DNA from: Zygnema cylindricum
Lineage: Eukaryota > Streptophyta > Zygnematophyceae > Zygnematales > Zygnemataceae
NCBI GenBank assembly: GCA_037447655.1
Contig: JBBHKE010003457.1
Span: 1 to 64,000 of the forward strand
Direction: 5' to 3'
DNA length: 64,000 nucleotides
The translations under genes were made by a program, and so were the position numbers. The notes beneath the pieces are model-generated. The model ran no database searches, was not told where the DNA came from, and was given only the letters and a program-made list of their open reading frames with translations. Numbering within the stretch: the stretch's first letter is position 1; each line of letters opens with the position of its first letter. Below are positions 1-64,000 of this stretch, one piece after another.

Positions 1-436
1 TCTAGATCTTTTAGATGTTTTCTAGATCTTTTAGACGTTTTCTAGAACTTTTGAGTATTTAGCTCAATTAGGATTGATCAATTCAATACAGTCTGTACAT
101 TCTACACAAGAGTTAAGGAAATGAGAGCATTGAATGCAGTTTAAGGTGTTTTGTGTTCTATTGTGCTTATTTTGCTTATAGTACATGTTTGTATGGTTGA
201 AAGACCTCTTTCATTTGAAGTTACTTATCTTACACTATAACTCTAATCTACTAGGCATTTCTCTTTGGGTTTGCTTCTGCTAACATGTTGGATAATGGCT
301 CTGCTCCTACGGCAAGTGCTCCTCTTGGCCCTAATGCTCCACCTCCTCCTCCAGCGACGAATATTCGAGCTGGTGCAAGTGTGACTCGAAGTCGAAGTGG
401 ATCGCAACCGAGTTAGTATGCCCATGACCTTCAACA
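1..436 (+). repeat. Copia family A LTR, 3' part, cut by window start
   Basis: This matches the last two thirds of the family A LTRs at 966-1599 and 17953-18657. It ends in TCAACA, and minisatellite sequence follows directly. The LTR carries an ATG at 284 and a short frame rich in Ala, Ser and Pro that stops near 415. The same frame begins Gag in the other A copies. It could be a solo LTR or the 3' LTR of an element lying to the left. Confidence 0.75.
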
Positions 437-965
437 TGCGTAAGTTAGAAAACAATTCTTGTTATCGCTAACCGTTTGTGTAAGTTAGATAACAATTCTT
501 GTTATCGATAACAGTTTGTATAAGTTAGGTAACCATTCTTGTTAGCGTTAACCGTTTGTGTAAGTTAGATAAGAATTCTTGTTATCTCTAACTATTTATG
601 TTATTTTTGTAACAATTCTTGTTATCGCTAACTGTTTGTGTAATTTAGGTCAAAATTCTTGTTATTGCTAATTGTTTATGTAATTTAGGAAACAATTCTT
701 GTTATCGCTAACAGTTTTTATAAGTTAGATAACAATTCTTGTTATCACTAACAGTTTGTTAAATTTAGGTAACAATTCTTGTTATCACTAACTGTTTGTG
801 TAATTAAGGTAACAATTCTTGTTATTGCTAATTGTTTGTGTAATTTAGGTAACAATTTATCGCTAGAGTTTGGTAAGTTAGATAACCTTCATGCTAGTCT
901 CCAACGTGTGTTAGATAACAATTCCTGCAGTTTTAATGTTTGTGTAATTTAGATAACAATTCTTG
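437..965. repeat. 40-bp minisatellite, block 1
   Basis: About 13 degenerate tandem units with a 40-bp period. A typical unit reads GTAATTTAGGTAACAATTCT followed by TGTTATCGCTAACTGTTTGT. Many units contain the inverted repeat GATAACAA-TTC-TTGTTATC. Blocks 1600-3233 and 17533-17952 are the same array, interrupted by retrotransposons. Confidence 0.9.
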
Positions 966-1599
966 TATTGAAAAGTAAGCTTTAGTAAGTCTTAGAAATT
1001 TAAGTCTAAGAGTTAGAATAATTTTGGAATACCAACTGTTCAATATTGACCAAATTTAGTGTAGATTTTTTGTAGTATCTACACGAATAGTCATCTTTAA
1101 ATAAATTAGTGTGTAGGGCCGCCAATGAATGTAGACATGATAAGAATCACCCGGATTTTTAGGGTATAGATATTGTTAGTGGACAATTCTGGTCCAAACA
1201 CTTAGATTTTTGTGAGTAGGCTGTCACGTGAACCCTGTTAATACGTTTTAGATGTTTACTAGATCTTTTTATATTTAGTTCAATTAGGATTGATCAATTC
1301 TATACAGAATGTACATTCTACACAAGAGTTAAGGAAATGAGAGTACTGGGTGCAGCTTAAAATGCTCTATTGTCTCTAATTTGCTTGTAGTAGATGTTTG
1401 TTTGGTTGAAAGACTCTTTCGCTGAGATACAAGCTATCCAACTTGATCTAGCTCTAGGCATTTTATTTGGGTTTGCTTCCTAAAATGTCTGATACGGCTC
1501 AGCTATACGCGTCTTATTAAATTAAGGCTCCCACCTGCCCGTTGGTAAGTGGACTTTAGGGGAGGGATCAGCCGAGTTTTAATGCCAAGGACCTCAACA
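966..1599 (+). mobile_element. Solo LTR of Copia family A in the minisatellite
   Basis: A 634-bp LTR starts TATTGAAAAG and ends CTCAACA, the same length as the 633-bp LTR at 16900-17532. Minisatellite lies on both sides. The left flank TCTTG and right flank TCTTT fit a slightly mutated 5-bp target duplication. No internal region follows, so it is best read as a solo LTR. Confidence 0.75.
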
Positions 1600-3233
1600 T
1601 CTTTATCGCTAACCGTTTCAGTAATCTAGGTAACAATTTCATTATCTAACGATTGTTTAATTTAAAACAATTGTGTTTCCAAATTGTTTCTGAATTTAGA
1701 TAACAATTCCCTGTATCGCTAACTGTTTGTAATTTAGTGTCATTATTACATCATAACTATTTGTGTAATTTAGGCAATTTCGCAGTATCGCTAACTTTTT
1801 GTAATTTAGGTAACAATTCTTTTTATTGTTAACTTTTTGTGTATTTTAGGTAACAGTTCTTGTTATCTCTAATTTTTTGTGTAATTTAGATAACAATTCT
1901 TGTTATCGCTAACTATTTGTGTAATTAAGGTAATAATTCTTGTCATCCCTTGTTTGTGTAATTTAGGTAACAATTATTGTTATCGCTTACAGTTTTTATA
2001 AGTTAGAAAACAATTCTTGTTTTCCCTAACCGTTTGTGTAAGTTAGATAACAATTCTTGTTATTGATAAATTTTTGTGTAAGTTAGGTAACCATTCTTGT
2101 TAGCGCTAACCGTTTGTGTAAGTTAGATAATATTTCTTGTTATCTCTAACAATTTCTGCAATTTATGTAACAATTCTTGTTATCGCTAACTGTTTGTGTA
2201 ATTTAGGTGAAAATTCTTGTTATCGCTAATTGTTTGTGTAATTTAGGAAACATTATTTACCCAACGCTTTATAAGTTGATGAAAATTCTATATCAATACC
2301 GAGTTTAATTTAGATAACACTTCATATCACTGCCAACAGTAATTTAGGTACGAATTCTTATTATCGCTAATTGTTTGTGTAATTAAGGCAACAATTTTTA
2401 TTATCGCTAATTGTTTGTGTAATTTAGGTAACAATTCTTGTTATCGCTAAAAGTTTGTGTAAGTTAGATAAAATTCATGTTAGCTCTAACAATTTGTGTA
2501 AGTTAGATAACAATTCCTGTTAGCACAACTATTTCTGTAATTTAGGTAACAATTCTTGTTATCGCTTACTGTGTGTGTAATTTAGGTAACAATTCTTGTT
2601 ATCGCTAACTGTTTGTTTATTCTAGGTAACAATTATTGTTATTGCTAATTGTTTCTGTAATTTAGATATCAATTCCTGTTATCGCTAAATGTTTGTGTAA
2701 TTTAGGTAATAATTATTGTTATCGCTAACTGTTTGTGTAATTTAGGTAACAATTTTTGTTATCGCTGACTGTTTTTGTAATTTAGGTAACAATTCTTGTT
2801 ATCGTTAAATGTTTGTGTAATTTAGGTAATAATTCTTGTTATCGCTTATTGTTTGTGTAATTAAGGTAATAATTTTTGGTATCGCTAATTTTTTGTGTAA
2901 TTTAGGTAACAATTCTTGTTATCGCTAACTATTTGTGTAATTTAGGTAACAAATCTTGTCATTGCTTGTTTGTGTAATTTAGGTAACAATTATTGTTATC
3001 TCTAACAGTTTGTGTTATTTTGATTACAATTCTTGTTATCTCTAATAGTTTGTGTAAGTTAGAAAACAATTCTTGTTATCGCTAACCGTTTGTGTCAGTT
3101 AGATAACAATTTTTGTTATCGATAAAAGTTTGTGTAAGTTAGGTAACCATTCTTGTTAGCGCTAACTGTTTGTGTAGGTTAGATAACAATTCTTGTTATC
3201 TCTAACTATTTCTGTAATTTATGTAACAATTAG
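1600..3233. repeat. 40-bp minisatellite, block 2
   Basis: About 41 units of the same 40-bp repeat as 437-965, for example the copies starting at 2581 and 2621. There are scattered substitutions and small indels. Near 2250-2340 the units are more decayed. The block ends abruptly at 3233, against a truncated family C element. Confidence 0.9.
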
Positions 3234-3353
3234 AATCGTCCACTCACTATCCCCCAAAACCGTTTTTCACATACAGCTCCTATCATCATACTTTCGCAGT
3301 ATATGAAGCTAGTTCCATTAAATATTGGTACCCTAGAGGGTGGGCCCATAACC
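3234..3353 (-). pseudogene. Copia family C gag start, truncated
   Basis: This matches 8647-8765, the PBS and first codons of gag in the full C element. It therefore lies just downstream of an LTR end on the minus strand. Its frame gives the family's MGPPSRVPIFNG motif and then breaks at 3234. Finding PBS and gag beyond a 3' LTR implies two C units that shared an LTR (LTR-internal-LTR-internal), later truncated by deletion. Confidence 0.6.
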
Positions 3354-4420
3354 TGAAACTTTGAGACCTCCATAAGTCCTCAGAGTGGATAGCTTCTAAG
3401 AAGCCTCTAGGATTACCTTGACCCCTTTGTGTTTCAGCAAGAACAACTGCCACCATGGCTCACAAAAACCTAATCAACTTCACCTCTTTGAAGGTAAGAC
3501 TCCCCTGAGGCGATAGCAAAAAGAATCTCTGAATTTGCTCCCCTGAGCAGTAAGTTATGGAGGGTCAAAGTTGACCTTTTGTATAGAAGCTCTCTGGGAG
3601 AGACGGTCCGATCTCCCAATTTTTCTAAGTCCTATCTCTCTCATAGACTCTATCTACTGATGTACGGAGCCAATCAGATTACTCCTCCGTACACAAAAGT
3701 ACAACTGCCGTCGTACTTTCTGTACGAACATTGTACGACATGGCCTAAGTGTCGACACGTGGTATATCCGGATTCGCTTCCTTAATTCTCGGAGATGACA
3801 CGATCCAATGTTATTCCGCCACGTGTCATCCGATGTGGCGATGATCATAAACCGCCGAAATTGTCTTCCGCAATCTCGGCGTTTAATTTCGGTCGTCTGA
3901 TTAAATTCATATTTAATCGTAGCCGTAATAAATACATGCGCGATATTCGTTTCGGTAAATAAATAAATGCGCGGTATTCGTTTCTTATCCGTACCGTAAT
4001 CCGTACTTTTACATTACTGGATCTATGTCTTCCGTAAAAATATTTCTGTTAAATAAACTATCCTATGTATAAATGTTTAATTAATTATCAAACCCTATAT
4101 TACGTAACATTATCTCTAAAGTTTACGGTTAGAGCTACCAGTTAGCGGCTGAATTCCGGCCGGCAGGTTGCAGGTTCAAATCCTGGAGGGGGCACATATA
4201 TTTTAGTACATATATCCTTTAATTATAAATAAACTAATATTTATATCACGTAAACCTCTGGATATCCTCGGTAGCCATAACTCTAGCTTCCTCGCTAATT
4301 TCTCAGTGACTGCGACAAGTTTGAGAGTTGGAGAGAGAAGTAAGAGGTAGACTGCCTCGGCTTCTTTCTATATTTCTATTGAGACCTACAAAATACTTAT
4401 AAAAACCATTAATTTCTACA
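3354..4420 (-). mobile_element. Copia family C LTR (3' LTR of the minus element)
   Basis: About 1,067 bp, near-identical in layout to 8766-9835. On the minus strand it starts TGTAGAAATT right after the polypurine tract AATAAGGGGAG (4421-4431) and ends AAGTTTCA just before the PBS. It contains a tRNA-like segment on the opposite strand at 4111-4194. Confidence 0.8.
4111..4194 (+). other. tRNA-like segment inside LTR C, antisense to the element
   Basis: The plus strand has a D-arm-like GGTTAGAGC, then CTGAATTCCGG, then a T-arm with a good B box (AGGTTCAAATCC) and a 3' end GGGGGCA. The 5' acceptor half is not preserved. The sister LTR keeps the same segment at 9525-9607. It is a derived tRNA relic, not a functional tRNA gene. 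Confidence 0.5.
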
Positions 4421-4457
4421 CTCCCCTTATTTTCTAGTCAATCTTTAATTTTAGACC

Positions 4458-6181
4458 TCACTTCTCCCTGCAGAAAATTAGCTTAGGGGAAGGCACAGGT
4501 TTGGTCATCATATCTGCTACCATCTCAGTATCTGATCGGTACTCCAAACTGATTATTTTGTTTTCTACTTTCTCTCTTACAAAGCTGAGTATAATGTCCA
4601 TGTGTTTGGCTTTAAAATGATATTTAGGATTGGTAGAAATAGCAATTGCTGCGTGATTATCACAAAATATTTTATGCACACCACTCTTAAGGTGACCAAG
4701 CTCACCAAGCAAAGACTTGACCCACATCAATTCTTTTACAGCAGAGCAAGAGGCCATATACTCAGCCTTCATGGTGGACTGAGCAATAACTTTTTGCTGT
4801 TTGCTACTCCAACAGCAAGCCCCATCACCCACATATAATACATATCCAGAAGTGCATCTCCTCATCGGAGCATCAACATAACTGGCATCACTCCAAGTAG
4901 TGATGTCAATATTCTTCCCACCCAACTGCAACTATAGATCCCTATTTCCTATCAAATATCGAAGGACTCTTTTAGCTGCCTCCCAATCCCTGTTAGTGGG
5001 AGCATTTAGACTTCTACTCAGCACTCCTACAGCTGCATCTAAATCCAGCCGAGTAGAATTCATAAAATAGATTAGACTTCCCACAACTTGCCTATAAGGA
5101 ATAGTCTGCATGAAATTTTGTTCATCAAGAGATAATTCCTCGTCTAAGACTATGACTCCTTCTTCCTCACTCCCCTCACTTCCCTTCTTCAACTCCATTG
5201 GAGTTGTACAACTATTAGCTTTATCCATCTGAAATTTTTCAAGCATGTTCCCTATTGCTTCCTTTTGAGTCAATCTTATAATCTTTCTTTTTCGGTCTCT
5301 TTCTACTTGAATTCCCAAAATATATTTTGCTTCCCCCATATCCTTGATTTCAAATGTCCCCTTAAGATTCGATTTTTCAGTTTATTAATTTTTTCCATTG
5401 ATTCACTTAAAACAAGCAAATCATCAACATAAATTGCAATAAATATAAAACCTTCCTCATCTTCGAAAATATAGATTGAGTGATCTGAGCTGATCCCGAT
5501 ATATCCCAGATCGGTAAGAAACTCATCAAGCGTCTTATTCCACTATCGAGGCGCCTGTTTGAAACCATAAAGAGATTTAATCAGCCGGCATACCTTACTC
5601 TCCTCTCCTTCCTCCACAAACCCTTCGCTTTGTCGCATGACGATCTCCTCTTCCAATTCTCCATGCAAAAAGGTTGTCTTGATGTCCATCAGGTGCACTT
5701 CTATGTCTTTCGCTGCTGCCAGACTGAGAAGTATGCGGACGGAGGGAAATCTGACGACCGGGGCAAAGGTTTCCTCGTAGTCAATTCCCTCCTTTTGTGT
5801 AAATCCTTTTGCCACTAATCTGGCCTTGTAGCGCTCGATTGTGGTATCTGGGTTTAGTTTTAATTTGAAAACCCACTTACAAGCGATTAGTTTTCGGTTA
5901 GGTGGACAATCCACCAGCTCCCAAGTATCGGCTGCCATAATTGAGGCCATCTCCTCATTGATGGCTGTCTTCCACCGGTTTCTTTCTCGACACATCATCG
6001 CCTCTTCATAAGTCTGAGGTTCATCTTGATGAGATAGTTTTGTTACCTTGTTATTAACCTTTTTCTTGCGGTCTTTTGCTACTTCTCCTCCCCCCCTCAA
6101 AATCTGAGGCTGGAATACATGGTTCTCGTGGATTCTTTCGAACAAACTCGGCTTCTCCCCTATCCCTTGATTCCGAATCAA
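4458..6181 (-). pseudogene. Copia family C reverse transcriptase and RNase H
   Basis: This is the C-terminal part of Copia Pol: cDNA synthesis and degradation of template RNA. Reading leftward, the RT segment at 6181-5543 contains WVFKLKLN, YKARLVAKGFTQ and YGFKQAPR. The YVDD region near 5400-5480 is frame-shifted. A further RT piece spans 5339-4932 (YILGIQVERDR, SLIYFMNSTR). RNase H spans 4931-4458 (WSDASYVD, CCWSSKQQK, AEYMASCSAVKE, DNHAAIAI). Two frame breaks and stops make it non-functional. The stop is followed by a polypurine tract and the LTR at 4420. Confidence 0.9.
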
Positions 6182-7724
6182 TTTCCACCACGTCTTCCGC
6201 TTCGAGTAGAGTTGTCACTGGAGTTTCCACAGCCGAGTCCTTTTCGGTCTGATTTGTTCCTGCAAGAGTGTCATCTTCTCTAAAACCTGGATAGTTAGGA
6301 AGCTCAAAGTCATCGGAATTTTCTGACTCAAATCTGATTTTTACTGACTTTGTATATTTGAAGGGATCCATATACTTTCTTTCATCCATAACTACTAGAT
6401 GCTTTACTAAGATTATATCTTCCCTTTTTAGATCATAAACTCTATACCTTTTAACATCCTCATCATATCCTAATAAGTATCCCGGTTTTTCTTTAGGATC
6501 TAGCTTCCAATTAGACCGATCTGTATCTAGACTGCATACTTGACTGCTGAAAACCTTTAGCTGAGATATGTCTGGTTTCCGGCCTGTCCATCTCTCATAA
6601 GGTGTTTGATCTTTTATAGCTGAAGTAAGAACTCTATTTTTGAGGTAATTAGCAGAGTTCATTGCTTCTGCCCAAAACCTTTTTCCTATCTTCTTATCTG
6701 ACAACATACTTCTAGCATACCACTTAGTGTTCTATTTAACCTTTCAGCTACCCCATTCTGTTCCGGGTTTTTTGGAATTGTCTTTTGGTATTGGACCCCA
6801 TCTTCCCTCAGAAAATCCTCAAACTGGTTAGAAGTATACTCTCCACCATTGTCACTCCTTATTCTCTTGATTGGAGTTTCATGGAGTTTTTCGCTCCATG
6901 CTTTATATTGTCTAAAACAATCCTGAGCTTCACACTTGTTTTTCAAAAAATACACTCGGCAATACCGAGACTAATCATCAATGATAGTCATCATAAATCT
7001 CTTCCCCCCCGGTGAGGGCACTTTTGCCGGTCCCCAATTATCTGTGTGTACTAGATCTATATTTTTTTCTCCCTTATAGGTGGTTGTTTTAGGAAAGGGT
7101 AATCTGTGTGCTTTACCTTGAGCACATCCACTACAATCGCTTATATTATCATTCTCACTAAATTGAATCCCCTCCACCACTCCCATATTTTTCTTCTCTC
7201 TTAACTTATTTTACATGCCCAAGCCTCTTATGCCACAACATAATATCACGAACACCAGCATAATAAAGTTTCTTCGTTTCTTTATTTAAAATCAGCCTAA
7301 ACATCCCATGGCTACCTTTCTCAGCAATGAAATAGACATCCTCCTCAAAACTAGCAGTAAAGACTCCTTCCATAGTGCTAATAAAAAAACCCTTATCATC
7401 TAATACAGATGTAGAGATAAGGTTTTTGTTCAGCTCCGGAATAAACAATACATCGGAGAATGTTACTATAGATGTCTTTCCTTCTACTAACACTTTAAGA
7501 TCTACCCATCCTACAAGAGTAGTGGTGACTATCCTCCCATCCTTGTACTCTATCTCTATGGTGGGAATCTTTCTTATCTTAGTGAACAGGTACCTATCCT
7601 TACACATGTCCATAGAGGCACCTAAATCTATAATCCAACCTGCTTCACCTTTCAATCCACCGTAAGCACATTTCTGCTTTCGTGGAATTTCGACTTCGTT
7701 TTTCGCCTCAAACTCCTCATCCAA
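6182..7724 (-). pseudogene. Copia family C protease and integrase
   Basis: The protease part (7724-7206) has WIIDLGASMDMC, where active Copia proteases have DSGAS, so the serine of the active-site triplet is changed to leucine. It ends with the GAG-pre-integrase motif LWHKRLGHVK. The integrase zinc finger CSGCAQGKAHRLPFP lies at 7186-6971. The catalytic core DNGGEYTSNQF and PEQNGVAERLNRT lie at 6955-6686. The C-terminal integrase region runs to about 6054 and overlaps the next frame. Several frameshifts separate the segments. Confidence 0.9.
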
Positions 7725-7771
7725 AAGGAGCTAATCGTCCTTGTCTTCGGATTGCGCTTCATGTACCTGTG

Positions 7772-8765
7772 TCACAAGGGCCTTTTCTTTCCTCTCGTGG
7801 TACCACCTGTCTGCCCCTCCTTTAACCGAAGCTTGGTTAGCTTAGTGCAGTTTGCCATATAGTGCCACGGTTTCTTGCAAAAATGACATAAGCCTTTGGG
7901 AGCCCTTGGTGCGAACTCGTCGGCCTGATTTTTCTGCTCCCTTCCCCCATAGTTTCCGACCGGTTTCCGGGAATCCTTGTTCCTCCAATCGGTCGAAGTT
8001 GCCAAGGCTTGGCCACTCTTTCCTCCCGTTCGGATCTCAATCGTATTCTCCCGAACGAGAATCATCCCTACCACTGAGTTCCATATCCACCTTGAGCCTG
8101 GCAAGTCCTGCACACGGTTGACTATGTTCTCGAACTCATCGGGTAACTTCACCAGTAAACAGTTAACCTTTTCTTTTTCACTAAAATCTTTTCCCGCACT
8201 CTCTAACTCCATGAAGAGTGTAGCAAGCTCATTGCAAAAATCCAACATTTTCCCCCCTTTGTATACATATTCCTTAACTTTCTGATCAGCGAGCTGTTGT
8301 TGCTCAATTGTACCACTTCGATACATCTCTATGAGAGCCATCCACAGATCGGATGCCCTTTCTACCTGCAAATGAGGACATGCAAGTCTTTGAGTAAGAT
8401 GGCGTAGGATGAAGTGTTTTGCCGCCAGAGTTTTTGTCTGCCAGGGTGGCAGTTATTTTTGCTTAAACACAAAGGGGTCAGGATTATCCTAGAGGCTTCT
8501 TGGAAGCTGTCCACTTTGAGGACTTATGGAGGTCTCAGAGTTTCACTCTCCTTCCTTTGTCTCCTTTGTTGAAGATGGACTTGCTTTCTTTGTGAATCTG
8601 CTTCCCTCCAAACCCTGGAGGAATTCCAAGACTTGATGGACGCCCCAATCGTCCACTCACTATCCCCCAAACCTTTTTTCGCATAGAGCTCCTATCATCA
8701 TACTTTCCCAGTACATTAAGCCTGTTCCATTAAAGATTGGTACCCTAGAGGGTGGGCCCATAACT
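7772..8765 (-). pseudogene. Copia family C gag, with an inverted insert
   Basis: Gag starts within the PBS (ATG at 8761-8759, MGPPSRVPIF) next to the 5' LTR. The C-terminal part 8371-7772 has a typical Copia capsid stretch and a CCHC zinc knuckle, CHFCKKPWHYMANC (C-X2-C-X4-H-X4-C). Between about 8418 and 8553 a stretch of LTR/leader sequence is inserted in inverted orientation, so the Gag frame cannot be continuous. Confidence 0.85.
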
Positions 8766-8885
8766 TGAAACTCTGAGACCTCCATAAGTCCTCAAAGTGG
8801 ACAGCTTCGAAGAAAGCCTCTAGGATACCCTCACCCCTTTGTGTTTGAGCAAGAACAACTGCCACCCTGGCAGACAAAAACTTTG
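8418..8885. repeat. Inverted duplication at the C leader/gag boundary
   Basis: About 130 bp at 8418-8553 is the reverse complement of about 8762-8885, with some mismatches. The roughly 210-bp spacer between the arms is gag sequence. The arms include the AACTGCCACCCTGGCAGACA block. The arrangement would fold into a long hairpin. Confidence 0.75.
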
Positions 8886-9835
8886 ACCAACTTCACCCTT
8901 GTGAAAGCAAGACTCCTTTGAGTCTATAACAAAAAGAATCTCTGAATTTGCTCCCCTGAGCAGTTAGTTATGGAGGGTCAAAGTTGACCTTTTGAATAGA
9001 AGCTCTCTGGGAGAGAGGGTCCTATCTCCTAATTTTTCTAAGTCCTATCTCTCTCACAAACTCTATCTACTGATGTACAGAGCCAATCAGATTACTCCTC
9101 CGTACACAAAAGTACAGGTGCCGGTGTACTTTCTGTACGAACATTGTACGACATGGCCTAAATGTCAACACGTGGTATAATCGGATTCGCTCCCTTAATT
9201 CTCGAAGATGCCGCGATCCAATGTCATTCCGCCACGTGTCATCTGATGTGGCGATGATAAAAAAACGCCGAAATTCTCTTCCGCGATCTTGGCGTTTAAT
9301 TTTGGCTGTCCGATTAAATTCACATTTAATCGTAGCCGTAATAAATACATGCGCGGTATTCGTTTCGGTAAATAAATAAATGCGCGGTATTCGTTTCTTA
9401 TCCGTACCGTAATCTTTACTTTTACATTACTGGATCTATGTCCTCCGGAAAACTATTTCAGTAAAATGAACTATCCTACGTATAAATGTTTAATTAATTA
9501 TTAAACCCTATATTACGTAACACTATCTCTAGAGTTAACGGTTAAAGCTACTGGCTACCGGCTGAATTCCGGCTGGCAGGTTGCAGGTTCAAATCGTGGA
9601 GGGGGCACATACATTTTCGTACATATATCTTTTAATTATAATTAAACTAATATTTATATCCCGTAAACCTCTAGATAGCCTACGTAGCCATGGCTCTAGC
9701 TTCCTCTCCAATTTCTCAGTGACTGCAACAAGTTTGAGAGTTGGAGAGAGAAGTTAAAGGTAGACTGCCTTGGCTTCTTTCTATATTTCTATTCCGACCT
9801 AGAAAATACTTAAAAAAAAACCATTTATTTTTACA
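8766..9835 (-). mobile_element. Copia family C LTR (5' LTR of the minus element)
   Basis: 1,070 bp, matching 3354-4420. The minus strand starts TGTAAAAATA at 9835 and ends GAGTTTCA at 8766. It is followed by the PBS AGTTATGGGCCC, which matches the anticodon stem-loop of initiator tRNA-Met with one change. To its right, family B Pol sequence resumes in the middle of a codon context, so C inserted into B. Confidence 0.85.
9525..9607 (+). other. tRNA-like segment in the 5' LTR of C
   Basis: This is the counterpart of 4111-4194. The arm CCGG-CTGAATT-CCGG gives a seven-base loop with GAA at the anticodon position, followed by GCAGGTTCAAATC (B box) and a GGGGGCA 3' end. It lies antisense to the C element. 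Confidence 0.45.
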
Positions 9836-10609
9836 AAGGGAGCAGCCACTCCTATGGAATTCAGACATAAATTAGAGGGAGCAGAAATAGACTCAGGAAT
9901 AATTGTGGGAGAGAGTCTAGAAATAGGGGAGTCAGAATTCATGGAAAAGATTCCCTATCGACAGATTGTTGGGAGTCTAATCTATTTTATGAATTGCACG
10001 CTTCCGGATATTGCGGCAGTAGTAGGTGCTCTAAGCAGAAGTCTGCAAAATCTAAGAAAATCAGATTCGGAGGCAGCAAAACGAGTGCTAAGATACTTGG
10101 CAAGGACTCGAGAGTTCAAGCTAACTCTAGGTGGAGACGAAGTAAAACTTCAAACGTGGAGTGATGCCTGCTACGGTGAAATGCCGAGCAGACAATCGAC
10201 AACAGTATATGTTTTACAAGTAGGAAACGGAACGTGCTGCTGGAGTAGCAAGCTTCAAAAGATCACTGTTTAATCAACGATGGAGAAAAACTACATGGCT
10301 GCATGCTCAGCCATTAAGGAATTGTTATGGGTTAAATCTCTGATCCATGAGCTTGGCTTTATGCAAATTGGTGTGCAAACTTTGATGTGTGACAATCAAG
10401 CTGCCATCGCCATTGCATCTAATCCCGCACATCATTTCAAAAGCAAGCATAGCGATATCATAATTCATTTTGTTCGAGAAAAGGTCTTTGCCAAAATTGT
10501 GAAACTTTGTTATTTATCAGGTGAGAAAATGGTGGCTGACATGTTGACAACGACCTTACCTGCTCCCAAATTACACTTTTGCAGAGATGCTTGTGGGTTA
10601 AGTGGTTAA
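9836..10609 (+). pseudogene. Copia family B RT end and RNase H
   Basis: This is the right-hand remainder of a B element. It starts at the end of RT (SLIYFMNCTLPDIAAVVGAL) and continues into RNase H (WSDACYGEMPSRQS, CCWSSKLQK). A stop at 10271 interrupts the frame, which resumes with YMAACSAIKELLW, CDNQAAIAIASNP and ADMLTTTLPAPKLHF. The frame ends at 10609. The polypurine tract GCTTTAGGGGAG follows at 10621-10632. The 5' part is missing because C inserted here and the left flank was deleted. Confidence 0.9.
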
Positions 10610-10632
10610 AAGAGTCTAAAGCTTTAGGGGAG

Positions 10633-11495
10633 TGTTGGTTTATAAAAGCTTTAGTCCTCTCTATATTTTGTGAGAGGAAAATACACGACTTAGAAACATT
10701 TTTCAGAACCTGTTTCAAAGTGTGTGTCAATATTAGTGTGAATTGACAATCTGGACTGTACGCAACTAAAGAGATCACATCCGACGGTTCCTAAGTAAAA
10801 GAAAGATTACGAAATGGCGTGCAATACTTAATTATGACACACCGTCCGATAAGACAAGATCAGACCGACAAAGACCTACCAGAATCTGGAAGTGGATCAC
10901 AGTGACACCGCGGCAAGTTTGTCACATATAATGTTTTAGTGTCGGTGGTAACTTTGTGGAAACGAGAGTTTGTCATCACACGTAATTGTATATTAGTGTG
11001 TACGGTTAGTAATAGACGTACGTAGACAATTAAGGTTCGTTTGTACTAAACTAAACAAGTAGACACCGTAGATGAATTTAACATATTTCAGGTATTTAGT
11101 TAGAGTACATTAGAGTACGGTTAAATAGTACCGTTACATTCTTTACACTGTTGTGATTGGCTAATTAGACAGTAGTAGAATTTTATTTTTATAAATTCTA
11201 GGACTTAGTTACTTTTATGTATTCCTTTTATGAGGTTTCAAGGAGCACATATGTGCAATTTAAGGGATATTCTTTGGGATGTATCTCTTGGGTTAATTGG
11301 GCGTTTTGCTTCAAACTTTGTGAGTTGTTACCACACGCGTAAACTGTACTCTTATTCAGTTTAGGACCATTTGGTCATATTGAATGCTTTGTGCAGTGGA
11401 TCAAAGTTAGTATCTTGAGTGCTTGCTATCTTTGGTTCTATGATGGCTACTATTTCAGCAAATGCTAGTGCGGCGCCGGTTATCATAGAACAACA
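10633..11495 (+). mobile_element. Copia family B LTR (3' LTR)
   Basis: 863 bp, starting TGTTGGTTTA right after the polypurine tract and ending GAACAACA. An ATG at 11440/11443 opens a short frame ending in EQQ at the LTR end. This is the same layout as the Gag start of families A and D. A second copy starts at 14669 and a third ends at 27492. Confidence 0.85.
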
Positions 11496-14396
11496 AAAAT
11501 AACTTGTACGGGTTGTGTCTTGAAATTATAATGACAATGATGTTATGTACTCAAGTGTAATTAGCGATTGTGATTTATGGCATAAACTTTTAGGACATGC
11601 GAATTATGATATACTAGAAAAGATGGTAAATCACAAAATGGTGGAAGGTGTAAAAATTAGTCAAAAACAAACATCAAATGTATGTGATGGTTGTGCAATG
11701 GGAAAAATTCATAAGTTGCCTTTCCCTTCGCAAATTGATCATAGAAGTAGCAGGGTGCTAGAACTAATTTATTGAGATGTATGGGGGCCTTTAAGGTATC
11801 TATATGTGGGAGGAGTTAATTTTATGCTTACCTTTACAGATGACTATACTAGATTTACTACAGTATACTTTTTGAAAAGTAAAGATGAAGTTTTTGCAAA
11901 ATTTAAGGAGTATAAGGCTTGGGTAGAAAATCTGCATGGAAGAAAGATAGCAGGATTCAGATGTGACAATGGAGGGGAGTACATTTCTAATGAGTTTGTA
12001 GAATTCTTAAAATTACATAGAATCTCACGCCAACTAATTGTACTTTACTCTCTAGAACAAAACGGTGTTTCAAAGAGGATGAATAGAACTATATCATAGA
12101 GCGCTAGGACAATGATGGCTGATATGGACATAGATTACAAATTTTGGGCTGAGGCTATGAATTGTGCAGCTTATGTGAGGAATAGGTTGGAAACAAGGGC
12201 ATTAAAAGATAAAACTCCTTATGAAATGTGGACTGGGCAAAAACTAGATCTAAGTCACTTCAAAGTTTTTGGAAGTAAGATTTTTATGCTAGATAATGAT
12301 CCGCAGAAATGGAAGTTAGAACCAAAATGCATACTAGGGCTATTTCTAGGGTATGATGATCATGCCAAAGGTTTTAGGGTGTGTATGACATTAAAAGAAA
12401 TAGAGTTTTGGTAGCCAGAAACATCATAGTGGAGGATGAAGGAAAAGGAGTAGATGTATTTAATGAGCGTAAAGATGAGAAGAAGGATAGAAGTGTTGAT
12501 TATATTTTTTTGGAAGAAAATCCTATGTTTTTCAGAAAAAGTGCAGAAAATGCATCTATACTACCTCAGAGTGACTTGCGGCCTACAGAACCATCTCCTC
12601 CAGTGGAAACAAGACCTGAACAATATCCTACACTAGAAACAAGGCATGTTATGCCTGAAAGAGTTGCAGACTCTCCTTTGCCTCAAGCTGAAACCGAATC
12701 ACAAGCAGAATCACTTATTTCGAGGAGGAGGACTCAACCATCTATACCAGCAACAGAATTTCCAGGTGGAGTGAGGCGAAGTGCACGACTCAAGGGAGCA
12801 AATGTAGCTTTTGCTCACTCAGCACACATAGAAGAGCCTCTAACATTGACAGAAGCTTTTTCGAGTGATGAAAAGGAACACTGGGTTGAAGCGGTCAATG
12901 AAGAAATGAAATCCATCATGGAAGCCCAAACGTGGGAATTAGTGGAACTTCCTCCACAAAGGAAGGCTATTAGGAGTAAATGGGTGTTTAAGTTAAAATT
13001 GAACGCAGATAATACCATAGATAGGTTATAAGGCTCGTTTGGTTGCTAAGGGATATAATCAAAATGAGGGGATAGATTATGAAGAAACTTTCTCGTCTGT
13101 TGTAAGGTTTCCATCTGTACGCATCTTACTTACACTAGCTGCCATAGAGGATTTTGACATTCACCAAATGGATGTCAAAACTGCCTTTTTGCATGGTGAT
13201 TTAGACGAGGTCATTTACATGAAGCAACCAGAGGGTTATCAGGAAGCACGAAAAGAAAATCTTGTGTGCAGACTTTTTAAATATTTGTATGGCTTGAAGC
13301 AAGCCCAACGACAGCGGAACAAAAAATTAGATGAGTTCTTGACAGGATTAGGATTTACTAGAATTAGTTCTGATCATTCTGTATATGTGATGTGTGGTGA
13401 TAATCTTGATGAGGTGATATTCATTGCTGTGTATATTGATGATCTGCTACTAATAAGTAGGAACAAAGAAGGAGTTGCTAGAGTAAAACACACTCTTAAT
13501 TCACAATTTGAAATAAAGGATTTGGGTGAGGCAAAATATATTCTTGGAATACAAGTTGAAAGAGATAGAGAAAAGAAAATACTTAGGGTAACTTAGATAG
13601 AAGCAATAGGAAACTTGTTGGAAAAATTTGGCTTGGCTGATGCCAAAGGTTATGCAACTCCTATGGATTATAAGCAGAAACTTGAAGGAATAGAGCATGA
13701 GTTTGGAGTCATAATATATGAGAAACTCAGTGTAGAAGAGCAAAAATTTATGTCTCAAGTACCTTACAGACAAGTAGTAGGAAGTCTGATATACTTCATG
13801 AATTGTACTACGCCTGATATAGCTGCAGCTACGGGTGTATTGAGTAGAAGTCTGCAAAACCCACAAAAGAAAGACTGGGAGGCAGCAAAAGGGTCTTAAG
13901 GTATCTTATTGGGACCAGAAATCTTTGGCTTACTTTTGGTGGGGACAAGGTTGACATTAATACTTGGAGTGATGCTAGCTATGGTAATGTGCCTAGTTGG
14001 AAGTCTACAACTAGGTATGTTATTCAAATTGGAAGTGGTACTTGTACTTGTGCCGAATACATGGCTGCGAGCGCAGCCTTGAAAGAGTTGCTATGGATTA
14101 ACGCGTTTCTTCAAGAATTGGGTTTTATGCAACACGGGACACAAATAATGTGGTGCGACAATCAAGCAGCCATTTTTGTGGCTACAAACCCAAGTCACCA
14201 TTTTAAGAGTAAACATATGGACATTCGGCTATATTTGGTACGTGAGAAAGTATTTGCAAAGTGGTAAAACTTTGTTATTTGTCTGATGAGAAAATGGTTG
14301 CGGACATGTTGACAAAAGCCCTTCCCGCTCCTAAGTTAGAGTACTACAGAAAAGCATGTGGTCTAAGTGAGTAAATCTTCTAAAGCTTAAGGGGAG
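11496..14396 (+). pseudogene. Copia family A pol, 5'-truncated
   Basis: This starts at the GAG-pre-integrase domain (LWHKLLGHANYD at 11577) and runs through the integrase zinc finger (CDGCAMGKIHKLPFP), the core (CDNGGEYISNEF), RT (KARLVAKGYNQ region, VYIDDLLLIS at about 13430) and RNase H (ADMLTKALPAP near 14320). Its closest relative is the copy at 20463-23312. Stops at 11773, 12099 and 13596 and a frame break at 13030 disable it. The left end abuts LTR B, so B inserted into this A element and the rest was lost. Confidence 0.9.
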
Positions 14397-14668
14397 TATT
14401 GAAAAGTAAGCTTTAGTAAGTCTTATAAATTTGAGTCTAGGACTTAGATTGTTTTTGGAATACCAATTGTTCAATATTGACCAAATTTAGTGTGGATTTT
14501 TTGAAGTATCTACACGAATTGTTATCTTTAGGTAAATTAGTGTGTAGGGTCGCCAATGAATGTAGACGTGATAAGAATCACCCGGATTTTGAGGGTATAG
14601 ATATTGTTTGTGGACAGTTATGGTCCAAACACTTAGATTTTTGTCAGTAAAGTGTCCAGTGAACCTTC
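14397..14668 (+). mobile_element. Copia family A 3' LTR, truncated by LTR B
   Basis: Starts TATTGAAAAG immediately after the polypurine tract AAGCTTAAGGGGAG, and matches the first 270 bp of the A LTR at 966. It stops exactly where LTR B begins (TGTTATTTTT at 14669). Confidence 0.85.
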
Positions 14669-15455
14669 TGTTATTTTTAGAAAGCTTTAGTCCTCTCTAT
14701 GCCTCAGTTGTGAGGGAGAGAGAGCTGTTCAGGACTTAAGTTATTTTTGGTTGAGTTCGGTTCAGTACTTACCAAAATTAGTGTGAAAGTGAAGTTGGGA
14801 GTTCACGGTTCCTTCACACTTGGGACACGCGTTGTCACTTGAGAGAAATGCGGGAGTATGTCCTCCGTGGACGTACGGAAATTCCGCAGGACCACGAGAA
14901 TTCGTGATGTCAATTCTACAGTCCCAAATCCTCTAATCGGACGGTTGCTAGCGGCTGCCAACAAATATTGACGAGGCGTGACTAGATCAATATCACTTTA
15001 CGTTGTCTGAACTTCGGTGAAAATATTTGGTAGAACAAAATTTTGTATGTAGTGAATAAGTTGTTTAGTGTTGAGAATGTGGTTTATGACATACCTTCAG
15101 TACACAAGTATACTCACAATATTTGTTGTGTTATAATGTAAGATGTACGGCTGGAATGCCTCCGTACAGCTTAGTGTAGTTTCGGTGTATAGAAGTAGGA
15201 CTTAGTGAATTTGATTCATTAGGAACAAATGATATGACAATTGTACACTTAGTTTTATGTAATTTCAATTCTGCATTTCTCACAGATCTGTCAGCAGAAT
15301 TCATTGAAATTTTGTGTGTGTGCTCCTTTGTATGTTATCTACAGTGTGGTAAAATTTGTAGACCATTGGGGCGTTGTTTTGAAAGTTATAGTCTGTCATA
15401 GTTGCTGTTCAGCCATCGATATATGTGGAAGCTTCCTCTTTTGATATGTAACTCC
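14669..15455 (+). mobile_element. Copia family B LTR inside LTR A
   Basis: Begins TGTTATTTTTAGAAAGCTTT like the LTR at 10633, and its 3' part matches 27245-27430. The last 60 bp or so, including the EQQ-coding end, are missing where it meets the minus-strand A LTR at 15456. The right junction is therefore a rearrangement and not a clean insertion end. Confidence 0.75.
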
Positions 15456-15923
15456 AAACGAAAAAGGTCTTTCAACCAAACAAACATGTACTACAAGCAA
15501 ATTAGAGACAATAGAGCATAAAACACCTTAAACTGCACTCACTGCTCTCATTTCCTTAACTCTTGTGTAGAATGTACATTTTGTATCGAATTGATCAATC
15601 CTAATTGAACTAAATACTCAAAAGGTCTAGAAAACATCCAAAACATATGTACAAGGTTCACCAGACAGCCTACTAACAAAAATCTATGTGTTTGGATTAG
15701 AATTGTCCACTAACAATATCTATACCCTAAAAATCCGGATGATTCTTATCACGTCTACATTCATTGGCAGCCCTACACACTAATTTACTTAAAGATAACT
15801 ATTCGTGTAGATACTACAAAAAATCCACACTAAATTTGGTCAATATTGAACAGTTGGTATTCCAAAATTATTCTAAGTCCTAGACTCAAATTTCTAAGGT
15901 TTACTAAAGCTTACTTTTCAATA
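15456..15923 (-). mobile_element. Copia family A 3' LTR, minus element, truncated
   Basis: On the minus strand it starts TATTGAAAAG at 15923 and follows the A LTR for about 468 bp before breaking at 15456. There is no polypurine tract in front of it: protease sequence joins straight to the LTR start. Confidence 0.8.
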
Positions 15924-16899
15924 AGATTGAATACTCTCATATAGATGGCGATTGCGGCACATGTGTGCAGATGCGGCGGAGTCCATTATCCATTCGTCTT
16001 CCTCCACGCCTTTCGTTGCTTGTGCCATTCGAAAGTATTTCTCTTCATTGATGTTGGGAAAGCTGCTCACATCCTCCTCTTTAAGTGCGTTGAAGAGAGC
16101 TGTTGGTCGTCCACCCGATTGAGAAGGAACCCGGCTTTTGTCCCAACCAAAGCGAAAATTTCCTGTGGCTTTCGCTCTCTTGTAGGCATGACACATTCTG
16201 AACACATGCCCTTTTTCATCAGAATATTAGCACGTTAATGGTGGCCTTATAGGACCACTACCTCTTCCACTGCCACTGCCATTCTTAGAGTCTGAAAACT
16301 GGTTAGCTAGTGCGTGCAGGGACTTACTACTACCTCTTTGTGAAATCAAGTTAAAATAAACTTCTTCGCTTAAAATAAACTGAATTGCTAACGCAATATT
16401 CCATTGACGTTGTGGAAGACCCCTAAGCCTATCCATGGCTCCCTTATATTCATGGGGGAGAGTTTTCATCAATAACATAGCTTGTTGAGGTGGTGAAAAA
16501 TCCCCACCTGCACTAGTACTCTTAAGGAACAACCTTTTCATAGCATGACAATGATTTGACATACTACCTCCAGAAAACTTAAATTCAAAGATTTCTGTTG
16601 CTATATTAGTCTCAACAGTGACATCAAGTTGAACATACATAGCATGTACACTGAATTAAACTTCAGAGGCTTTCTTCATCTCAAGATATGACATTACCAA
16701 GTCTTTTGTCATTGAATGCTTCAAGACATTGAGGCAATGGAGATTCTTGTTTCTCCAATTCGGCGCAGTCTCATTGGCAGTTCCTACCACAATGGGTGAC
16801 AAGTCCCTCTCCTCGAAATATTAGATTAACATATCTTCCCAATATAAGTAGTCAGTTCCATCAAAAATAGGCAATTTGGGTGGTGGACCCATAACCTAT
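15924..16899 (-). pseudogene. Copia family A gag-protease, pol deleted
   Basis: Starts after the 5' LTR with the PBS GGTTATGGGTCC and Gag MGPPPKLPIFDGTDYLYWED. It continues through 16640-16227 (capsid) and 16205-15918. The last part contains a decayed zinc-knuckle region and the protease motif EWIMDSAASAHMC, with Ala where DSGAS is usual. Immediately after this the sequence jumps into the 3' LTR, so integrase, RT and RNase H are absent. It could only have moved with help from another element. Confidence 0.85.
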
Positions 16900-17532
16900 T
16901 GAATGTCATGGGCAATCTCACTTGGCTGTGATCCACTCCCACTAAGAGTCATGCTTGCACCAGCGGGAACAAAGCCATTAGTAAAGATGACAGCAAAAGC
17001 AAACCCACAGAGAAATGCCTAGTAGACTAGATGTATAGTGTAAGATATCAAACTCCAAATGAAAGAGGTCTTTTAACCATACAAACATGTACTACAAGCA
17101 AATCAAAGACAATAGAGCACAAAAGATCACAAAACACCTTAAACTGCACTCAGTGCTCTCATTTCCTTAACTCTTGTGTAGAATGTACATTCTGTATAGA
17201 ATTAATCAGTCCTAATTGAACTAAATACTCAAAAGATCTAGTAATCATCTAAAACGTATGTACAGGGTTCACTTCACAGCCTACTCACAAAAATCTAAGT
17301 GTTTGGACCAGATTTGTCCACTAACAATATCTATAACCTAAAAATCCATGTGATAATATCACGTTTACATTCATTGGCGGCCGTACACACTTCTTTACTT
17401 AAAGATAACATTCATATAGATACTACAAAAAATTTACACTAAATTTGGTCAATATTGAACAGTTCGTATTCCAAAATTATTCTAAGTTCTAGGCTCAAAT
17501 TTCTAAGATTTACTAAAACTTACTTTTCAATA
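16900..17532 (-). mobile_element. Copia family A 5' LTR of the minus element
   Basis: 633 bp, TATTGAAAAG at 17532 to ACATTCA at 16900 on the minus strand. The minisatellite abuts it on the right (GTTATCGCTAATT), in the same phase of the unit as the right flank of the solo LTR at 966-1599. Confidence 0.85.
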
Positions 17533-17952
17533 GTTATCGCTAATTGTCTGTGTAATTAAGGTAACAATTCTTGTTATGGCTAATTTTTTGTTTAATTTAG
17601 GTAACAATTCTTGTTATCGCTAACTGTTTGTGTAATTTAGGTAATAATTCTTGTTATCGCTAATTGTTTGTGTAATTTAGATAACAATTCCTGTTATCGC
17701 TAACTGTTTGTGTAATTTAGGTAACAATTCTTGTTTCCACTAATTGTTTCTGTAATTTAGGTAACAATTCTTGTTATCGCTAACTATTTGTGTAATTTAG
17801 GTAACAATTCTTGTTATCGCTAATTGTTTGTGAAATTTAGGTAACAATTCTTGTTATCGCTAACAGTTGTGTAATTTAGGTAACAATTATTGTTTTCGCT
17901 AACAGTTTGTGTTATTTAGATTACAATTAATGTTATCGCTATCAGTTTGTGA
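17533..17952. repeat. 40-bp minisatellite, block 3
   Basis: About 10 units of the repeat found at 437-3233. It lies between the 5' ends of two head-to-head A elements. It is the likely right part of one original array split by the 14-kb nest at 3234-17532. Confidence 0.9.
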
Positions 17953-18657
17953 TATTGAAAAGTAAGCTTTAGTAAGTCTAAGAAATTTGAGTCTAGGATT
18001 TAGAATATTTTTGGAATACCAACTGTTCAGTATTGACCAAATTTAGTGTGGATTTTTTGTAGTATCTACACGAATTGATATCTTAAAGTTAATTAGTGTG
18101 TAGGGCCGCCAATGAATGTAGGCTTGATAAAAATCACCCGGATTTTTAGGGTATAGATATTGTTAGTGGACAATTCTGGACCAAATACTTAGATTTTTGT
18201 CAGTAAGGTGTCTAGTGAACCATGTACATACGTTTTAGGTGTTTTCTAGATCTTTTAGATGTTTTCTAGATCTTTTGAGTATTTAGTTCAATTAGGATTG
18301 ATCAATTCAATACAATATGTACATTCTACACAAGAGTTAAGGAAATGAGAGTACTGAGTGTAGTTTAAGGTGTTTTTTGCTCTATTGTCTTTGATTTGCT
18401 TGTAGTACATGTTTGTTTGGTTGAAAGACCTCTTTCATTTGTAGTTATATATCTTACTGTATTGCTCTATTCTGATAGGCATTCCTCTTTGGGTTTGCTT
18501 CCGCAAACATGTCTGATAATGGCTCAGCTCCTGCTGCAAGTGCTCCTATTAGCCCTAGTGCTCCACCTGCTCCTATAGGGACGAGTATCCCAGCAAGTGC
18601 AAGTGTGACTCCTAGTGGGAGTGGATCATAGCCGAGTCTAAATGCCCATAACCTACA
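17953..18657 (+). mobile_element. Copia family A 5' LTR of the plus element
   Basis: Starts TATTGAAAAG and ends CCTACA. It is about 70 bp longer than other A LTRs, partly through a duplicated TCTAGATCTTTTAGATGTTT stretch near 18247-18275. An ATG at 18510 opens the LTR-encoded Gag leader. Confidence 0.85.
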
Positions 18658-18660
18658 TTA

Positions 18661-18672
18661 GGTTATGGGGCC
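18661..18672 (+). promoter_or_regulatory. Primer-binding site, half-tRNA(iMet) type
   Basis: GGTTATGGGGCC is complementary, with one mismatch, to the GGCCCATAACC anticodon stem-loop of eukaryotic initiator tRNA-Met. Copia of Drosophila primes in this way from a tRNA half-molecule. Families C, D, E and A(-) have the same site. Confidence 0.7.
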
Positions 18673-19791
18673 AACGCCCAAATTACCTATCTTTGATGGA
18701 TCGGACTACTTGTACTGGGAAGATATGTTGAGCTCCTATTTTGAAGAGAGGGACTTGTCATCCATTATGGATGGAACTGCTTATGAGAGAGCACCAGATT
18801 GGAGGAAAAAGAATCTCCTTGAGATGAAAAAGGCTTCTCAAATCTGGTTAAGTGTACATGCTATATATGTTGAGCTAGATGTCACTGTTTAGAATAATAT
18901 AGCAACAAAAATCTTTGAATTTAAGTATTTTGGAGGTAGTATGTCAAATCATTGTCATGCTATGAAAAGGTTGTTCATTCAGAGTACTAGTGCAGGTGAG
19001 GAATTTTCCCCCCCTCAACAGGCTATGTTATTAATGCGAACTTTACCCAATGAGTATAAGGGTGCCATGGATAGGCTTAGGGCTCTTCCACAGCGTTAGT
19101 GGAACATAGCATTAGCCATTCAATTTATTTTGAGCGAAGAAGCTAACCTGATTTCACAAAGAGGTAGTAGTAAGTCTGTTCAGGCACTAGTTTATTAGAT
19201 TTCAGACTCTAAGATTGGCAATGGCAGTGGCAGATGTAGTGGTCCTAAAAGAACACCTTTGACACGCTATTATTGTGATAAAAAATGCCATGTTTTCATA
19301 TTATGTAATGCCTACAAGAGAGCGAAAGCTACAGGATATTTTTGCACTGGTTGGGACGAAAGCCGGGTTCCTTCTCAATCAGGTGGAGGGCCAACTACTC
19401 TTTTCAACGAACTAAAGGAGGAGGATGTGAGCAGCTATCCCATCAACAGCGAAGAGAAATACTTTGGGATGGCTCAAGCAACGGAAGGCGTGGAGGAAGA
19501 TGAATGGATAATGGACTCTGGTGCATATGCACACATGTGCCGCAGTCGCCATCCCTTTTAGAGTATTCAATCTACTACACCCATCAAAATTTATTTTAGT
19601 GATGATTCCTTTTTTGAGTCAAAAGCAAACGGTAGGGTGTCACTTATGTTGAATGTAGAGGGAAAACATGTGAAAAGGGTTTTGGAAAATGTGTTGCATG
19701 TTCCAGCTTTTAAAAGGATTTTTTTCTCTACGTCAGTGGTAGAAAAGAAAGGTTTTAAAACTATATCTGAGAATGGGAAAAAAACAGTGAG
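18665..19791 (+). pseudogene. Copia family A gag and protease (5' part)
   Basis: Gag begins MGPTPKLPIFDGSDYLYWED and runs through the capsid region with stops at 18890, 19099 and 19197. The zinc knuckle is decayed (CDKKCHVFILC at 19274). The protease motif EWIMDSGAYAHMC lies at about 19503, close to the usual DSGASAHMC. The Pol frame then continues to 19791, where a MITE interrupts it. Confidence 0.88.
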
Positions 19792-19794
19792 TAA

Positions 19795-20459
19795 GGGCAT
19801 GGTTACATCAAACGAAAAGTGAGGTTTAATACAGAATTTTGTACTTGTCCGTACCACGCCGTACTATATTTTCATGAGTTTCTTGAAAACAACATTACAG
19901 AAAATAAGATTACGATTCTTCGAGTATTCGGGAGAAGACGTAGACCGTCCGATTACATTTTGGTCTTCATCTGCGAAGCAATCGCTCCATACGCCTCTAT
20001 ATTGGTGAACCAAACTCGCGGAGGTGGGTTCACCAATACAGAACCAGTCAATTTGCTACACCTAGACGATACACATGTGCGTCGATGAAAAATGAAAATT
20101 TTCACACGTTCTAAAGTCACGTGCCTTCGAACAAGGTGCTCGTAAAATCTTTGCCGAAAAGAAATACGGTTTTTTCTTGAAAGTCAACAGAGTGAAAGAG
20201 ATCTGTGAGGTACATTGATGCGGTACACTTGCACGTACACGTACGTCATACGGAAGTACGGATTTCTATACGAAAATGGTCGGTTTTCAAATCTTTGACG
20301 ATTGTAGAGATTTGATTGTCGACTTACGTGGAGCTACTCATATCAGAACACATATTTAAAAACTTCTTTACAGACGATACGCGATGTAACCAAGGCCTCT
20401 GTAATACAAAAATTTTGTAGTCTGTACTATTACAAAGACCTCCTGATGTAACCATACCC
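19795..20459 (+). mobile_element. PIF/Harbinger-like MITE inserted in Copia A pol
   Basis: 665 bp with terminal inverted repeats GGGCATGGTTACATCA and TGATGTAACCATACCC (one mismatch) and a TAA target duplication (19792-19794, 20460-20462). A 3-bp TWA duplication with GGG...CCC ends is typical of PIF/Harbinger. Joining the flanks leaves the Copia frame open. No transposase is present. Confidence 0.8.
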
Positions 20460-20462
20460 TAA

Positions 20463-21217
20463 GAATGGGAAAATAGCTGCAGAGGGATATGCTGGTGGAA
20501 ACAACTTGTACCGACTGTGTCTTGCAAATGATAATGACAATGATGTTATGTACTCAAGTGTAATCAGTGATTGTGATTTATGGCATAAACGTTTAGGACA
20601 TGTGAATTATGATAGACTAGAAAAGATGGTAAATCAGAAAATGGTAGAAGGTGTAAAAATTAGTCAAAAACCAGCATCAAATGTATGTGATGGTTGTGCA
20701 ATGGGAAAAATACATAAGTTGCCTTTCCCATCGCAAACTGATCATAGAAGTAGCAGGGTGCTAGAACTAATTTATTCTGATGTATGGGGGCCATCAAGGT
20801 ATCCATCTGTGGGAGGAGTTAAGTTTATGCTTACCTTTACAGATGACTATACTAGATTTACTACAGTATACTTTTTGAAAAGTAAGGATGAAGTTTTTGC
20901 AAAATTTAACGAATATAAGGCTTGGGTAGAAAATCTACATGGAAGAAAGACAGCACGATTCAGATGTCACAATGGAGGGGAGTACATTTCTAATGAGTTT
21001 GCAGAATTCTTCAAATTGCATGGAATCTCACGTCAACTAACTGTTCCTTACTCTCCAGAACAAAACGGTGTTTCAGAGAGGATGAATAGAACCATATCAG
21101 AGTGTGCTAGGATAATGATGGCTGATATAGACATAGATTACAAATTTTGGGCAGAGGCTATGAATTGTGCAGCTTATGTGAGAAACAGCTTGGAAAAAAA
21201 GGGCAGTAAAAGATAAA
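20463..21217 (+). pseudogene. Copia family A GAG-pre-integrase and integrase
   Basis: Continues the frame broken by the MITE. GAG-pre-integrase LWHKRLGHVNYD is at 20579. The zinc finger CDGCAMGKIHKLPFP and the core follow: TDDYTRFTTVYF, then CHNGGEYISNEF where the family has CDNGGEY, so a catalytic Asp is lost, then PEQNGVSERMNRT. A one-base break near 21210 shifts into the RT frame. Confidence 0.92.
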
Positions 21218-22735
21218 ACTCCTTATGAAATGTGGACTAGACAAAAACCAGATGTAAGTCACTTCAAAGTTTTTGGAAGTAAGATTTTTATGCTAGATAA
21301 TGATCCACAGAAATGGAAGTTAGAGCGAAAAGGCATACCAGGGCTATTTCTAGGGTATGATGATCATGCAAAAGGTTATAGAGTGTATGACATTAAGAGA
21401 AATAGAGTTTTGGTAGCCAGAAACATCATAGTGAAGGATGAAGGAAAAGGAGTAGATTTATTTAATGAGCGTAAAGATAAGAAGAAGGATAGAAGTGTTG
21501 ATTATATTTTTTTGGAAGAAAATCTTATGTTTTTCAGAAAAAAAGCAGAAAATGCATCTATACTACCTCAAAATGACTTGCGGCCTATAGAACCATCTCC
21601 TCCAGTGGAAACAGGACCTGAACCATCTCCTACACCAGAAACAAGGCATGTTATACCTGAAAGAGTTGCAGACTCTCCTTTAGCTCAAATTGAAACTGAA
21701 TCACAAGCAGAATCACTTGTTTCGATGAGGACTCAACCATCTATAACAGCAACAAAATTTCTAGGTGGAGTGAGGCGAAGTGCACGACTCAGGGGAGCAA
21801 ATGCAGCTTTTGCTCACTTAGCACACAAAGAAGAGCCTCTAACATTGACTGAAGTTTTTACGAGTGATGAAAAAAAACAATGGGTTGAACCGGTCAATGA
21901 AGAAATGAAGTCCATCATGGAGGCCCAAACGTGGGAATTGGTGGAACTTCCTCAAGGAAGGAAGGCTATTGGGAGTAAATTGGTGTTTAAGTTAAAATTG
22001 AACCCAGCTAACACCATAGATAGGTATAAGGCTCGTTTGGTTGCTAAGGGATATAATCAAAAAGAGGGAATAGATTATGAAGAAACTTTCTCCTCTGTTG
22101 TAAGGTTTCCATCTGTACGTATCTTACTTACACTAGCTGCCATAGAGGATTTTGACATTCACCAAATGGATGTCAAAATTGCCTTTTTGCATGGTGATTT
22201 AGACGAGGTCATTTACATGAAGCAACCAGAGGGTTATGAGGAAGCAGGAAAAGAAAATCTTGTGTGCAGACTTTTAAAATCTTTGTATGGCTTGAAGCAA
22301 GCCCTGCGACAGTGGAACAGAAAATTAGATGAGTTCTTGACAGGATTAGGATTTACTAGAATTAGTTCTGATCATTCAGTATATGTGATGTGTGGTGATA
22401 ATCTTGATGAGGTGATATTCATTGCTGTGTATGTTGATGATCTGCTACTAATCAGTAGGAACAAAGAAGGAATTGCTAGAGTAAAACACGCTTTTAATTC
22501 ACAATTTGAAATAAAGGATTTGGGTGAGGCAGAATATATTCTTGGAATACAAGTTGAAAGAGATAGAGAAAAGAAAAAAATTTGGCTAACTCAGAAAGAT
22601 GCAATAGGAAACATGTTGAAAAAATTTGGCTTGGCTGATGCCAAAGGTTGTGCAACTCCTATGGAGTATAAGCAGAAACTTGAAGGAATAGAGTATGAGT
22701 TTGGAGTCATAATAGATGAGGAACTTAGTGCATAA
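21218..22735 (+). pseudogene. Copia family A reverse transcriptase
   Basis: The longest open frame in the window, 501 codons from 21230 to 22735. It covers the integrase C-terminus (FGSKIFMLDND, GYDDHAKGYRVYD), a variable Pro/Glu-rich linker, and RT with KARLVAKGYNQKEGIDYEET, QMDVKIAFLHGDL, YGLKQALRQW and the catalytic YVDDLLLIS at about 22432. The frame ends at a stop just before the RNase H domain. It is the best preserved Pol here and among the younger insertions. Confidence 0.93.
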
Positions 22736-23312
22736 GAGCAAAAGTTAATGTCTCAAGTACCTTAAAGACAAGTAGCAGGAAGTCTGATATATTTCATGAA
22801 TTGTACTTGGCCTGATATAGCAGCAGCTGTTGGAGTATTGAGCAGAAGTCTACAAAACCCACGAAAGAAAGACTGAAGGCAACAAAAAGGGTCTTAAGGT
22901 ATCTTGTTGGGACCTGAAATCTTTGGCTTACTTTGGGATGGGACAAGAATAGCATTAATACTTGGAGTGATGCTAGCTATGGTGATGTGCCTAGTAGGAA
23001 GTTTACAACTGGGTATGTCATCAGATTAAAGGGAACTTGAAGTTGAGTAGTAAACTCAAAAGGTCACCAATCTACTACGGAACGGACACGCGGTCGCACC
23101 GGAAAGTACTGGATTAAGGCCAAGATTGGGTTTTACGAACACCTGACACAAATAATGCAGCGACAATCGCGCCATTATGAAGGCCAACCGCCCCAGCAGC
23201 ATAAGAGATTTTGCTACATTTGTACGAGAGTATTTCAAAAAGTGGTAAACTTGCTATTCCCATGAGAAAATGGTCGCGACATGTTGACAAAGCCTTTCCC
23301 GCTCCTAAGTTG
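22736..23312 (+). pseudogene. Copia family A RNase H, decayed and cut
   Basis: Matches 13740-14330 with several indels: SLIYFMNCTWPDIAAAVGVL, SDASYGDVPSRK, then a scrambled stretch at 23030-23230 and MLTKPFPAPK at 23283. The 3' end, polypurine tract and 3' LTR are missing because LTR D begins at 23313. Confidence 0.8.
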
Positions 23313-24006
23313 TGTTGTTTTTGGAAACCTTTCAAACTCAACGCAGCAGGGCAACTGCTATACTGACAGAAAGCGCAATGCGTACGCAGAAGAATGAATA
23401 CAGCAGAGCACGCAGCAAAGAGTAGCGCAGGGCGAAGAAGAAGCGAGCAGGGCTGCAACACAGAGACAACGCAACCACGACATATTATATATGTTCGACG
23501 TACAACTAACGACATATTCTTAATAAGATCTACAGGATATAACCGATAGATACACCATCTGGTAGTAACTCATGAGCTTAGTGATAGCTCAGTGGTAGCT
23601 TAGTGATATCTCAGTGGTAGCTTGACAGATTAGTGGTAGCTTGGTTGTTTGACGTACCTCTAAAGTACACTGGTGTTGCCAGTGCAACACAAGTATAAGA
23701 CTTAGGACATAGAACATATCTTGTATCCAGACTTCCAAGTAGTAAAACTGCAGACTGTTTTGGGAAATTTTGAGTATTATATCTTGAGTGTTGTCAGGTC
23801 AATTGTGCTGAAACTTTGGGAGTTATCAACTTAATGCTACTCTATATTCTGATAGAGTTTTGTGAGGTTTGGATGCTCGTATAAGAATTGGTGAGCACTT
23901 GAGAACAGCTTTTTGATAGGATTCTTGATAGCTTCTGAGAGTGTATCATATCTACTTCTACTACTACTACTGCTCCTCCACCTGCACCGGTGGTTGAAGA
24001 ACAACA
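23313..24006 (+). mobile_element. Copia family D 5' LTR
   Basis: 694 bp, TGTTGTTTTTGG to GAACAACA, directly followed by the PBS GGTTATGGGCCT (24007-24018). It inserted into the RNase H end of the A(+) element. The last 80 bp encode a Thr/Pro-rich stretch ending in EEQQ, in frame with Gag. Near 23575-23640 a short AGTGGTAGCT-type repeat is present. Confidence 0.85.
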
Positions 24007-24018
24007 GGTTATGGGCCT
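24007..24018 (+). promoter_or_regulatory. Primer-binding site of Copia D
   Basis: GGTTATGGGCCT fits the initiator tRNA-Met anticodon stem-loop (complement of GGCCCATAACC) over eleven bases. It overlaps the VMGL codons of Gag. Confidence 0.75.
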
Positions 24019-24762
24019 GTCATCAAGAATACCTATCTTTCAAGGGAAAAGTATGTTTACCGGGCGGACATGGTGGAGACACAGTTTAAGAATGTCAATC
24101 TCTTGGACATATTGGATGGTTCTCTGGATGAATCTGATCCGGCATGGTCTAAGAAAAATACGCAAGCTCGTTTTATTCTCAAATTCTGTATATCTGAGGA
24201 CTTAGCTATGTCTTAAATAAAAATGGAAAAAGTAATTGATATCTGGAAATCTCTTAAAAATGATTATGAAAAAGCTTATGTCTAGGAAGAACTCTTATTG
24301 GTTGGAAAAATTTGGGACTATAAGTACACTGGCAGTTCCATGGCTGAATATTCTAACAAGTTTTGCATCCTTGTAGATGCACATGCTTGTGCAGGTGGGG
24401 AGTTTCCTCAATTTCAACAGGCAGCGCTGCTCATGATGGGTCTCCCTCGTAGTATGAAAGGCGCATGTGATATGCTCAAACAGATCGATAAAGCTAGCTG
24501 GACTTTACAGTTAGCCATCAATATTTTGCTAGAAGAGGAAACTACATCTAATATTCTCAATGTTCAGCAGGTAGAGGCTTTTAACTCATACTTTGAGAGG
24601 AAAGGTCAGTTTAATCAGCAAAGAAATCTGTCTAATCAGTTCAGACAGTTTAATCAGGGTAGGAATAGACAATCCAACAATGCATGTTTTTAGTGTCGTG
24701 AGAGAGGTCATGGATACAAATTTTGTCCCAAGCTTAAAAAAGCTGACGATACAGGTTTATAC
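24011..24762 (+). pseudogene. Copia family D gag
   Basis: Gag begins MGLSSRIPIFQGK; a frame break follows within about 20 codons. The capsid part at 24298-24693 reads well (YTGSSMAEYSNKF, QQAALLMMGLPRS). The C-terminus is Gln/Asn/Arg-rich, and the CCHC knuckle (CFxCRERGHGYKFC) has a stop codon inside it at 24691. Other stops lie at 24206 and 24282. Confidence 0.85.
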
Positions 24763-25584
24763 ATGTCGGGATGGCAACAAAGTCAGTTTTACAAAAACTA
24801 CGAGGTGTCTACACCTCGTGGAAATGCACTATTTTTAGCAGCTTCATCACTCCAGGATGAGACTTTGACATTTTCTGAGGAAGATGAAACGGATCTATTC
24901 GCCATGGCGGCAGCGATGGAGGGCGCTAAGGACCCTGGATGGATAATGAACACGGGAGCGTCAGCCCACATGTGCTGGAACAAAGCCATCTTCAAAAATA
25001 TGAAAACAACGCCGGAGAAAAATATTTATTATGCTTGTGGAATGAGTGTTCAGACTCGTGCTGTGGGTGATGCGTCTTTGCTAGTTGATGTGGAGGGCAA
25101 AGCAACTGAAAGGACTCTTCACAATGTCTTGTTTGTGCTTGACTTTAAGAAAAATCTGTTTTCTACGTCTTTGGTAGAGAGTAAAGGCTTTGAGGTTAAT
25201 TTGAAAAATGATAGGCAGGTTGTTAGCAAAAATGGCAAAGTCGCAGTTACCGGTACTAGAGATATTAGCAAGTTATACCGAATAGATATGGCTAATACCA
25301 AGGAGAATGATGTTCTGTACTCCGGTGTTTTGCATTCAGATGAGTTGTTGCATAAGAGATTAGGACATGTAAACTATGATAGTTTGAGAAAAATGGTCAT
25401 TGTTGGAAAAATAGAGGGTGTCTCAATTACAGATGAGCCAATCAAAACATGTGATGGCTGCGCTTTGGGCAAAATCCACAAACTACCATTTCCTAAAGAG
25501 ACTGAGCATCGGTCCACGAGACTTTTACAACAAATTCATTCGGATGTTTTTGGTCCTGCGAAGGTTCCTTCTGCCGAGGAATGA
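24763..25584 (+). pseudogene. Copia family D protease and GAG-pre-integrase
   Basis: An open frame of 273 codons. The protease motif is GWIMNTGASAHMC, with Asn-Thr-Gly in place of Asp-Ser-Gly, so the catalytic aspartate is lost. GAG-pre-integrase LLHKRLGHVNYDSL lies at about 25345, and the integrase zinc finger CDGCALGKIHKLPFP at about 25450. A frameshift near 25580 leads into the integrase core. Confidence 0.9.
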
Positions 25585-26255
25585 AATATATGGTCACGTT
25601 CACAGATCATTTCTCCAGGTTTACAAAAGTTTACTTCATGAAAGAGAAGAGTGAGGTGTTTGGTCACTTCAAACACTACAAAGCATGGGCTGAATTAATT
25701 CATAATTTATCTATTATACAGCTCAGATCGGACAATGGTGGTGAATATACTTCGAAAGAATTTGAAACTTTTTTACTCGAGGAAGGCATAAGTCATCTGT
25801 TGATTGTTCCATATTCGCGGGAACAAAATGGGTTGTCGGAAAGATTAAATAGAACTCTCACGGAGAGCTCGAGGTCGATGCTCGCAGATAAAAATGTGGA
25901 TCCGAAATTCTGGGCTGAGGCTCTAAATTGTGCAGTTTATATTAAGAATAGGATAGGATCAAAATCGGTAAAATCTACTCCTTACGAGACAGGTACCAAA
26001 CTTGATGTTAGCCATTTCAAAGTCTTTGGTTGTAAATGTTTTATCTTAGATACGTCTACAAATAAATGGAAAATGGAATCGAAGGGATTACCGGGTATTT
26101 TGTTAGGATATGATGACCACTCAAAAGGTTACATAGTCTTTGTGTTTGAGAGGCAGAAAATAGTTGTAGCAAGGAATATCATTGTCAAAGATGAACTAGA
26201 CTCGATAGATTTATTTCACATGACAGAGCAGCAAAAGCAGCAAAAAGTACAGTAG
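25581..26255 (+). pseudogene. Copia family D integrase core and C-terminus
   Basis: Contains TFTDHFSRFTKVYF, RSDNGGEYTSKEF with the catalytic Asp preserved, SREQNGLSERLNRT, FWAEALNCAVYIKNR and FGCKCFILDT. The frame ends at 26255 in a Gln/Lys-rich tail. It corresponds to 20800-21450 of the A element. Confidence 0.92.
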
Positions 26256-27015
26256 TATGTCATCTTAGATTGCATGCAAGAAATTGTCCCGCAGGTGCAA
26301 CATTCTTCGCTGATGACTCCAGAATCAGACTCTCTCCAACTTCCTCAACACGTTCAGTTCCAACCGAACCAACAGCAGTCAATGCACACGGATCGCAACC
26401 AGCGCAATCAGCGCAATGCGCGGCAATCGACGATCTAAGCCTCAGAATTTTTGGGGGGAAGAAGATCGAGCAGCCGCCTACAAGCAAGCTCTCACTTTGC
26501 CTACTCGGCAGCCTCAGAGGAGCCCTTGACCATCCAAGAGGCCTTCTCATCACTAGAGCGGAATCACTGGATTAAGGCAGCAAACGACGAAATGAAGTCG
26601 ATCATGGAGGCACAAACTTGGGAACTTGTGGACCTTCCTCCGGACCGAAAAGCGATCGGCAGCAAATGGGTATTCAAGGTGAAGTTAAATCCCGATAACA
26701 CCATTGAACGCTATAAGGCCAGACTTGTGGCGAAGGGTATAATCAAAAGGAAGGAATCGATTTTGAAGAAACATTTTCTTCGGTTGTAAGATTTCCAAAA
26801 GTTAGGATTTTGCTGTCCCTAGCTGCTATAGAAGATATGGAAATTCATCAGATTGATGTAAAGACGACCTTTTTGCACGGAGAACTAGAAGAGACCATTT
26901 ACATGTAGCAGCCTGAAAAGTATGCAGAACTAGGAAAAGAGCACTTAGTATGCAAGTTGCTAAAATCCTTGTACTGCCTAAAATAAGCCCCTAGTTAATG
27001 GAATCGTACATTTAC
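26256..27015 (+). pseudogene. Copia family D reverse transcriptase, N-terminal part only
   Basis: A linker with several frame changes is followed by the RT start at 26560-26745 (WELVDLPPDRKAIGSKWVF, YKARLVAKG). Downstream, frames shift and stops appear (26788, 26908). Similarity ends near 27015, before the YVDD motif, so polymerase palm and RNase H are missing. No 3' LTR of family D is seen before the gap. Confidence 0.8.
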
Positions 27016-27234
27016 CAGAGAAGATCAAGAGGCACGTTTTTCCAGCAGAAATGTAGTTAGACTACTTAAAGGTATAGAAGATATCGTCGATCCCTGTCGT
27101 TTTAGGATTGAAAACCTTTAGAATGTTGGCTTCTTTTACAAAGAAGTTTTAGCTAAGGAAGGAAAACTAATATGGGAAGCGGTGTTCAGACCGGAATATC
27201 GCAAGTTACCACAATAGCCCTAAANNNNNNNNNN
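27016..27234. other. Unassigned stretch and 10-N assembly gap
   Basis: 27016-27224 has no similarity I can name. 27225-27234 are ten Ns, a placeholder gap of unknown true size, probably across retrotransposon sequence. Confidence 0.9.
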
Positions 27235-27492
27235 TGTCTGATATTGAAAGTCTTTTTGCCTCACACATTTGTGAGCGGAATTGATTGAAATTTTGTGTGT
27301 GTGTTCCTTTGTATGTTATCTACATTGTGGCAAATTTTCAGGACGTTTGCAGCGTTTTTCTGAAAGTTATAGTCTGTCAAAGTTGCTGTTCAGGCATCGG
27401 TATTTGTGGAAGCTTCCTCTCTTGATTTGTTCTACGATGACTACTGCTGCATCTTCTTCATCTTCAGTACCAACACTTGTCTCAGAACAACA
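27235..27492 (+). mobile_element. Copia family B LTR, 3' part
   Basis: Matches 15270-15455 and continues to the LTR end GAACAACA. The ATG at 27435 opens a short Ser/Thr/Ala-rich frame ending in SEQQ at the LTR edge. No PBS follows, so this is a 3' or solo LTR. Its 5' part lies in or beyond the gap. Confidence 0.75.
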
Positions 27493-28859
27493 GTCGTCGC
27501 TACTTTAGCTACGAGAATGTCTCGTCGCTAAATGAATTCTCAGTACTAAATCCTAACAGGTAGGAAGGCAAATACTTGTACATTCTAAAATATGACAAAA
27601 CTCCATGCTTCGAATGAATAGAAATTGTAACCATTAAATTCTCGAAGGTGATCGTGACCGTGAGAAGTGTTTGACTGGTGCCCATAACCAAGTGGAGGGG
27701 TAGAAGTGGAAGCATAAGAGTGGTTGTAGAGGTAGTTACCATGCTCAAAGATTAGGAAAAGGACAAAAGAAAAACATCCACAAAGGTAAACAAACACTAC
27801 TTCGTGGTCAAGACCCGGAAAAAGAAAATGTTCCATGTAAATTTAGTTTTAGTCAATATTATTTGCTTACTGCTTACTTATTTTAAAATAACTCTTTTTA
27901 AAGCATTTACAAGTACAGTCTAGTATAAAGTACAAATTTTTAGCACCTTGGATATTATTTACTTGGTAAAGTTAAGTATTAGAAAATTGAAACTGTCATT
28001 TAAATTTAAAAGTAGTTGCAAAAGTGATTTGTTACCCATTGAGAGGAACTAATTATTGGGTAAAAACTTTGGAATCCAAGCTTTTATTCATTCTCTTTCA
28101 AATCTAAGATGTTAGTTTTTTTGCAGCTCAAAATAATCTTCCACTACCTTGCTATCTAACCATTTACCGATTATTTTTGACAAAGTGAATAAAAAAAAAC
28201 ATTTTGTGGTAGTTTTAACCCTAATTAATCTTTTAAACAAAAAGTACATGTAAATGCAACTCAATTGAAAGTGGTAGTATAAACAAATGACATATAAGTA
28301 AACTCAAGTACACACAAAAAACATATAAAATTAAATTAAATCCGATTTCAAATAAATAATGAGTACATAAAGAATATGTACAAGAGAAAAAAAGGGTACG
28401 TGCGAAGAACATCAATGGGACAGCATTTTAAGTTATTTTTTTGTCATTTACACAACGGGTTATATTAGCTTACAATTGACGTTTAAAGTTTTTGATCACT
28501 TGTAATTTGAAAATTTTCACAAATATTGTGTTTTTCAGGAAATAATTATTCAAAGATCCAATGTTTTGAAATTTATGTATATGTATACATTGTTGAACAA
28601 ATAAGCAACTTTGTATTTCCATGTTTCCATGTTCGCCATTTTTCCAAAACAAATGATTGGAAAAATTAGAACCATTATCAACTCTATAGCGAATATTGAT
28701 TTGTGGCCCAATGTTAAATGATAAACAAAATGTTCAAATCAAGTATCCAAATTGTATACAAAAAAAAACTTAAGAAAAGAACCATCAAAGCAAGGACGTT
28801 TGAAAAATGGCGTGGACCACAATTAAAACAGTGAGTAACAAACTACACAGTTTAAAGGA
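27493..28859. other. AT-rich stretch without a recognised gene
   Basis: No domain, tRNA or known repeat is recognised. A minus-strand frame at 27836-27585 (83 codons) has a hydrophobic N-terminal segment (VVFVYLCGCFSFVLFLIF) and a Gly/His/Tyr-rich tail. It could encode a small membrane protein, but nothing else supports that. Confidence 0.4.
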
Positions 28860-29130
28860 ATTTTGAAACGGTTTAAGGGTTTTACGGATTGCCAAAAACT
28901 GAGATTCTAAGGGACTCTAGCAAGGTTTCAGGTTTTTTTAAATGGGTTTTACTTAGGGTTTTCTAAAGCATACTAGGGTTTCTACAGCGAATTTAAGGTT
29001 TTACTTAGGGCTTCGGAGTTTTCCTGTTTAGGTTTAGGTCTATAATTTAGTGTGAGAGTTTCAATTTGAGGGTTTCTAGTTTCGGCTTTGCGGTATAGAA
29101 TAAAAGGTTTAAGGTTGAGGGTCAGGATTC
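28860..29130. repeat. Degenerate TTTAGGG-like (telomere-type) stretch
   Basis: Words such as TTAGGGTTTT, TAGGGTTT, TAAGGGTTTT and GAGGGTTT recur irregularly on the plus strand over about 270 bp. They resemble decayed plant-type telomere repeats, but no two perfect units are adjacent. Confidence 0.35.
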
Positions 29131-29222
29131 AAGATTAAGATTTGACCAAAAAGGTTCAAGGTGCGCCAATATCTCAATCCGCCTTCGTTTTCAAAAAGTT
29201 TCGAGCCTTCGCACGTTCACTC

Positions 29223-29749
29223 TATTGAGGATCGGCAATATTTAACATATTGCATGGGCGCCAAATTGTAAAATTTGGAAAATGGCCTAGCCGGGGATCG
29301 AACCCGGGACCTTGTGTTAGCCGTACACTAGCTCTACCAACTAAGCTACTCGGCCGATGTGCATGCAAATGCTTAAAATAAAATTTAAGGCAATAATCGG
29401 TGCACTTGCCGAACCACCATTTACTGCGATACACACGTGTGGAGTCTGAAGTGGACCTTTCTCCAACATGCACCCTCACTATCTTCTCTATCTCGTGTTG
29501 CTTGCCAACTCCCCTTACCCGTCACCATCTGAGAGATTCACATTCTATAGGAGCCAAAAGTGAAACTTTGAAAAATGCTAAGTCGGGGATCGCGCGGGAC
29601 CTTAGTAATGGACACTAGCTCTACCACCTAAGCAACTGGCCGATGTGCATGGAAGCACGAAACCGAATTTCATGACAATGAGGCGCACTAGCTGAACCAT
29701 CATTTATTGCGATACACACGTGTGGAGTCCACTGGACATTCTTCCAACA
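29223..29749 (-). mobile_element. TRIM retroelement copy 1 with tRNA-like module in both LTRs
   Basis: On the minus strand: 5' LTR 29749-29528, internal region 29527-29469 (59 bp) and 3' LTR 29468-29223 (246 bp). LTRs start TGTTGGA and the 3' one ends TCCTCAATA, giving short inverted ends. The internal region lines up with that of copy 2 (TGGCAAGC...GAGAT...GTGAGGG). The PBS is decayed. There is no coding capacity. The 3' LTR carries a tRNA-like segment at 29283-29355 and the 5' LTR a more decayed one at about 29583-29641. No matching target duplication is visible. Confidence 0.8.
29283..29355 (-). other. tRNA-like Pol III promoter module in TRIM LTR
   Basis: It reads GGCCGAG-TA-GCTTAGTTGGTAGAGC, then an anticodon arm GTGT-ACGGCTA-ACAC (GGC at the anticodon position), then CCGGG-TTCGATC-CCCGG and CTAGGCC-A. 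It has good A and B boxes (TAGCTTAGTTGG; GGTTCGATCCC), with a TTTT-type stretch soon after. It folds as a near-complete tRNA, but residue 33 is C and it is embedded in an LTR, so it is tRNA-derived and not a cellular tRNA gene. Confidence 0.8.
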
Positions 29750-30488
29750 TTTCGTTGTCAATGTAAGTATGTTGATTCGAAGATAGTGTGGCTCGATTTC
29801 GTCGTGCGTGACGACGCGCATCTTTTTCCTTTAATTTCAATTGATATTTTTACCCCGGTTCGTTATATTATAGTGTACAAAGTGTATTTCGTTTCGTGCG
29901 TTTTAATATTTTTGCACAAGACTTACATTGTTATACTTCAATTTAAAGAGGTTTCGTTTCAATTTGCGTCTAAGTTAAATGTAACGCTTAGACAACTAAA
30001 TTTCAGTTTTTGCGGCTAAGTTAATATCCAATGTGCTCTCACCGTGGAGCTCACGTAACGACAAAAAGTGACTATCTGCAACACTTATTTGCATGTGGTT
30101 GCCACAGTTTTGTTACTGTAAAACTTCACCCACCGTGTGAATTGCTAAATTTATTATGATGGTCCACGTTAGTAAGCGCGGCAAAAGTTTAAGCGGTTGA
30201 AAAAATATTTTGAAAGTCAAAGCTATCCAAACGATTGACCGTCAAATATAGACTAAACGGTACTTTACTTGTACCAATGTGTACTTCGAACGTACAGTTT
30301 TTTACGAAATAACGTAAATTACTGTGCGCAACCAAAACAGTCACTACTATGATCAATTCCCCGGAACTAAACCGCCTGATCTCAATATTTCAACACCTCG
30401 AATGGTTGTTTAGGTCTTATCAAACTGAAACTAGTAAGCATAGAGAATTTCTAAATATTCTACAAGATTCGACACTACACCATAAATC
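29750..30488. other. Unassigned intergenic sequence
   Basis: No gene seen. The stretch 29897-29957 is similar to 33742-33803, which lies just beyond TRIM copy 2 (both contain TTTAAAGAGGTTTCGT). An unnamed dispersed repeat therefore flanks both TRIM copies. Confidence 0.5.
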
Positions 30489-30496
30489 GTTATTAG

Positions 30497-31386
30497 TACT
30501 GTTGTGTATCGGTAAGGATTTGTTGATAACCGATATGGGCCTTTTTTTGGGTAGCCGTTAATCAATACATTGATACAATATATTGTTATCAGTGTTATCG
30601 CCGATAAATAACTAATATTTATTGGTTATTTTCGGCGATAACACCGATATCGATATCTATTGGCGATATATCTACGGACTGTGCATATAAATGTACGGCC
30701 TGTTCACTCAACTGTAAGTGTTATTCCCCCGACGCGCCCTACTCACAACCCCTATCAACTGAGGTGCCTACGAATCATATCATTTGTACAAGCCGAAAGT
30801 ACAGTAGCTTGCATAAGGTATGTACAACTTTAGTACGGCTCTAGTTGAAACGATGTACCTTTCACATCCGACCCCATGGCTTTGTCCCTTTCTTTCTTAG
30901 GATCCACTGGAAACCCGCCACATGTTAATCTGTCCGTTTTTTTGGCATAAGTTGCCAAATGAGGCATTCGGGGATGCCTGCGCTCAAGTTGGCTGTCTGC
31001 TCGTATTTTCTAATTGAAAGTCGTCCGTGTGATTCTGGCGGCTCGCAAAATATTCTTTTGCGTCCATTGTACTCTGTGGCTGTCGTCATTTTTCCGTTCC
31101 ATAATCATCAGTTTGTTACAATGTCGTACGTCCCCGTAAATTTTTTCTTTTAGTTAACATGCCAGAAAGCGCTACAAAGTGCAACATATTTTTTCGTCAA
31201 AGTCTGTACATTTATTGTAAAAAAACTGTGCATTTCCCGTAAATTTTCTGTTCAATTTACCGGACAGAAGTTCCATCAAGAAAGTACAGAAAGTACAAAT
31301 ATATCGAGACCTCTGAGCGTTCGATGACCGATAACTATCAGTATTGTTGTTATCGAGATAATTTTTTTTACTGATACACAACACTA
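30497..31386 (+). mobile_element. hAT-like non-autonomous element, copy 1
   Basis: 890 bp with ends TACTGTTGTGTATCGGTAA and TGATACACAACACTA, flanked by the exact 8-bp duplication GTTATTAG (30489-30496, 31387-31394). The site fits the hAT preference nTnnnnAn. The interior near both ends is rich in GATAT/CGATA words. No transposase. Confidence 0.85.
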
Positions 31387-31394
31387 GTTATTAG

Positions 31395-32214
31395 ACTATA
31401 GAAATTATTAGTGTCAATAATGAATTAGTGTCATTGATGTTAATTTTTGTATCAATCCCATTGTGAAAAAAATGTTTGATTGTAATTTCTCAATAACGTT
31501 GATTTAAGTATACAGAATCCGACGTCATTACATATACGTTAAAATAGGTAGACGTACGAAATCTTACAATGTGTACCACGTCTCGTCCTTCCGTTGTAAT
31601 GAATCCATAGTACTAGTTTAGGTTTGCGGATGAACAATCATTACGCTGTTCATACTTATACACTAAAATAGGTACGAGTTCATTCTAAGCGCAAATCTGT
31701 ATGTAACCGAAATAAGTAAACAACAATTTCCGTACGAATTTCGGTAACCAAATATAGTGCTGTACTAACATTCACATTGCGTACACCACACTATTCATGA
31801 AGTAAGTAAGGTAACACCATTGACACTAATTTACAAGAACTGTAATTAACGTCACAGATAAATTATATTCATTCACTGTATTTCGGGTATCAATGTCAAA
31901 ATTTTCGGGTGCCGATATAGTGTACATAGGGCTAATAACCATTCACGGTGTAGAGCATGTGACCTTTTACAATAACGACAAACACACGCGACCGAATGGT
32001 CGCCATGGACTGCTGTCGCCTAATGACGAATAGGTAAGGGTGCAGAAACTGCGTTTTGAAGAAACGAATTCAATGCGAATTTCTAGTTCGGTGAAGAAGT
32101 CCGATACCCGTTTTTTTTTTTTTTTTTTTAGCTGTTCTAAGTCTTTTGTGACGTGACAAATCTTGTCCGTACGCACTTGATTGTCCTTTCAAAAGAGATT
32201 TGCCTTTGTATGTG
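31395..32214. other. Intergenic sequence, no feature seen
   Basis: AT-rich, with a 20-bp poly-T at 32110-32129. No coding or RNA signal is recognised. Confidence 0.5.
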
Positions 32215-32327
32215 TGTTGGAGGAATGTCCACTTTGGACTCCACACGTGTGTTTCGCAGTAAATGATGGTTCCGTTAGTGCGCCGTTCATTGCCGTAATT
32301 TCGGTTTTAGGCGCTTGCATGCACATC

Positions 32328-32400
32328 GGCCGGGTAGCTCAGTTAGTAGAGCTAGGATATGGCTAACACAAGGTCCCGGGTTCGATCCCCGGCTTGGCCA
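32328..32400 (+). other. tRNA-like module in the 5' LTR of TRIM copy 2
   Basis: A 73-nt tRNA-like unit. The seven-pair acceptor GGCCGGG/CTTGGCC includes two G-U pairs. It has D-arm GCTCAGTTAGTAGAGC, loop ATGGCTA (anticodon position GGC, T33 present) and T-arm CCGGG-TTCGATC-CCCGG. The anticodon stem is weak on the 5' side. TTTT follows two bases later, a possible Pol III stop. Confidence 0.8.
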
Positions 32401-32460
32401 TTTTCCAAAGTTTTCACTTTGGTGCCAATGCGATATGTTGAATATCGTTAATCCTTAATA

Positions 32461-32521
32461 TGGTATCATAGCAAGGGGGCGCTGGCAAGCCACAAGAGAT
32501 GGAGTACATCGTGAGGGGGCG
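32461..32521 (+). promoter_or_regulatory. PBS and polypurine tract of TRIM copy 2
   Basis: TGGTATCATAGC begins directly after the 5' LTR, and GTGAGGGGGCG directly precedes the 3' LTR. Only about 38 bp separate the two priming sites. The corresponding region of copy 1 is conserved in length (59 bp). Confidence 0.75.
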
Positions 32522-32557
32522 TGTTTGAGGAATGTCCACTTCGGACTCCACAGGTAG

Positions 32558-33536
32558 TGTTGAGATTTGAAATCTTTAGTTAGTAAATAGAGTAGACTTA
32601 GAATAGTTTCTAAAAAGTGGTATATAAGACTTACCTTTATTAGTGTTACAGTAGGCAAAGTACAATAGAGTGTATTGTACCTTTGCAGGTTATACGGAGT
32701 GACGTCGACACACTTCACGCAGCAGGCAATTGGAATCGCCAGATCAGACGGACGGAATCTGATCCGGATATCTCAGAACATATATGGTATGGCTATTTTT
32801 GGAGTTATACAGATTTTTTGGAATTATATGGTACGGAATATTTTTATGATCATTAAATATAAACGTCCGGATATTTCGGAAGTGAATTATGATCATTGAT
32901 TTGGAGAGACGTCGACGGACGCGATTCACGTGGGACCGCAAGTGACGAGGCGAGATTTACGTGGGACCACAAGTGACGAAGCACTCAGGTGCTTCGTACT
33001 ACACGACCACATTGGGCTATACTTTAGCGGCTACCGCTGACTAAGCATTTGGAACGTTTTGTGTACGGTTAGAACGTTTTGTGTACGGTTCAATGTCTGT
33101 AAATATCTGAATAACATTAGTTTGTATTTTAGTGTGATAAAAAATAGTATTCCATTAATCAGGTTTTTAGAAAATAATAATTAGGGTTTTGAGGTACATT
33201 GACGTGTCGTTAGTCAAGATAATAACCGTAGTAACGGTTACCCAAATTAGTGTAGATTAGTAGATAGACAATGTGAGTATATAACTTAGGACTTAGCCAA
33301 TTTTGTAATATCTAGTTTTGGGAATATGATTTTCTAAGGGCAGTTTTTAAGAAACTTCTAGACATCATATCTTATGGTTTACTAAGTCATTTAGGCTGCA
33401 ATTTTGGGAATTGTCAGTTTACTATATTTTGTATTATTGTGGCGAATTTGAAGCATATTGGATTTTTGAGTCATATTTTGTGTAAGTTCTAAGTTGGTTG
33501 TTGAGTAGGTACTTTGATAGTTTCTGTTGTTTTTCA
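32558..33536 (+). mobile_element. Probable solo LTR nested in the TRIM 3' LTR
   Basis: A 979-bp insert splits the 3' LTR of TRIM copy 2. It starts TGTTGAGATTTG and ends TTTTTCA, the usual TG...CA pattern, and has the general texture of the Copia LTRs in this window. No coding sequence and no clear 5-bp target duplication. Confidence 0.45.
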
Positions 33537-33596
33537 TGTTTCGCTAGTGCGCCAATCATTGTCGTAAATTCGGTTTCAGACGCTTCCATGGACATC

Positions 33597-33669
33597 GGCG
33601 GGGTAGCTTAGTTCGTATAACTAGTGTTTGACTAACACAAGGTCCCGGGTTCCGTCCCCGGCTTGGCCA
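33597..33669 (+). other. tRNA-like module in the 3' LTR of TRIM copy 2
   Basis: Same module as at 32328, with arm GTGT-TTGACTA-ACAC (GAC at the anticodon position) and a mutated T-loop (TTCCGTC). The three well-aligned modules differ at the anticodon position, so this position is not under selection as a decoder. Confidence 0.7.
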
Positions 33670-33729
33670 TTTTCCAAAGTTTTCACATTGGCGCCCATGC
33701 GATATGTTGAATATCACCGATCCTCAATA

Positions 33730-33929
33730 CGAAATTTGTTTGTGTATTTTAATATTTCCGAACAAGAATTACTGTGCTGTACTTCAGTTTAAAGAGGTTT
33801 CGTAAATCAGGTATTACCAAACTGTATCAGTATATAAATAAGAGTCTTTTAGATGCCTTTGTGGATAGCCTTATATAGGCGGTGTGTCTGTCAAGGATTT
33901 TTTCTGTCCGCGGTACGGAAGGCCGTACC
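33730..33929. other. Short intergenic stretch
   Basis: Contains the segment shared with 29897-29957, then the lead-in to the GC-rich minisatellite. No gene. Confidence 0.5.
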
Positions 33930-34660
33930 GTTGGCACGATGTAGCGTTGCCGCTCGACGCTGTACAAACCGCTGTACCGCTGGCATAATTCCACGCTGCC
34001 GCCCGTCGGTTGGTGTAATGCTACGCTGCCGCCGCTAGCGTAATTCTACGCTGCCTCCGGCTGGCGTAATTTTACGCTGTCAGCCGCTGGCGGAATTCTA
34101 CGCTGCCGACTTTTGGCGTAATTCTACGCTACCACCCGCCAGCTGGCAGTTTTTTACGCTGTCGGCCGCTGGCATGATTCTACGCTACCGCCGGCTGGCG
34201 TAATTCTACGCCGCCGCCGGTTGGCGTAATTCTATGCTGCCGGCTGCTGGCGTAATTCTACGGTGCCGCCCGCCAACTGGCAGTTTTCTACCCTACCTGC
34301 CGCTGGTGTGATTTTACGCTGCCGCCGGTTGGCGTAATTCTACGTTGCCGGCCGCTGGTGTAATTCTACGCTGCCGCCCGCTAGCCGGCAATTTTCTACG
34401 CTGCCGGCAGCTGGCGTAATTCTACGCTTCCGGCCCCTGGCTTAATTCTACGCTACCGGCAGGTGGCCGCAGACGTAATTCTACGCTGTCGCCGACTGGC
34501 GTGATTTTACGCTGTCGGCTGTTGGCCTAATTCTACGCTGCCGACCGCAGGCGTAATTCTACGTCGCCGTGCGTCAGCAGTACTTACCGCCATACCTGGC
34601 ACAATGTAACGTTGCCGTGCAATCGTCCGTAATACGGACTGCCGTACCGCTCGCGTAATG
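33930..34660. repeat. GC-rich minisatellite, about 27-bp unit
   Basis: About 27 degenerate units, most with the core TGGCGTAATTCTACGCTGCC at 26-28-bp spacing, plus longer variants with CGCCAGCTGGCAGTTTTCTA. The core has a small dyad, GCGTA-ATTC-TACGC. Base composition is far richer in GC than the flanks. The frame-spanning reading frames here are chance products of the repeat. Confidence 0.9.
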
Positions 34661-35299
34661 CAGTGTTATCGCCCGCTAGTATCTACGAACGACCAACGGC
34701 AGTACCGTAAAAAAAAACACTTTTTATTTTGCACATCTGTAGATTTCAGGAACATTATAAAATTAGTACGCTTATTCGACCTGCAGAGTAATTGGCTGAA
34801 CAGTACAACTTTGGTCTGGCTGAACTTTGGAACGGCCATGCCATCTCGGCCGACTAACGCCTCAACTTGCAAGTGTTCAAATACAATATTACCCAGGTAA
34901 GTTGATTTGTATATCGATGTATGTTGTAGAGCTGTAACTACACAAAAACGGCTTTTTTCGTTTGAAAGATGGGGTAGTTCATAAATTGTTGGTAGGAGGT
35001 CCTTAAAAAATGAATTTTCTGTTTCCAAATGGAATTTGTTCATGAAAATGGTGCAAAATGTGTAGATATGAGTAGCGTATGTTAATTTACTCAACGTACG
35101 ATAAACCACTTTTGTCGTTTGAAATAGTTTGTGATGTGTTTGTGTTGTTGCTTTGAATCATGTTATGTTTCGTGTTATGAAGTGTGTAATCTATAGTAGT
35201 ACGCTTTTGAACTTGAACAGAAAAAGTTAATTATCACATAGAATGCATGATAGTACGGAAATGAAATTTGGGTTACATAATGGAAAGAGAGTTTCATGT
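34661..35299. other. Intergenic sequence, possibly the body of a D-like LTR
   Basis: No gene recognised. It leads without a visible break into the LTR D-like end at 35300-35427, so part of it may be the upstream portion of that LTR. Confidence 0.35.
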
Positions 35300-35427
35300 T
35301 GTCGAGTTGTTCATTGAATTGTGTTATGGTCGACGGTGGTTGATAGTGTATCATGTGTTGACGTGAGTGTGCCTACTTCCACTACTACTGCTGGTTCTCC
35401 GCCTGCAACGGTGGTTGTAGAACAACA
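35300..35427 (+). mobile_element. 3' end of a Copia family D-like LTR
   Basis: Matches 23930-24006: a Thr-run-coding stretch (ACTACTACTGCTGG) and the end GTGGTTGTAGAACAACA. No PBS follows. The sequence passes straight into a TATATG microsatellite, so this is a 3' or solo LTR. Confidence 0.6.
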
Positions 35428-35480
35428 GTATGTATATATATATATGTATGTATATATATATTTATGTATATATATATATG

Positions 35481-35525
<45 letters not shown>

Positions 35526-35640
35526 GTATATATATGTATATATATGTATATATATATGTATATATATATGTATGTATATATATATGTATGTCTATATATA
35601 TATGTATATTACTATACTATTATGCATTTGTATATATTAC
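35428..35640. repeat. TATATG/TATG microsatellite
   Basis: About 200 bp of TATATATG- and TATGTATA-type repeats. All long Tyr/Ile reading frames here (for example 35430-35732) come from the repeat. Confidence 0.95.
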
Positions 35641-36185
35641 TCCATCTAACATATAGCTGTATCACGACTGTATCAGATAGTAACATATTACTATATTACT
35701 TAGACAAATATAGTACTAATACGGATTACTGATTATAAAGACTACTAACTGTAGCAATACTAATTATACACCAAAACTAATTATACATGCTAAAAACTGT
35801 AGTAACACTAATTATACAGACTAACAACTGTACAAATACTAATTACACAAACCAAAATCTGAGTTAATACTTATTACACCCTAAAACTAATTATGCATTA
35901 AAACTAATTATACATATTAAAAACTTTACTAATATTAATTATACAGACTAACAAATGTACTAATACTCATTCCACGAATTAGAATCTGAGTTAATACTTA
36001 TTATACCCTAAATTATAATAACTATACTAATACAAATTATACAAAAAGTTTATATTAATTATACAAACTAATAAGTGTACCAATACGGATTACTGACTAT
36101 AAAGACTAGACTACTAACTGCAGTAATACTAATTATACCCTAAAACTAATTATACACTAAAACTAATTAGATACGCTTAAAAAAG
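35641..36185. repeat. AT-rich degenerate tandem repeat (ACTAATTATA)
   Basis: The word ACTAATTATA and variants recur about every 20-40 bp. A longer block beginning CGGATTACTGA(C/T)TATAAAGA occurs at 35721 and again near 36084, suggesting a higher-order unit of about 360 bp. Confidence 0.7.
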
Positions 36186-37700
36186 AGCAGGCATGCGTCA
36201 CGGACCAGCATGTAAGATACACGCTGAATCCCCACGTGTAAAGAAATAGTGTAGAGAAACAAGTGTTGTTGTTAACCTTATTCAGGGTTCAATAACCTAA
36301 AGCCAACAATACACTAACTTCAATTGACATAAATTTCAATCTCAATTGGAATCAACACTATTTCTTCACACTTTCTCCTTTGCCATCCCGCTTTTTCAAT
36401 GAAACTTCCAACAGTACATTTGTCAGTAATTGTTGTGGAAGACTACTACTTTCAAATTATTTGGCGTTAAGGCAAGAACAAAATGATCTTTCTGCGAAAT
36501 ATGCATACATGAATCTGACATATGGTGAAAGAAACAGAAACTGCAACAGAAACGCGGCAAAGAAACATCCACATCGGTGGATACAGAGAATTTCACAGAA
36601 TCAGAATGAAGAAGTACAGATAAAGATCCAAAATTAAGGAGCTCCCCCCTCCCCCATACCCGAAATAAAGTTGTTTAGATTTTACACATGTACTTAGTAG
36701 TGTATTGTATCAAACCTTACAATGAAAGTTTGGTGCAAACCCCTATTTTCCTGTCTCATAAACACTAGAATTTTGACACATGCGATACAAACCTTTTATG
36801 TATCTTATATTCCGATCTCATAAATACATGTAGCATAACACCTGCCGACAAACACAACAAAACATTCACCTAACATAGCATTAACCTTGCCTAAAAAAGT
36901 TAAAAGATATTGTCACTGTCACATATAATTGGATACAAAACATTCAAAACCAGAATTTAAAACAAAACCTGAAACAAAAGAGTCAAGAAGCCAGATAGAG
37001 ATCCAAAATCACAGACAATATTTACATTGTAAAATATTCACAGGACAAATTTTGAGACAAACTTTAAGTGGATATCGTCCATTAAGAGATTTCCCTCCAT
37101 ATGATTTACTATCGTCACTTTCGACATAAAAACATGTGTATATATCGACTGTAAAAACATGCATCAACCATGAATAGAAACCAATCAATCATTGAAAATA
37201 CATTGAGATGAATATATCTCAATTGTAAAAATTCCGCTGTGATGAACAGAAAATAACTCCTCCAATTCCCTGCCCTCAACTTCTCAATCTGATCTCCTCC
37301 TACCTTCCACATTCCTCAAGATTATCTGTTCAAAAAAAGAAAAAAAAAGAAAAAAGAAAAGGAAAAAGACGATATACAAACTAACTGATATAAAAAACTG
37401 GAAAAAGCCTCTCTAAGTACAAGCATCTATTACACCTATCGACAAAATCCCACTCATACACGTACATATACCGGTTTTAAGTTAGTTTTTCACACATTAA
37501 TATAATAAAGGCACACTAGTTATAGACTCTATTCTTAAAAAATAGTTGACTACTTTCTTTATGTCTGCAAAATTCTCTCTTGCAAACAACATATTGTAAA
37601 GGTTCATTCTTTTTTTCCTCGTCCTTTTCCTTCTATTTTCGGTGTCATGAAGGGATAATGGAATGAAAAATGGCAAAGAATGGGGCAAAAATAGATGGTA
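36186..37700. other. AT-rich intergenic sequence
   Basis: No recognised gene. Two similar segments (about 36576-36635 and 36930-37020, both with AGATCCAAAAT) show a short local duplication. A-rich low-complexity tracts lie near 37325-37370. Confidence 0.45.
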
Positions 37701-37710
37701 TTTGCGAAAA

Positions 37711-38713
37711 TTAATTTCTCCATGCTTCCGTGTATGCCTCAGTTTTGTACAGCATGATCTTCAACAAACCCTGTGGGAAAAAAAAAGAAAACAAAAAAAA
37801 AAAAACAAAAAAAAACAAATTACATAAGAGGATGTTGTGATATAACAATAGTGACAAAAAAGAAAAGAAGAAGGCTAATAACGAACAAAGAAAGATAGAG
37901 GAGAGGGAAACCGAAAACAGATATAAACAACAGTGCCGATAAAAGAACTAACAAACAAAACAAGAAAAAAAGGTAACTAGAAAAAAAGTTTTATTTTCCC
38001 TTACATCTTTCGAATACCCAAATTTGAAAGAATCTCCCGGATGAAGTCTCACTCGATTCTCAAGAGACAACGTAGCATTCCGCGCCATCCACTCTGAAAG
38101 TGGGAGGAGAAACAATTAAAAACTAAAGTTAAAAGATAAAAAAAAACGCTTTTATAGCAAAAGCAAAAAGGGAAGCAAAAATTGGGAAAAAAAACTGTGT
38201 AAATTGGATTCCAAGTACCTTAGAATATTTTCAACAAGTTTCTCACCTAATGACTCGAGTTCCGGGGGAGATTTTCAAATCAATCACGTAAAAGCGTCAA
38301 TTTTTGCAATCAATTCGGGCGTGTCGCGGTGAAACCTATAGAGAAAATTTAAAATAAAAAGAAAAACTGAAAATCAGAAAAACAGAAAAAAACAAATGAA
38401 AAAGAGAGCAAGGAGAATATAAGAAAAGAAATAAACAGAAGATATCAACTTAGCCTTTCTGTAATTTGGTGGCTTGTTTTCTTTGGTGGTTTGTTTTCTT
38501 TGATCCAGAGATGATTTGATTTTCCATATTTTTTCAGATTTATCGTTTTCCGAGCGTATCTTTAATAGGCATTTAGCAATGCCTTTCGCCAACTTCAAAA
38601 AACAAGTAAAATAACATTTTGTCAATGTTGAAAAGAAGTAATTAATATTCTCTTTTTAAATTGGACTATAGAGTGAGATGAGAGAGAGAGAGAATCACCA
38701 TGGTTCCCGCCAT
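37711..38713 (-). CDS. Candidate five-exon gene, unknown function
   Basis: Inferred from splice signals, since the exons are short. Minus-strand exons: 38713-38699 (MAGTM), 38592-38450, 38335-38247, 38093-38005 and 37770-37711 (stop TAA). All four introns (106, 114, 153, 234 nt) start GT and end AG after T-rich tracts, and all phases agree, giving about 131 codons. The second exon is Lys-rich. The last two encode LENRVRLHPGDSFKFGYSKD and a short tail ending TEAYTEAWRN, loosely like the end of an FHA domain. Exon 3 has two in-frame TGA codons, but a one-base shift opens YVIDLKISPGTRVI, another FHA-like strand. It could be a gene with small indels or a young pseudogene. The family is not identified. 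Confidence 0.4.
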
Positions 38714-38798
38714 AGTCAAAAAGAAACCATCATCAGAAAGAAAGAGGCAGACAGATTAATTGCCAAAATGATACCCTGATTAATTGCCAAAATAATGC

Positions 38799-38869
38799 CC
38801 TGAACGAGATTAGACCCTGGGTCTGCATAACAATACATAGACGTATGCCTTAACCATTAAGGCGTTAAC
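38799..38869 (-). other. tRNA-like relic upstream of Copia E
   Basis: The minus strand reads GCCTTAATGGTTAAGGC (a clear D arm), an imperfect ATACGTCTATGTAT arm, and AGGGTCTAATCTCG (decayed T arm). It lies antisense to the Copia E fragment, as the relics at 4111 and 9525 do to Copia C, and may belong to the E LTR. Confidence 0.4.
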
Positions 38870-39059
38870 GAAAAGACACACGTCATTAAGTTGCTATGTT
38901 TATAAAGTGTTACATAAAACGTCACTTTCATTGAAACAAACCAAAATAGACAAAACGACATCTATAGTCAAACGGCGGTCGCGGACACGAATCTAACCGT
39001 GTAAAATTCATGATCAGACGGACGTCGTCGCCCTCGCCAAACCCAAATGAATCTTTGGC

Positions 39060-39558
39060 GGCTTTTGAACATTGCGGCTCGCTGTGCCACGTGGCGCCAC
39101 ATCATTGGACGGCGGAAAGGATGGGAGGAGGAACGATGGCTCCCATGTTGACAAGTGTCAACTAGAAGGCCATGTTGTACAATGGTCGTACAACAAGTAC
39201 AATCGGCCACTGTACCTTCTTGTACTATACACCCTTTTGATTGGCCGAGGGTAGAGTAGTAAGTAGTTGTGAGTAGGAGTTAAAGGACTTAGCGTGTTTG
39301 AGGCGCCTCTCTCCAAGTGACCTTTTGTATTTATAGGCCATCTTTGGCTAGCCATAACTTACTGCTCAAGGGAGCAAATTCCGTGATTCTTTTTGCGTTT
39401 GACTCAGGGGAGGCTTCTCCTCACAAGGGTGAGGGTGGTCAAAAAATTTGTGTGCCTGGGCGGCACTTATTCAGTGGGAAATTAAAAGGGTCAAATGTTA
39501 TCTTAGAGGCTTTACATAGGCTGCTCATTCTGTGGGTTAATGGAGACCACACAATTTT
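39060..39558 (+). mobile_element. Copia family E LTR, 3' part
   Basis: Resembles the 3' half of LTR C (CATAACTTACTGCTCA(A/G)GGGAG, and the TACAATG/TACAA-rich block). It ends just before the PBS GGTTATGGGCCT at 39560. The 5' limit is unclear. A short LTR-encoded frame METTQF leads to a stop and then VMGLPSRVPIF. Confidence 0.6.
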
Positions 39559-39563
39559 AGGTT

Positions 39564-40905
39564 ATGGGCCTACCCTCTAGGGTGCCTATATTTAATTGAT
39601 CAAAATTTCTTTATTGGGAAATGATGATGGAGGGAAAACTTTTTGAGAAGCACCTATGGGGCATAGTGTCCGGGCAAATTCGATGCCCACCTCCACCTGG
39701 GTTTGGAGAAACACGTTTTTCAGGCACCTCCGTCATAACAACTATTAGAACATCAGCCACCATGATGAACGATGACGAGGAAGGGGAGGAAATAATCATG
39801 GAAGGAGAAAAGGGAGGAGTTGCTTCTCGAGGAACTCCATTGTCAAGGACGATACCGGCAGCAGCACCACCAGCAATGGTGACAGAGAGTCAGACTGAAC
39901 GGTCAGAATATGAAAATTAGAACTATAAGGACAAGGTGGCTAAGCTCTTAACTCTCAAAAGTGTAGTGAAGGGTATTGCCATTCCCCTTATAAATGTTAG
40001 ATCTTCCTCTCAAATTTGGGTATCTCTAGTAATCAAATATAAGAGTGGGTCATTGCACCAGCAAAGCTGGCAGAAAATAAGATTTCAACTTATACTTACA
40101 AGGGAGGAAGTATGAATGATTACTGCAATGACTTAGGAGCATTATTTGGAGAACTAGAGAGCGTAGGTAACTCATGGTCTGAGAGACACTGAGTTAATAC
40201 ACTGATAATGAAACTACCTGAAGAGTATGAGAATATCATTAATCGGTTGCAAGATCTAGGTGATAGCAATTGGAATTAGGATGATACAGTGGGGATGATT
40301 TTAGTGAAAGAGAGTACCATAGAACTTAGGAGAGGAAGTCCGAGTGTTCAAGCATTCGCTACAGGATCTGATTGGCGAAAGCGTGATGAGGAAAAAAGAA
40401 AGGATCCCTATCGAAACTTTGGAGGAAAAAGACAAGGAGGTGGTAGATTTGATCGACAAGGGAGAGGAGCTCTTCGAGGTGGATTATGTCACTTCTGCAA
40501 AAAACCGGGACATAATATGGCAGATTGTGTCAAGCTTGCAGATCTCCGACTGAAAGATGGACAAGGTTCCTCAAAAGATGGAGGAAAGAAAAAAACTTTT
40601 CTCACTCAAGTTCATGACGAGGAAGACGATGACGTAACCGAACTGGAAGAGGAGCTTGTGGAGCTTCTACTTAATCCAAAAACCACAGAGAAGCATGCAG
40701 AGACAAAAGTTCTACGGAGACAAAAGTGTGCTTTCGGAGATAAGAGGGATCCACAAGGGGATGGGTGGATCATAGACTCAGGGGCCTCAAAGCATATGTG
40801 CAAAGATAAGAGGTGGTTTACTAAATTAAGATAAATTCCAACAATTGAGATAGAGTATAGAGATGGTAGAGTAAAAACCACAAGTCTTGTTGGATCGGTT
40901 GATTA
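39564..40905 (+). pseudogene. Copia family E gag and protease, truncated
   Basis: Gag starts MGLPSRVPIFN, with a stop soon after (39599). An acidic insert DDEEGEEIIMEGEKGG lies near 39770. The capsid C-terminus at 40100-40330 (GALFGELESVGN, NRLQDLGDSNW) has stops at 40190 and 40277. The frame 40289-40834 holds a clean CCHC knuckle, CHFCKKPGHNMADC, and an intact protease motif WIIDSGASKHMC. Similarity to family C ends at about 40905; integrase and RT are absent. Confidence 0.88.
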
Positions 40906-41188
40906 TTTTTCGTACATCCTAAGTTCGAGGGTGACGCAAATTGTACTCTACAAATTCGCGATTCCTTCGTACGGTTGGAACTTAGGCAGTACGCCGCTAA
41001 GTTTTACAGAACAACGACAAAAAAAACCCTTACTTATGCACATGGGGACACACCCTTATTTTAGACGGTGATACTACAGTACAGGACAAAGTGAATTGCA
41101 ATAGCAGTATTGGGAGCTAACGTTTTTGGCCGACTATAAATTAACGTTAGAACGTAGTTTCGCCGTATGTTTTAACGCTGCAGTAAAG
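40906..41188. other. Unassigned intergenic sequence
   Basis: No gene or repeat boundary identified between the Copia E break and the TACACCG-type terminus at 41189. Confidence 0.5.
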
Positions 41189-43499
41189 TACACCGTGAAT
41201 CGCGTATAGTGTTGATAACAGTATATTCGCCCTTCAATTTTGACCCTCGAACCTAAAATAGAAATAAGAATACTTTATTTTCCTTCACAATAATAAAGGT
41301 ACGGTTTAATTAACTTCAATTACACTAATTTGGACAATGTAATTGTGGTAGTGTAATGTACGGAATGTCTCAATTCGTACCATAAATGTTAGTAGTTTTG
41401 TACTAGTGACAAATAATAAGATTATATTATGAAAACAGCGATGGTTAAACCATCTTAAGTACAAAACTTGATTGGGATGGAAAATTGTTCACTGCCATTA
41501 CAGGGTACAATTGGTAAACCAAAAGCACGTACAAAACCTACAAAAACTAAAAAACACTAAGAGTAAAATTAGCGAAAACAAAACAAACAAACAAAATCAC
41601 TAAAACTAAACTACAAGAGCGTTAAAAACCACAACATACACAAGTTGTAAATGACAAAACCAGTCGTCGGCCCAAAGCCTAACAAATGTTCATACTAAAG
41701 GTATGGGCAAGAAATATCATCAATGTGCACTGGGTGGGGTGGAGGTAAATTTCGCAGTCGTTGACCATCATTCGCCACCCATGTTTTGTCGTATAAGAGT
41801 TTATGCTTGATATCGTTGAAGGGCATCCGAGATACATTAGGGGTAAAAGGTGACATGGGAGTATGGGGAGGGCTACTAGTTCCGCTAACATCAAAAGAAT
41901 GTCGAGCACAATCATAAATGATAAAGTCAAACGCCAAGTCCAAGGTCCCATATAACTCCAAAGCAAACGGTAAAAAGTTGTCGACCGGGTCCCAATGAGT
42001 GAAATCACGTTCATTATAAGTCGTTGCATCCCGAGCTGCAACACCAGTAAGTAATGTTGCACACTTTGAAATATGGGATCCCGTGGGGTCGTCAAAACTA
42101 CATCCCCGTTGTTCTCTCTACACCTAGCAAAAACACAAGATCCACGCGAGGGTCGCGCACTCTATTAAATAAAGAATGGGGCGAGAGGATACGCGGCATC
42201 ACGTTTCATTGTGTACCTTGCTTCACTACGATTGCATCTCGAACCGTATGACGTTACGTTGTACGTTCCCCACCATGTGAATAACGAAGTAAATGCTCAT
42301 GGGAGATTGGCCACAAACCCAATGAGGCTTACCTAAAAGAAAGGGGTGTGGCAAGCCGAGACGAAAAATGAGGGTAGAAGATATTTTTTGAGAAGAGAAA
42401 CGGAGTGATGTAAAAATTGGACTGGCGACGAGCAAAGACCCAACACTTACTCATCAACAAAAGCGTACTCGAGCCCGTGCGCCAGCTTTAGACAATTCCT
42501 TAAAGAAGTACTTCAAGTCAACGACGACCACCTTATCGTTGACACGTTGTCGTACCTAGGAATGACTACTGGTGAGGAGGGAAGAGAATGAAGGAACGAC
42601 ATCTTGGGCCTCGGTTGGCAAAAAGAAAAAAAGAAAACAATACAATTGTTGAAACGATAGCAAGCCTCTGTCAACTATAAAGATCGCATTCGCCGATATA
42701 GGATTATCGCCCACTGCAAACCTCAAACTATGATAGATACCTCCAGAGCCCAACTACCTAAGTAAGCGGTTGGTGCTATGGTGGTTGTATGACAATAAGC
42801 AAAACCCCGAAAGAGACGGGTAAAGCATATTGTCGATGAGCGAGGAGCCCTCCTGACTACCAAAGATACCATGTCGAGAAGTTTATGTAAAATCGTAAAA
42901 GAGATGATTATAAACATTTGAAAGTGAGGAAAGGAGAAAAGAAATAGTGTGGGCCAAGTACAAGGGAGTTTGCGCAAAAAAACGAGTTAAAATAGCAAAT
43001 GCCACTTAGGAATCTGACATTTTATTGAGGCCATCACAGTAGGAAAAGCCTTCCAATAGGGCATCCTTAACAAATTAGCGAACAAAGTTAGGGGCGCTAA
43101 TTAGGGAACCTAACATCTTTAAACCCTTTGAGGCGTACAAACATGAAAGCTTGCAGGAAGAGGGAAATCTGGTAGTAGACCAGTAGGTGACCATACAATA
43201 AAAGTGTGAGAAAACGTTGTCGACATGAGAAAGTGAGTGGCGTCGACACGAAAAAGTGATGACCAATAATAAAGATGGGGGGAAATTGCTCAAATCTTTT
43301 CTCATATGTTTAACCATCGACAATGCGAACATGGGCTACAACGACTACATTATGGGAACGCATATCTAAATTAGTGTGATATGTGTTAGTTAGAGTTAAT
43401 GTTGCTAACTCGAGGTCATTAAACCCAATACAACGTAACTAACAATATTTTTTTTATTGCACTAATAACGTATTAACAATATAAGCGATTCACGTTGTA
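41189..43499. mobile_element. Possible composite TACACCG-terminus element around a LINE relic
   Basis: The left end TACACCGTGAATCGCG and the right end AGCGATTCACGTTGTA (43484-43499) are imperfect inverted repeats of the family best seen at 47666-48222. The enclosed 41.7-43.3 kb is a non-LTR relic. The pairing of these two ends is an inference; they could belong to separate broken copies. Confidence 0.4.
41690..43335 (-). pseudogene. Degenerate non-LTR (LINE-type) reverse transcriptase, C-terminal part
   Basis: Frames shift often, but the order of motifs on the minus strand is coherent. GLKMLGSLISAPNFVR is near 43090. TTIAPTAYLGSWALEVS is near 42750 (the GLGL...A.YLGSWAL block of LINE-like RTs). 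HLLRYSHGGERT is near 42280 (zinc-finger-like C-terminus with H.L.C..G.ER). GDVVLTTPRDPI is near 42090. FLPFALELYGTLDLAFDF is near 41930. The palm motifs are not seen. Assigned from memory of the family pattern, so only moderately sure. Confidence 0.5.
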
Positions 43500-43512
43500 C
43501 TGTACTAGATAG

Positions 43513-44090
43513 TACACCGCGAATTGTTATTAGCGTTATTAACTCTATATCGGCGCCCTCAAATTTTGACTTTAAAACCCGAAATATAATGGATAATACT
43601 AAATTTTCCTTTACTTTAATTACGGTTATAGAGAAGTAGCGTTCATAATTATACTTTATGATATTATTAAATAATATGGTGTACAAACATGTCAGTCCGT
43701 ACAAAATGGTACTTTGTTAAGTAAAAAAGTACGAAGCATGGATTAAAATAATCGTGATCGCATGTAAAACTACGCTGAGAATAAGCGACATCACAAGATC
43801 GTACTTATTTTAGTGTAAAGATATGTGTGGCGTAATAATTATTTGCGCGAACACCCAAATTAGAGTTATGAAAAAATTGACGCGACAGTGTACGATTTGT
43901 CAGGTTTTGTTATTTTACCTATTTTACTGTGAAGATCCCGATGAAAGATTTGTCGTACCAAAATTAGAATCAATGATCAATTAGTATTAAATATTTTTTT
44001 AAAATAAACTAAAATCGTAATTAGTATTAATAACGCTGGTTATTTTTTAACACTAATAATTTCTCAACGCTAATGACGTTTCACGATGTA
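43513..44090. mobile_element. TACACCG-terminus MITE
   Basis: 578 bp, TACACCGCGAATTGTTATTAGCG at the left and a decayed TTTCACGATGTA at the right. The length is close to the 557-bp intact copy. No coding sequence. Confidence 0.5.
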
Positions 44091-44499
44091 GCGTGTTGCG
44101 TAACATAATTTGTTCGGCATTATTTGGTACCTTTACGATATCCACATATTTTTATATCCACATACGTATATATCGCCAATAAGCATCTTCACACAATATT
44201 GGCTACAGTACTGTAGCTCAAATGTCGCAAAAGTCAAAATTTTACATAACCGAAACTGACAGTTTTTTTTTTTCAAATTTTGAGTAACCGACGCCTGACC
44301 GGGTTATGTCATGCTCCAAAAAAACTGTTAACCGTTAACCGACCAGCGTTTACAAAAACAAAAGTTAACCGAAACTCGATTTCTCGCGACTAACCGCGCC
44401 CGCCCGTTTCCGAAAAGGTACAAAATTAATTAGTGTACGATGTATGAATAAGCCAATAATTACGATTTGTTGCGTTCCTTAAGATTTGCAAAACGAATA
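44091..44499. other. Intergenic sequence, no feature seen
   Basis: AT-rich with short Ts; nothing recognised. Confidence 0.5.
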
Positions 44500-44507
44500 G
44501 TGTTTAC

Positions 44508-45348
44508 TAGTGTTGGGTATCGGGTACCAATTGTCGATATTCGATATGTACCAAACTTCAGGTACCCGATAATCGATATATCGCCTCGATATATCGATTA
44601 TCGAAATATCGCGATATTTAGCCGATATATCTCCGATATATATCGTATCGTCGATATATTGAGGCATTTAAAAAAAAAAATGAAAATTTTCACAGGTCTC
44701 CAAAGTCACGAGCCTTCGGACAAGATGACCGTAAAATCTTTGCCGAAAAGAAATACGGTTTTTTCCTGAAAGTCAGCAGAGTGAAGGAGATCTCTGAGGT
44801 ACATTGACGCGGTACACTTGCGAAGTACACGTACGTAATACGCAAGTACGGATTTCCATACGAAAATGGTCGGTTTTCAAATCTTTGACGATTTTAGAGA
44901 TTTGATCGTCAACTTCCAAGGACCACTCAAATAAAAACACGTATGTAAAAACCTGTTTACAGAAGATACGCGATGTTAACCGAGGCCTCTGTAATACAAA
45001 AATTTTGATGTCCGTACTATTACAGATACCTCCTCATGTAACCATACCCCAAATAAGTAATCATATGAATTACAAAATTTGTACTTTTTTGTCGGTGACA
45101 TTTTGCTGCGTCTACCTTTAAGTCACGGAACGAAAATCACGTCGTACGTGGCGTATCAGACAATTTGTTTTTTTCGCTACAATAACATATTATATTAAAA
45201 TATAAAATATTAAATTTAAAAAAATACTATAGATCGCGATAATTTATGTTGGTTTCGGTACGATATATCGAGGAGTCTGCTCGATCGATATTCGATATAT
45301 CGAGTATCGAAATTATCGCGATATGAATTTACCCGATACACAACACTA
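44508..45348 (+). mobile_element. hAT-like element, copy 2 (subfamily I)
   Basis: 841 bp. Ends TAGTGTTGGGTATCGGGTA and TACCCGATACACAACACTA, exact 8-bp duplication GTGTTTAC (44500-44507, 45349-45356) fitting nTnnnnAn. The subterminal regions are packed with CGATATATCG palindromes. The middle (about 44678-45047) is homologous to the right half of the Harbinger-like MITE at 20090-20459. Confidence 0.88.
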
Positions 45349-45356
45349 GTGTTTAC

Positions 45357-46367
45357 AAAGCTTCCATTTTATTACATAATGTGCGATGGAAAAACCATCA
45401 AAGTACAAAGGGGGTAAAAAAAAGAAATAGAATAGTGTTTACTACTGTACCGTGTCAGATTTGCGACGCTAATCATGATGTCACGTACTTCCACGATACC
45501 AAAGAGTACAAAGTACAATAATGTTGGATTGTATGGACAGTACAAAATTTTCATTTTTTTTGGTTTTCTGATAAACCGACCGTAACCGACCATTTTATTT
45601 TTTCGTGTAATACATTATTTTACCTTCGAAACATTTGTGATCACAACACATAGCCCATTTAAGTATAGCGCTATTAAAGCTATGAGCTATATAGCTTATA
45701 GCTAGCTCGTCTGAGGAGCTATATAGCATGGCTTTGGTTGTATTNNNNNNNNNNTTGTCTGCCTGCAAGCTTATTACATGTCGAAAGGCTCGTAGCTGAA
45801 ACATCTAAAGCCTTCAAGAGCCTTTCGGCATGTTTACTGGAACGAGTTTTATAACGCGCTACATCTTCATCCCATTTTCATAGCATAAAGACACTTAGTC
45901 TGGTTGCCATTGGGCTTTTCTACTGATTCCTTGTTCACACCAAAATTTTGGGACGTAACTCCGATTGAAGGTGTCACGTGACACGTCACACGCTTCGACG
46001 TCATAAAACATAGGCGAGAAAACAAACCAGCACATTTTCAAACTTTTAGGGTTTAGCTTGGACTATTTTTTCGCGCGGGAACAACGAAATAGCCGTTCGA
46101 ATGTTGTGTTTGCTTAGTCATCTTTTCGGGTTACCGTTGGTCTGATTCACAGAAATACGATACTTTTACCCTACTTCTACATCGCGCAATATTTTGAGCA
46201 AGGTCATTTGTACGGCTTTCCGAGAACTTCCGAAATCTACAAAGTCGATGCTCGGAAAGCTGTACATTATTCGAACGTCCGTCTGTTGCGGAAGTGTTTT
46301 TTTTTTCCGGTGGGAATATGCTATGAGATTACATCCGGAAGTCTGTGAAATTGTACAAAAAACAATA
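45357..46367. other. Intergenic sequence with assembly gap
   Basis: No gene seen. Ten Ns occupy 45745-45754. The bases to the left of the gap form AGCTATATAGCT-type palindromes (45680-45730), and a strong hairpin lies to its right. Confidence 0.6.
45777..45832. repeat. Long hairpin next to the gap
   Basis: Arms CATGTCGAAAGGCTC (45777-45791) and GAGCCTTTCGGCATG (45818-45832) pair over 14 of 15 positions across a 26-nt loop. A MITE end or foldback element is likely. GTTTACTGG follows, as it does near 57047. Confidence 0.7.
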
Positions 46368-46760
46368 TTTTTGTAATACAGAGTCCTCGGTTACATCGCG
46401 TAACGTTTGTAAATAAGATTTTACATACGTGTTTTGATCTTAGTGGCCCACGTAAGCTGAGGATTCAATCTTTAAAATCGTCGAAGATTTCGAAACCGAC
46501 CGGTTTCGTTTTAAAATTTGTACTTGCGTATTATGAACTTGTAGTTTCGCAATTTGAATTTGTATTTCAAAACAAAAACGACAAAAAATAACGCTCAAAG
46601 CCTCGAAAGTCGAAACAATGAAACTGGAAGGAATGCAAACACCGTACTTTTGGAAGGAAGGCAAAAACCGTACTTCTTCTGGCAAGAAGGCATTACTGTA
46701 CTTCTTTTCCGCAAAGATTTTACGGCCACCTTGCCCGTAGGAACGTGACTTTGGTGACAT
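46368..46760 (-). mobile_element. Fragment related to the hAT/Harbinger-like middle segment
   Basis: Reverse-strand similarity to 44690-45000 (TACAGAG..CTCGGTTACATCGCG, ACATACGTGTTTTGAT, GCAAAGATTTTAC). Terminal repeats are not found, so this is a truncated copy. Confidence 0.55.
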
Positions 46761-46776
46761 CATAAAGTTTTAATAG

Positions 46777-47662
46777 TACACCCCGAATCGTAATTAGAGT
46801 AAATTACTTTAATTCGGTCGCTCGAAATTTCGACTCTATCACATGAAATAGAGTAAACGATTCTAATTTTTTCATTATTCTATTTAAGTTAAAGTTTAAT
46901 TAGCGTTAGGTTTGTTTTAAATAGTGTGGAGTACGGACGGTGTCAGACCGTGCAAAATTGTACTTTATTAAGTAAAAAAGTACAAATAATGATTTAATAC
47001 AGGTCGTTATCATGTAACTCCGTTTTAAAAAACCGCGTAGTACAAACGTCACAGTGACGATAAACTGTAATAACGCTAATTCAGTCGCCCTAAATTTTGA
47101 CTCTATCACCTTAAATAGAGTAAATGACTCTAATTTTGTCATTATTATATTTAAGGTAAGGTTTAATTAGCGTAAAAATTTATAATATAGGTTCATTTTA
47201 AATAGTGTGGAGTACGGACGACGTCCGACCGTGCAAAATTGTACCTTTGTAAGTAGAAAGGCACAAATAATGATTTAATAAAATCACGCTCGCACGTGAA
47301 GTCGCACTAAACAAAAAATCAATCACATCGAAAAAAAACCGTTCGCATAACTCTCGTCCGTCGACAACATCATTGTCAGTGTGAACATTAATTGACATTC
47401 AGCTCGACAAATAGTTATAGCGTCATAATGACGTCAAAACTATACGGACTGACAGATTTTGCACGTCTACGTAAGTTAGTGTTCATAATTTCAGCGCGGA
47501 TAATTATTGCCGACATAACCCAATATAGAGTACTTAAATAAATCATAGTAAACTTCCTCCGTGAAAACGTTCTATCACACAAATTAGCATTCATAACTCT
47601 AATTGTTTATTTTGTTTTTTTACTCTAATTTTTTCTTTACTCTAATTACGATTCGTGGTGTA
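46777..47662. mobile_element. TACACC-terminus MITE with internal duplication
   Basis: Left TACACCCCGAATCGTAATTA and right TAATTACGATTCGTGGTGTA are inverted repeats with one mismatch over 20 bp. About 270 bp of the interior occurs twice in tandem (46790-47030 and 47060-47300), which accounts for the 886-bp length. It abuts the next copy. Confidence 0.7.
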
Positions 47663-47665
47663 CAG

Positions 47666-48222
47666 TACACCGCCAATCGCTATTAGCGTACAGGTTTCTT
47701 TAGCGTATAAGAATAATTACAGTGATTTACACTAATTAGGAATTTGAAAAAAAAAAAAAAAAATTATAATTGTTTACTAATGCTAATTTGGGTATTTGAA
47801 AAAAAAATATGTCTGTCGCAAACATGCTTACACTAATATAAGTACTTGTACAAGATCTGAAAATTCGTACACAAATTGTACGTTCACACGGTCGAAACGT
47901 GGTTGTTGGACGAATATGTGCGAACGTGATATTTGACAACCCGATTTCATCCCCATTTTAGAGCGCATATTCTCATGCGTCTGCGGTTACTAAAACTCAT
48001 TAAATATACCTTTTCACTTAAAAATGTACGATTTTGTTTGGTTTGACATTGACCATTCGCCACAGTATTTAAAAGACAACGTACTTTCGTTTTGTACGGT
48101 ACTTGGAAATAAACCCCAAATGGCGTAAAGAAAAAAACAGAATAAGTTATGCTATTTGAGAATTTGAAAAAAAAAACGGGACGGAATTAGTATATATTAC
48201 GCTAATAGCGATTGGCGGTGTA
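47666..48222. mobile_element. TACACCG-terminus MITE, intact copy
   Basis: 557 bp bounded by perfect 23-bp inverted repeats (left begins TACACCGCCAATCGC). If the outer TA is the target duplication, the element would be Tc1/mariner-like. No transposase. A poly-A run and T-rich tracts lie inside. Confidence 0.85.
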
Positions 48223-48433
48223 TTTCATCGTCGCACCTGTCTGCCGTCCAGGTGTAGAGATTGTACGGGTTTTGTGATGGTGTACTTCGTGAGGTGGGTC
48301 CACTATTACTGAGGCGGATGGAGACCAAAGTAACACAAATTTTGTTTTTTAGTCCTCCTTTTCTCGCCAGTGCTCTACCATCGATGAGCATCTTGGACTT
48401 CGTTTAGGGACAATGACGACCATTTTTTTACGG

Positions 48434-48906
48434 TACTCCGCGAATCATAATTAGAGTAAAAAAACGAAAAAAAAAAAATTAAAGTTATTAACTCTATTTT
48501 GGGTAATAAACCCTTTAAAAAAAAAACTTTAATTTATCAATAAGTATAATTTGGGCGTAAATTTGGGATTAGGTACACGTACATAATCTAACAAAACGTA
48601 CAGTGTCATGTCATTATGATGTTCGCACTACGCAGTTTGTTAAAACACATTTACACGATAACGCCGTGCATTAAATCATTATTTGTACTTTTTTACTTCA
48701 TAAAATACAATTTTGCACGGTCAAACATTGACCGTACGCCACATTCTTTTAAACAACGTTGTATTAGAGTTATTAACGCTCATTTAAAAAATACCTAGAA
48801 TAATGTAAAGAATAATTTAGAATAATGTACTCTTTTTATGGTGAAAGAGTCCAAATTTAAGGTGGCAAAATTAGCGCACATAATTATAATTACAATTCGC
48901 GGTGTA
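48434..48906. mobile_element. TACACCG-terminus MITE, diverged copy
   Basis: 473 bp, left TACTCCGCGAATCATAATTA, right TAATTACAATTCGCGGTGTA, imperfect inverted repeats of the same family. Confidence 0.6.
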
Positions 48907-49987
48907 GTGCACAAAGAATTGAATCTATAATTTGTTCTCAAAGAAAAATTATTGATTTTTCCGGCAACAAATTAGCCTACTTATTTCCATTGGCGTAATA
49001 GGTCTACATATTGGGGCAAGAATTACACCCACAACATATTTGGGAATTTGGCCTTTGATGATGCATTACCTCTCACATTTTTTGTTTGCGAGGTCTTGAA
49101 CCAAAGTTGTCATGGAAATGGAGGAAAACTCTTTAACATTTCACCTTGTTCCTCTCTCAACTCGTAACAAAGGTTTCACCTGTTTCATCTCACATTGTCG
49201 ATAATAACTTTGAGTTCTACCTACGAACAATGGTGCAACTAACTCCTAATGAGTTTCAAAACCTCACATATGTGATACATCTAGTTTAATCGACATTTGT
49301 GTTCAAAATCGACAGCGTGGTCTCTCATTGCTAAGAAAACCAAGTTCTACAAAGCTCCATTTTATGTCAAAACAACTTACATGTGCTACGTTTAGACGTT
49401 TGTTTAAAACAGTCGTGGTTTGAAATAACCAACCTTATGTTTGGAACGACCGTATCGATGCACGAGGTATCTATATACTTTATTTTTCACGTGTATGGGA
49501 ATGTAATACAACATATGACTTAGTGCGTAGATAATTTGTAGTTGTCGGGGTTGGTATGAGGTACACCACTAAAAGAGCGATATCCTTTTAATCCCTGTGT
49601 CCAGTATTTAGTCCACACGTTTTTTAAGCCTAGCTCAACTTATTTGTCTTTAACGTTGGAATAACCCATCTATTATTTTGCGATGGATATTTTTCAATCT
49701 TGGAACAAATTCGTTGACAACTTGTTTCGTGGCTTTGGTCGATTATTTTGTTAATGCAATGGACCACTGGAACCTCCATCCATAATTTTGACCGCATTCT
49801 AATATCAACTTGTCCATCCGGCGAGTTTAATGTGCGACCCTCTGCCAAATCATTTTGGGAAGCGACAAGGGAGGCTTTATAGATCTTCCACCGATAGATT
49901 TGGTCCTCATTGACAACGATCACGATTACCGGCCTTAGTTGGACAAGGTAATAGTAATAAATTTTGTAGGTTTTTTCTTATGGCCAC
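48907..49987. other. Intergenic sequence
   Basis: No recognised gene. A 97-codon minus-strand frame (49923-49630) has a plausible mix of residues but no recognisable motif and no supporting splice or repeat context. Confidence 0.4.
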
Positions 49988-51548
49988 TACATTGTGAATC
50001 GCTCATAGTGTTAATAAATTGTTAATGTAAAGAAATAAATTGTGTTATTACTGCTATACTGGGTTTTATGACCGTGCCAACACTCTGATTTAGACACCTA
50101 ACACTTTTTAGGGTACACATTCCCATAGTGTAGCCCCTCCAACCTGTGTTCACACAAACAATGTTTGGGCATGTGAGAACAAGTTCTTATGTTTTGGCCA
50201 GTCTTTATTATTAGTAATCAACTATGAGAGCCCTTTCGCGTGCCAATGTCACTCACTTTCTGTTATTGACTACGTTAGCTTTCCCCATTTGGTGTACGTT
50301 TGTACAAAAATTGTCAAGTTTCATTAGACAAAAAGTGAGGTTGTAACTGATTTTCAAACTTCTCCGTACTACCTCGTAACTCCTATTTTGTTTGTATCCG
50401 GAAACAACATTATATAGAATTTTGCCAATATTCTCCAACGGTCTAAGAGTTAACAATGACTGTTGAATATATTTTCGCGAAGCATTCGGTTCGAAAGTTT
50501 TTGTAAACGGTTACAACAAATTTTGGGTCGCGACACGTTGGATAGTGAACAAATGTGTCAAGATAGCAAACAACATAAATTGAAAATTTTCGCACACGAT
50601 ATACGCAGTAACCAACCCTACAAAAAATACAAACAAAATCTTGTAACGCACTTTTGTCATGTTATTTTTGTTTGGGCCCATTCGTCACATTATTTCTCGC
50701 AACGCTCATTCGTCACGCCAAAAAACATGATCCCTAAAAAAATAAGCTGGTATCTGACAAGCATAGATATCTCATGCGCATAAAACGCACTCATGAAACG
50801 CCCAAAAAAATAACAAATGCGCATGAAACAAAATTCAAAAACATTATAAAATGCGTTGACCGATTTTGACTTTATAATAAAAGAAAAAATATATAAACAT
50901 CTAGTTATATAATGGAAATGACTAAAAGAGGCATAATAAAAAATATTACTACTACTTAATCAACCTTATTTTTGTTTTACGTTAATATGCGTAATGTTTA
51001 ATTAGCGTTGGATACTCTCATTTCAACTTCTTAAAAAATGTACAATGTACGAATTGTGTCAGTTCGTACTAAAACCATTCATTATTTCGTATTGACGTAC
51101 AAAATAAATGTCAGGCAATGGCCTTAACAAAGGGAATTGAGTGCGTCGCCGCCGAAAAGCGTACTCAGATTTGATTCCAAGTAATAAAGACGAAGGCAAA
51201 TCACGAAAACCTGTTTTCAAATGTTCAAGTGTCGAATATGTGAACACAGACTATAAGTACCGTATAATTAGCGTTAAATGCTCTATTTTCAACTTTTTAA
51301 AAACTTAAATAGTGTAGTTGAAAAAAATGAATGAGATTGTACGAAAATTGCTCATTATTTTGTACAACTGTACAGAAATAAGTGTCGGGTAAAGGCGTTG
51401 ACACGGGAAATTAAGTGCGTCGCCACGAAAACCCCCCCTCGGATTTTATTCCCAGTCATAAAGACGAGGGAGAATTGTGATAACCTGTTCTCACATGCTC
51501 AAGTGTCGAATATGTGAACAAAGATTATCGCGGCTACTTCCAAATTAG

Positions 51549-52344
51549 CAGTGTTTTGTATCCGCAAGGATTTGCAGATAATTAATTTGGGCCTATATTT
51601 GGGTTGCCGATAATCGATATATTGGTACGATATATCGTTATGGGTGTTATCGTCGATAATTAACCGATATTATCGGTTGTTTATCAGTGATAACACTGCT
51701 ATCGATAACTATTAACGATAACTGTATGGACCGTACAGATAAATGTACGGCCAGTACACTCAATTGTACGTGTTTTTCCCCGGACGCGGCACGGACCCCT
51801 TTCCCCCTGATTTCAATAAAAAATCACGATATTTTATTGATTATTTATAATTTAAGGGGGTTTTACTTGGGTTCCACGCTCCCATACCCGTTCAGAATGT
51901 CCTTTTGACCGTTATTTTTTTTTTGCAAGGTTAGTTACGCCCTCATTTCACTTCCATGGTGACAGTAAATGGTGGCAATATGACAGATGTGTTCATGTGC
52001 TTTGTTCGTCTGTTTTCCGAAAAAGTTTGGTTTACAAATTTACAATATGATATAATATTTTCGTTTCGGTACTATAGTTTTAAAACTATAAAGTATTGTT
52101 TTAAATTTGTGAGTGTTTATGAGCTACGGTGTCCATAATAAATTGTAGTTAAACAGATACGGAACATATTTTTATACGTGGCATGCCACACTATATATAG
52201 TCAATAATATAATACAGTATGTTATAAAGTACTCTTGCATGCATACTATTTTTTTTTGTTGGTGTCGGACCGATATAACGGAACATTTGTCTGTTCGATA
52301 ACCGATAACTGTCGGTATCAGTGTTATCGAGATACACAACACTA
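51549..52344 (+). mobile_element. hAT-like element, copy 3
   Basis: 796 bp, ends CAGTGTTTTGTATCCGCAAG and GAGATACACAACACTA, exact 8-bp duplication CAAATTAG (51541-51548, 52345-52352). Interior similar to copies 1 and 4 (ATCGTCGATAATTAACCGAT, GGACGCGGC.CGGACCCC). Confidence 0.85.
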
Positions 52345-52420
52345 CAAATTAGTGTTAGGTGTATAAAATATCGTTAGTTTTTTACTTTTTGTTGGCGTTA
52401 GGTTCGTGAACCCAAAATAG

Positions 52421-53617
52421 TAGTGTTGTGTATCGGTAAGGATTTGCTGATAACCAATATGGGCTTTTTTTCGGGTAGCCGATAATCGATATATTAGTAC
52501 GATATATCAATTTCTCTGTTATTGTCGATAAATAGCCGATATTTATTGGTTATTATCGGCGATAACACCGATATCGATAACTATCGGCGATAGCTGTACG
52601 GACCGTACAGATAAATGTACAGCAAGTACACTCAACTGTTCGTGTTATTTCCCGGACGCGCTGCGGACCCCCTTAACCCCGATTTCGGTATAAAATCGCA
52701 ATATTTCCTTCATTATTTATAATTCAAGGGGGTTTACCTTGGTTTTACACCCTCCCATACCCGTCCAGAATGTCATTTTGATTGTTAGTTACGCCCATAA
52801 ATGTCCAATTCGTACGGATTTGGAATTTTCTATTAAAATTACGTAGTATTCGTTGACTTTATACTTTTCGTAAAATTCGTATAGATTTCTCGATACGGAA
52901 ATGTACAAAAGTGTACGGAAAGCAAAATACTATAAAATCCCTATAAAATCTTTAAAACTACAGACAACTAACATAAGTGTACGAAATTATACATAAAATG
53001 TACCCTACAAACCTAGTAACATGGCAAATCTTTGTCAACCGTACTGAAATATAAATAAACGTACAGCAATGTACCCAAGAAACCCTAAAACCCCCCCTTA
53101 TAATAACCCTAAGTAGTACGAATATGTGCAAACATTGCACGTAAATGTACGAAAAATGTAGCGCAACTGTACTAAAATATACGGAAATGTACGGCAATGT
53201 AACCCTCCAAATCATAAAATAAATAACCTTAACGAGTGCGGAACATACAACCACTATACGTACATGTATGAAAAGTGTGCGGCAATTATACTGAAATATA
53301 CGGAATTTAAAGAAATGTACTCTAAAACCCTAAAAATCATTTAAATAACCCTAAAAAGTACGGACATATACGGACACTGTATATAACTGTACGAAAAATT
53401 ACGCGTGCAATGGATAGTTATTTATTATATAAAGTCAATGATAAAATACAGTATGTCATAAAGTACTATTGTATGCATACTATATTTTTTTAAAGTTATC
53501 GCCGATATGGAACTTGTTGGTCTCGGACCGATATATCGGGACCTCTGACCGTTCGAAAACCGGCAACTATCCGTTTTGGTGTTATCGCAATAAATTTCTT
53601 ACCGATACACAACACTA
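52421..53617 (+). mobile_element. hAT-like element, copy 4, with internal tandem repeats
   Basis: 1,197 bp, ends TAGTGTTGTGTATCGGTAA and TTACCGATACACAACACTA, exact duplication CAAAATAG (52413-52420, 53618-53625). The extra length comes from about four units of roughly 120 bp at 52930-53410, each with GTACGGAAATGTAC-type words and CCCTAAA. Confidence 0.88.
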
Positions 53618-53655
53618 CAAAATAGTGCTTAACTATAATAGCGATTCACAGTGTA

Positions 53656-55468
53656 CGTTCAACCTTTTATTTGAATGTTCTCGTACTTTATGTTGGTATA
53701 TATTTTTTTGCACGAAAAGTATACGCATTTTACGAAAATGTTCAATATCTAACAAATGACGAAATTTCGTATAAATGTCAAAATCCTTTGAATGAGACAT
53801 CTACTCTGACTAGGCGTTTGCAAAGAGTACAAAAATTGTGTTGTACGACGAACTGCTTGCACATACATGGTACGCAAATGATTGGTCGGTGTGAAAAATA
53901 TTTGACAATTTTCAATATACGATCTTATCTTACTTGGTACCACCCAATTTTGGGCACGTGGATTATATACTCTGCCCGATAAAACATCGTTCAAAATGCA
54001 GCATCTTGTAATGTTGGCCGAACAATTACAGAATGTCGTAACGGAGCTTCACCCTCCACCCTATATTTTAACCTGAATATTCGGCTCTGTATAGGTATTT
54101 CCTATATCGTACCAGAAAACATATTATATGTATATCTTATGGGCGTAATATTTCGCACGTTAAATGTTTAATATAGAATTGCTTTGTAGTTTGTCATAGT
54201 TGTTCAAAACACATTTTACGCACAATTCGAATGCGCGTACAATACGTAGAAATTGGAGAGGTCGACTTGAAAAAATCGTAAAAAACGTTAATGATTTTTT
54301 TTTCCGTACAAATTTGTACATGCCTAAAAAATTGAATTGAACATGTACCGCAGCAAGTACGCCAAAAATAACATATATTTAAATAGTTATCACACCTCAT
54401 GTATGCACTGGAACATCTTCATCAACTGGTTACGGTCAATCCTATCGACAGATATTAGGGGCGTAGGTTGGTCCATGTTCAACTCTTGCGAAACGTTTTT
54501 TTTTTGTCAGAATAAAATTGTATGTCGTTCACAGACAGGCAACCATGGCCTTATCTCTCTACTTTTTCGTCAACGGCTTCAACGGCAGTTTACTAACTAT
54601 TGCCGTGGCGTCGGTAACGATATCTTCCTTGAATTTTCGCTTTCAACTGTTGAATACGACGCTCAAATAGCTTGACACCGCAACGTCTCTTTTTGGAAAT
54701 GTCCGTAGATGTGACGACAAATTTCCGTACATTTTTGTGTACATTACGATCAATTTACTGAACAGAATGTACCGCTACGTGCATCGAATCTTTTCGTTAA
54801 TATCCGTATAGTTGCCGTAAATATTCGTACATTTACCGTAATTTGTCTATCGGTTTCCATAAATTTCCAGTTTCAATTTATTGTAGATGTTTTTTTGAAA
54901 GTCACGTACAATACGTAGAAACTGGAAAAAAGGAAAAAATCGAGCGTATTGAACAAGTAAGGGTGAACTTCCATTAAAGGAAAAGTGGGGTTGTTTACTG
55001 GATGCCGTACGATTTCGTACAGATTCGTACCATTTTTTTTTTGTTAGACGAAACATGACGAAACATGTCTAATGGATGGCTCCAACATTATAGGCGTAAA
55101 TGTCGACTGTTGGATTTTTCACTTTTTTAGATTCGTGAAGCAATCACGCACATCGTCCAGTGTGAAGAGACTCTCATCGGGAGGAGAGTTTCTTCACACT
55201 GGTCGCATACCATTGGTACACGTGAAAATTAGAAAAAAATCCACCACGAACAGGCAATGTCAATCGAACACGTCGTACACGCCATGTGCCTTCCGCCACG
55301 GTGTATGAAGGTCGACCGAAATATCTTCGCAAGCTCCTTCTGACATCCGCTGACCTTAAAAGTTTGCGGCGCCTTTTTGACATTCTGTTCCGAAATTTTC
55401 ATTTTCAATTTCAAAATTAAAATCTGGTCGCAAAATTTTCCCACGAGTCATTAACTACCTTCATTAAC
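53656..55468. other. Intergenic sequence
   Basis: Rich in TGTACG/CGTACA words. No gene recognised. Near 55155-55200 a short imperfect inverted repeat (CCAGTGTGAAGA and TCTTCACACTGG) forms a 12-bp perfect hairpin stem. Confidence 0.5.
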
Positions 55469-56866
55469 TACACCGTCAATCGCTATTAGAGCATATAACG
55501 CCAGTTCGGTGCCCTTTAAAAAAAAAAAAAACCCGAAATACAATCTATAATTCTATTTTTTCCATTATTCTAATTAGGGTTTTTTTTTCAATTAGCGTTA
55601 ATAATGAAAGTACACTTCGACGGAAATAGTATGGCGTACGGACACAATATTTCCGTACGAGTGGTACTTTTTGAAGTACCAAGGCATAAAGATACACTTA
55701 ACATTATTGCGCACACATGTGAATGTGCACTGGAAGAAAGAGATGCAATCTCGTCGACAAAAATCACGTTCTCATATGTTCGTCCGTCGACCGTCCGTGT
55801 GAACAGCGCGACGGCGTACGAATTGTCAGATTTTGTACAGATACACATATTACTGCAGATATCGAAAGGGCGAGTATTTATTATTCAGGACAACCCAAAT
55901 TACAGTTAGGGATTAATTAGTATATATATATATTTTTCAAAAAATAGAAATTCCCGATTAGTGTTAATAACACTAATATTTTTTTTACGCTATTTATTCC
56001 TTTACTCTAATAGCTAGTGTTGGGTATCGGGTAAATTCATATCGCGATAATCTCGATATTCGATATATCGAATATCGATCGAGCAGGATCCTCGATATAT
56101 CGTACCGAGACCAACATAAATTATCGCGATGTATATCGCGATATATAGTATTTTTTCAATGTATATTTTTTATTCTTTTATATAATATGTTAATTTACCG
56201 AAAAAGTCAAATTGTCTAATACGCCACGTACGCCGTGATTTTCGTTCCGTGACTTAAAGGTAGACGCCGCAAAATGTAACGAACAAAAAAGTACTAATTC
56301 TGAAATTCTAATGATTAATTATTTGGGGTTATGGTTACACGAGGATGTCTCTGTAATAGTACGGTCAGCAAAATTTATGTATTACAGAGGTCTCGTGTAC
56401 ATCGCGTATCTTTTGTCAAAAAGTTTTACATACGTGTTCTGATATGAGTGGCTCCACGTGAGCTGACTACCAAATCTAAAAAATCATCGAATATCTGAAA
56501 CCGACCTTTTTCGTCTGTAAAATTGTACTTGCGTATGATGTACGTGTACTTCACAAGTGTACCTCGTCAATGTACCTCAGAGATCTCCTTCACTCTGCTG
56601 ACTTTCAGGACAAAACCGTATTTCTTTCCGGCAAAGATTTTACAGTCACTTTGTCCGAAGTCACGATTCTTTGAAAACCTGTGGGATTCTTTTTTTTTTT
56701 AGCTTCGATATATCGACGATTCGATATATCGGCGATATATCGCGATAGTTTGAAATTTGATATATCGAAGCGATATATCGATTATCGGGTCCTTGAAATT
56801 CGATATATATCGAATATCGGCAATTGGTCCTCGATACCCAACACTCTAATAGCGATTGACGGTGTA
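55469..56866. mobile_element. TACACCG-terminus MITE interrupted by a hAT element
   Basis: Perfect 23-bp inverted repeats at both ends (left begins TACACCGTCAATCGC). Removing the hAT copy at 56015-56845 and one target duplication leaves about 559 bp, the same as the 557-bp intact copy. The nesting order is therefore clear: the MITE came first and the hAT element second. Confidence 0.85.
56015..56845 (-). mobile_element. hAT-like element, copy 5 (subfamily I)
   Basis: 831 bp, an inverted copy of 44508-45348. Ends TAGTGTTGGGTATCGGGTA and CGATACCCAACACT, 8-bp duplication CTAATAGC (56007-56014, 56846-56853). It carries the same Harbinger-like middle segment. It sits beside the right terminus of the MITE at 55469-56866. 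Confidence 0.85.
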
Positions 56867-58454
56867 CCTCCACCCGTACAAATATTATGTACAGATTTTC
56901 AGCTTGAAGAATATTTGTAGATTTTAAGAATCTGAAAACTAACTACGTGGCGCTAATCATAATCGAGAAACGATGTCTACTGGCACGACATAATGGAATG
57001 CCGTGCCAGTAAACACTAGAAATAGACGTATCCCGCATGTTTACTGGGACCGCCTAATGGAGAACAGGCCTAAGGTAGTTTGTACACTGTGGATATCGTA
57101 CGTCATAAAGTCTGTACGAAATACGATGCTTTCAAAAATTAGACTTTCCCGCGCCGGCTGACAGTCGCTTAGTTTGCCTCTGCTGCTTTTGGATCACTTC
57201 TTTCGTCTCAGCTGCAATGGAGACTGCTGCGGTGGAATGCCAGCAGACGCACTCTCCCGGAATGTTTTCGCTATGCGGTCCTCTACATTTAAACATGCTT
57301 TTATTATATTTGTATTTCTCACAGAATGTTTGTCTTCGGGAAAAGCTATCAAGTCTAGCAAGTTATCTGCGGCTAAGGCAGCAGATTTATGTTTCTGTTA
57401 CTCGAAAGAATAAGAAGAGAAGAGGATATTATAATGAGTAAATAATATGGATTGACTTAATAGGCTGCCTTTCAGTTTTAGCTTTTTGTGCCGGGAAGAA
57501 GGGGCATTTTTTTAAGACAAACAGTGGAATCAGGTATTGTTTCGATTAATCCTTCATTTAGATTTCTGGAAAAGTAGCATCAGGTATATTATGGAGTAAT
57601 GAAACATCTCTGTAATAAACTGCAAATCTGGTTTTCTTGGAGTAATAATGTGAAGGGATTTCTTATTTTTTCTCTGAAAGATTTTTGTTATGAGAGTGTT
57701 AACTGTATTGTCCACAGAGCTCATGAAGCTGGAATCAACTTCCGGATGAGAGCAAATTAAAATTTTGAAGGGAAAAAGTATTGCATGAACCGTTTACGTT
57801 TACAAAATATACGACACACTGTAGAAGGATTTATGCACCCTCAGTTAAGAACCTCATTCAACTTATGAACTCTTGGAATGTATAGATCAATTTTATTATT
57901 CGCAATGTGGATTGATCCACCTGCAAGTGTTAAGTTTTTAAATTCTGGCATTCTCCTAAAATTACAAACTGGCTTTGTTGTGACTGTTTAGAAGTCATGT
58001 GAAGTCAAGTCAAGTTAAGTCAGGTCGTCAAGTCAAGTTAACTGGCTTCGTTTCGATCTATTGTTCCAAAGTCAAGTTTCCATACTTACACCTTAGTTTG
58101 TTTTGAGCAAGTGGATGTCGAATGACACTTCCTCGAAACTTCGCATTGTAGACTGTTCATATGATACGCAGCTTCTCTACTTAAACAGTTTTTACAAGGT
58201 TCCTCTTTCTTATAGGCTTAGAACCAGGAGAATTGTCTGTTATAGAATTCCCCGATTTTACTTGCCGTAAGCTGTTTTTTTGCCTAACATGTTGTTGTTG
58301 CAGTTTGTTCACTTAGCTGTATATATTTGACAAATGTAAATACCTGTAAATGTAACAAAATTTACATAAATATAATATAAATGGTATGCATATAAATGTA
58401 TGATTAGCATATCGGTGTACATGTAAATGTAAATGACTAGAACTGTACTGACTG
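56867..58454. other. Upstream region of the kinase gene
   Basis: A perfect 10-bp hairpin TACTGGCACG/CGTGCCAGTA spans 56978-57011. The stretch 57150-57450 is less AT-rich and has two overlapping frames (57174-57413 and 57217-57441); it may be a 5' exon or the promoter of the kinase gene, but no motif supports this. A short AAGTC/CAAGT repeat lies at 57990-58045. Confidence 0.4.
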
Positions 58455-58499
58455 ATGGTGCTCAAATTGAATGGTCCAGGCACAACACTCTTTTGCACG

Positions 58500-61400
58500 A
58501 TGCAGTTTTATGGAAATAGCTGTGAGGATTCGTCTTTACAAGGAGCCTACCACCTTATCCGTCGCGTGGGAAGTGGCTCACAGGGACAAGCCTTTTTGGT
58601 TCGTGAAAGAGTATCCACTACTGGGCACACGGGAGAAGGTGCCGAGAAGATTTTGGGAGTTCCTGCTGGGCCGATGCGAAGTCATGCAAAGGAAAGGCGA
58701 GACTGGGTGGTAAAAGTGGTGGATCTATCGTCAGATCCAAAGGAACGAGCTGCTCGTATATCGGAAGCATCAACTATGCTTAGTTTGAGCCATCCTTGCA
58801 TTGTAGGCTGTAAGGTGAGAAATCCAATCCTTTGAGATGCCTTTCGAAAGTCAAAATTGCGCGTGTTTCTGCATATGCTGACGTCTTTTTGCATATCATG
58901 ACTATTTGAATCATGATTACTGAATGGAGGAGGCATGGATTGTGTGGATGTTCTTAGAAGTACACAAGATAAAAAGATGTGGTGGCACAAAACACCATTG
59001 ATGGAAGTGTTTAAGGCTGGGATGGGGTTTGTGGTTGCAGGAAAGTGCGGTTCATGACAGCTCCAAGTTGTGTATAGGTGAGCTTCCAGTAGGGTGTAAA
59101 TGAAATGGAGGTTGTCAATCAATGTGCCAAATAGTTTTTGTTGGTGTCAGAACAGGACCATTCTCTGACAGAGTACCTCCACCCCCAGGAACACACAGGA
59201 ACGATGTTGATGTAGCGCAAATAGAAAAGACGCGCTCTGGACATGAGCTCGGTAATTGAAGTCATGTAAATTCATAGTTTCTGTGGCCGAAGCTTCTTTA
59301 GGGAGATTAGGTGAGAAGTATATTGTAACGCATCAATAATCAAGTCAAGTCTGTGTTTTTTCTCTGTTGCAGTTATGGAGTTTTGTCGAGAGGGAGATCT
59401 TCGGGCCAAAATCCGTCAACAGCAAAACTCTGGCAAACTGTATGATAGCCTTGTATTTTCTTTGCAAATGCCTGATGTCGAGGTGTCAGTGAACATAGAA
59501 GCTGTGCATGTTTGAGATTTCACAGCAGCTAACGGTATTTATTCATTCGACTCTGCTCCAGCCTCTCGCTGACAGCAGTTTGTTGAACCATGGCAGGTTT
59601 TCAGAAAGCCAAATTCTTGATTGGTTTCTTCAACTGGCATTAGCATTAGAGTATCTTCATCGACGTAAGATACTTCATCGGGATGTTAAGGTAGATGATC
59701 CCTATGTGGCTTATAAAAACCTTTTGAGTCAGCAATACGTTTAATCAATGATTGTTTTCAGCTGCTTCTAGAATTTTCTTTTTTTTGTCTGTGGGAATAG
59801 ACACTAAATGGCCTTCCCCCCCCTCTCCTTTTACATTTTAGAAACCAACATGAAACTATGTAAACCTTGGCTAATTATGCTGATTACTGTTCTCTCGACT
59901 GTTGTCCTGTCTTCTTAAAAAAAGAGATAACCTTGCTAATTTAGTCGTGCTACCTGTGATTTTTCGACTGAGACATAATTCCACTGAATACAAAAACTTG
60001 TTTAGGTTTGTAAAAGGTTAAAATTCTGGCCATTTCTATGTTTGAGATTGAACTCGCATGCATTGCCTGGCAGTTTGAGTTTTGTACAGATTAGGCAAAT
60101 TCACGGGCAGAAATGAATCCCAAACTTCTTTATCCTAATGACAAGCAGCTATTCAACTGCTCGTTCTCTGTTTCATTGTATTTCAGTCAGAAAACGTATT
60201 TCTTCGTGGCAAAAATGATTTTCCTCCTGGAAATGCGGCCACAGTCCAGCTTGGTGATTTTGGAACTGCAAGGTCATTGGATTACAACCCAAGCCTTAGC
60301 GCAAACTATGGTTGGGACTCCTGTGTATATGTCACCAGAGATACTTCAAGGGCAGACTTATAATCACAAGTCAGGTATAGGCCTTTTCCCTTTTCCTGCC
60401 TCTATTTCACAAAATCAGATCTTGTATGCTCTTTATTGAGTGTTGTCACTGATTATGTTCGTGCTGGACCATCTACGGTGCAGATATTTGGTCCCTTGGA
60501 TGCATCTTGTATGAGATGATGTGTTTTAAACATCCATTTCAAGGATCTAATCTCACAGAGCTCACCTATCATGTTCTCTTCAGCTCCTATGATCCACCTT
60601 CAGACATGTGAGCTCATTTTTATTTCATGTTCAATATTAAATTCCATTGGCTTCAATTTGGTGCTTTGCTTTAAGGAAGATGTAAAGTTTGGATGTTCCT
60701 AATGGTAGAGGCTATGTTTTGCTGACTTTCCATTACACCTTTTGCCGCCATTAGTGTGACCCACACTATTTGTGAAAACCGTTTGTGCTCGGTGATACAT
60801 CTTTTTAGTGCAAAACACAAGATGGTGGGGAACAAAGGAATTGTTCTTTATGAGCCTGGCATGATGATACAGCACATCCATAAATTTGCAAACAAAAGGC
60901 TTTGATATTAGTGGTTGAAAGCTGGTACTGGCGTGGATGCTCCTGAAGCGAGTGATGTGAGTGACGCATATGTCTCCTCTATTTGTTAATTGTCAAGGTG
61001 AATGTTGAATCCAATCACCAATGCAGGTACAGTAAAGAATTGCGGCAGTTATTATCATCTCTCCTTGCTGAAGATGCAACTGCAAGGCCCACTGCATCTG
61101 CAATTCTGACACTGCCAATCCTCAGGTGTTCTCTTCTTCTGTTGCGCTCAACAGTTTCATGGTGATCGCATACATTTGGGCATCGCTAGATGTGTTCATG
61201 AAATGCTGGCTTTCTATTTATGGAATTGCTCAAGTTTACTCTTGTTTGCTCTTCTTCCAGCCTATGTATTTTGAACATGGAAGTACTTTTTTTCTGTTGC
61301 TGAATTCGGGAAGGTGTTTTTGACGGGAGATCTTGCTGTATTTCTGGTAGCATTTTTTTTTTTTGCTTTTGTAAGGATTTTTTTAAATGAAGCTTAAGTT

Positions 61401-63739
61401 GTTCGAATGTAAATCCTTATTGGCTAGTACTTTTAGAATTTGGGGCATCTGCTTTTATGTCTTGAATTTTGTAAATTTTCAGTCTGAACAAAAATCAATT
61501 TCATTAGTTTTACTTTTGTCAGCAACCGCTTGCCTAATAAAGCTCTCCTGTTCCTTTTACCCTTGCTTGGTTTAAGAGAATACAGTACCATATGTTTAAT
61601 TCTTATTGTTTTTTTACCTTCAGGTCACGAGCAGCTCATTTCCTGACTGCTTGTCAAGACACCTCGGCTCTTTGTCTGAAAGAAAGAGGGCCTCTTATTC
61701 CCCCCATTTACAGACGCTGTTTGGACATTCACCAAACTACGACGGAACAAGCTCGGCGGATTGGCCTCCATTTATCGTTGAATTCTGACGACTTTCCTGA
61801 AACACAATCAAAACACTTTGCCAGTCAACTATTCTCTCTCTCCGGGAGCCCTAAAAACCCCTCAGCGACTGTCAGGAGTTTCTGTGGGATCTGCTCCTGC
61901 CTCTCCTTTGCCTCAGTCACCTGTGGTGGGTGTTGAAAAAATTTGACTATCATGATTATGTATTGTTGTCTTAGGTGGGTGTTCAGAATGTTCGACTTGG
62001 TCATGAATATTCATTGTTTTTTTAATATGTTACTGTTTTTTTCACCATGGTTCATCTTTTTTCCAGCTGGAACTCTGGCAGATATTGCACGATGTACACT
62101 AAAGAACATATTAATTATAGTGTTCTTGCTTACTATTTCTATCCATATTGATGTGGTTGCGGTCTCAGAAAAAGACTCACAAATGCATTAAAATTGATTG
62201 TTAATTTCCGTACTCTTTGACAGGCCAAGTTGTGTCAGAACGAGGTGAAGGAAGCTCGGAGAATCGGCCTCCATTTAACACTGTCGTCTGATGACATTCC
62301 TGAAAAACGTCCAAAACACTCTACCAGTCATCCATTCTCTCTCTCAGGGAGCCCTAAAACTCCTCAGCGACTGCCGGGAGGTTCTGTGGGATCTGCTCCT
62401 CCCTCTCCCCTCCCTCAGTCACCTGAGGTGGGTGTTGAGAATATTTGACTTTGTCATGAATAGGTGTTTTTTTGAAATGTCTGATTTTGTTATGAATTTT
62501 GAGAATGTTTGACTTTGCCATGACTATGTATTTTTTTCTTCGTCCGGAACACGATTCATCTCTTTTTTCTTGAACTCTGGCCTATATTTCCCCATTTACG
62601 CATAAGAGCACATTGATGACAGTGTTCTTGCTTTACACAAACTGTTTCTGTTAAAATTGATATGGTTGTGGTGACAGAATTAGGCTATAGATGCATGGAA
62701 ACTGAAATCATATTGTTATCTTGACAGGCATTTACTAAGTTAAGCCACAGCGATGTGAAGGGGACAACCTCTCCCGGTCTTATTCGTAGTAGTAGAGGGG
62801 TTATTCAGTCAGACGCTCACAGTTCTATACTCGAGACAAGAAAAAGGAGGAGAAATTTCTCTTCACAGAGTTGCTGGGAGTCCCAAATATGGCACGCCTT
62901 GTGAAATGGGACCTAGTAATCATAAGTGGGAAGCTCATCCTCTTCCTTCTCCACCACCAGCTGGTAAACCGACAGGAGTACGGCGTCTTCCTGGGCGCCT
63001 GGCAGTTGAGGTATCCGGAAAGTCTCACCTGGAGATGTTCTCAGTAGGACAGAATTTACCAAATAAATCGGGGTTACGATCGTCCTCTTCTGATTCTGAC
63101 ATTTTTGGACTGGAATCGTCAACGGAACATTCTGTCAATTCGAGTCGACGGCTTTCGACTCGGTTTGACCTTTCTGAAGGTCAGCGTTCTGAGGGACGGA
63201 AGTTTTTGAATTCGAAAGAGAAACGGAAACAAAACGGTCACAGAGCAACGAAATCAATGGACTTCCATCCATCAGGAACACAACAACAAAGTTGGGCTCC
63301 TCCGTTTTTGTCAAAACCAGACATATCGAGTCCAAGATTTCAACACAAAGTCCCAGTAAGGGGTATGCCTCCAAAATCCCCAACCAGCTCCCCATCTTGG
63401 AACCTCAATTCACCATCTGTTTCTTCTGCCAAATGGCCTCGTTCTCCCGGAGTATCTCCGAGTGAGACAGGAGGAAGAGATGGTCTGTCCAGTGGGAGAT
63501 CCAGAAAAACAGATAAACAACAGATTCCTTCTCTCCAGCCTGTTCCTCCTAAAACAGCATCCCCTTCTGCGACTTCTCCAAAAACTAAAGTTCCAATGAG
63601 GTTTTCCAACTATACTTCATTGGTGAGAGAGAGCAGGAGGCGAAGGTGGAGTTGCCCCGGTGGTACAGACTCGAACGAAGGTGTAAAGGAGATCTTAAAA
63701 GAAGTGGTTATGGAGGACCTTGCTCTCGCTCTGGGGTAA
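58500..63739 (+). CDS. NIMA-related (NEK-type) Ser/Thr protein kinase, ten exons, three frameshifts
   Basis: Exons: 58500-58814, 59041-59077, 59373-59439, 59597-59690, 60187-60374, 60484-60607, 61027-61125, 61624-61925, 62224-62427, 62728-63739. All introns are GT-AG (109-498 nt) with matching phases. Kinase motifs: Gly loop [16 protein letters not shown] lysine, [16 protein letters not shown], catalytic HRDVKSEN (split across exons 4/5), [16 protein letters not shown] and DIWSLGC. The tail is Ser/Pro-rich and basic. NEKs act in mitosis, cilia or microtubule control. One extra base each near 60290, 61855 and 62850 breaks the frame; with intact splice sites and no other stops, assembly error is likelier than decay. 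An ATG at 58455 is an alternative start. Confidence 0.85.
61745..62560 (+). repeat. Tandem duplication of an exon with its intron
   Basis: Exon 8 from about 61748 and exon 9 from about 62250 both encode (Q/K)EARRIGLHL(S/T)L and FSLSGSPK, and end at the same donor (CACCTG-GTGGGTGTTGA). The start of the following intron is also similar. The offset is about 502 bp. Copies have diverged by point changes, and the first has an extra base in AAAAACCCC. Confidence 0.85.
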
Positions 63740-64000
63740 TGGTAGCACGAGCAATAATAGGTGGGAATTTGTGAAGAGTCGTCTTGCCGATCCTGATAGA
63801 CAAGGTGGTAGCCAAAATCTTCAGTGTGAAAAAAAATCTTTGTCTTTACACACTCCACTCGCTATTGATGTTGTTTCGGAGAAATCTGACATATCGAACT
63901 GATTGCAACCCAAGGGACTCGATGGTATTCTGAAGGATTGAATTTATGGTTATGTCTGGGAAATACACTGCCTGTCGATAGTGTTAAACAATTTTCGGGC
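63740..64000 (+). other. 3' region after the kinase stop
   Basis: Probably 3' untranslated sequence. A 60-codon frame at 63720-63902 overlaps the kinase end and could be the true C-terminus if another indel lies near 63735. No polyadenylation signal of the AATAAA type is seen before the window ends. Confidence 0.4.

What the first reader, a model, noticed from the sequence alone, without database searches (positions are those of the whole stretch)
29223..33729. A TRIM retroelement whose LTRs carry a tRNA-like Pol III promoter
Two independent copies on opposite strands have 246-bp LTRs with TGTT...AATA ends. Both LTRs of both copies contain the same tRNA-like module with A and B boxes and a near-complete cloverleaf. 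A plant-type PBS (TGGTATCATAGC) directly follows the 5' LTR of copy 2, and a polypurine tract precedes its 3' LTR, so this is an LTR element and not a SINE. Known precedent: Cassandra TRIMs of plants carry a 5S rRNA promoter in their LTRs. This looks like the tRNA counterpart. It may be undescribed in this lineage; I cannot check the literature.
Basis: partly seen in the sequence, partly recalled or inferred. Interest (0 to 1): 0.92.

Follow-up and report, generated by a model that had tools for sequence, protein, structure and literature searches.

The report
Miniature retrotransposon with tRNA-like promoter
Two old copies of a tiny virus-like jumping element, apparently in a green-alga genome, carry a tRNA-like switch in their terminal repeats; this kind was described in 2024 as 'Helenus', so the copies seem to extend a known group to another lineage.

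Summary
Copy 1 (minus, 29749-29223) and copy 2 (plus, 32215-33729) each have two LTRs around 50-61 bp of internal DNA. The two complete LTRs are 246 bp (TG...TA) and hold a 73-nt tRNA-like module (Rfam 47.5 and 41.2 bits); a third LTR scores 28.6, just under threshold, and the fourth is too decayed to be detected. Copy 2 has a PBS directly after its 5' LTR and a purine tract directly before its 3' LTR; copy 1 keeps only the purine tract. 'TRIM with a tRNA-type Pol III promoter' fits, but the kind is known: Kojima 2024 (PMC10886601) named it Helenus, with Selaginella as its only plant. The host is probably a streptophyte alga (a kinase gene is closest to Closterium). No LTR has TATA[AT]A and all four have a T4-5 run directly after the module, suggesting that the module is promoter and R region; this is inferred. 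No target duplication flanks either copy; an inversion between the copies could explain that, but shared LTR changes do not support it. Genome copy number could not be checked: the genome search failed in 19 of 19 tries.

The parts
29223..29468 (-). Copy 1, 3' LTR (246 bp, complete; TGTT...AATA)
   Evidence: 84.1% to 32215-32460 over 246 bp
29283..29355 (-). tRNA-like module in copy 1 3' LTR; 19 of 21 cloverleaf pairs; anticodon loop has C, not U, at position 33
   Evidence: Rfam tRNA 47.5 bits; ARAGORN tRNA-Ala(GGC); pair count
29279..29282 (-). T4 run directly after the module (possible Pol III terminator)
   Evidence: sequence; such a run in 4 of 4 LTRs
29469..29519 (-). Copy 1 internal part (start approximate): decayed PBS, conserved block, purine tract GTGAGGGTGCA
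   Evidence: 29514-29470 is 80% over 45 bp to copy 2 internal part; alignment
29533..29749 (-). Copy 1, 5' LTR, 3' part lost (boundary approximate), module degenerate
   Evidence: 79.8% to LTR positions 1-206; alignments; no Rfam match
32215..32460 (+). Copy 2, 5' LTR (246 bp, complete)
32328..32400 (+). tRNA-like module in copy 2 5' LTR; 18 of 21 cloverleaf pairs; A and B boxes
   Evidence: Rfam tRNA 41.2 bits; A/B box pattern
32401..32404 (+). T4 run directly after the module
32461..32472 (+). Primer-binding site TGGTATCATAGC, 11 of 12 to the Cassandra PBS TGGTATCAGAGC
32461..32521 (+). Copy 2 internal part, 61 bp
32510..32521 (+). Polypurine tract (CGTGAGGGGGCG) abutting the 3' LTR
32522..32561 (+). 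Copy 2, 3' LTR, first part
   Evidence: 90% to LTR positions 1-39
32562..33537 (+). Later 976-bp insertion splitting the 3' LTR; three TATA-like hexamers and TG...CA-like ends; identity unknown, perhaps a solo LTR
33538..33729 (+). Copy 2, 3' LTR, remaining part (LTR positions 55-246)
   Evidence: 84.9% over 192 bp
33597..33669 (+). tRNA-like module in copy 2 3' LTR; 17 of 21 cloverleaf pairs
   Evidence: Rfam tRNA 28.6 bits, just under gathering score 29
33670..33673 (+). T4 run directly after the module

Best explanation
This is a Helenus-type TRIM: a short LTR retrotransposon without room for genes (copy 1 is 527 bp) whose LTRs captured a tRNA-derived internal Pol III promoter (A and B boxes). 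Shown here: paired LTRs in two copies, a tRNA-like module detected in three of four LTRs, a PBS and a PPT at the two ends of a 61-bp internal part in copy 2, and a conserved internal block and PPT in copy 1. Inferred: Pol III starts just upstream of the module in the 5' LTR, reads leakily through the T4 runs there, and stops at the T4 run after the module in the 3' LTR. The transcript would be about 390 nt (hand estimate) with the module as R, the LTR part before it as U3 and the part after it as U5. A tRNA (initiator-Met type, recalled from plant elements) primes at the PBS, a Copia-type partner supplies reverse transcriptase, RNase H and integrase in trans, and the PPT primes the second strand. 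Both copies are old and defective.
For: Four LTRs in two copies, E down to 2.7e-74. Rfam tRNA 47.5, 41.2 and 28.6 bits in three of four LTRs; ARAGORN; 19, 18 and 17 of 21 cloverleaf pairs in the three modules counted, 0 of 5000 base shuffles reaching that in each (the fourth module was not counted). A-box/B-box pair only in this element, 0 expected. PBS abutting the 5' LTR, 11 of 12 to the Cassandra PBS; PPT abutting the 3' LTR in both copies. No TATA[AT]A on the sense strand of any LTR piece; a T4-5 run directly after the module in 4 of 4. Retrotransposon domains in 4 of 8 window ORFs tested, Copia-type. Helenus precedent with the same anatomy.
Against: No 5-bp TSD around either copy as it stands (0 of 5 matches each). 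The copy 1 PBS is not recognisable and its 5' LTR module is not detected. Within-copy LTR divergence is high (K2P 0.271 and 0.175), so nothing can be said on present activity. The module is no better conserved than the rest of the LTR (42 of 66 invariant ungapped columns, against 27 of 38, 33 of 56 and 27 of 43 in the other zones). The T4 runs inside the 5' LTR would have to be read through. Free-energy folds of the four modules do not beat shuffles (14, 132, 28 and 73 of 200 shuffles fold as well). No autonomous partner was identified. Copy number was not testable.
Confidence: 0.88

Rival explanations
1. A TRIM transcribed by Pol II in the usual way; the tRNA-like module is a passenger (for example an old SINE or tRNA insertion in the LTR) with no promoter role.
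For: The module is not better conserved than the rest of the LTR among the four LTRs; two T4-5 runs follow it in every LTR, which could stop Pol III; Pol III activity of Helenus is unproven in the source paper too.
Against: No TATA[AT]A hexamer in any LTR piece; A and B boxes at working spacing in two LTRs; three LTRs keep a full T-arm and GGTTC, one of these with a changed base further along the B box.
Confidence: 0.25
2. A tRNA-derived SINE family whose copies happen to lie close together.
For: tRNA-like part with A/B boxes; short, no room for genes.
Against: Two copies each have two LTRs of one layout around the same internal block and PPT, one of them with a PBS; the module lies inside the repeat, about 110 bp from its start.
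Confidence: 0.04
3. About the missing target duplications: the two copies recombined with each other, and an inversion of the stretch between them (29750-32214) swapped their flanks and hid the 5-bp duplications.
For: As they stand both copies have 0 of 5 matching flank bases; undoing the inversion pairs CGAAA with CGAAA (5 of 5) and ATGTG with GAGTG (3 of 5); chance about 0.0003 for random window 5-mers, before allowing for the choice among pairings, which I made after looking.
Against: Shared changes among the four LTRs do not favour it (2 sites for the inversion pairing, 4 for same copy, 1 for same side); joining the flanks does not extend a nearby repeat across the site (alignment score 75, against 76 for the flanks as they stand).
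Confidence: 0.4

Closest known systems
Helenus (Kojima 2024, PMC10886601; TRIM with tRNA-like sequence in LTRs, TRIMp3)
   Same: Short LTR element without genes, tRNA-derived module inside the LTRs with A and B boxes, PBS and PPT at the ends of a short internal part; length within the published 311-1263 bp; module not expected to act as a tRNA.
   Different: Probable host is a streptophyte alga; the only plant in the paper's Table 1 is Selaginella moellendorffii, whose Helenus-1_SMo has a 120-bp LTR and an 85-bp internal part, against 246 and 61 bp here. Its sequence could not be compared (supplement not available).
Cassandra TRIMs of plants
   Same: Pol III-type promoter captured in LTRs; near-identical PBS (TGGTATCAGAGC against TGGTATCATAGC); similar size.
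   Different: Promoter comes from a tRNA, not 5S rRNA; no 5S match in the window at gathering scores or in 29100-33850 at E<=1.
tRNA-derived SINEs
   Same: tRNA-like Pol III promoter in a short repeat without genes.
   Different: Paired LTRs, PBS and PPT; module internal to an LTR.
Copia retrotransposon remnants of the window
   Same: Possible trans-partners by class: retrotransposon domains, Copia-type, in 4 of 8 ORFs tested.
   Different: No LTR match above E 0.5 level elsewhere, no other exact PBS; one weak 22-bp match to the PPT region at 48276-48297 (E 0.03) and one PPT-like site with 3 mismatches at 51424-51440 were seen but not tied to a Copia element. The partner is not identified.

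Membership tests
Helenus (TRIMp3) | Two LTRs around a short internal part without genes, TRIM size | tested here: met
   Copy 1 527 bp; copy 2 LTR 246 + internal 61 + split LTR of 40 + 192 bp
Helenus (TRIMp3) | tRNA-derived sequence in the LTRs | tested here: met
   Rfam tRNA in 3 of 4 LTRs, 2 of them above gathering score; all 4 align over the module
Helenus (TRIMp3) | Box A TRGCY and YGG, box B GGTTC (the paper: most Helenus LTRs) | tested here: met
   All three motifs in 1 of 4 LTRs (copy 1 3'); TRGCY and GGTTC in 3 of 4; YGG missing in both copy 2 LTRs; copy 1 5' LTR has only YGG
Helenus (TRIMp3) | PBS and PPT between the LTRs | tested here: met
   Both in copy 2; only the PPT in copy 1, whose PBS has decayed
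Helenus (TRIMp3) | 5-bp target duplications (plants, fungi) | tested here: inconclusive
   None as the copies stand; 5 of 5 and 3 of 5 if an inversion between them is undone
Helenus (TRIMp3) | Interspersed multicopy family | tested here: inconclusive
   2 copies in 64 kb; whole-genome search gave no answer in 19 of 19 tries
Helenus (TRIMp3) | Sequence similarity to published Helenus consensus sequences | not testable with these tools
   Consensus sequences are in the paper's supplement and Repbase; no supplement look-ups allowed
Helenus (TRIMp3) | Transcription by Pol III | not testable with these tools
   Not shown for published Helenus either
Cassandra | 5S rRNA-derived sequence in LTRs | tested here: not met
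   No 5S match in Rfam scans
tRNA-derived SINE | Single unit with tRNA head, no LTRs | tested here: not met
   Paired LTRs with PPT in both copies and PBS in one

The most novel reading that the evidence does not exclude
First Helenus from a streptophyte alga (a near relative of land plants), implying that tRNA-promoter TRIMs exist in green plants outside vascular plants. In it the tRNA-like module itself would define R: Pol III starts at the module of the 5' LTR and stops at the T4 run directly after the module of the 3' LTR, so one captured gene would supply promoter, terminator and the repeat needed for strand transfer.
Probability: 0.45. Interest if true: 0.5.

Novelty: new member of a known kind. 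Interest (0 to 1): 0.35.

Why it matters
It extends a recently named, thinly sampled class of mobile element (one plant species in the source paper's table) to what is probably an algal relative of land plants, and gives a concrete layout in which a captured tRNA gene could serve as promoter, terminator and R region. It also warns annotators: such LTRs can be called as tRNA genes (ARAGORN calls one of the four here).

Tried and rejected
SINE reading: rejected, paired LTRs with the same internal block in two copies. Cassandra: rejected, no 5S match. Autonomous partner in the window: no second exact PBS, no second LTR family member beyond a 29-bp match at E 0.53; a 22-bp match to the PPT region at 48276-48297 (E 0.03) was looked at and is not followed by an LTR start; the list of window repeats showed no partner. 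Extending a flanking 65-bp repeat across a joined empty site to support the inversion: no extension. Testing the inversion by shared changes among LTRs: 4 sites same copy, 2 inversion, 1 same side, undecided. Cloverleaf by free energy: z-scores -1.34, 0.51, -0.89 and -0.26 for the four modules, not informative. Viral-contig scan for a 31-nt pattern of the module with its upstream part: 0 matches (records near the window's own genome may be left out there). Host by Copia protein: the best 120 of 5504 hits reach at most 54% identity, names where given are of several angiosperms, not informative. A Zygnema genome preprint gave nothing on TRIM elements (passages only). Pfam gave no family for the first kinase exon or for the ORF 62759-63739; the kinase reading rests.

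Papers: PMC10886601 read as outline and abstract, parts 1-3 of 6 of the text, that is up to the first paragraph of section 3.7, the Discussion and figures and tables; not section 3.8, conclusions, references or supplement. PMC4717578, PMC10853983, PMC7215508 and PMC9915684: passages only. All other papers: search listing only. Searches behind 'only Helenus describes this kind' and 'no report from streptophyte algae': 30 of 33 listed; 0 found; 15 of 25 listed; 15 of 277 listed; library limited to CC-licensed PMC papers.
Full report
What is there. A BLAST of the LTR 32215-32460 against the window finds four LTRs of one family in two copies on opposite strands: 29468-29223 (84.1% over 246 bp, E 2.7e-74), 29749-29557 (79.8%), 33538-33729 (84.9% over 192 bp) and 32522-32561 (90% over 40 bp); the only other LTR match is 29 bp at E 0.53 (repeat finder agrees). 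Copy 1 reads on the minus strand from 29749 to 29223 (527 bp). Its 5' LTR has lost its last part and its internal part is about 50 bp (boundaries approximate). Copy 2 reads on the plus strand: complete 5' LTR 32215-32460, 61-bp internal part 32461-32521, then the 3' LTR, split after 40 bp by a 976-bp insertion (32562-33537) and resuming at LTR position 55. LTRs begin TGTT and end AATA; the last bases are the same at both 3' LTR ends although the flanks differ, so the TG...TA ends look real.

LTR-element signals. Directly after the copy 2 5' LTR stands TGGTATCATAGC, 11 of 12 to TGGTATCAGAGC, the PBS given for Cassandra (PMC7215508, passages). That it is an initiator-Met-type PBS of plants is recalled, not from a call. 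With up to 2 mismatches the motif is not enriched in the window (8 matches, 14.4 expected); its weight comes from being the only exact match and lying at the LTR boundary. The purine tract plus LTR start occurs at copy 2 exactly, at copy 1 with 2 mismatches and once elsewhere with 3 (0.17 expected). The internal parts of the two copies align over 45 bp at 80%. The copy 1 PBS is decayed beyond recognition.

The tRNA-like module. Rfam's tRNA model matches 29283-29355 (-) at 47.5 bits and 32328-32400 (+) at 41.2, and 33597-33669 (+) at 28.6, just below the gathering score of 29; the fourth LTR gives no match at E up to 1. ARAGORN calls the first tRNA-Ala(GGC). The three detected modules form 19, 18 and 17 of 21 cloverleaf pairs (base shuffles: means 8.3-8.6, maximum 16, 0 of 5000 reach the observed value in each case; the fourth module was not counted). 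Free-energy folding of the four modules does not distinguish them from shuffles. An A box and B box at tRNA spacing, in a pattern written after seeing the sequences, occur only in two LTRs of this element, 0 expected. The anticodon loop of the best module has C at position 33 and the anticodon stem of another keeps 2 of 5 pairs, so a working tRNA is unlikely. Among the four LTRs the module is no more conserved than its surroundings (42 of 66 invariant columns, against 27 of 38, 33 of 56 and 27 of 43; columns with gaps dropped).

How it most likely works. None of the five LTR pieces examined has a TATA[AT]A hexamer on its sense strand, and every LTR has a run of four or five T directly after the module and another T4 starting 9-16 bases after the first. 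My reading is that Pol III starts near the module in the 5' LTR, leaks through the T4 runs there and stops after the module in the 3' LTR. The RNA would then begin and end with the module, which becomes R, and be about 390 nt long (hand estimate). A Copia-type partner would do the rest in trans; 4 of 8 window ORFs tested have Copia-type retrotransposon domains, but no partner was identified. The transcript is inferred, not shown. The rival is ordinary Pol II transcription with the module as a passenger.

Age and rearrangement. LTR pairs within copies differ by K2P 0.271 and 0.175, so both copies are old. Neither has a target duplication (0 of 5 each). If the stretch 29750-32214 was inverted by recombination between the two copies, the original flank pairs would be CGAAA/CGAAA and ATGTG/GAGTG, 5 of 5 and 3 of 5, chance about 0.0003 for random window 5-mers. 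The pairing was noticed after the fact, shared changes among the LTRs do not support it (4 same copy, 2 inversion, 1 same side) and a flanking repeat does not continue across the joined site, so it stays a possibility.

Host. The window's contig is not named. Joined exons of a kinase gene at about 58452-61165 have as their two best hits of 52 two Closterium proteins (46% identity over 85% and 52% over 65% of the query); several other hits are named NIMA-related kinase. Pfam found no family in the first exon alone. Closterium is in the Zygnematophyceae. A Copia protein gave no close relative. I take the host to be a streptophyte alga, probably in or near the Zygnematophyceae, not Closterium itself; this is inference.

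Known or new. Kojima 2024 (PMC10886601; sections read) names TRIMs with tRNA-like LTR modules Helenus and groups them with Cassandra as TRIMp3. The anatomy matches. The only plant listed is Selaginella moellendorffii (LTR 120 bp, internal 85 bp). No paper on such elements in streptophyte algae appeared in what my searches listed (one search listed 15 of 277), and these cover only CC-licensed PMC papers. So this is a new member of a known kind, in a probably new lineage.

Noticed in passing
30492-30736; also 51544-51788 and 52418-52661: A roughly 245-bp repeat, the first copy 80% and 84% like the other two, with a long foldback (30565-30671) that gives Rfam hits below threshold to plant microRNA precursors MIR6274/MIR774; looks like a MITE.
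   Followed up: partly
440-857, 1603-3231, 17533-17951: Three tandem arrays with the same 40-bp unit at separate places in the window.
   Followed up: no
33979-34563: 26-bp G+C-rich tandem array about 250 bp beyond copy 2.
   Followed up: no
11497-14337 and 20499-23311: Two regions 89% alike over 2.9 kb holding Copia-type pol ORFs; further Copia-like ORFs at 4458-8452 (-), 24286-26575 (+), 40280-40834 (+).
   Followed up: partly
32562-33537: 976-bp insertion in the copy 2 3' LTR with three TATA-like hexamers and TG...CA-like ends, perhaps a solo LTR; no clear target duplication.
   Followed up: partly
29893-29957 and 33739-33803: 65-bp direct repeat, 82% alike, starting about 10 bp beyond the end of copy 2; its meaning is unclear.
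   Followed up: partly
44509-45349 and 56845-56014 (-): Inverted pair of an 840-bp repeat, 83.5% alike, parts of which also match 20088-20462, just upstream of a Copia-type ORF, and 46329-46552.
   Followed up: no
58452-61165: Multi-exon NEK-like kinase gene, closest to Closterium proteins; exons were picked by eye and no full gene model was made. Downstream, 61749-62197 and 62252-62705 are a direct repeat (72%) with similar open frames, possibly duplicated exons.
   Followed up: partly
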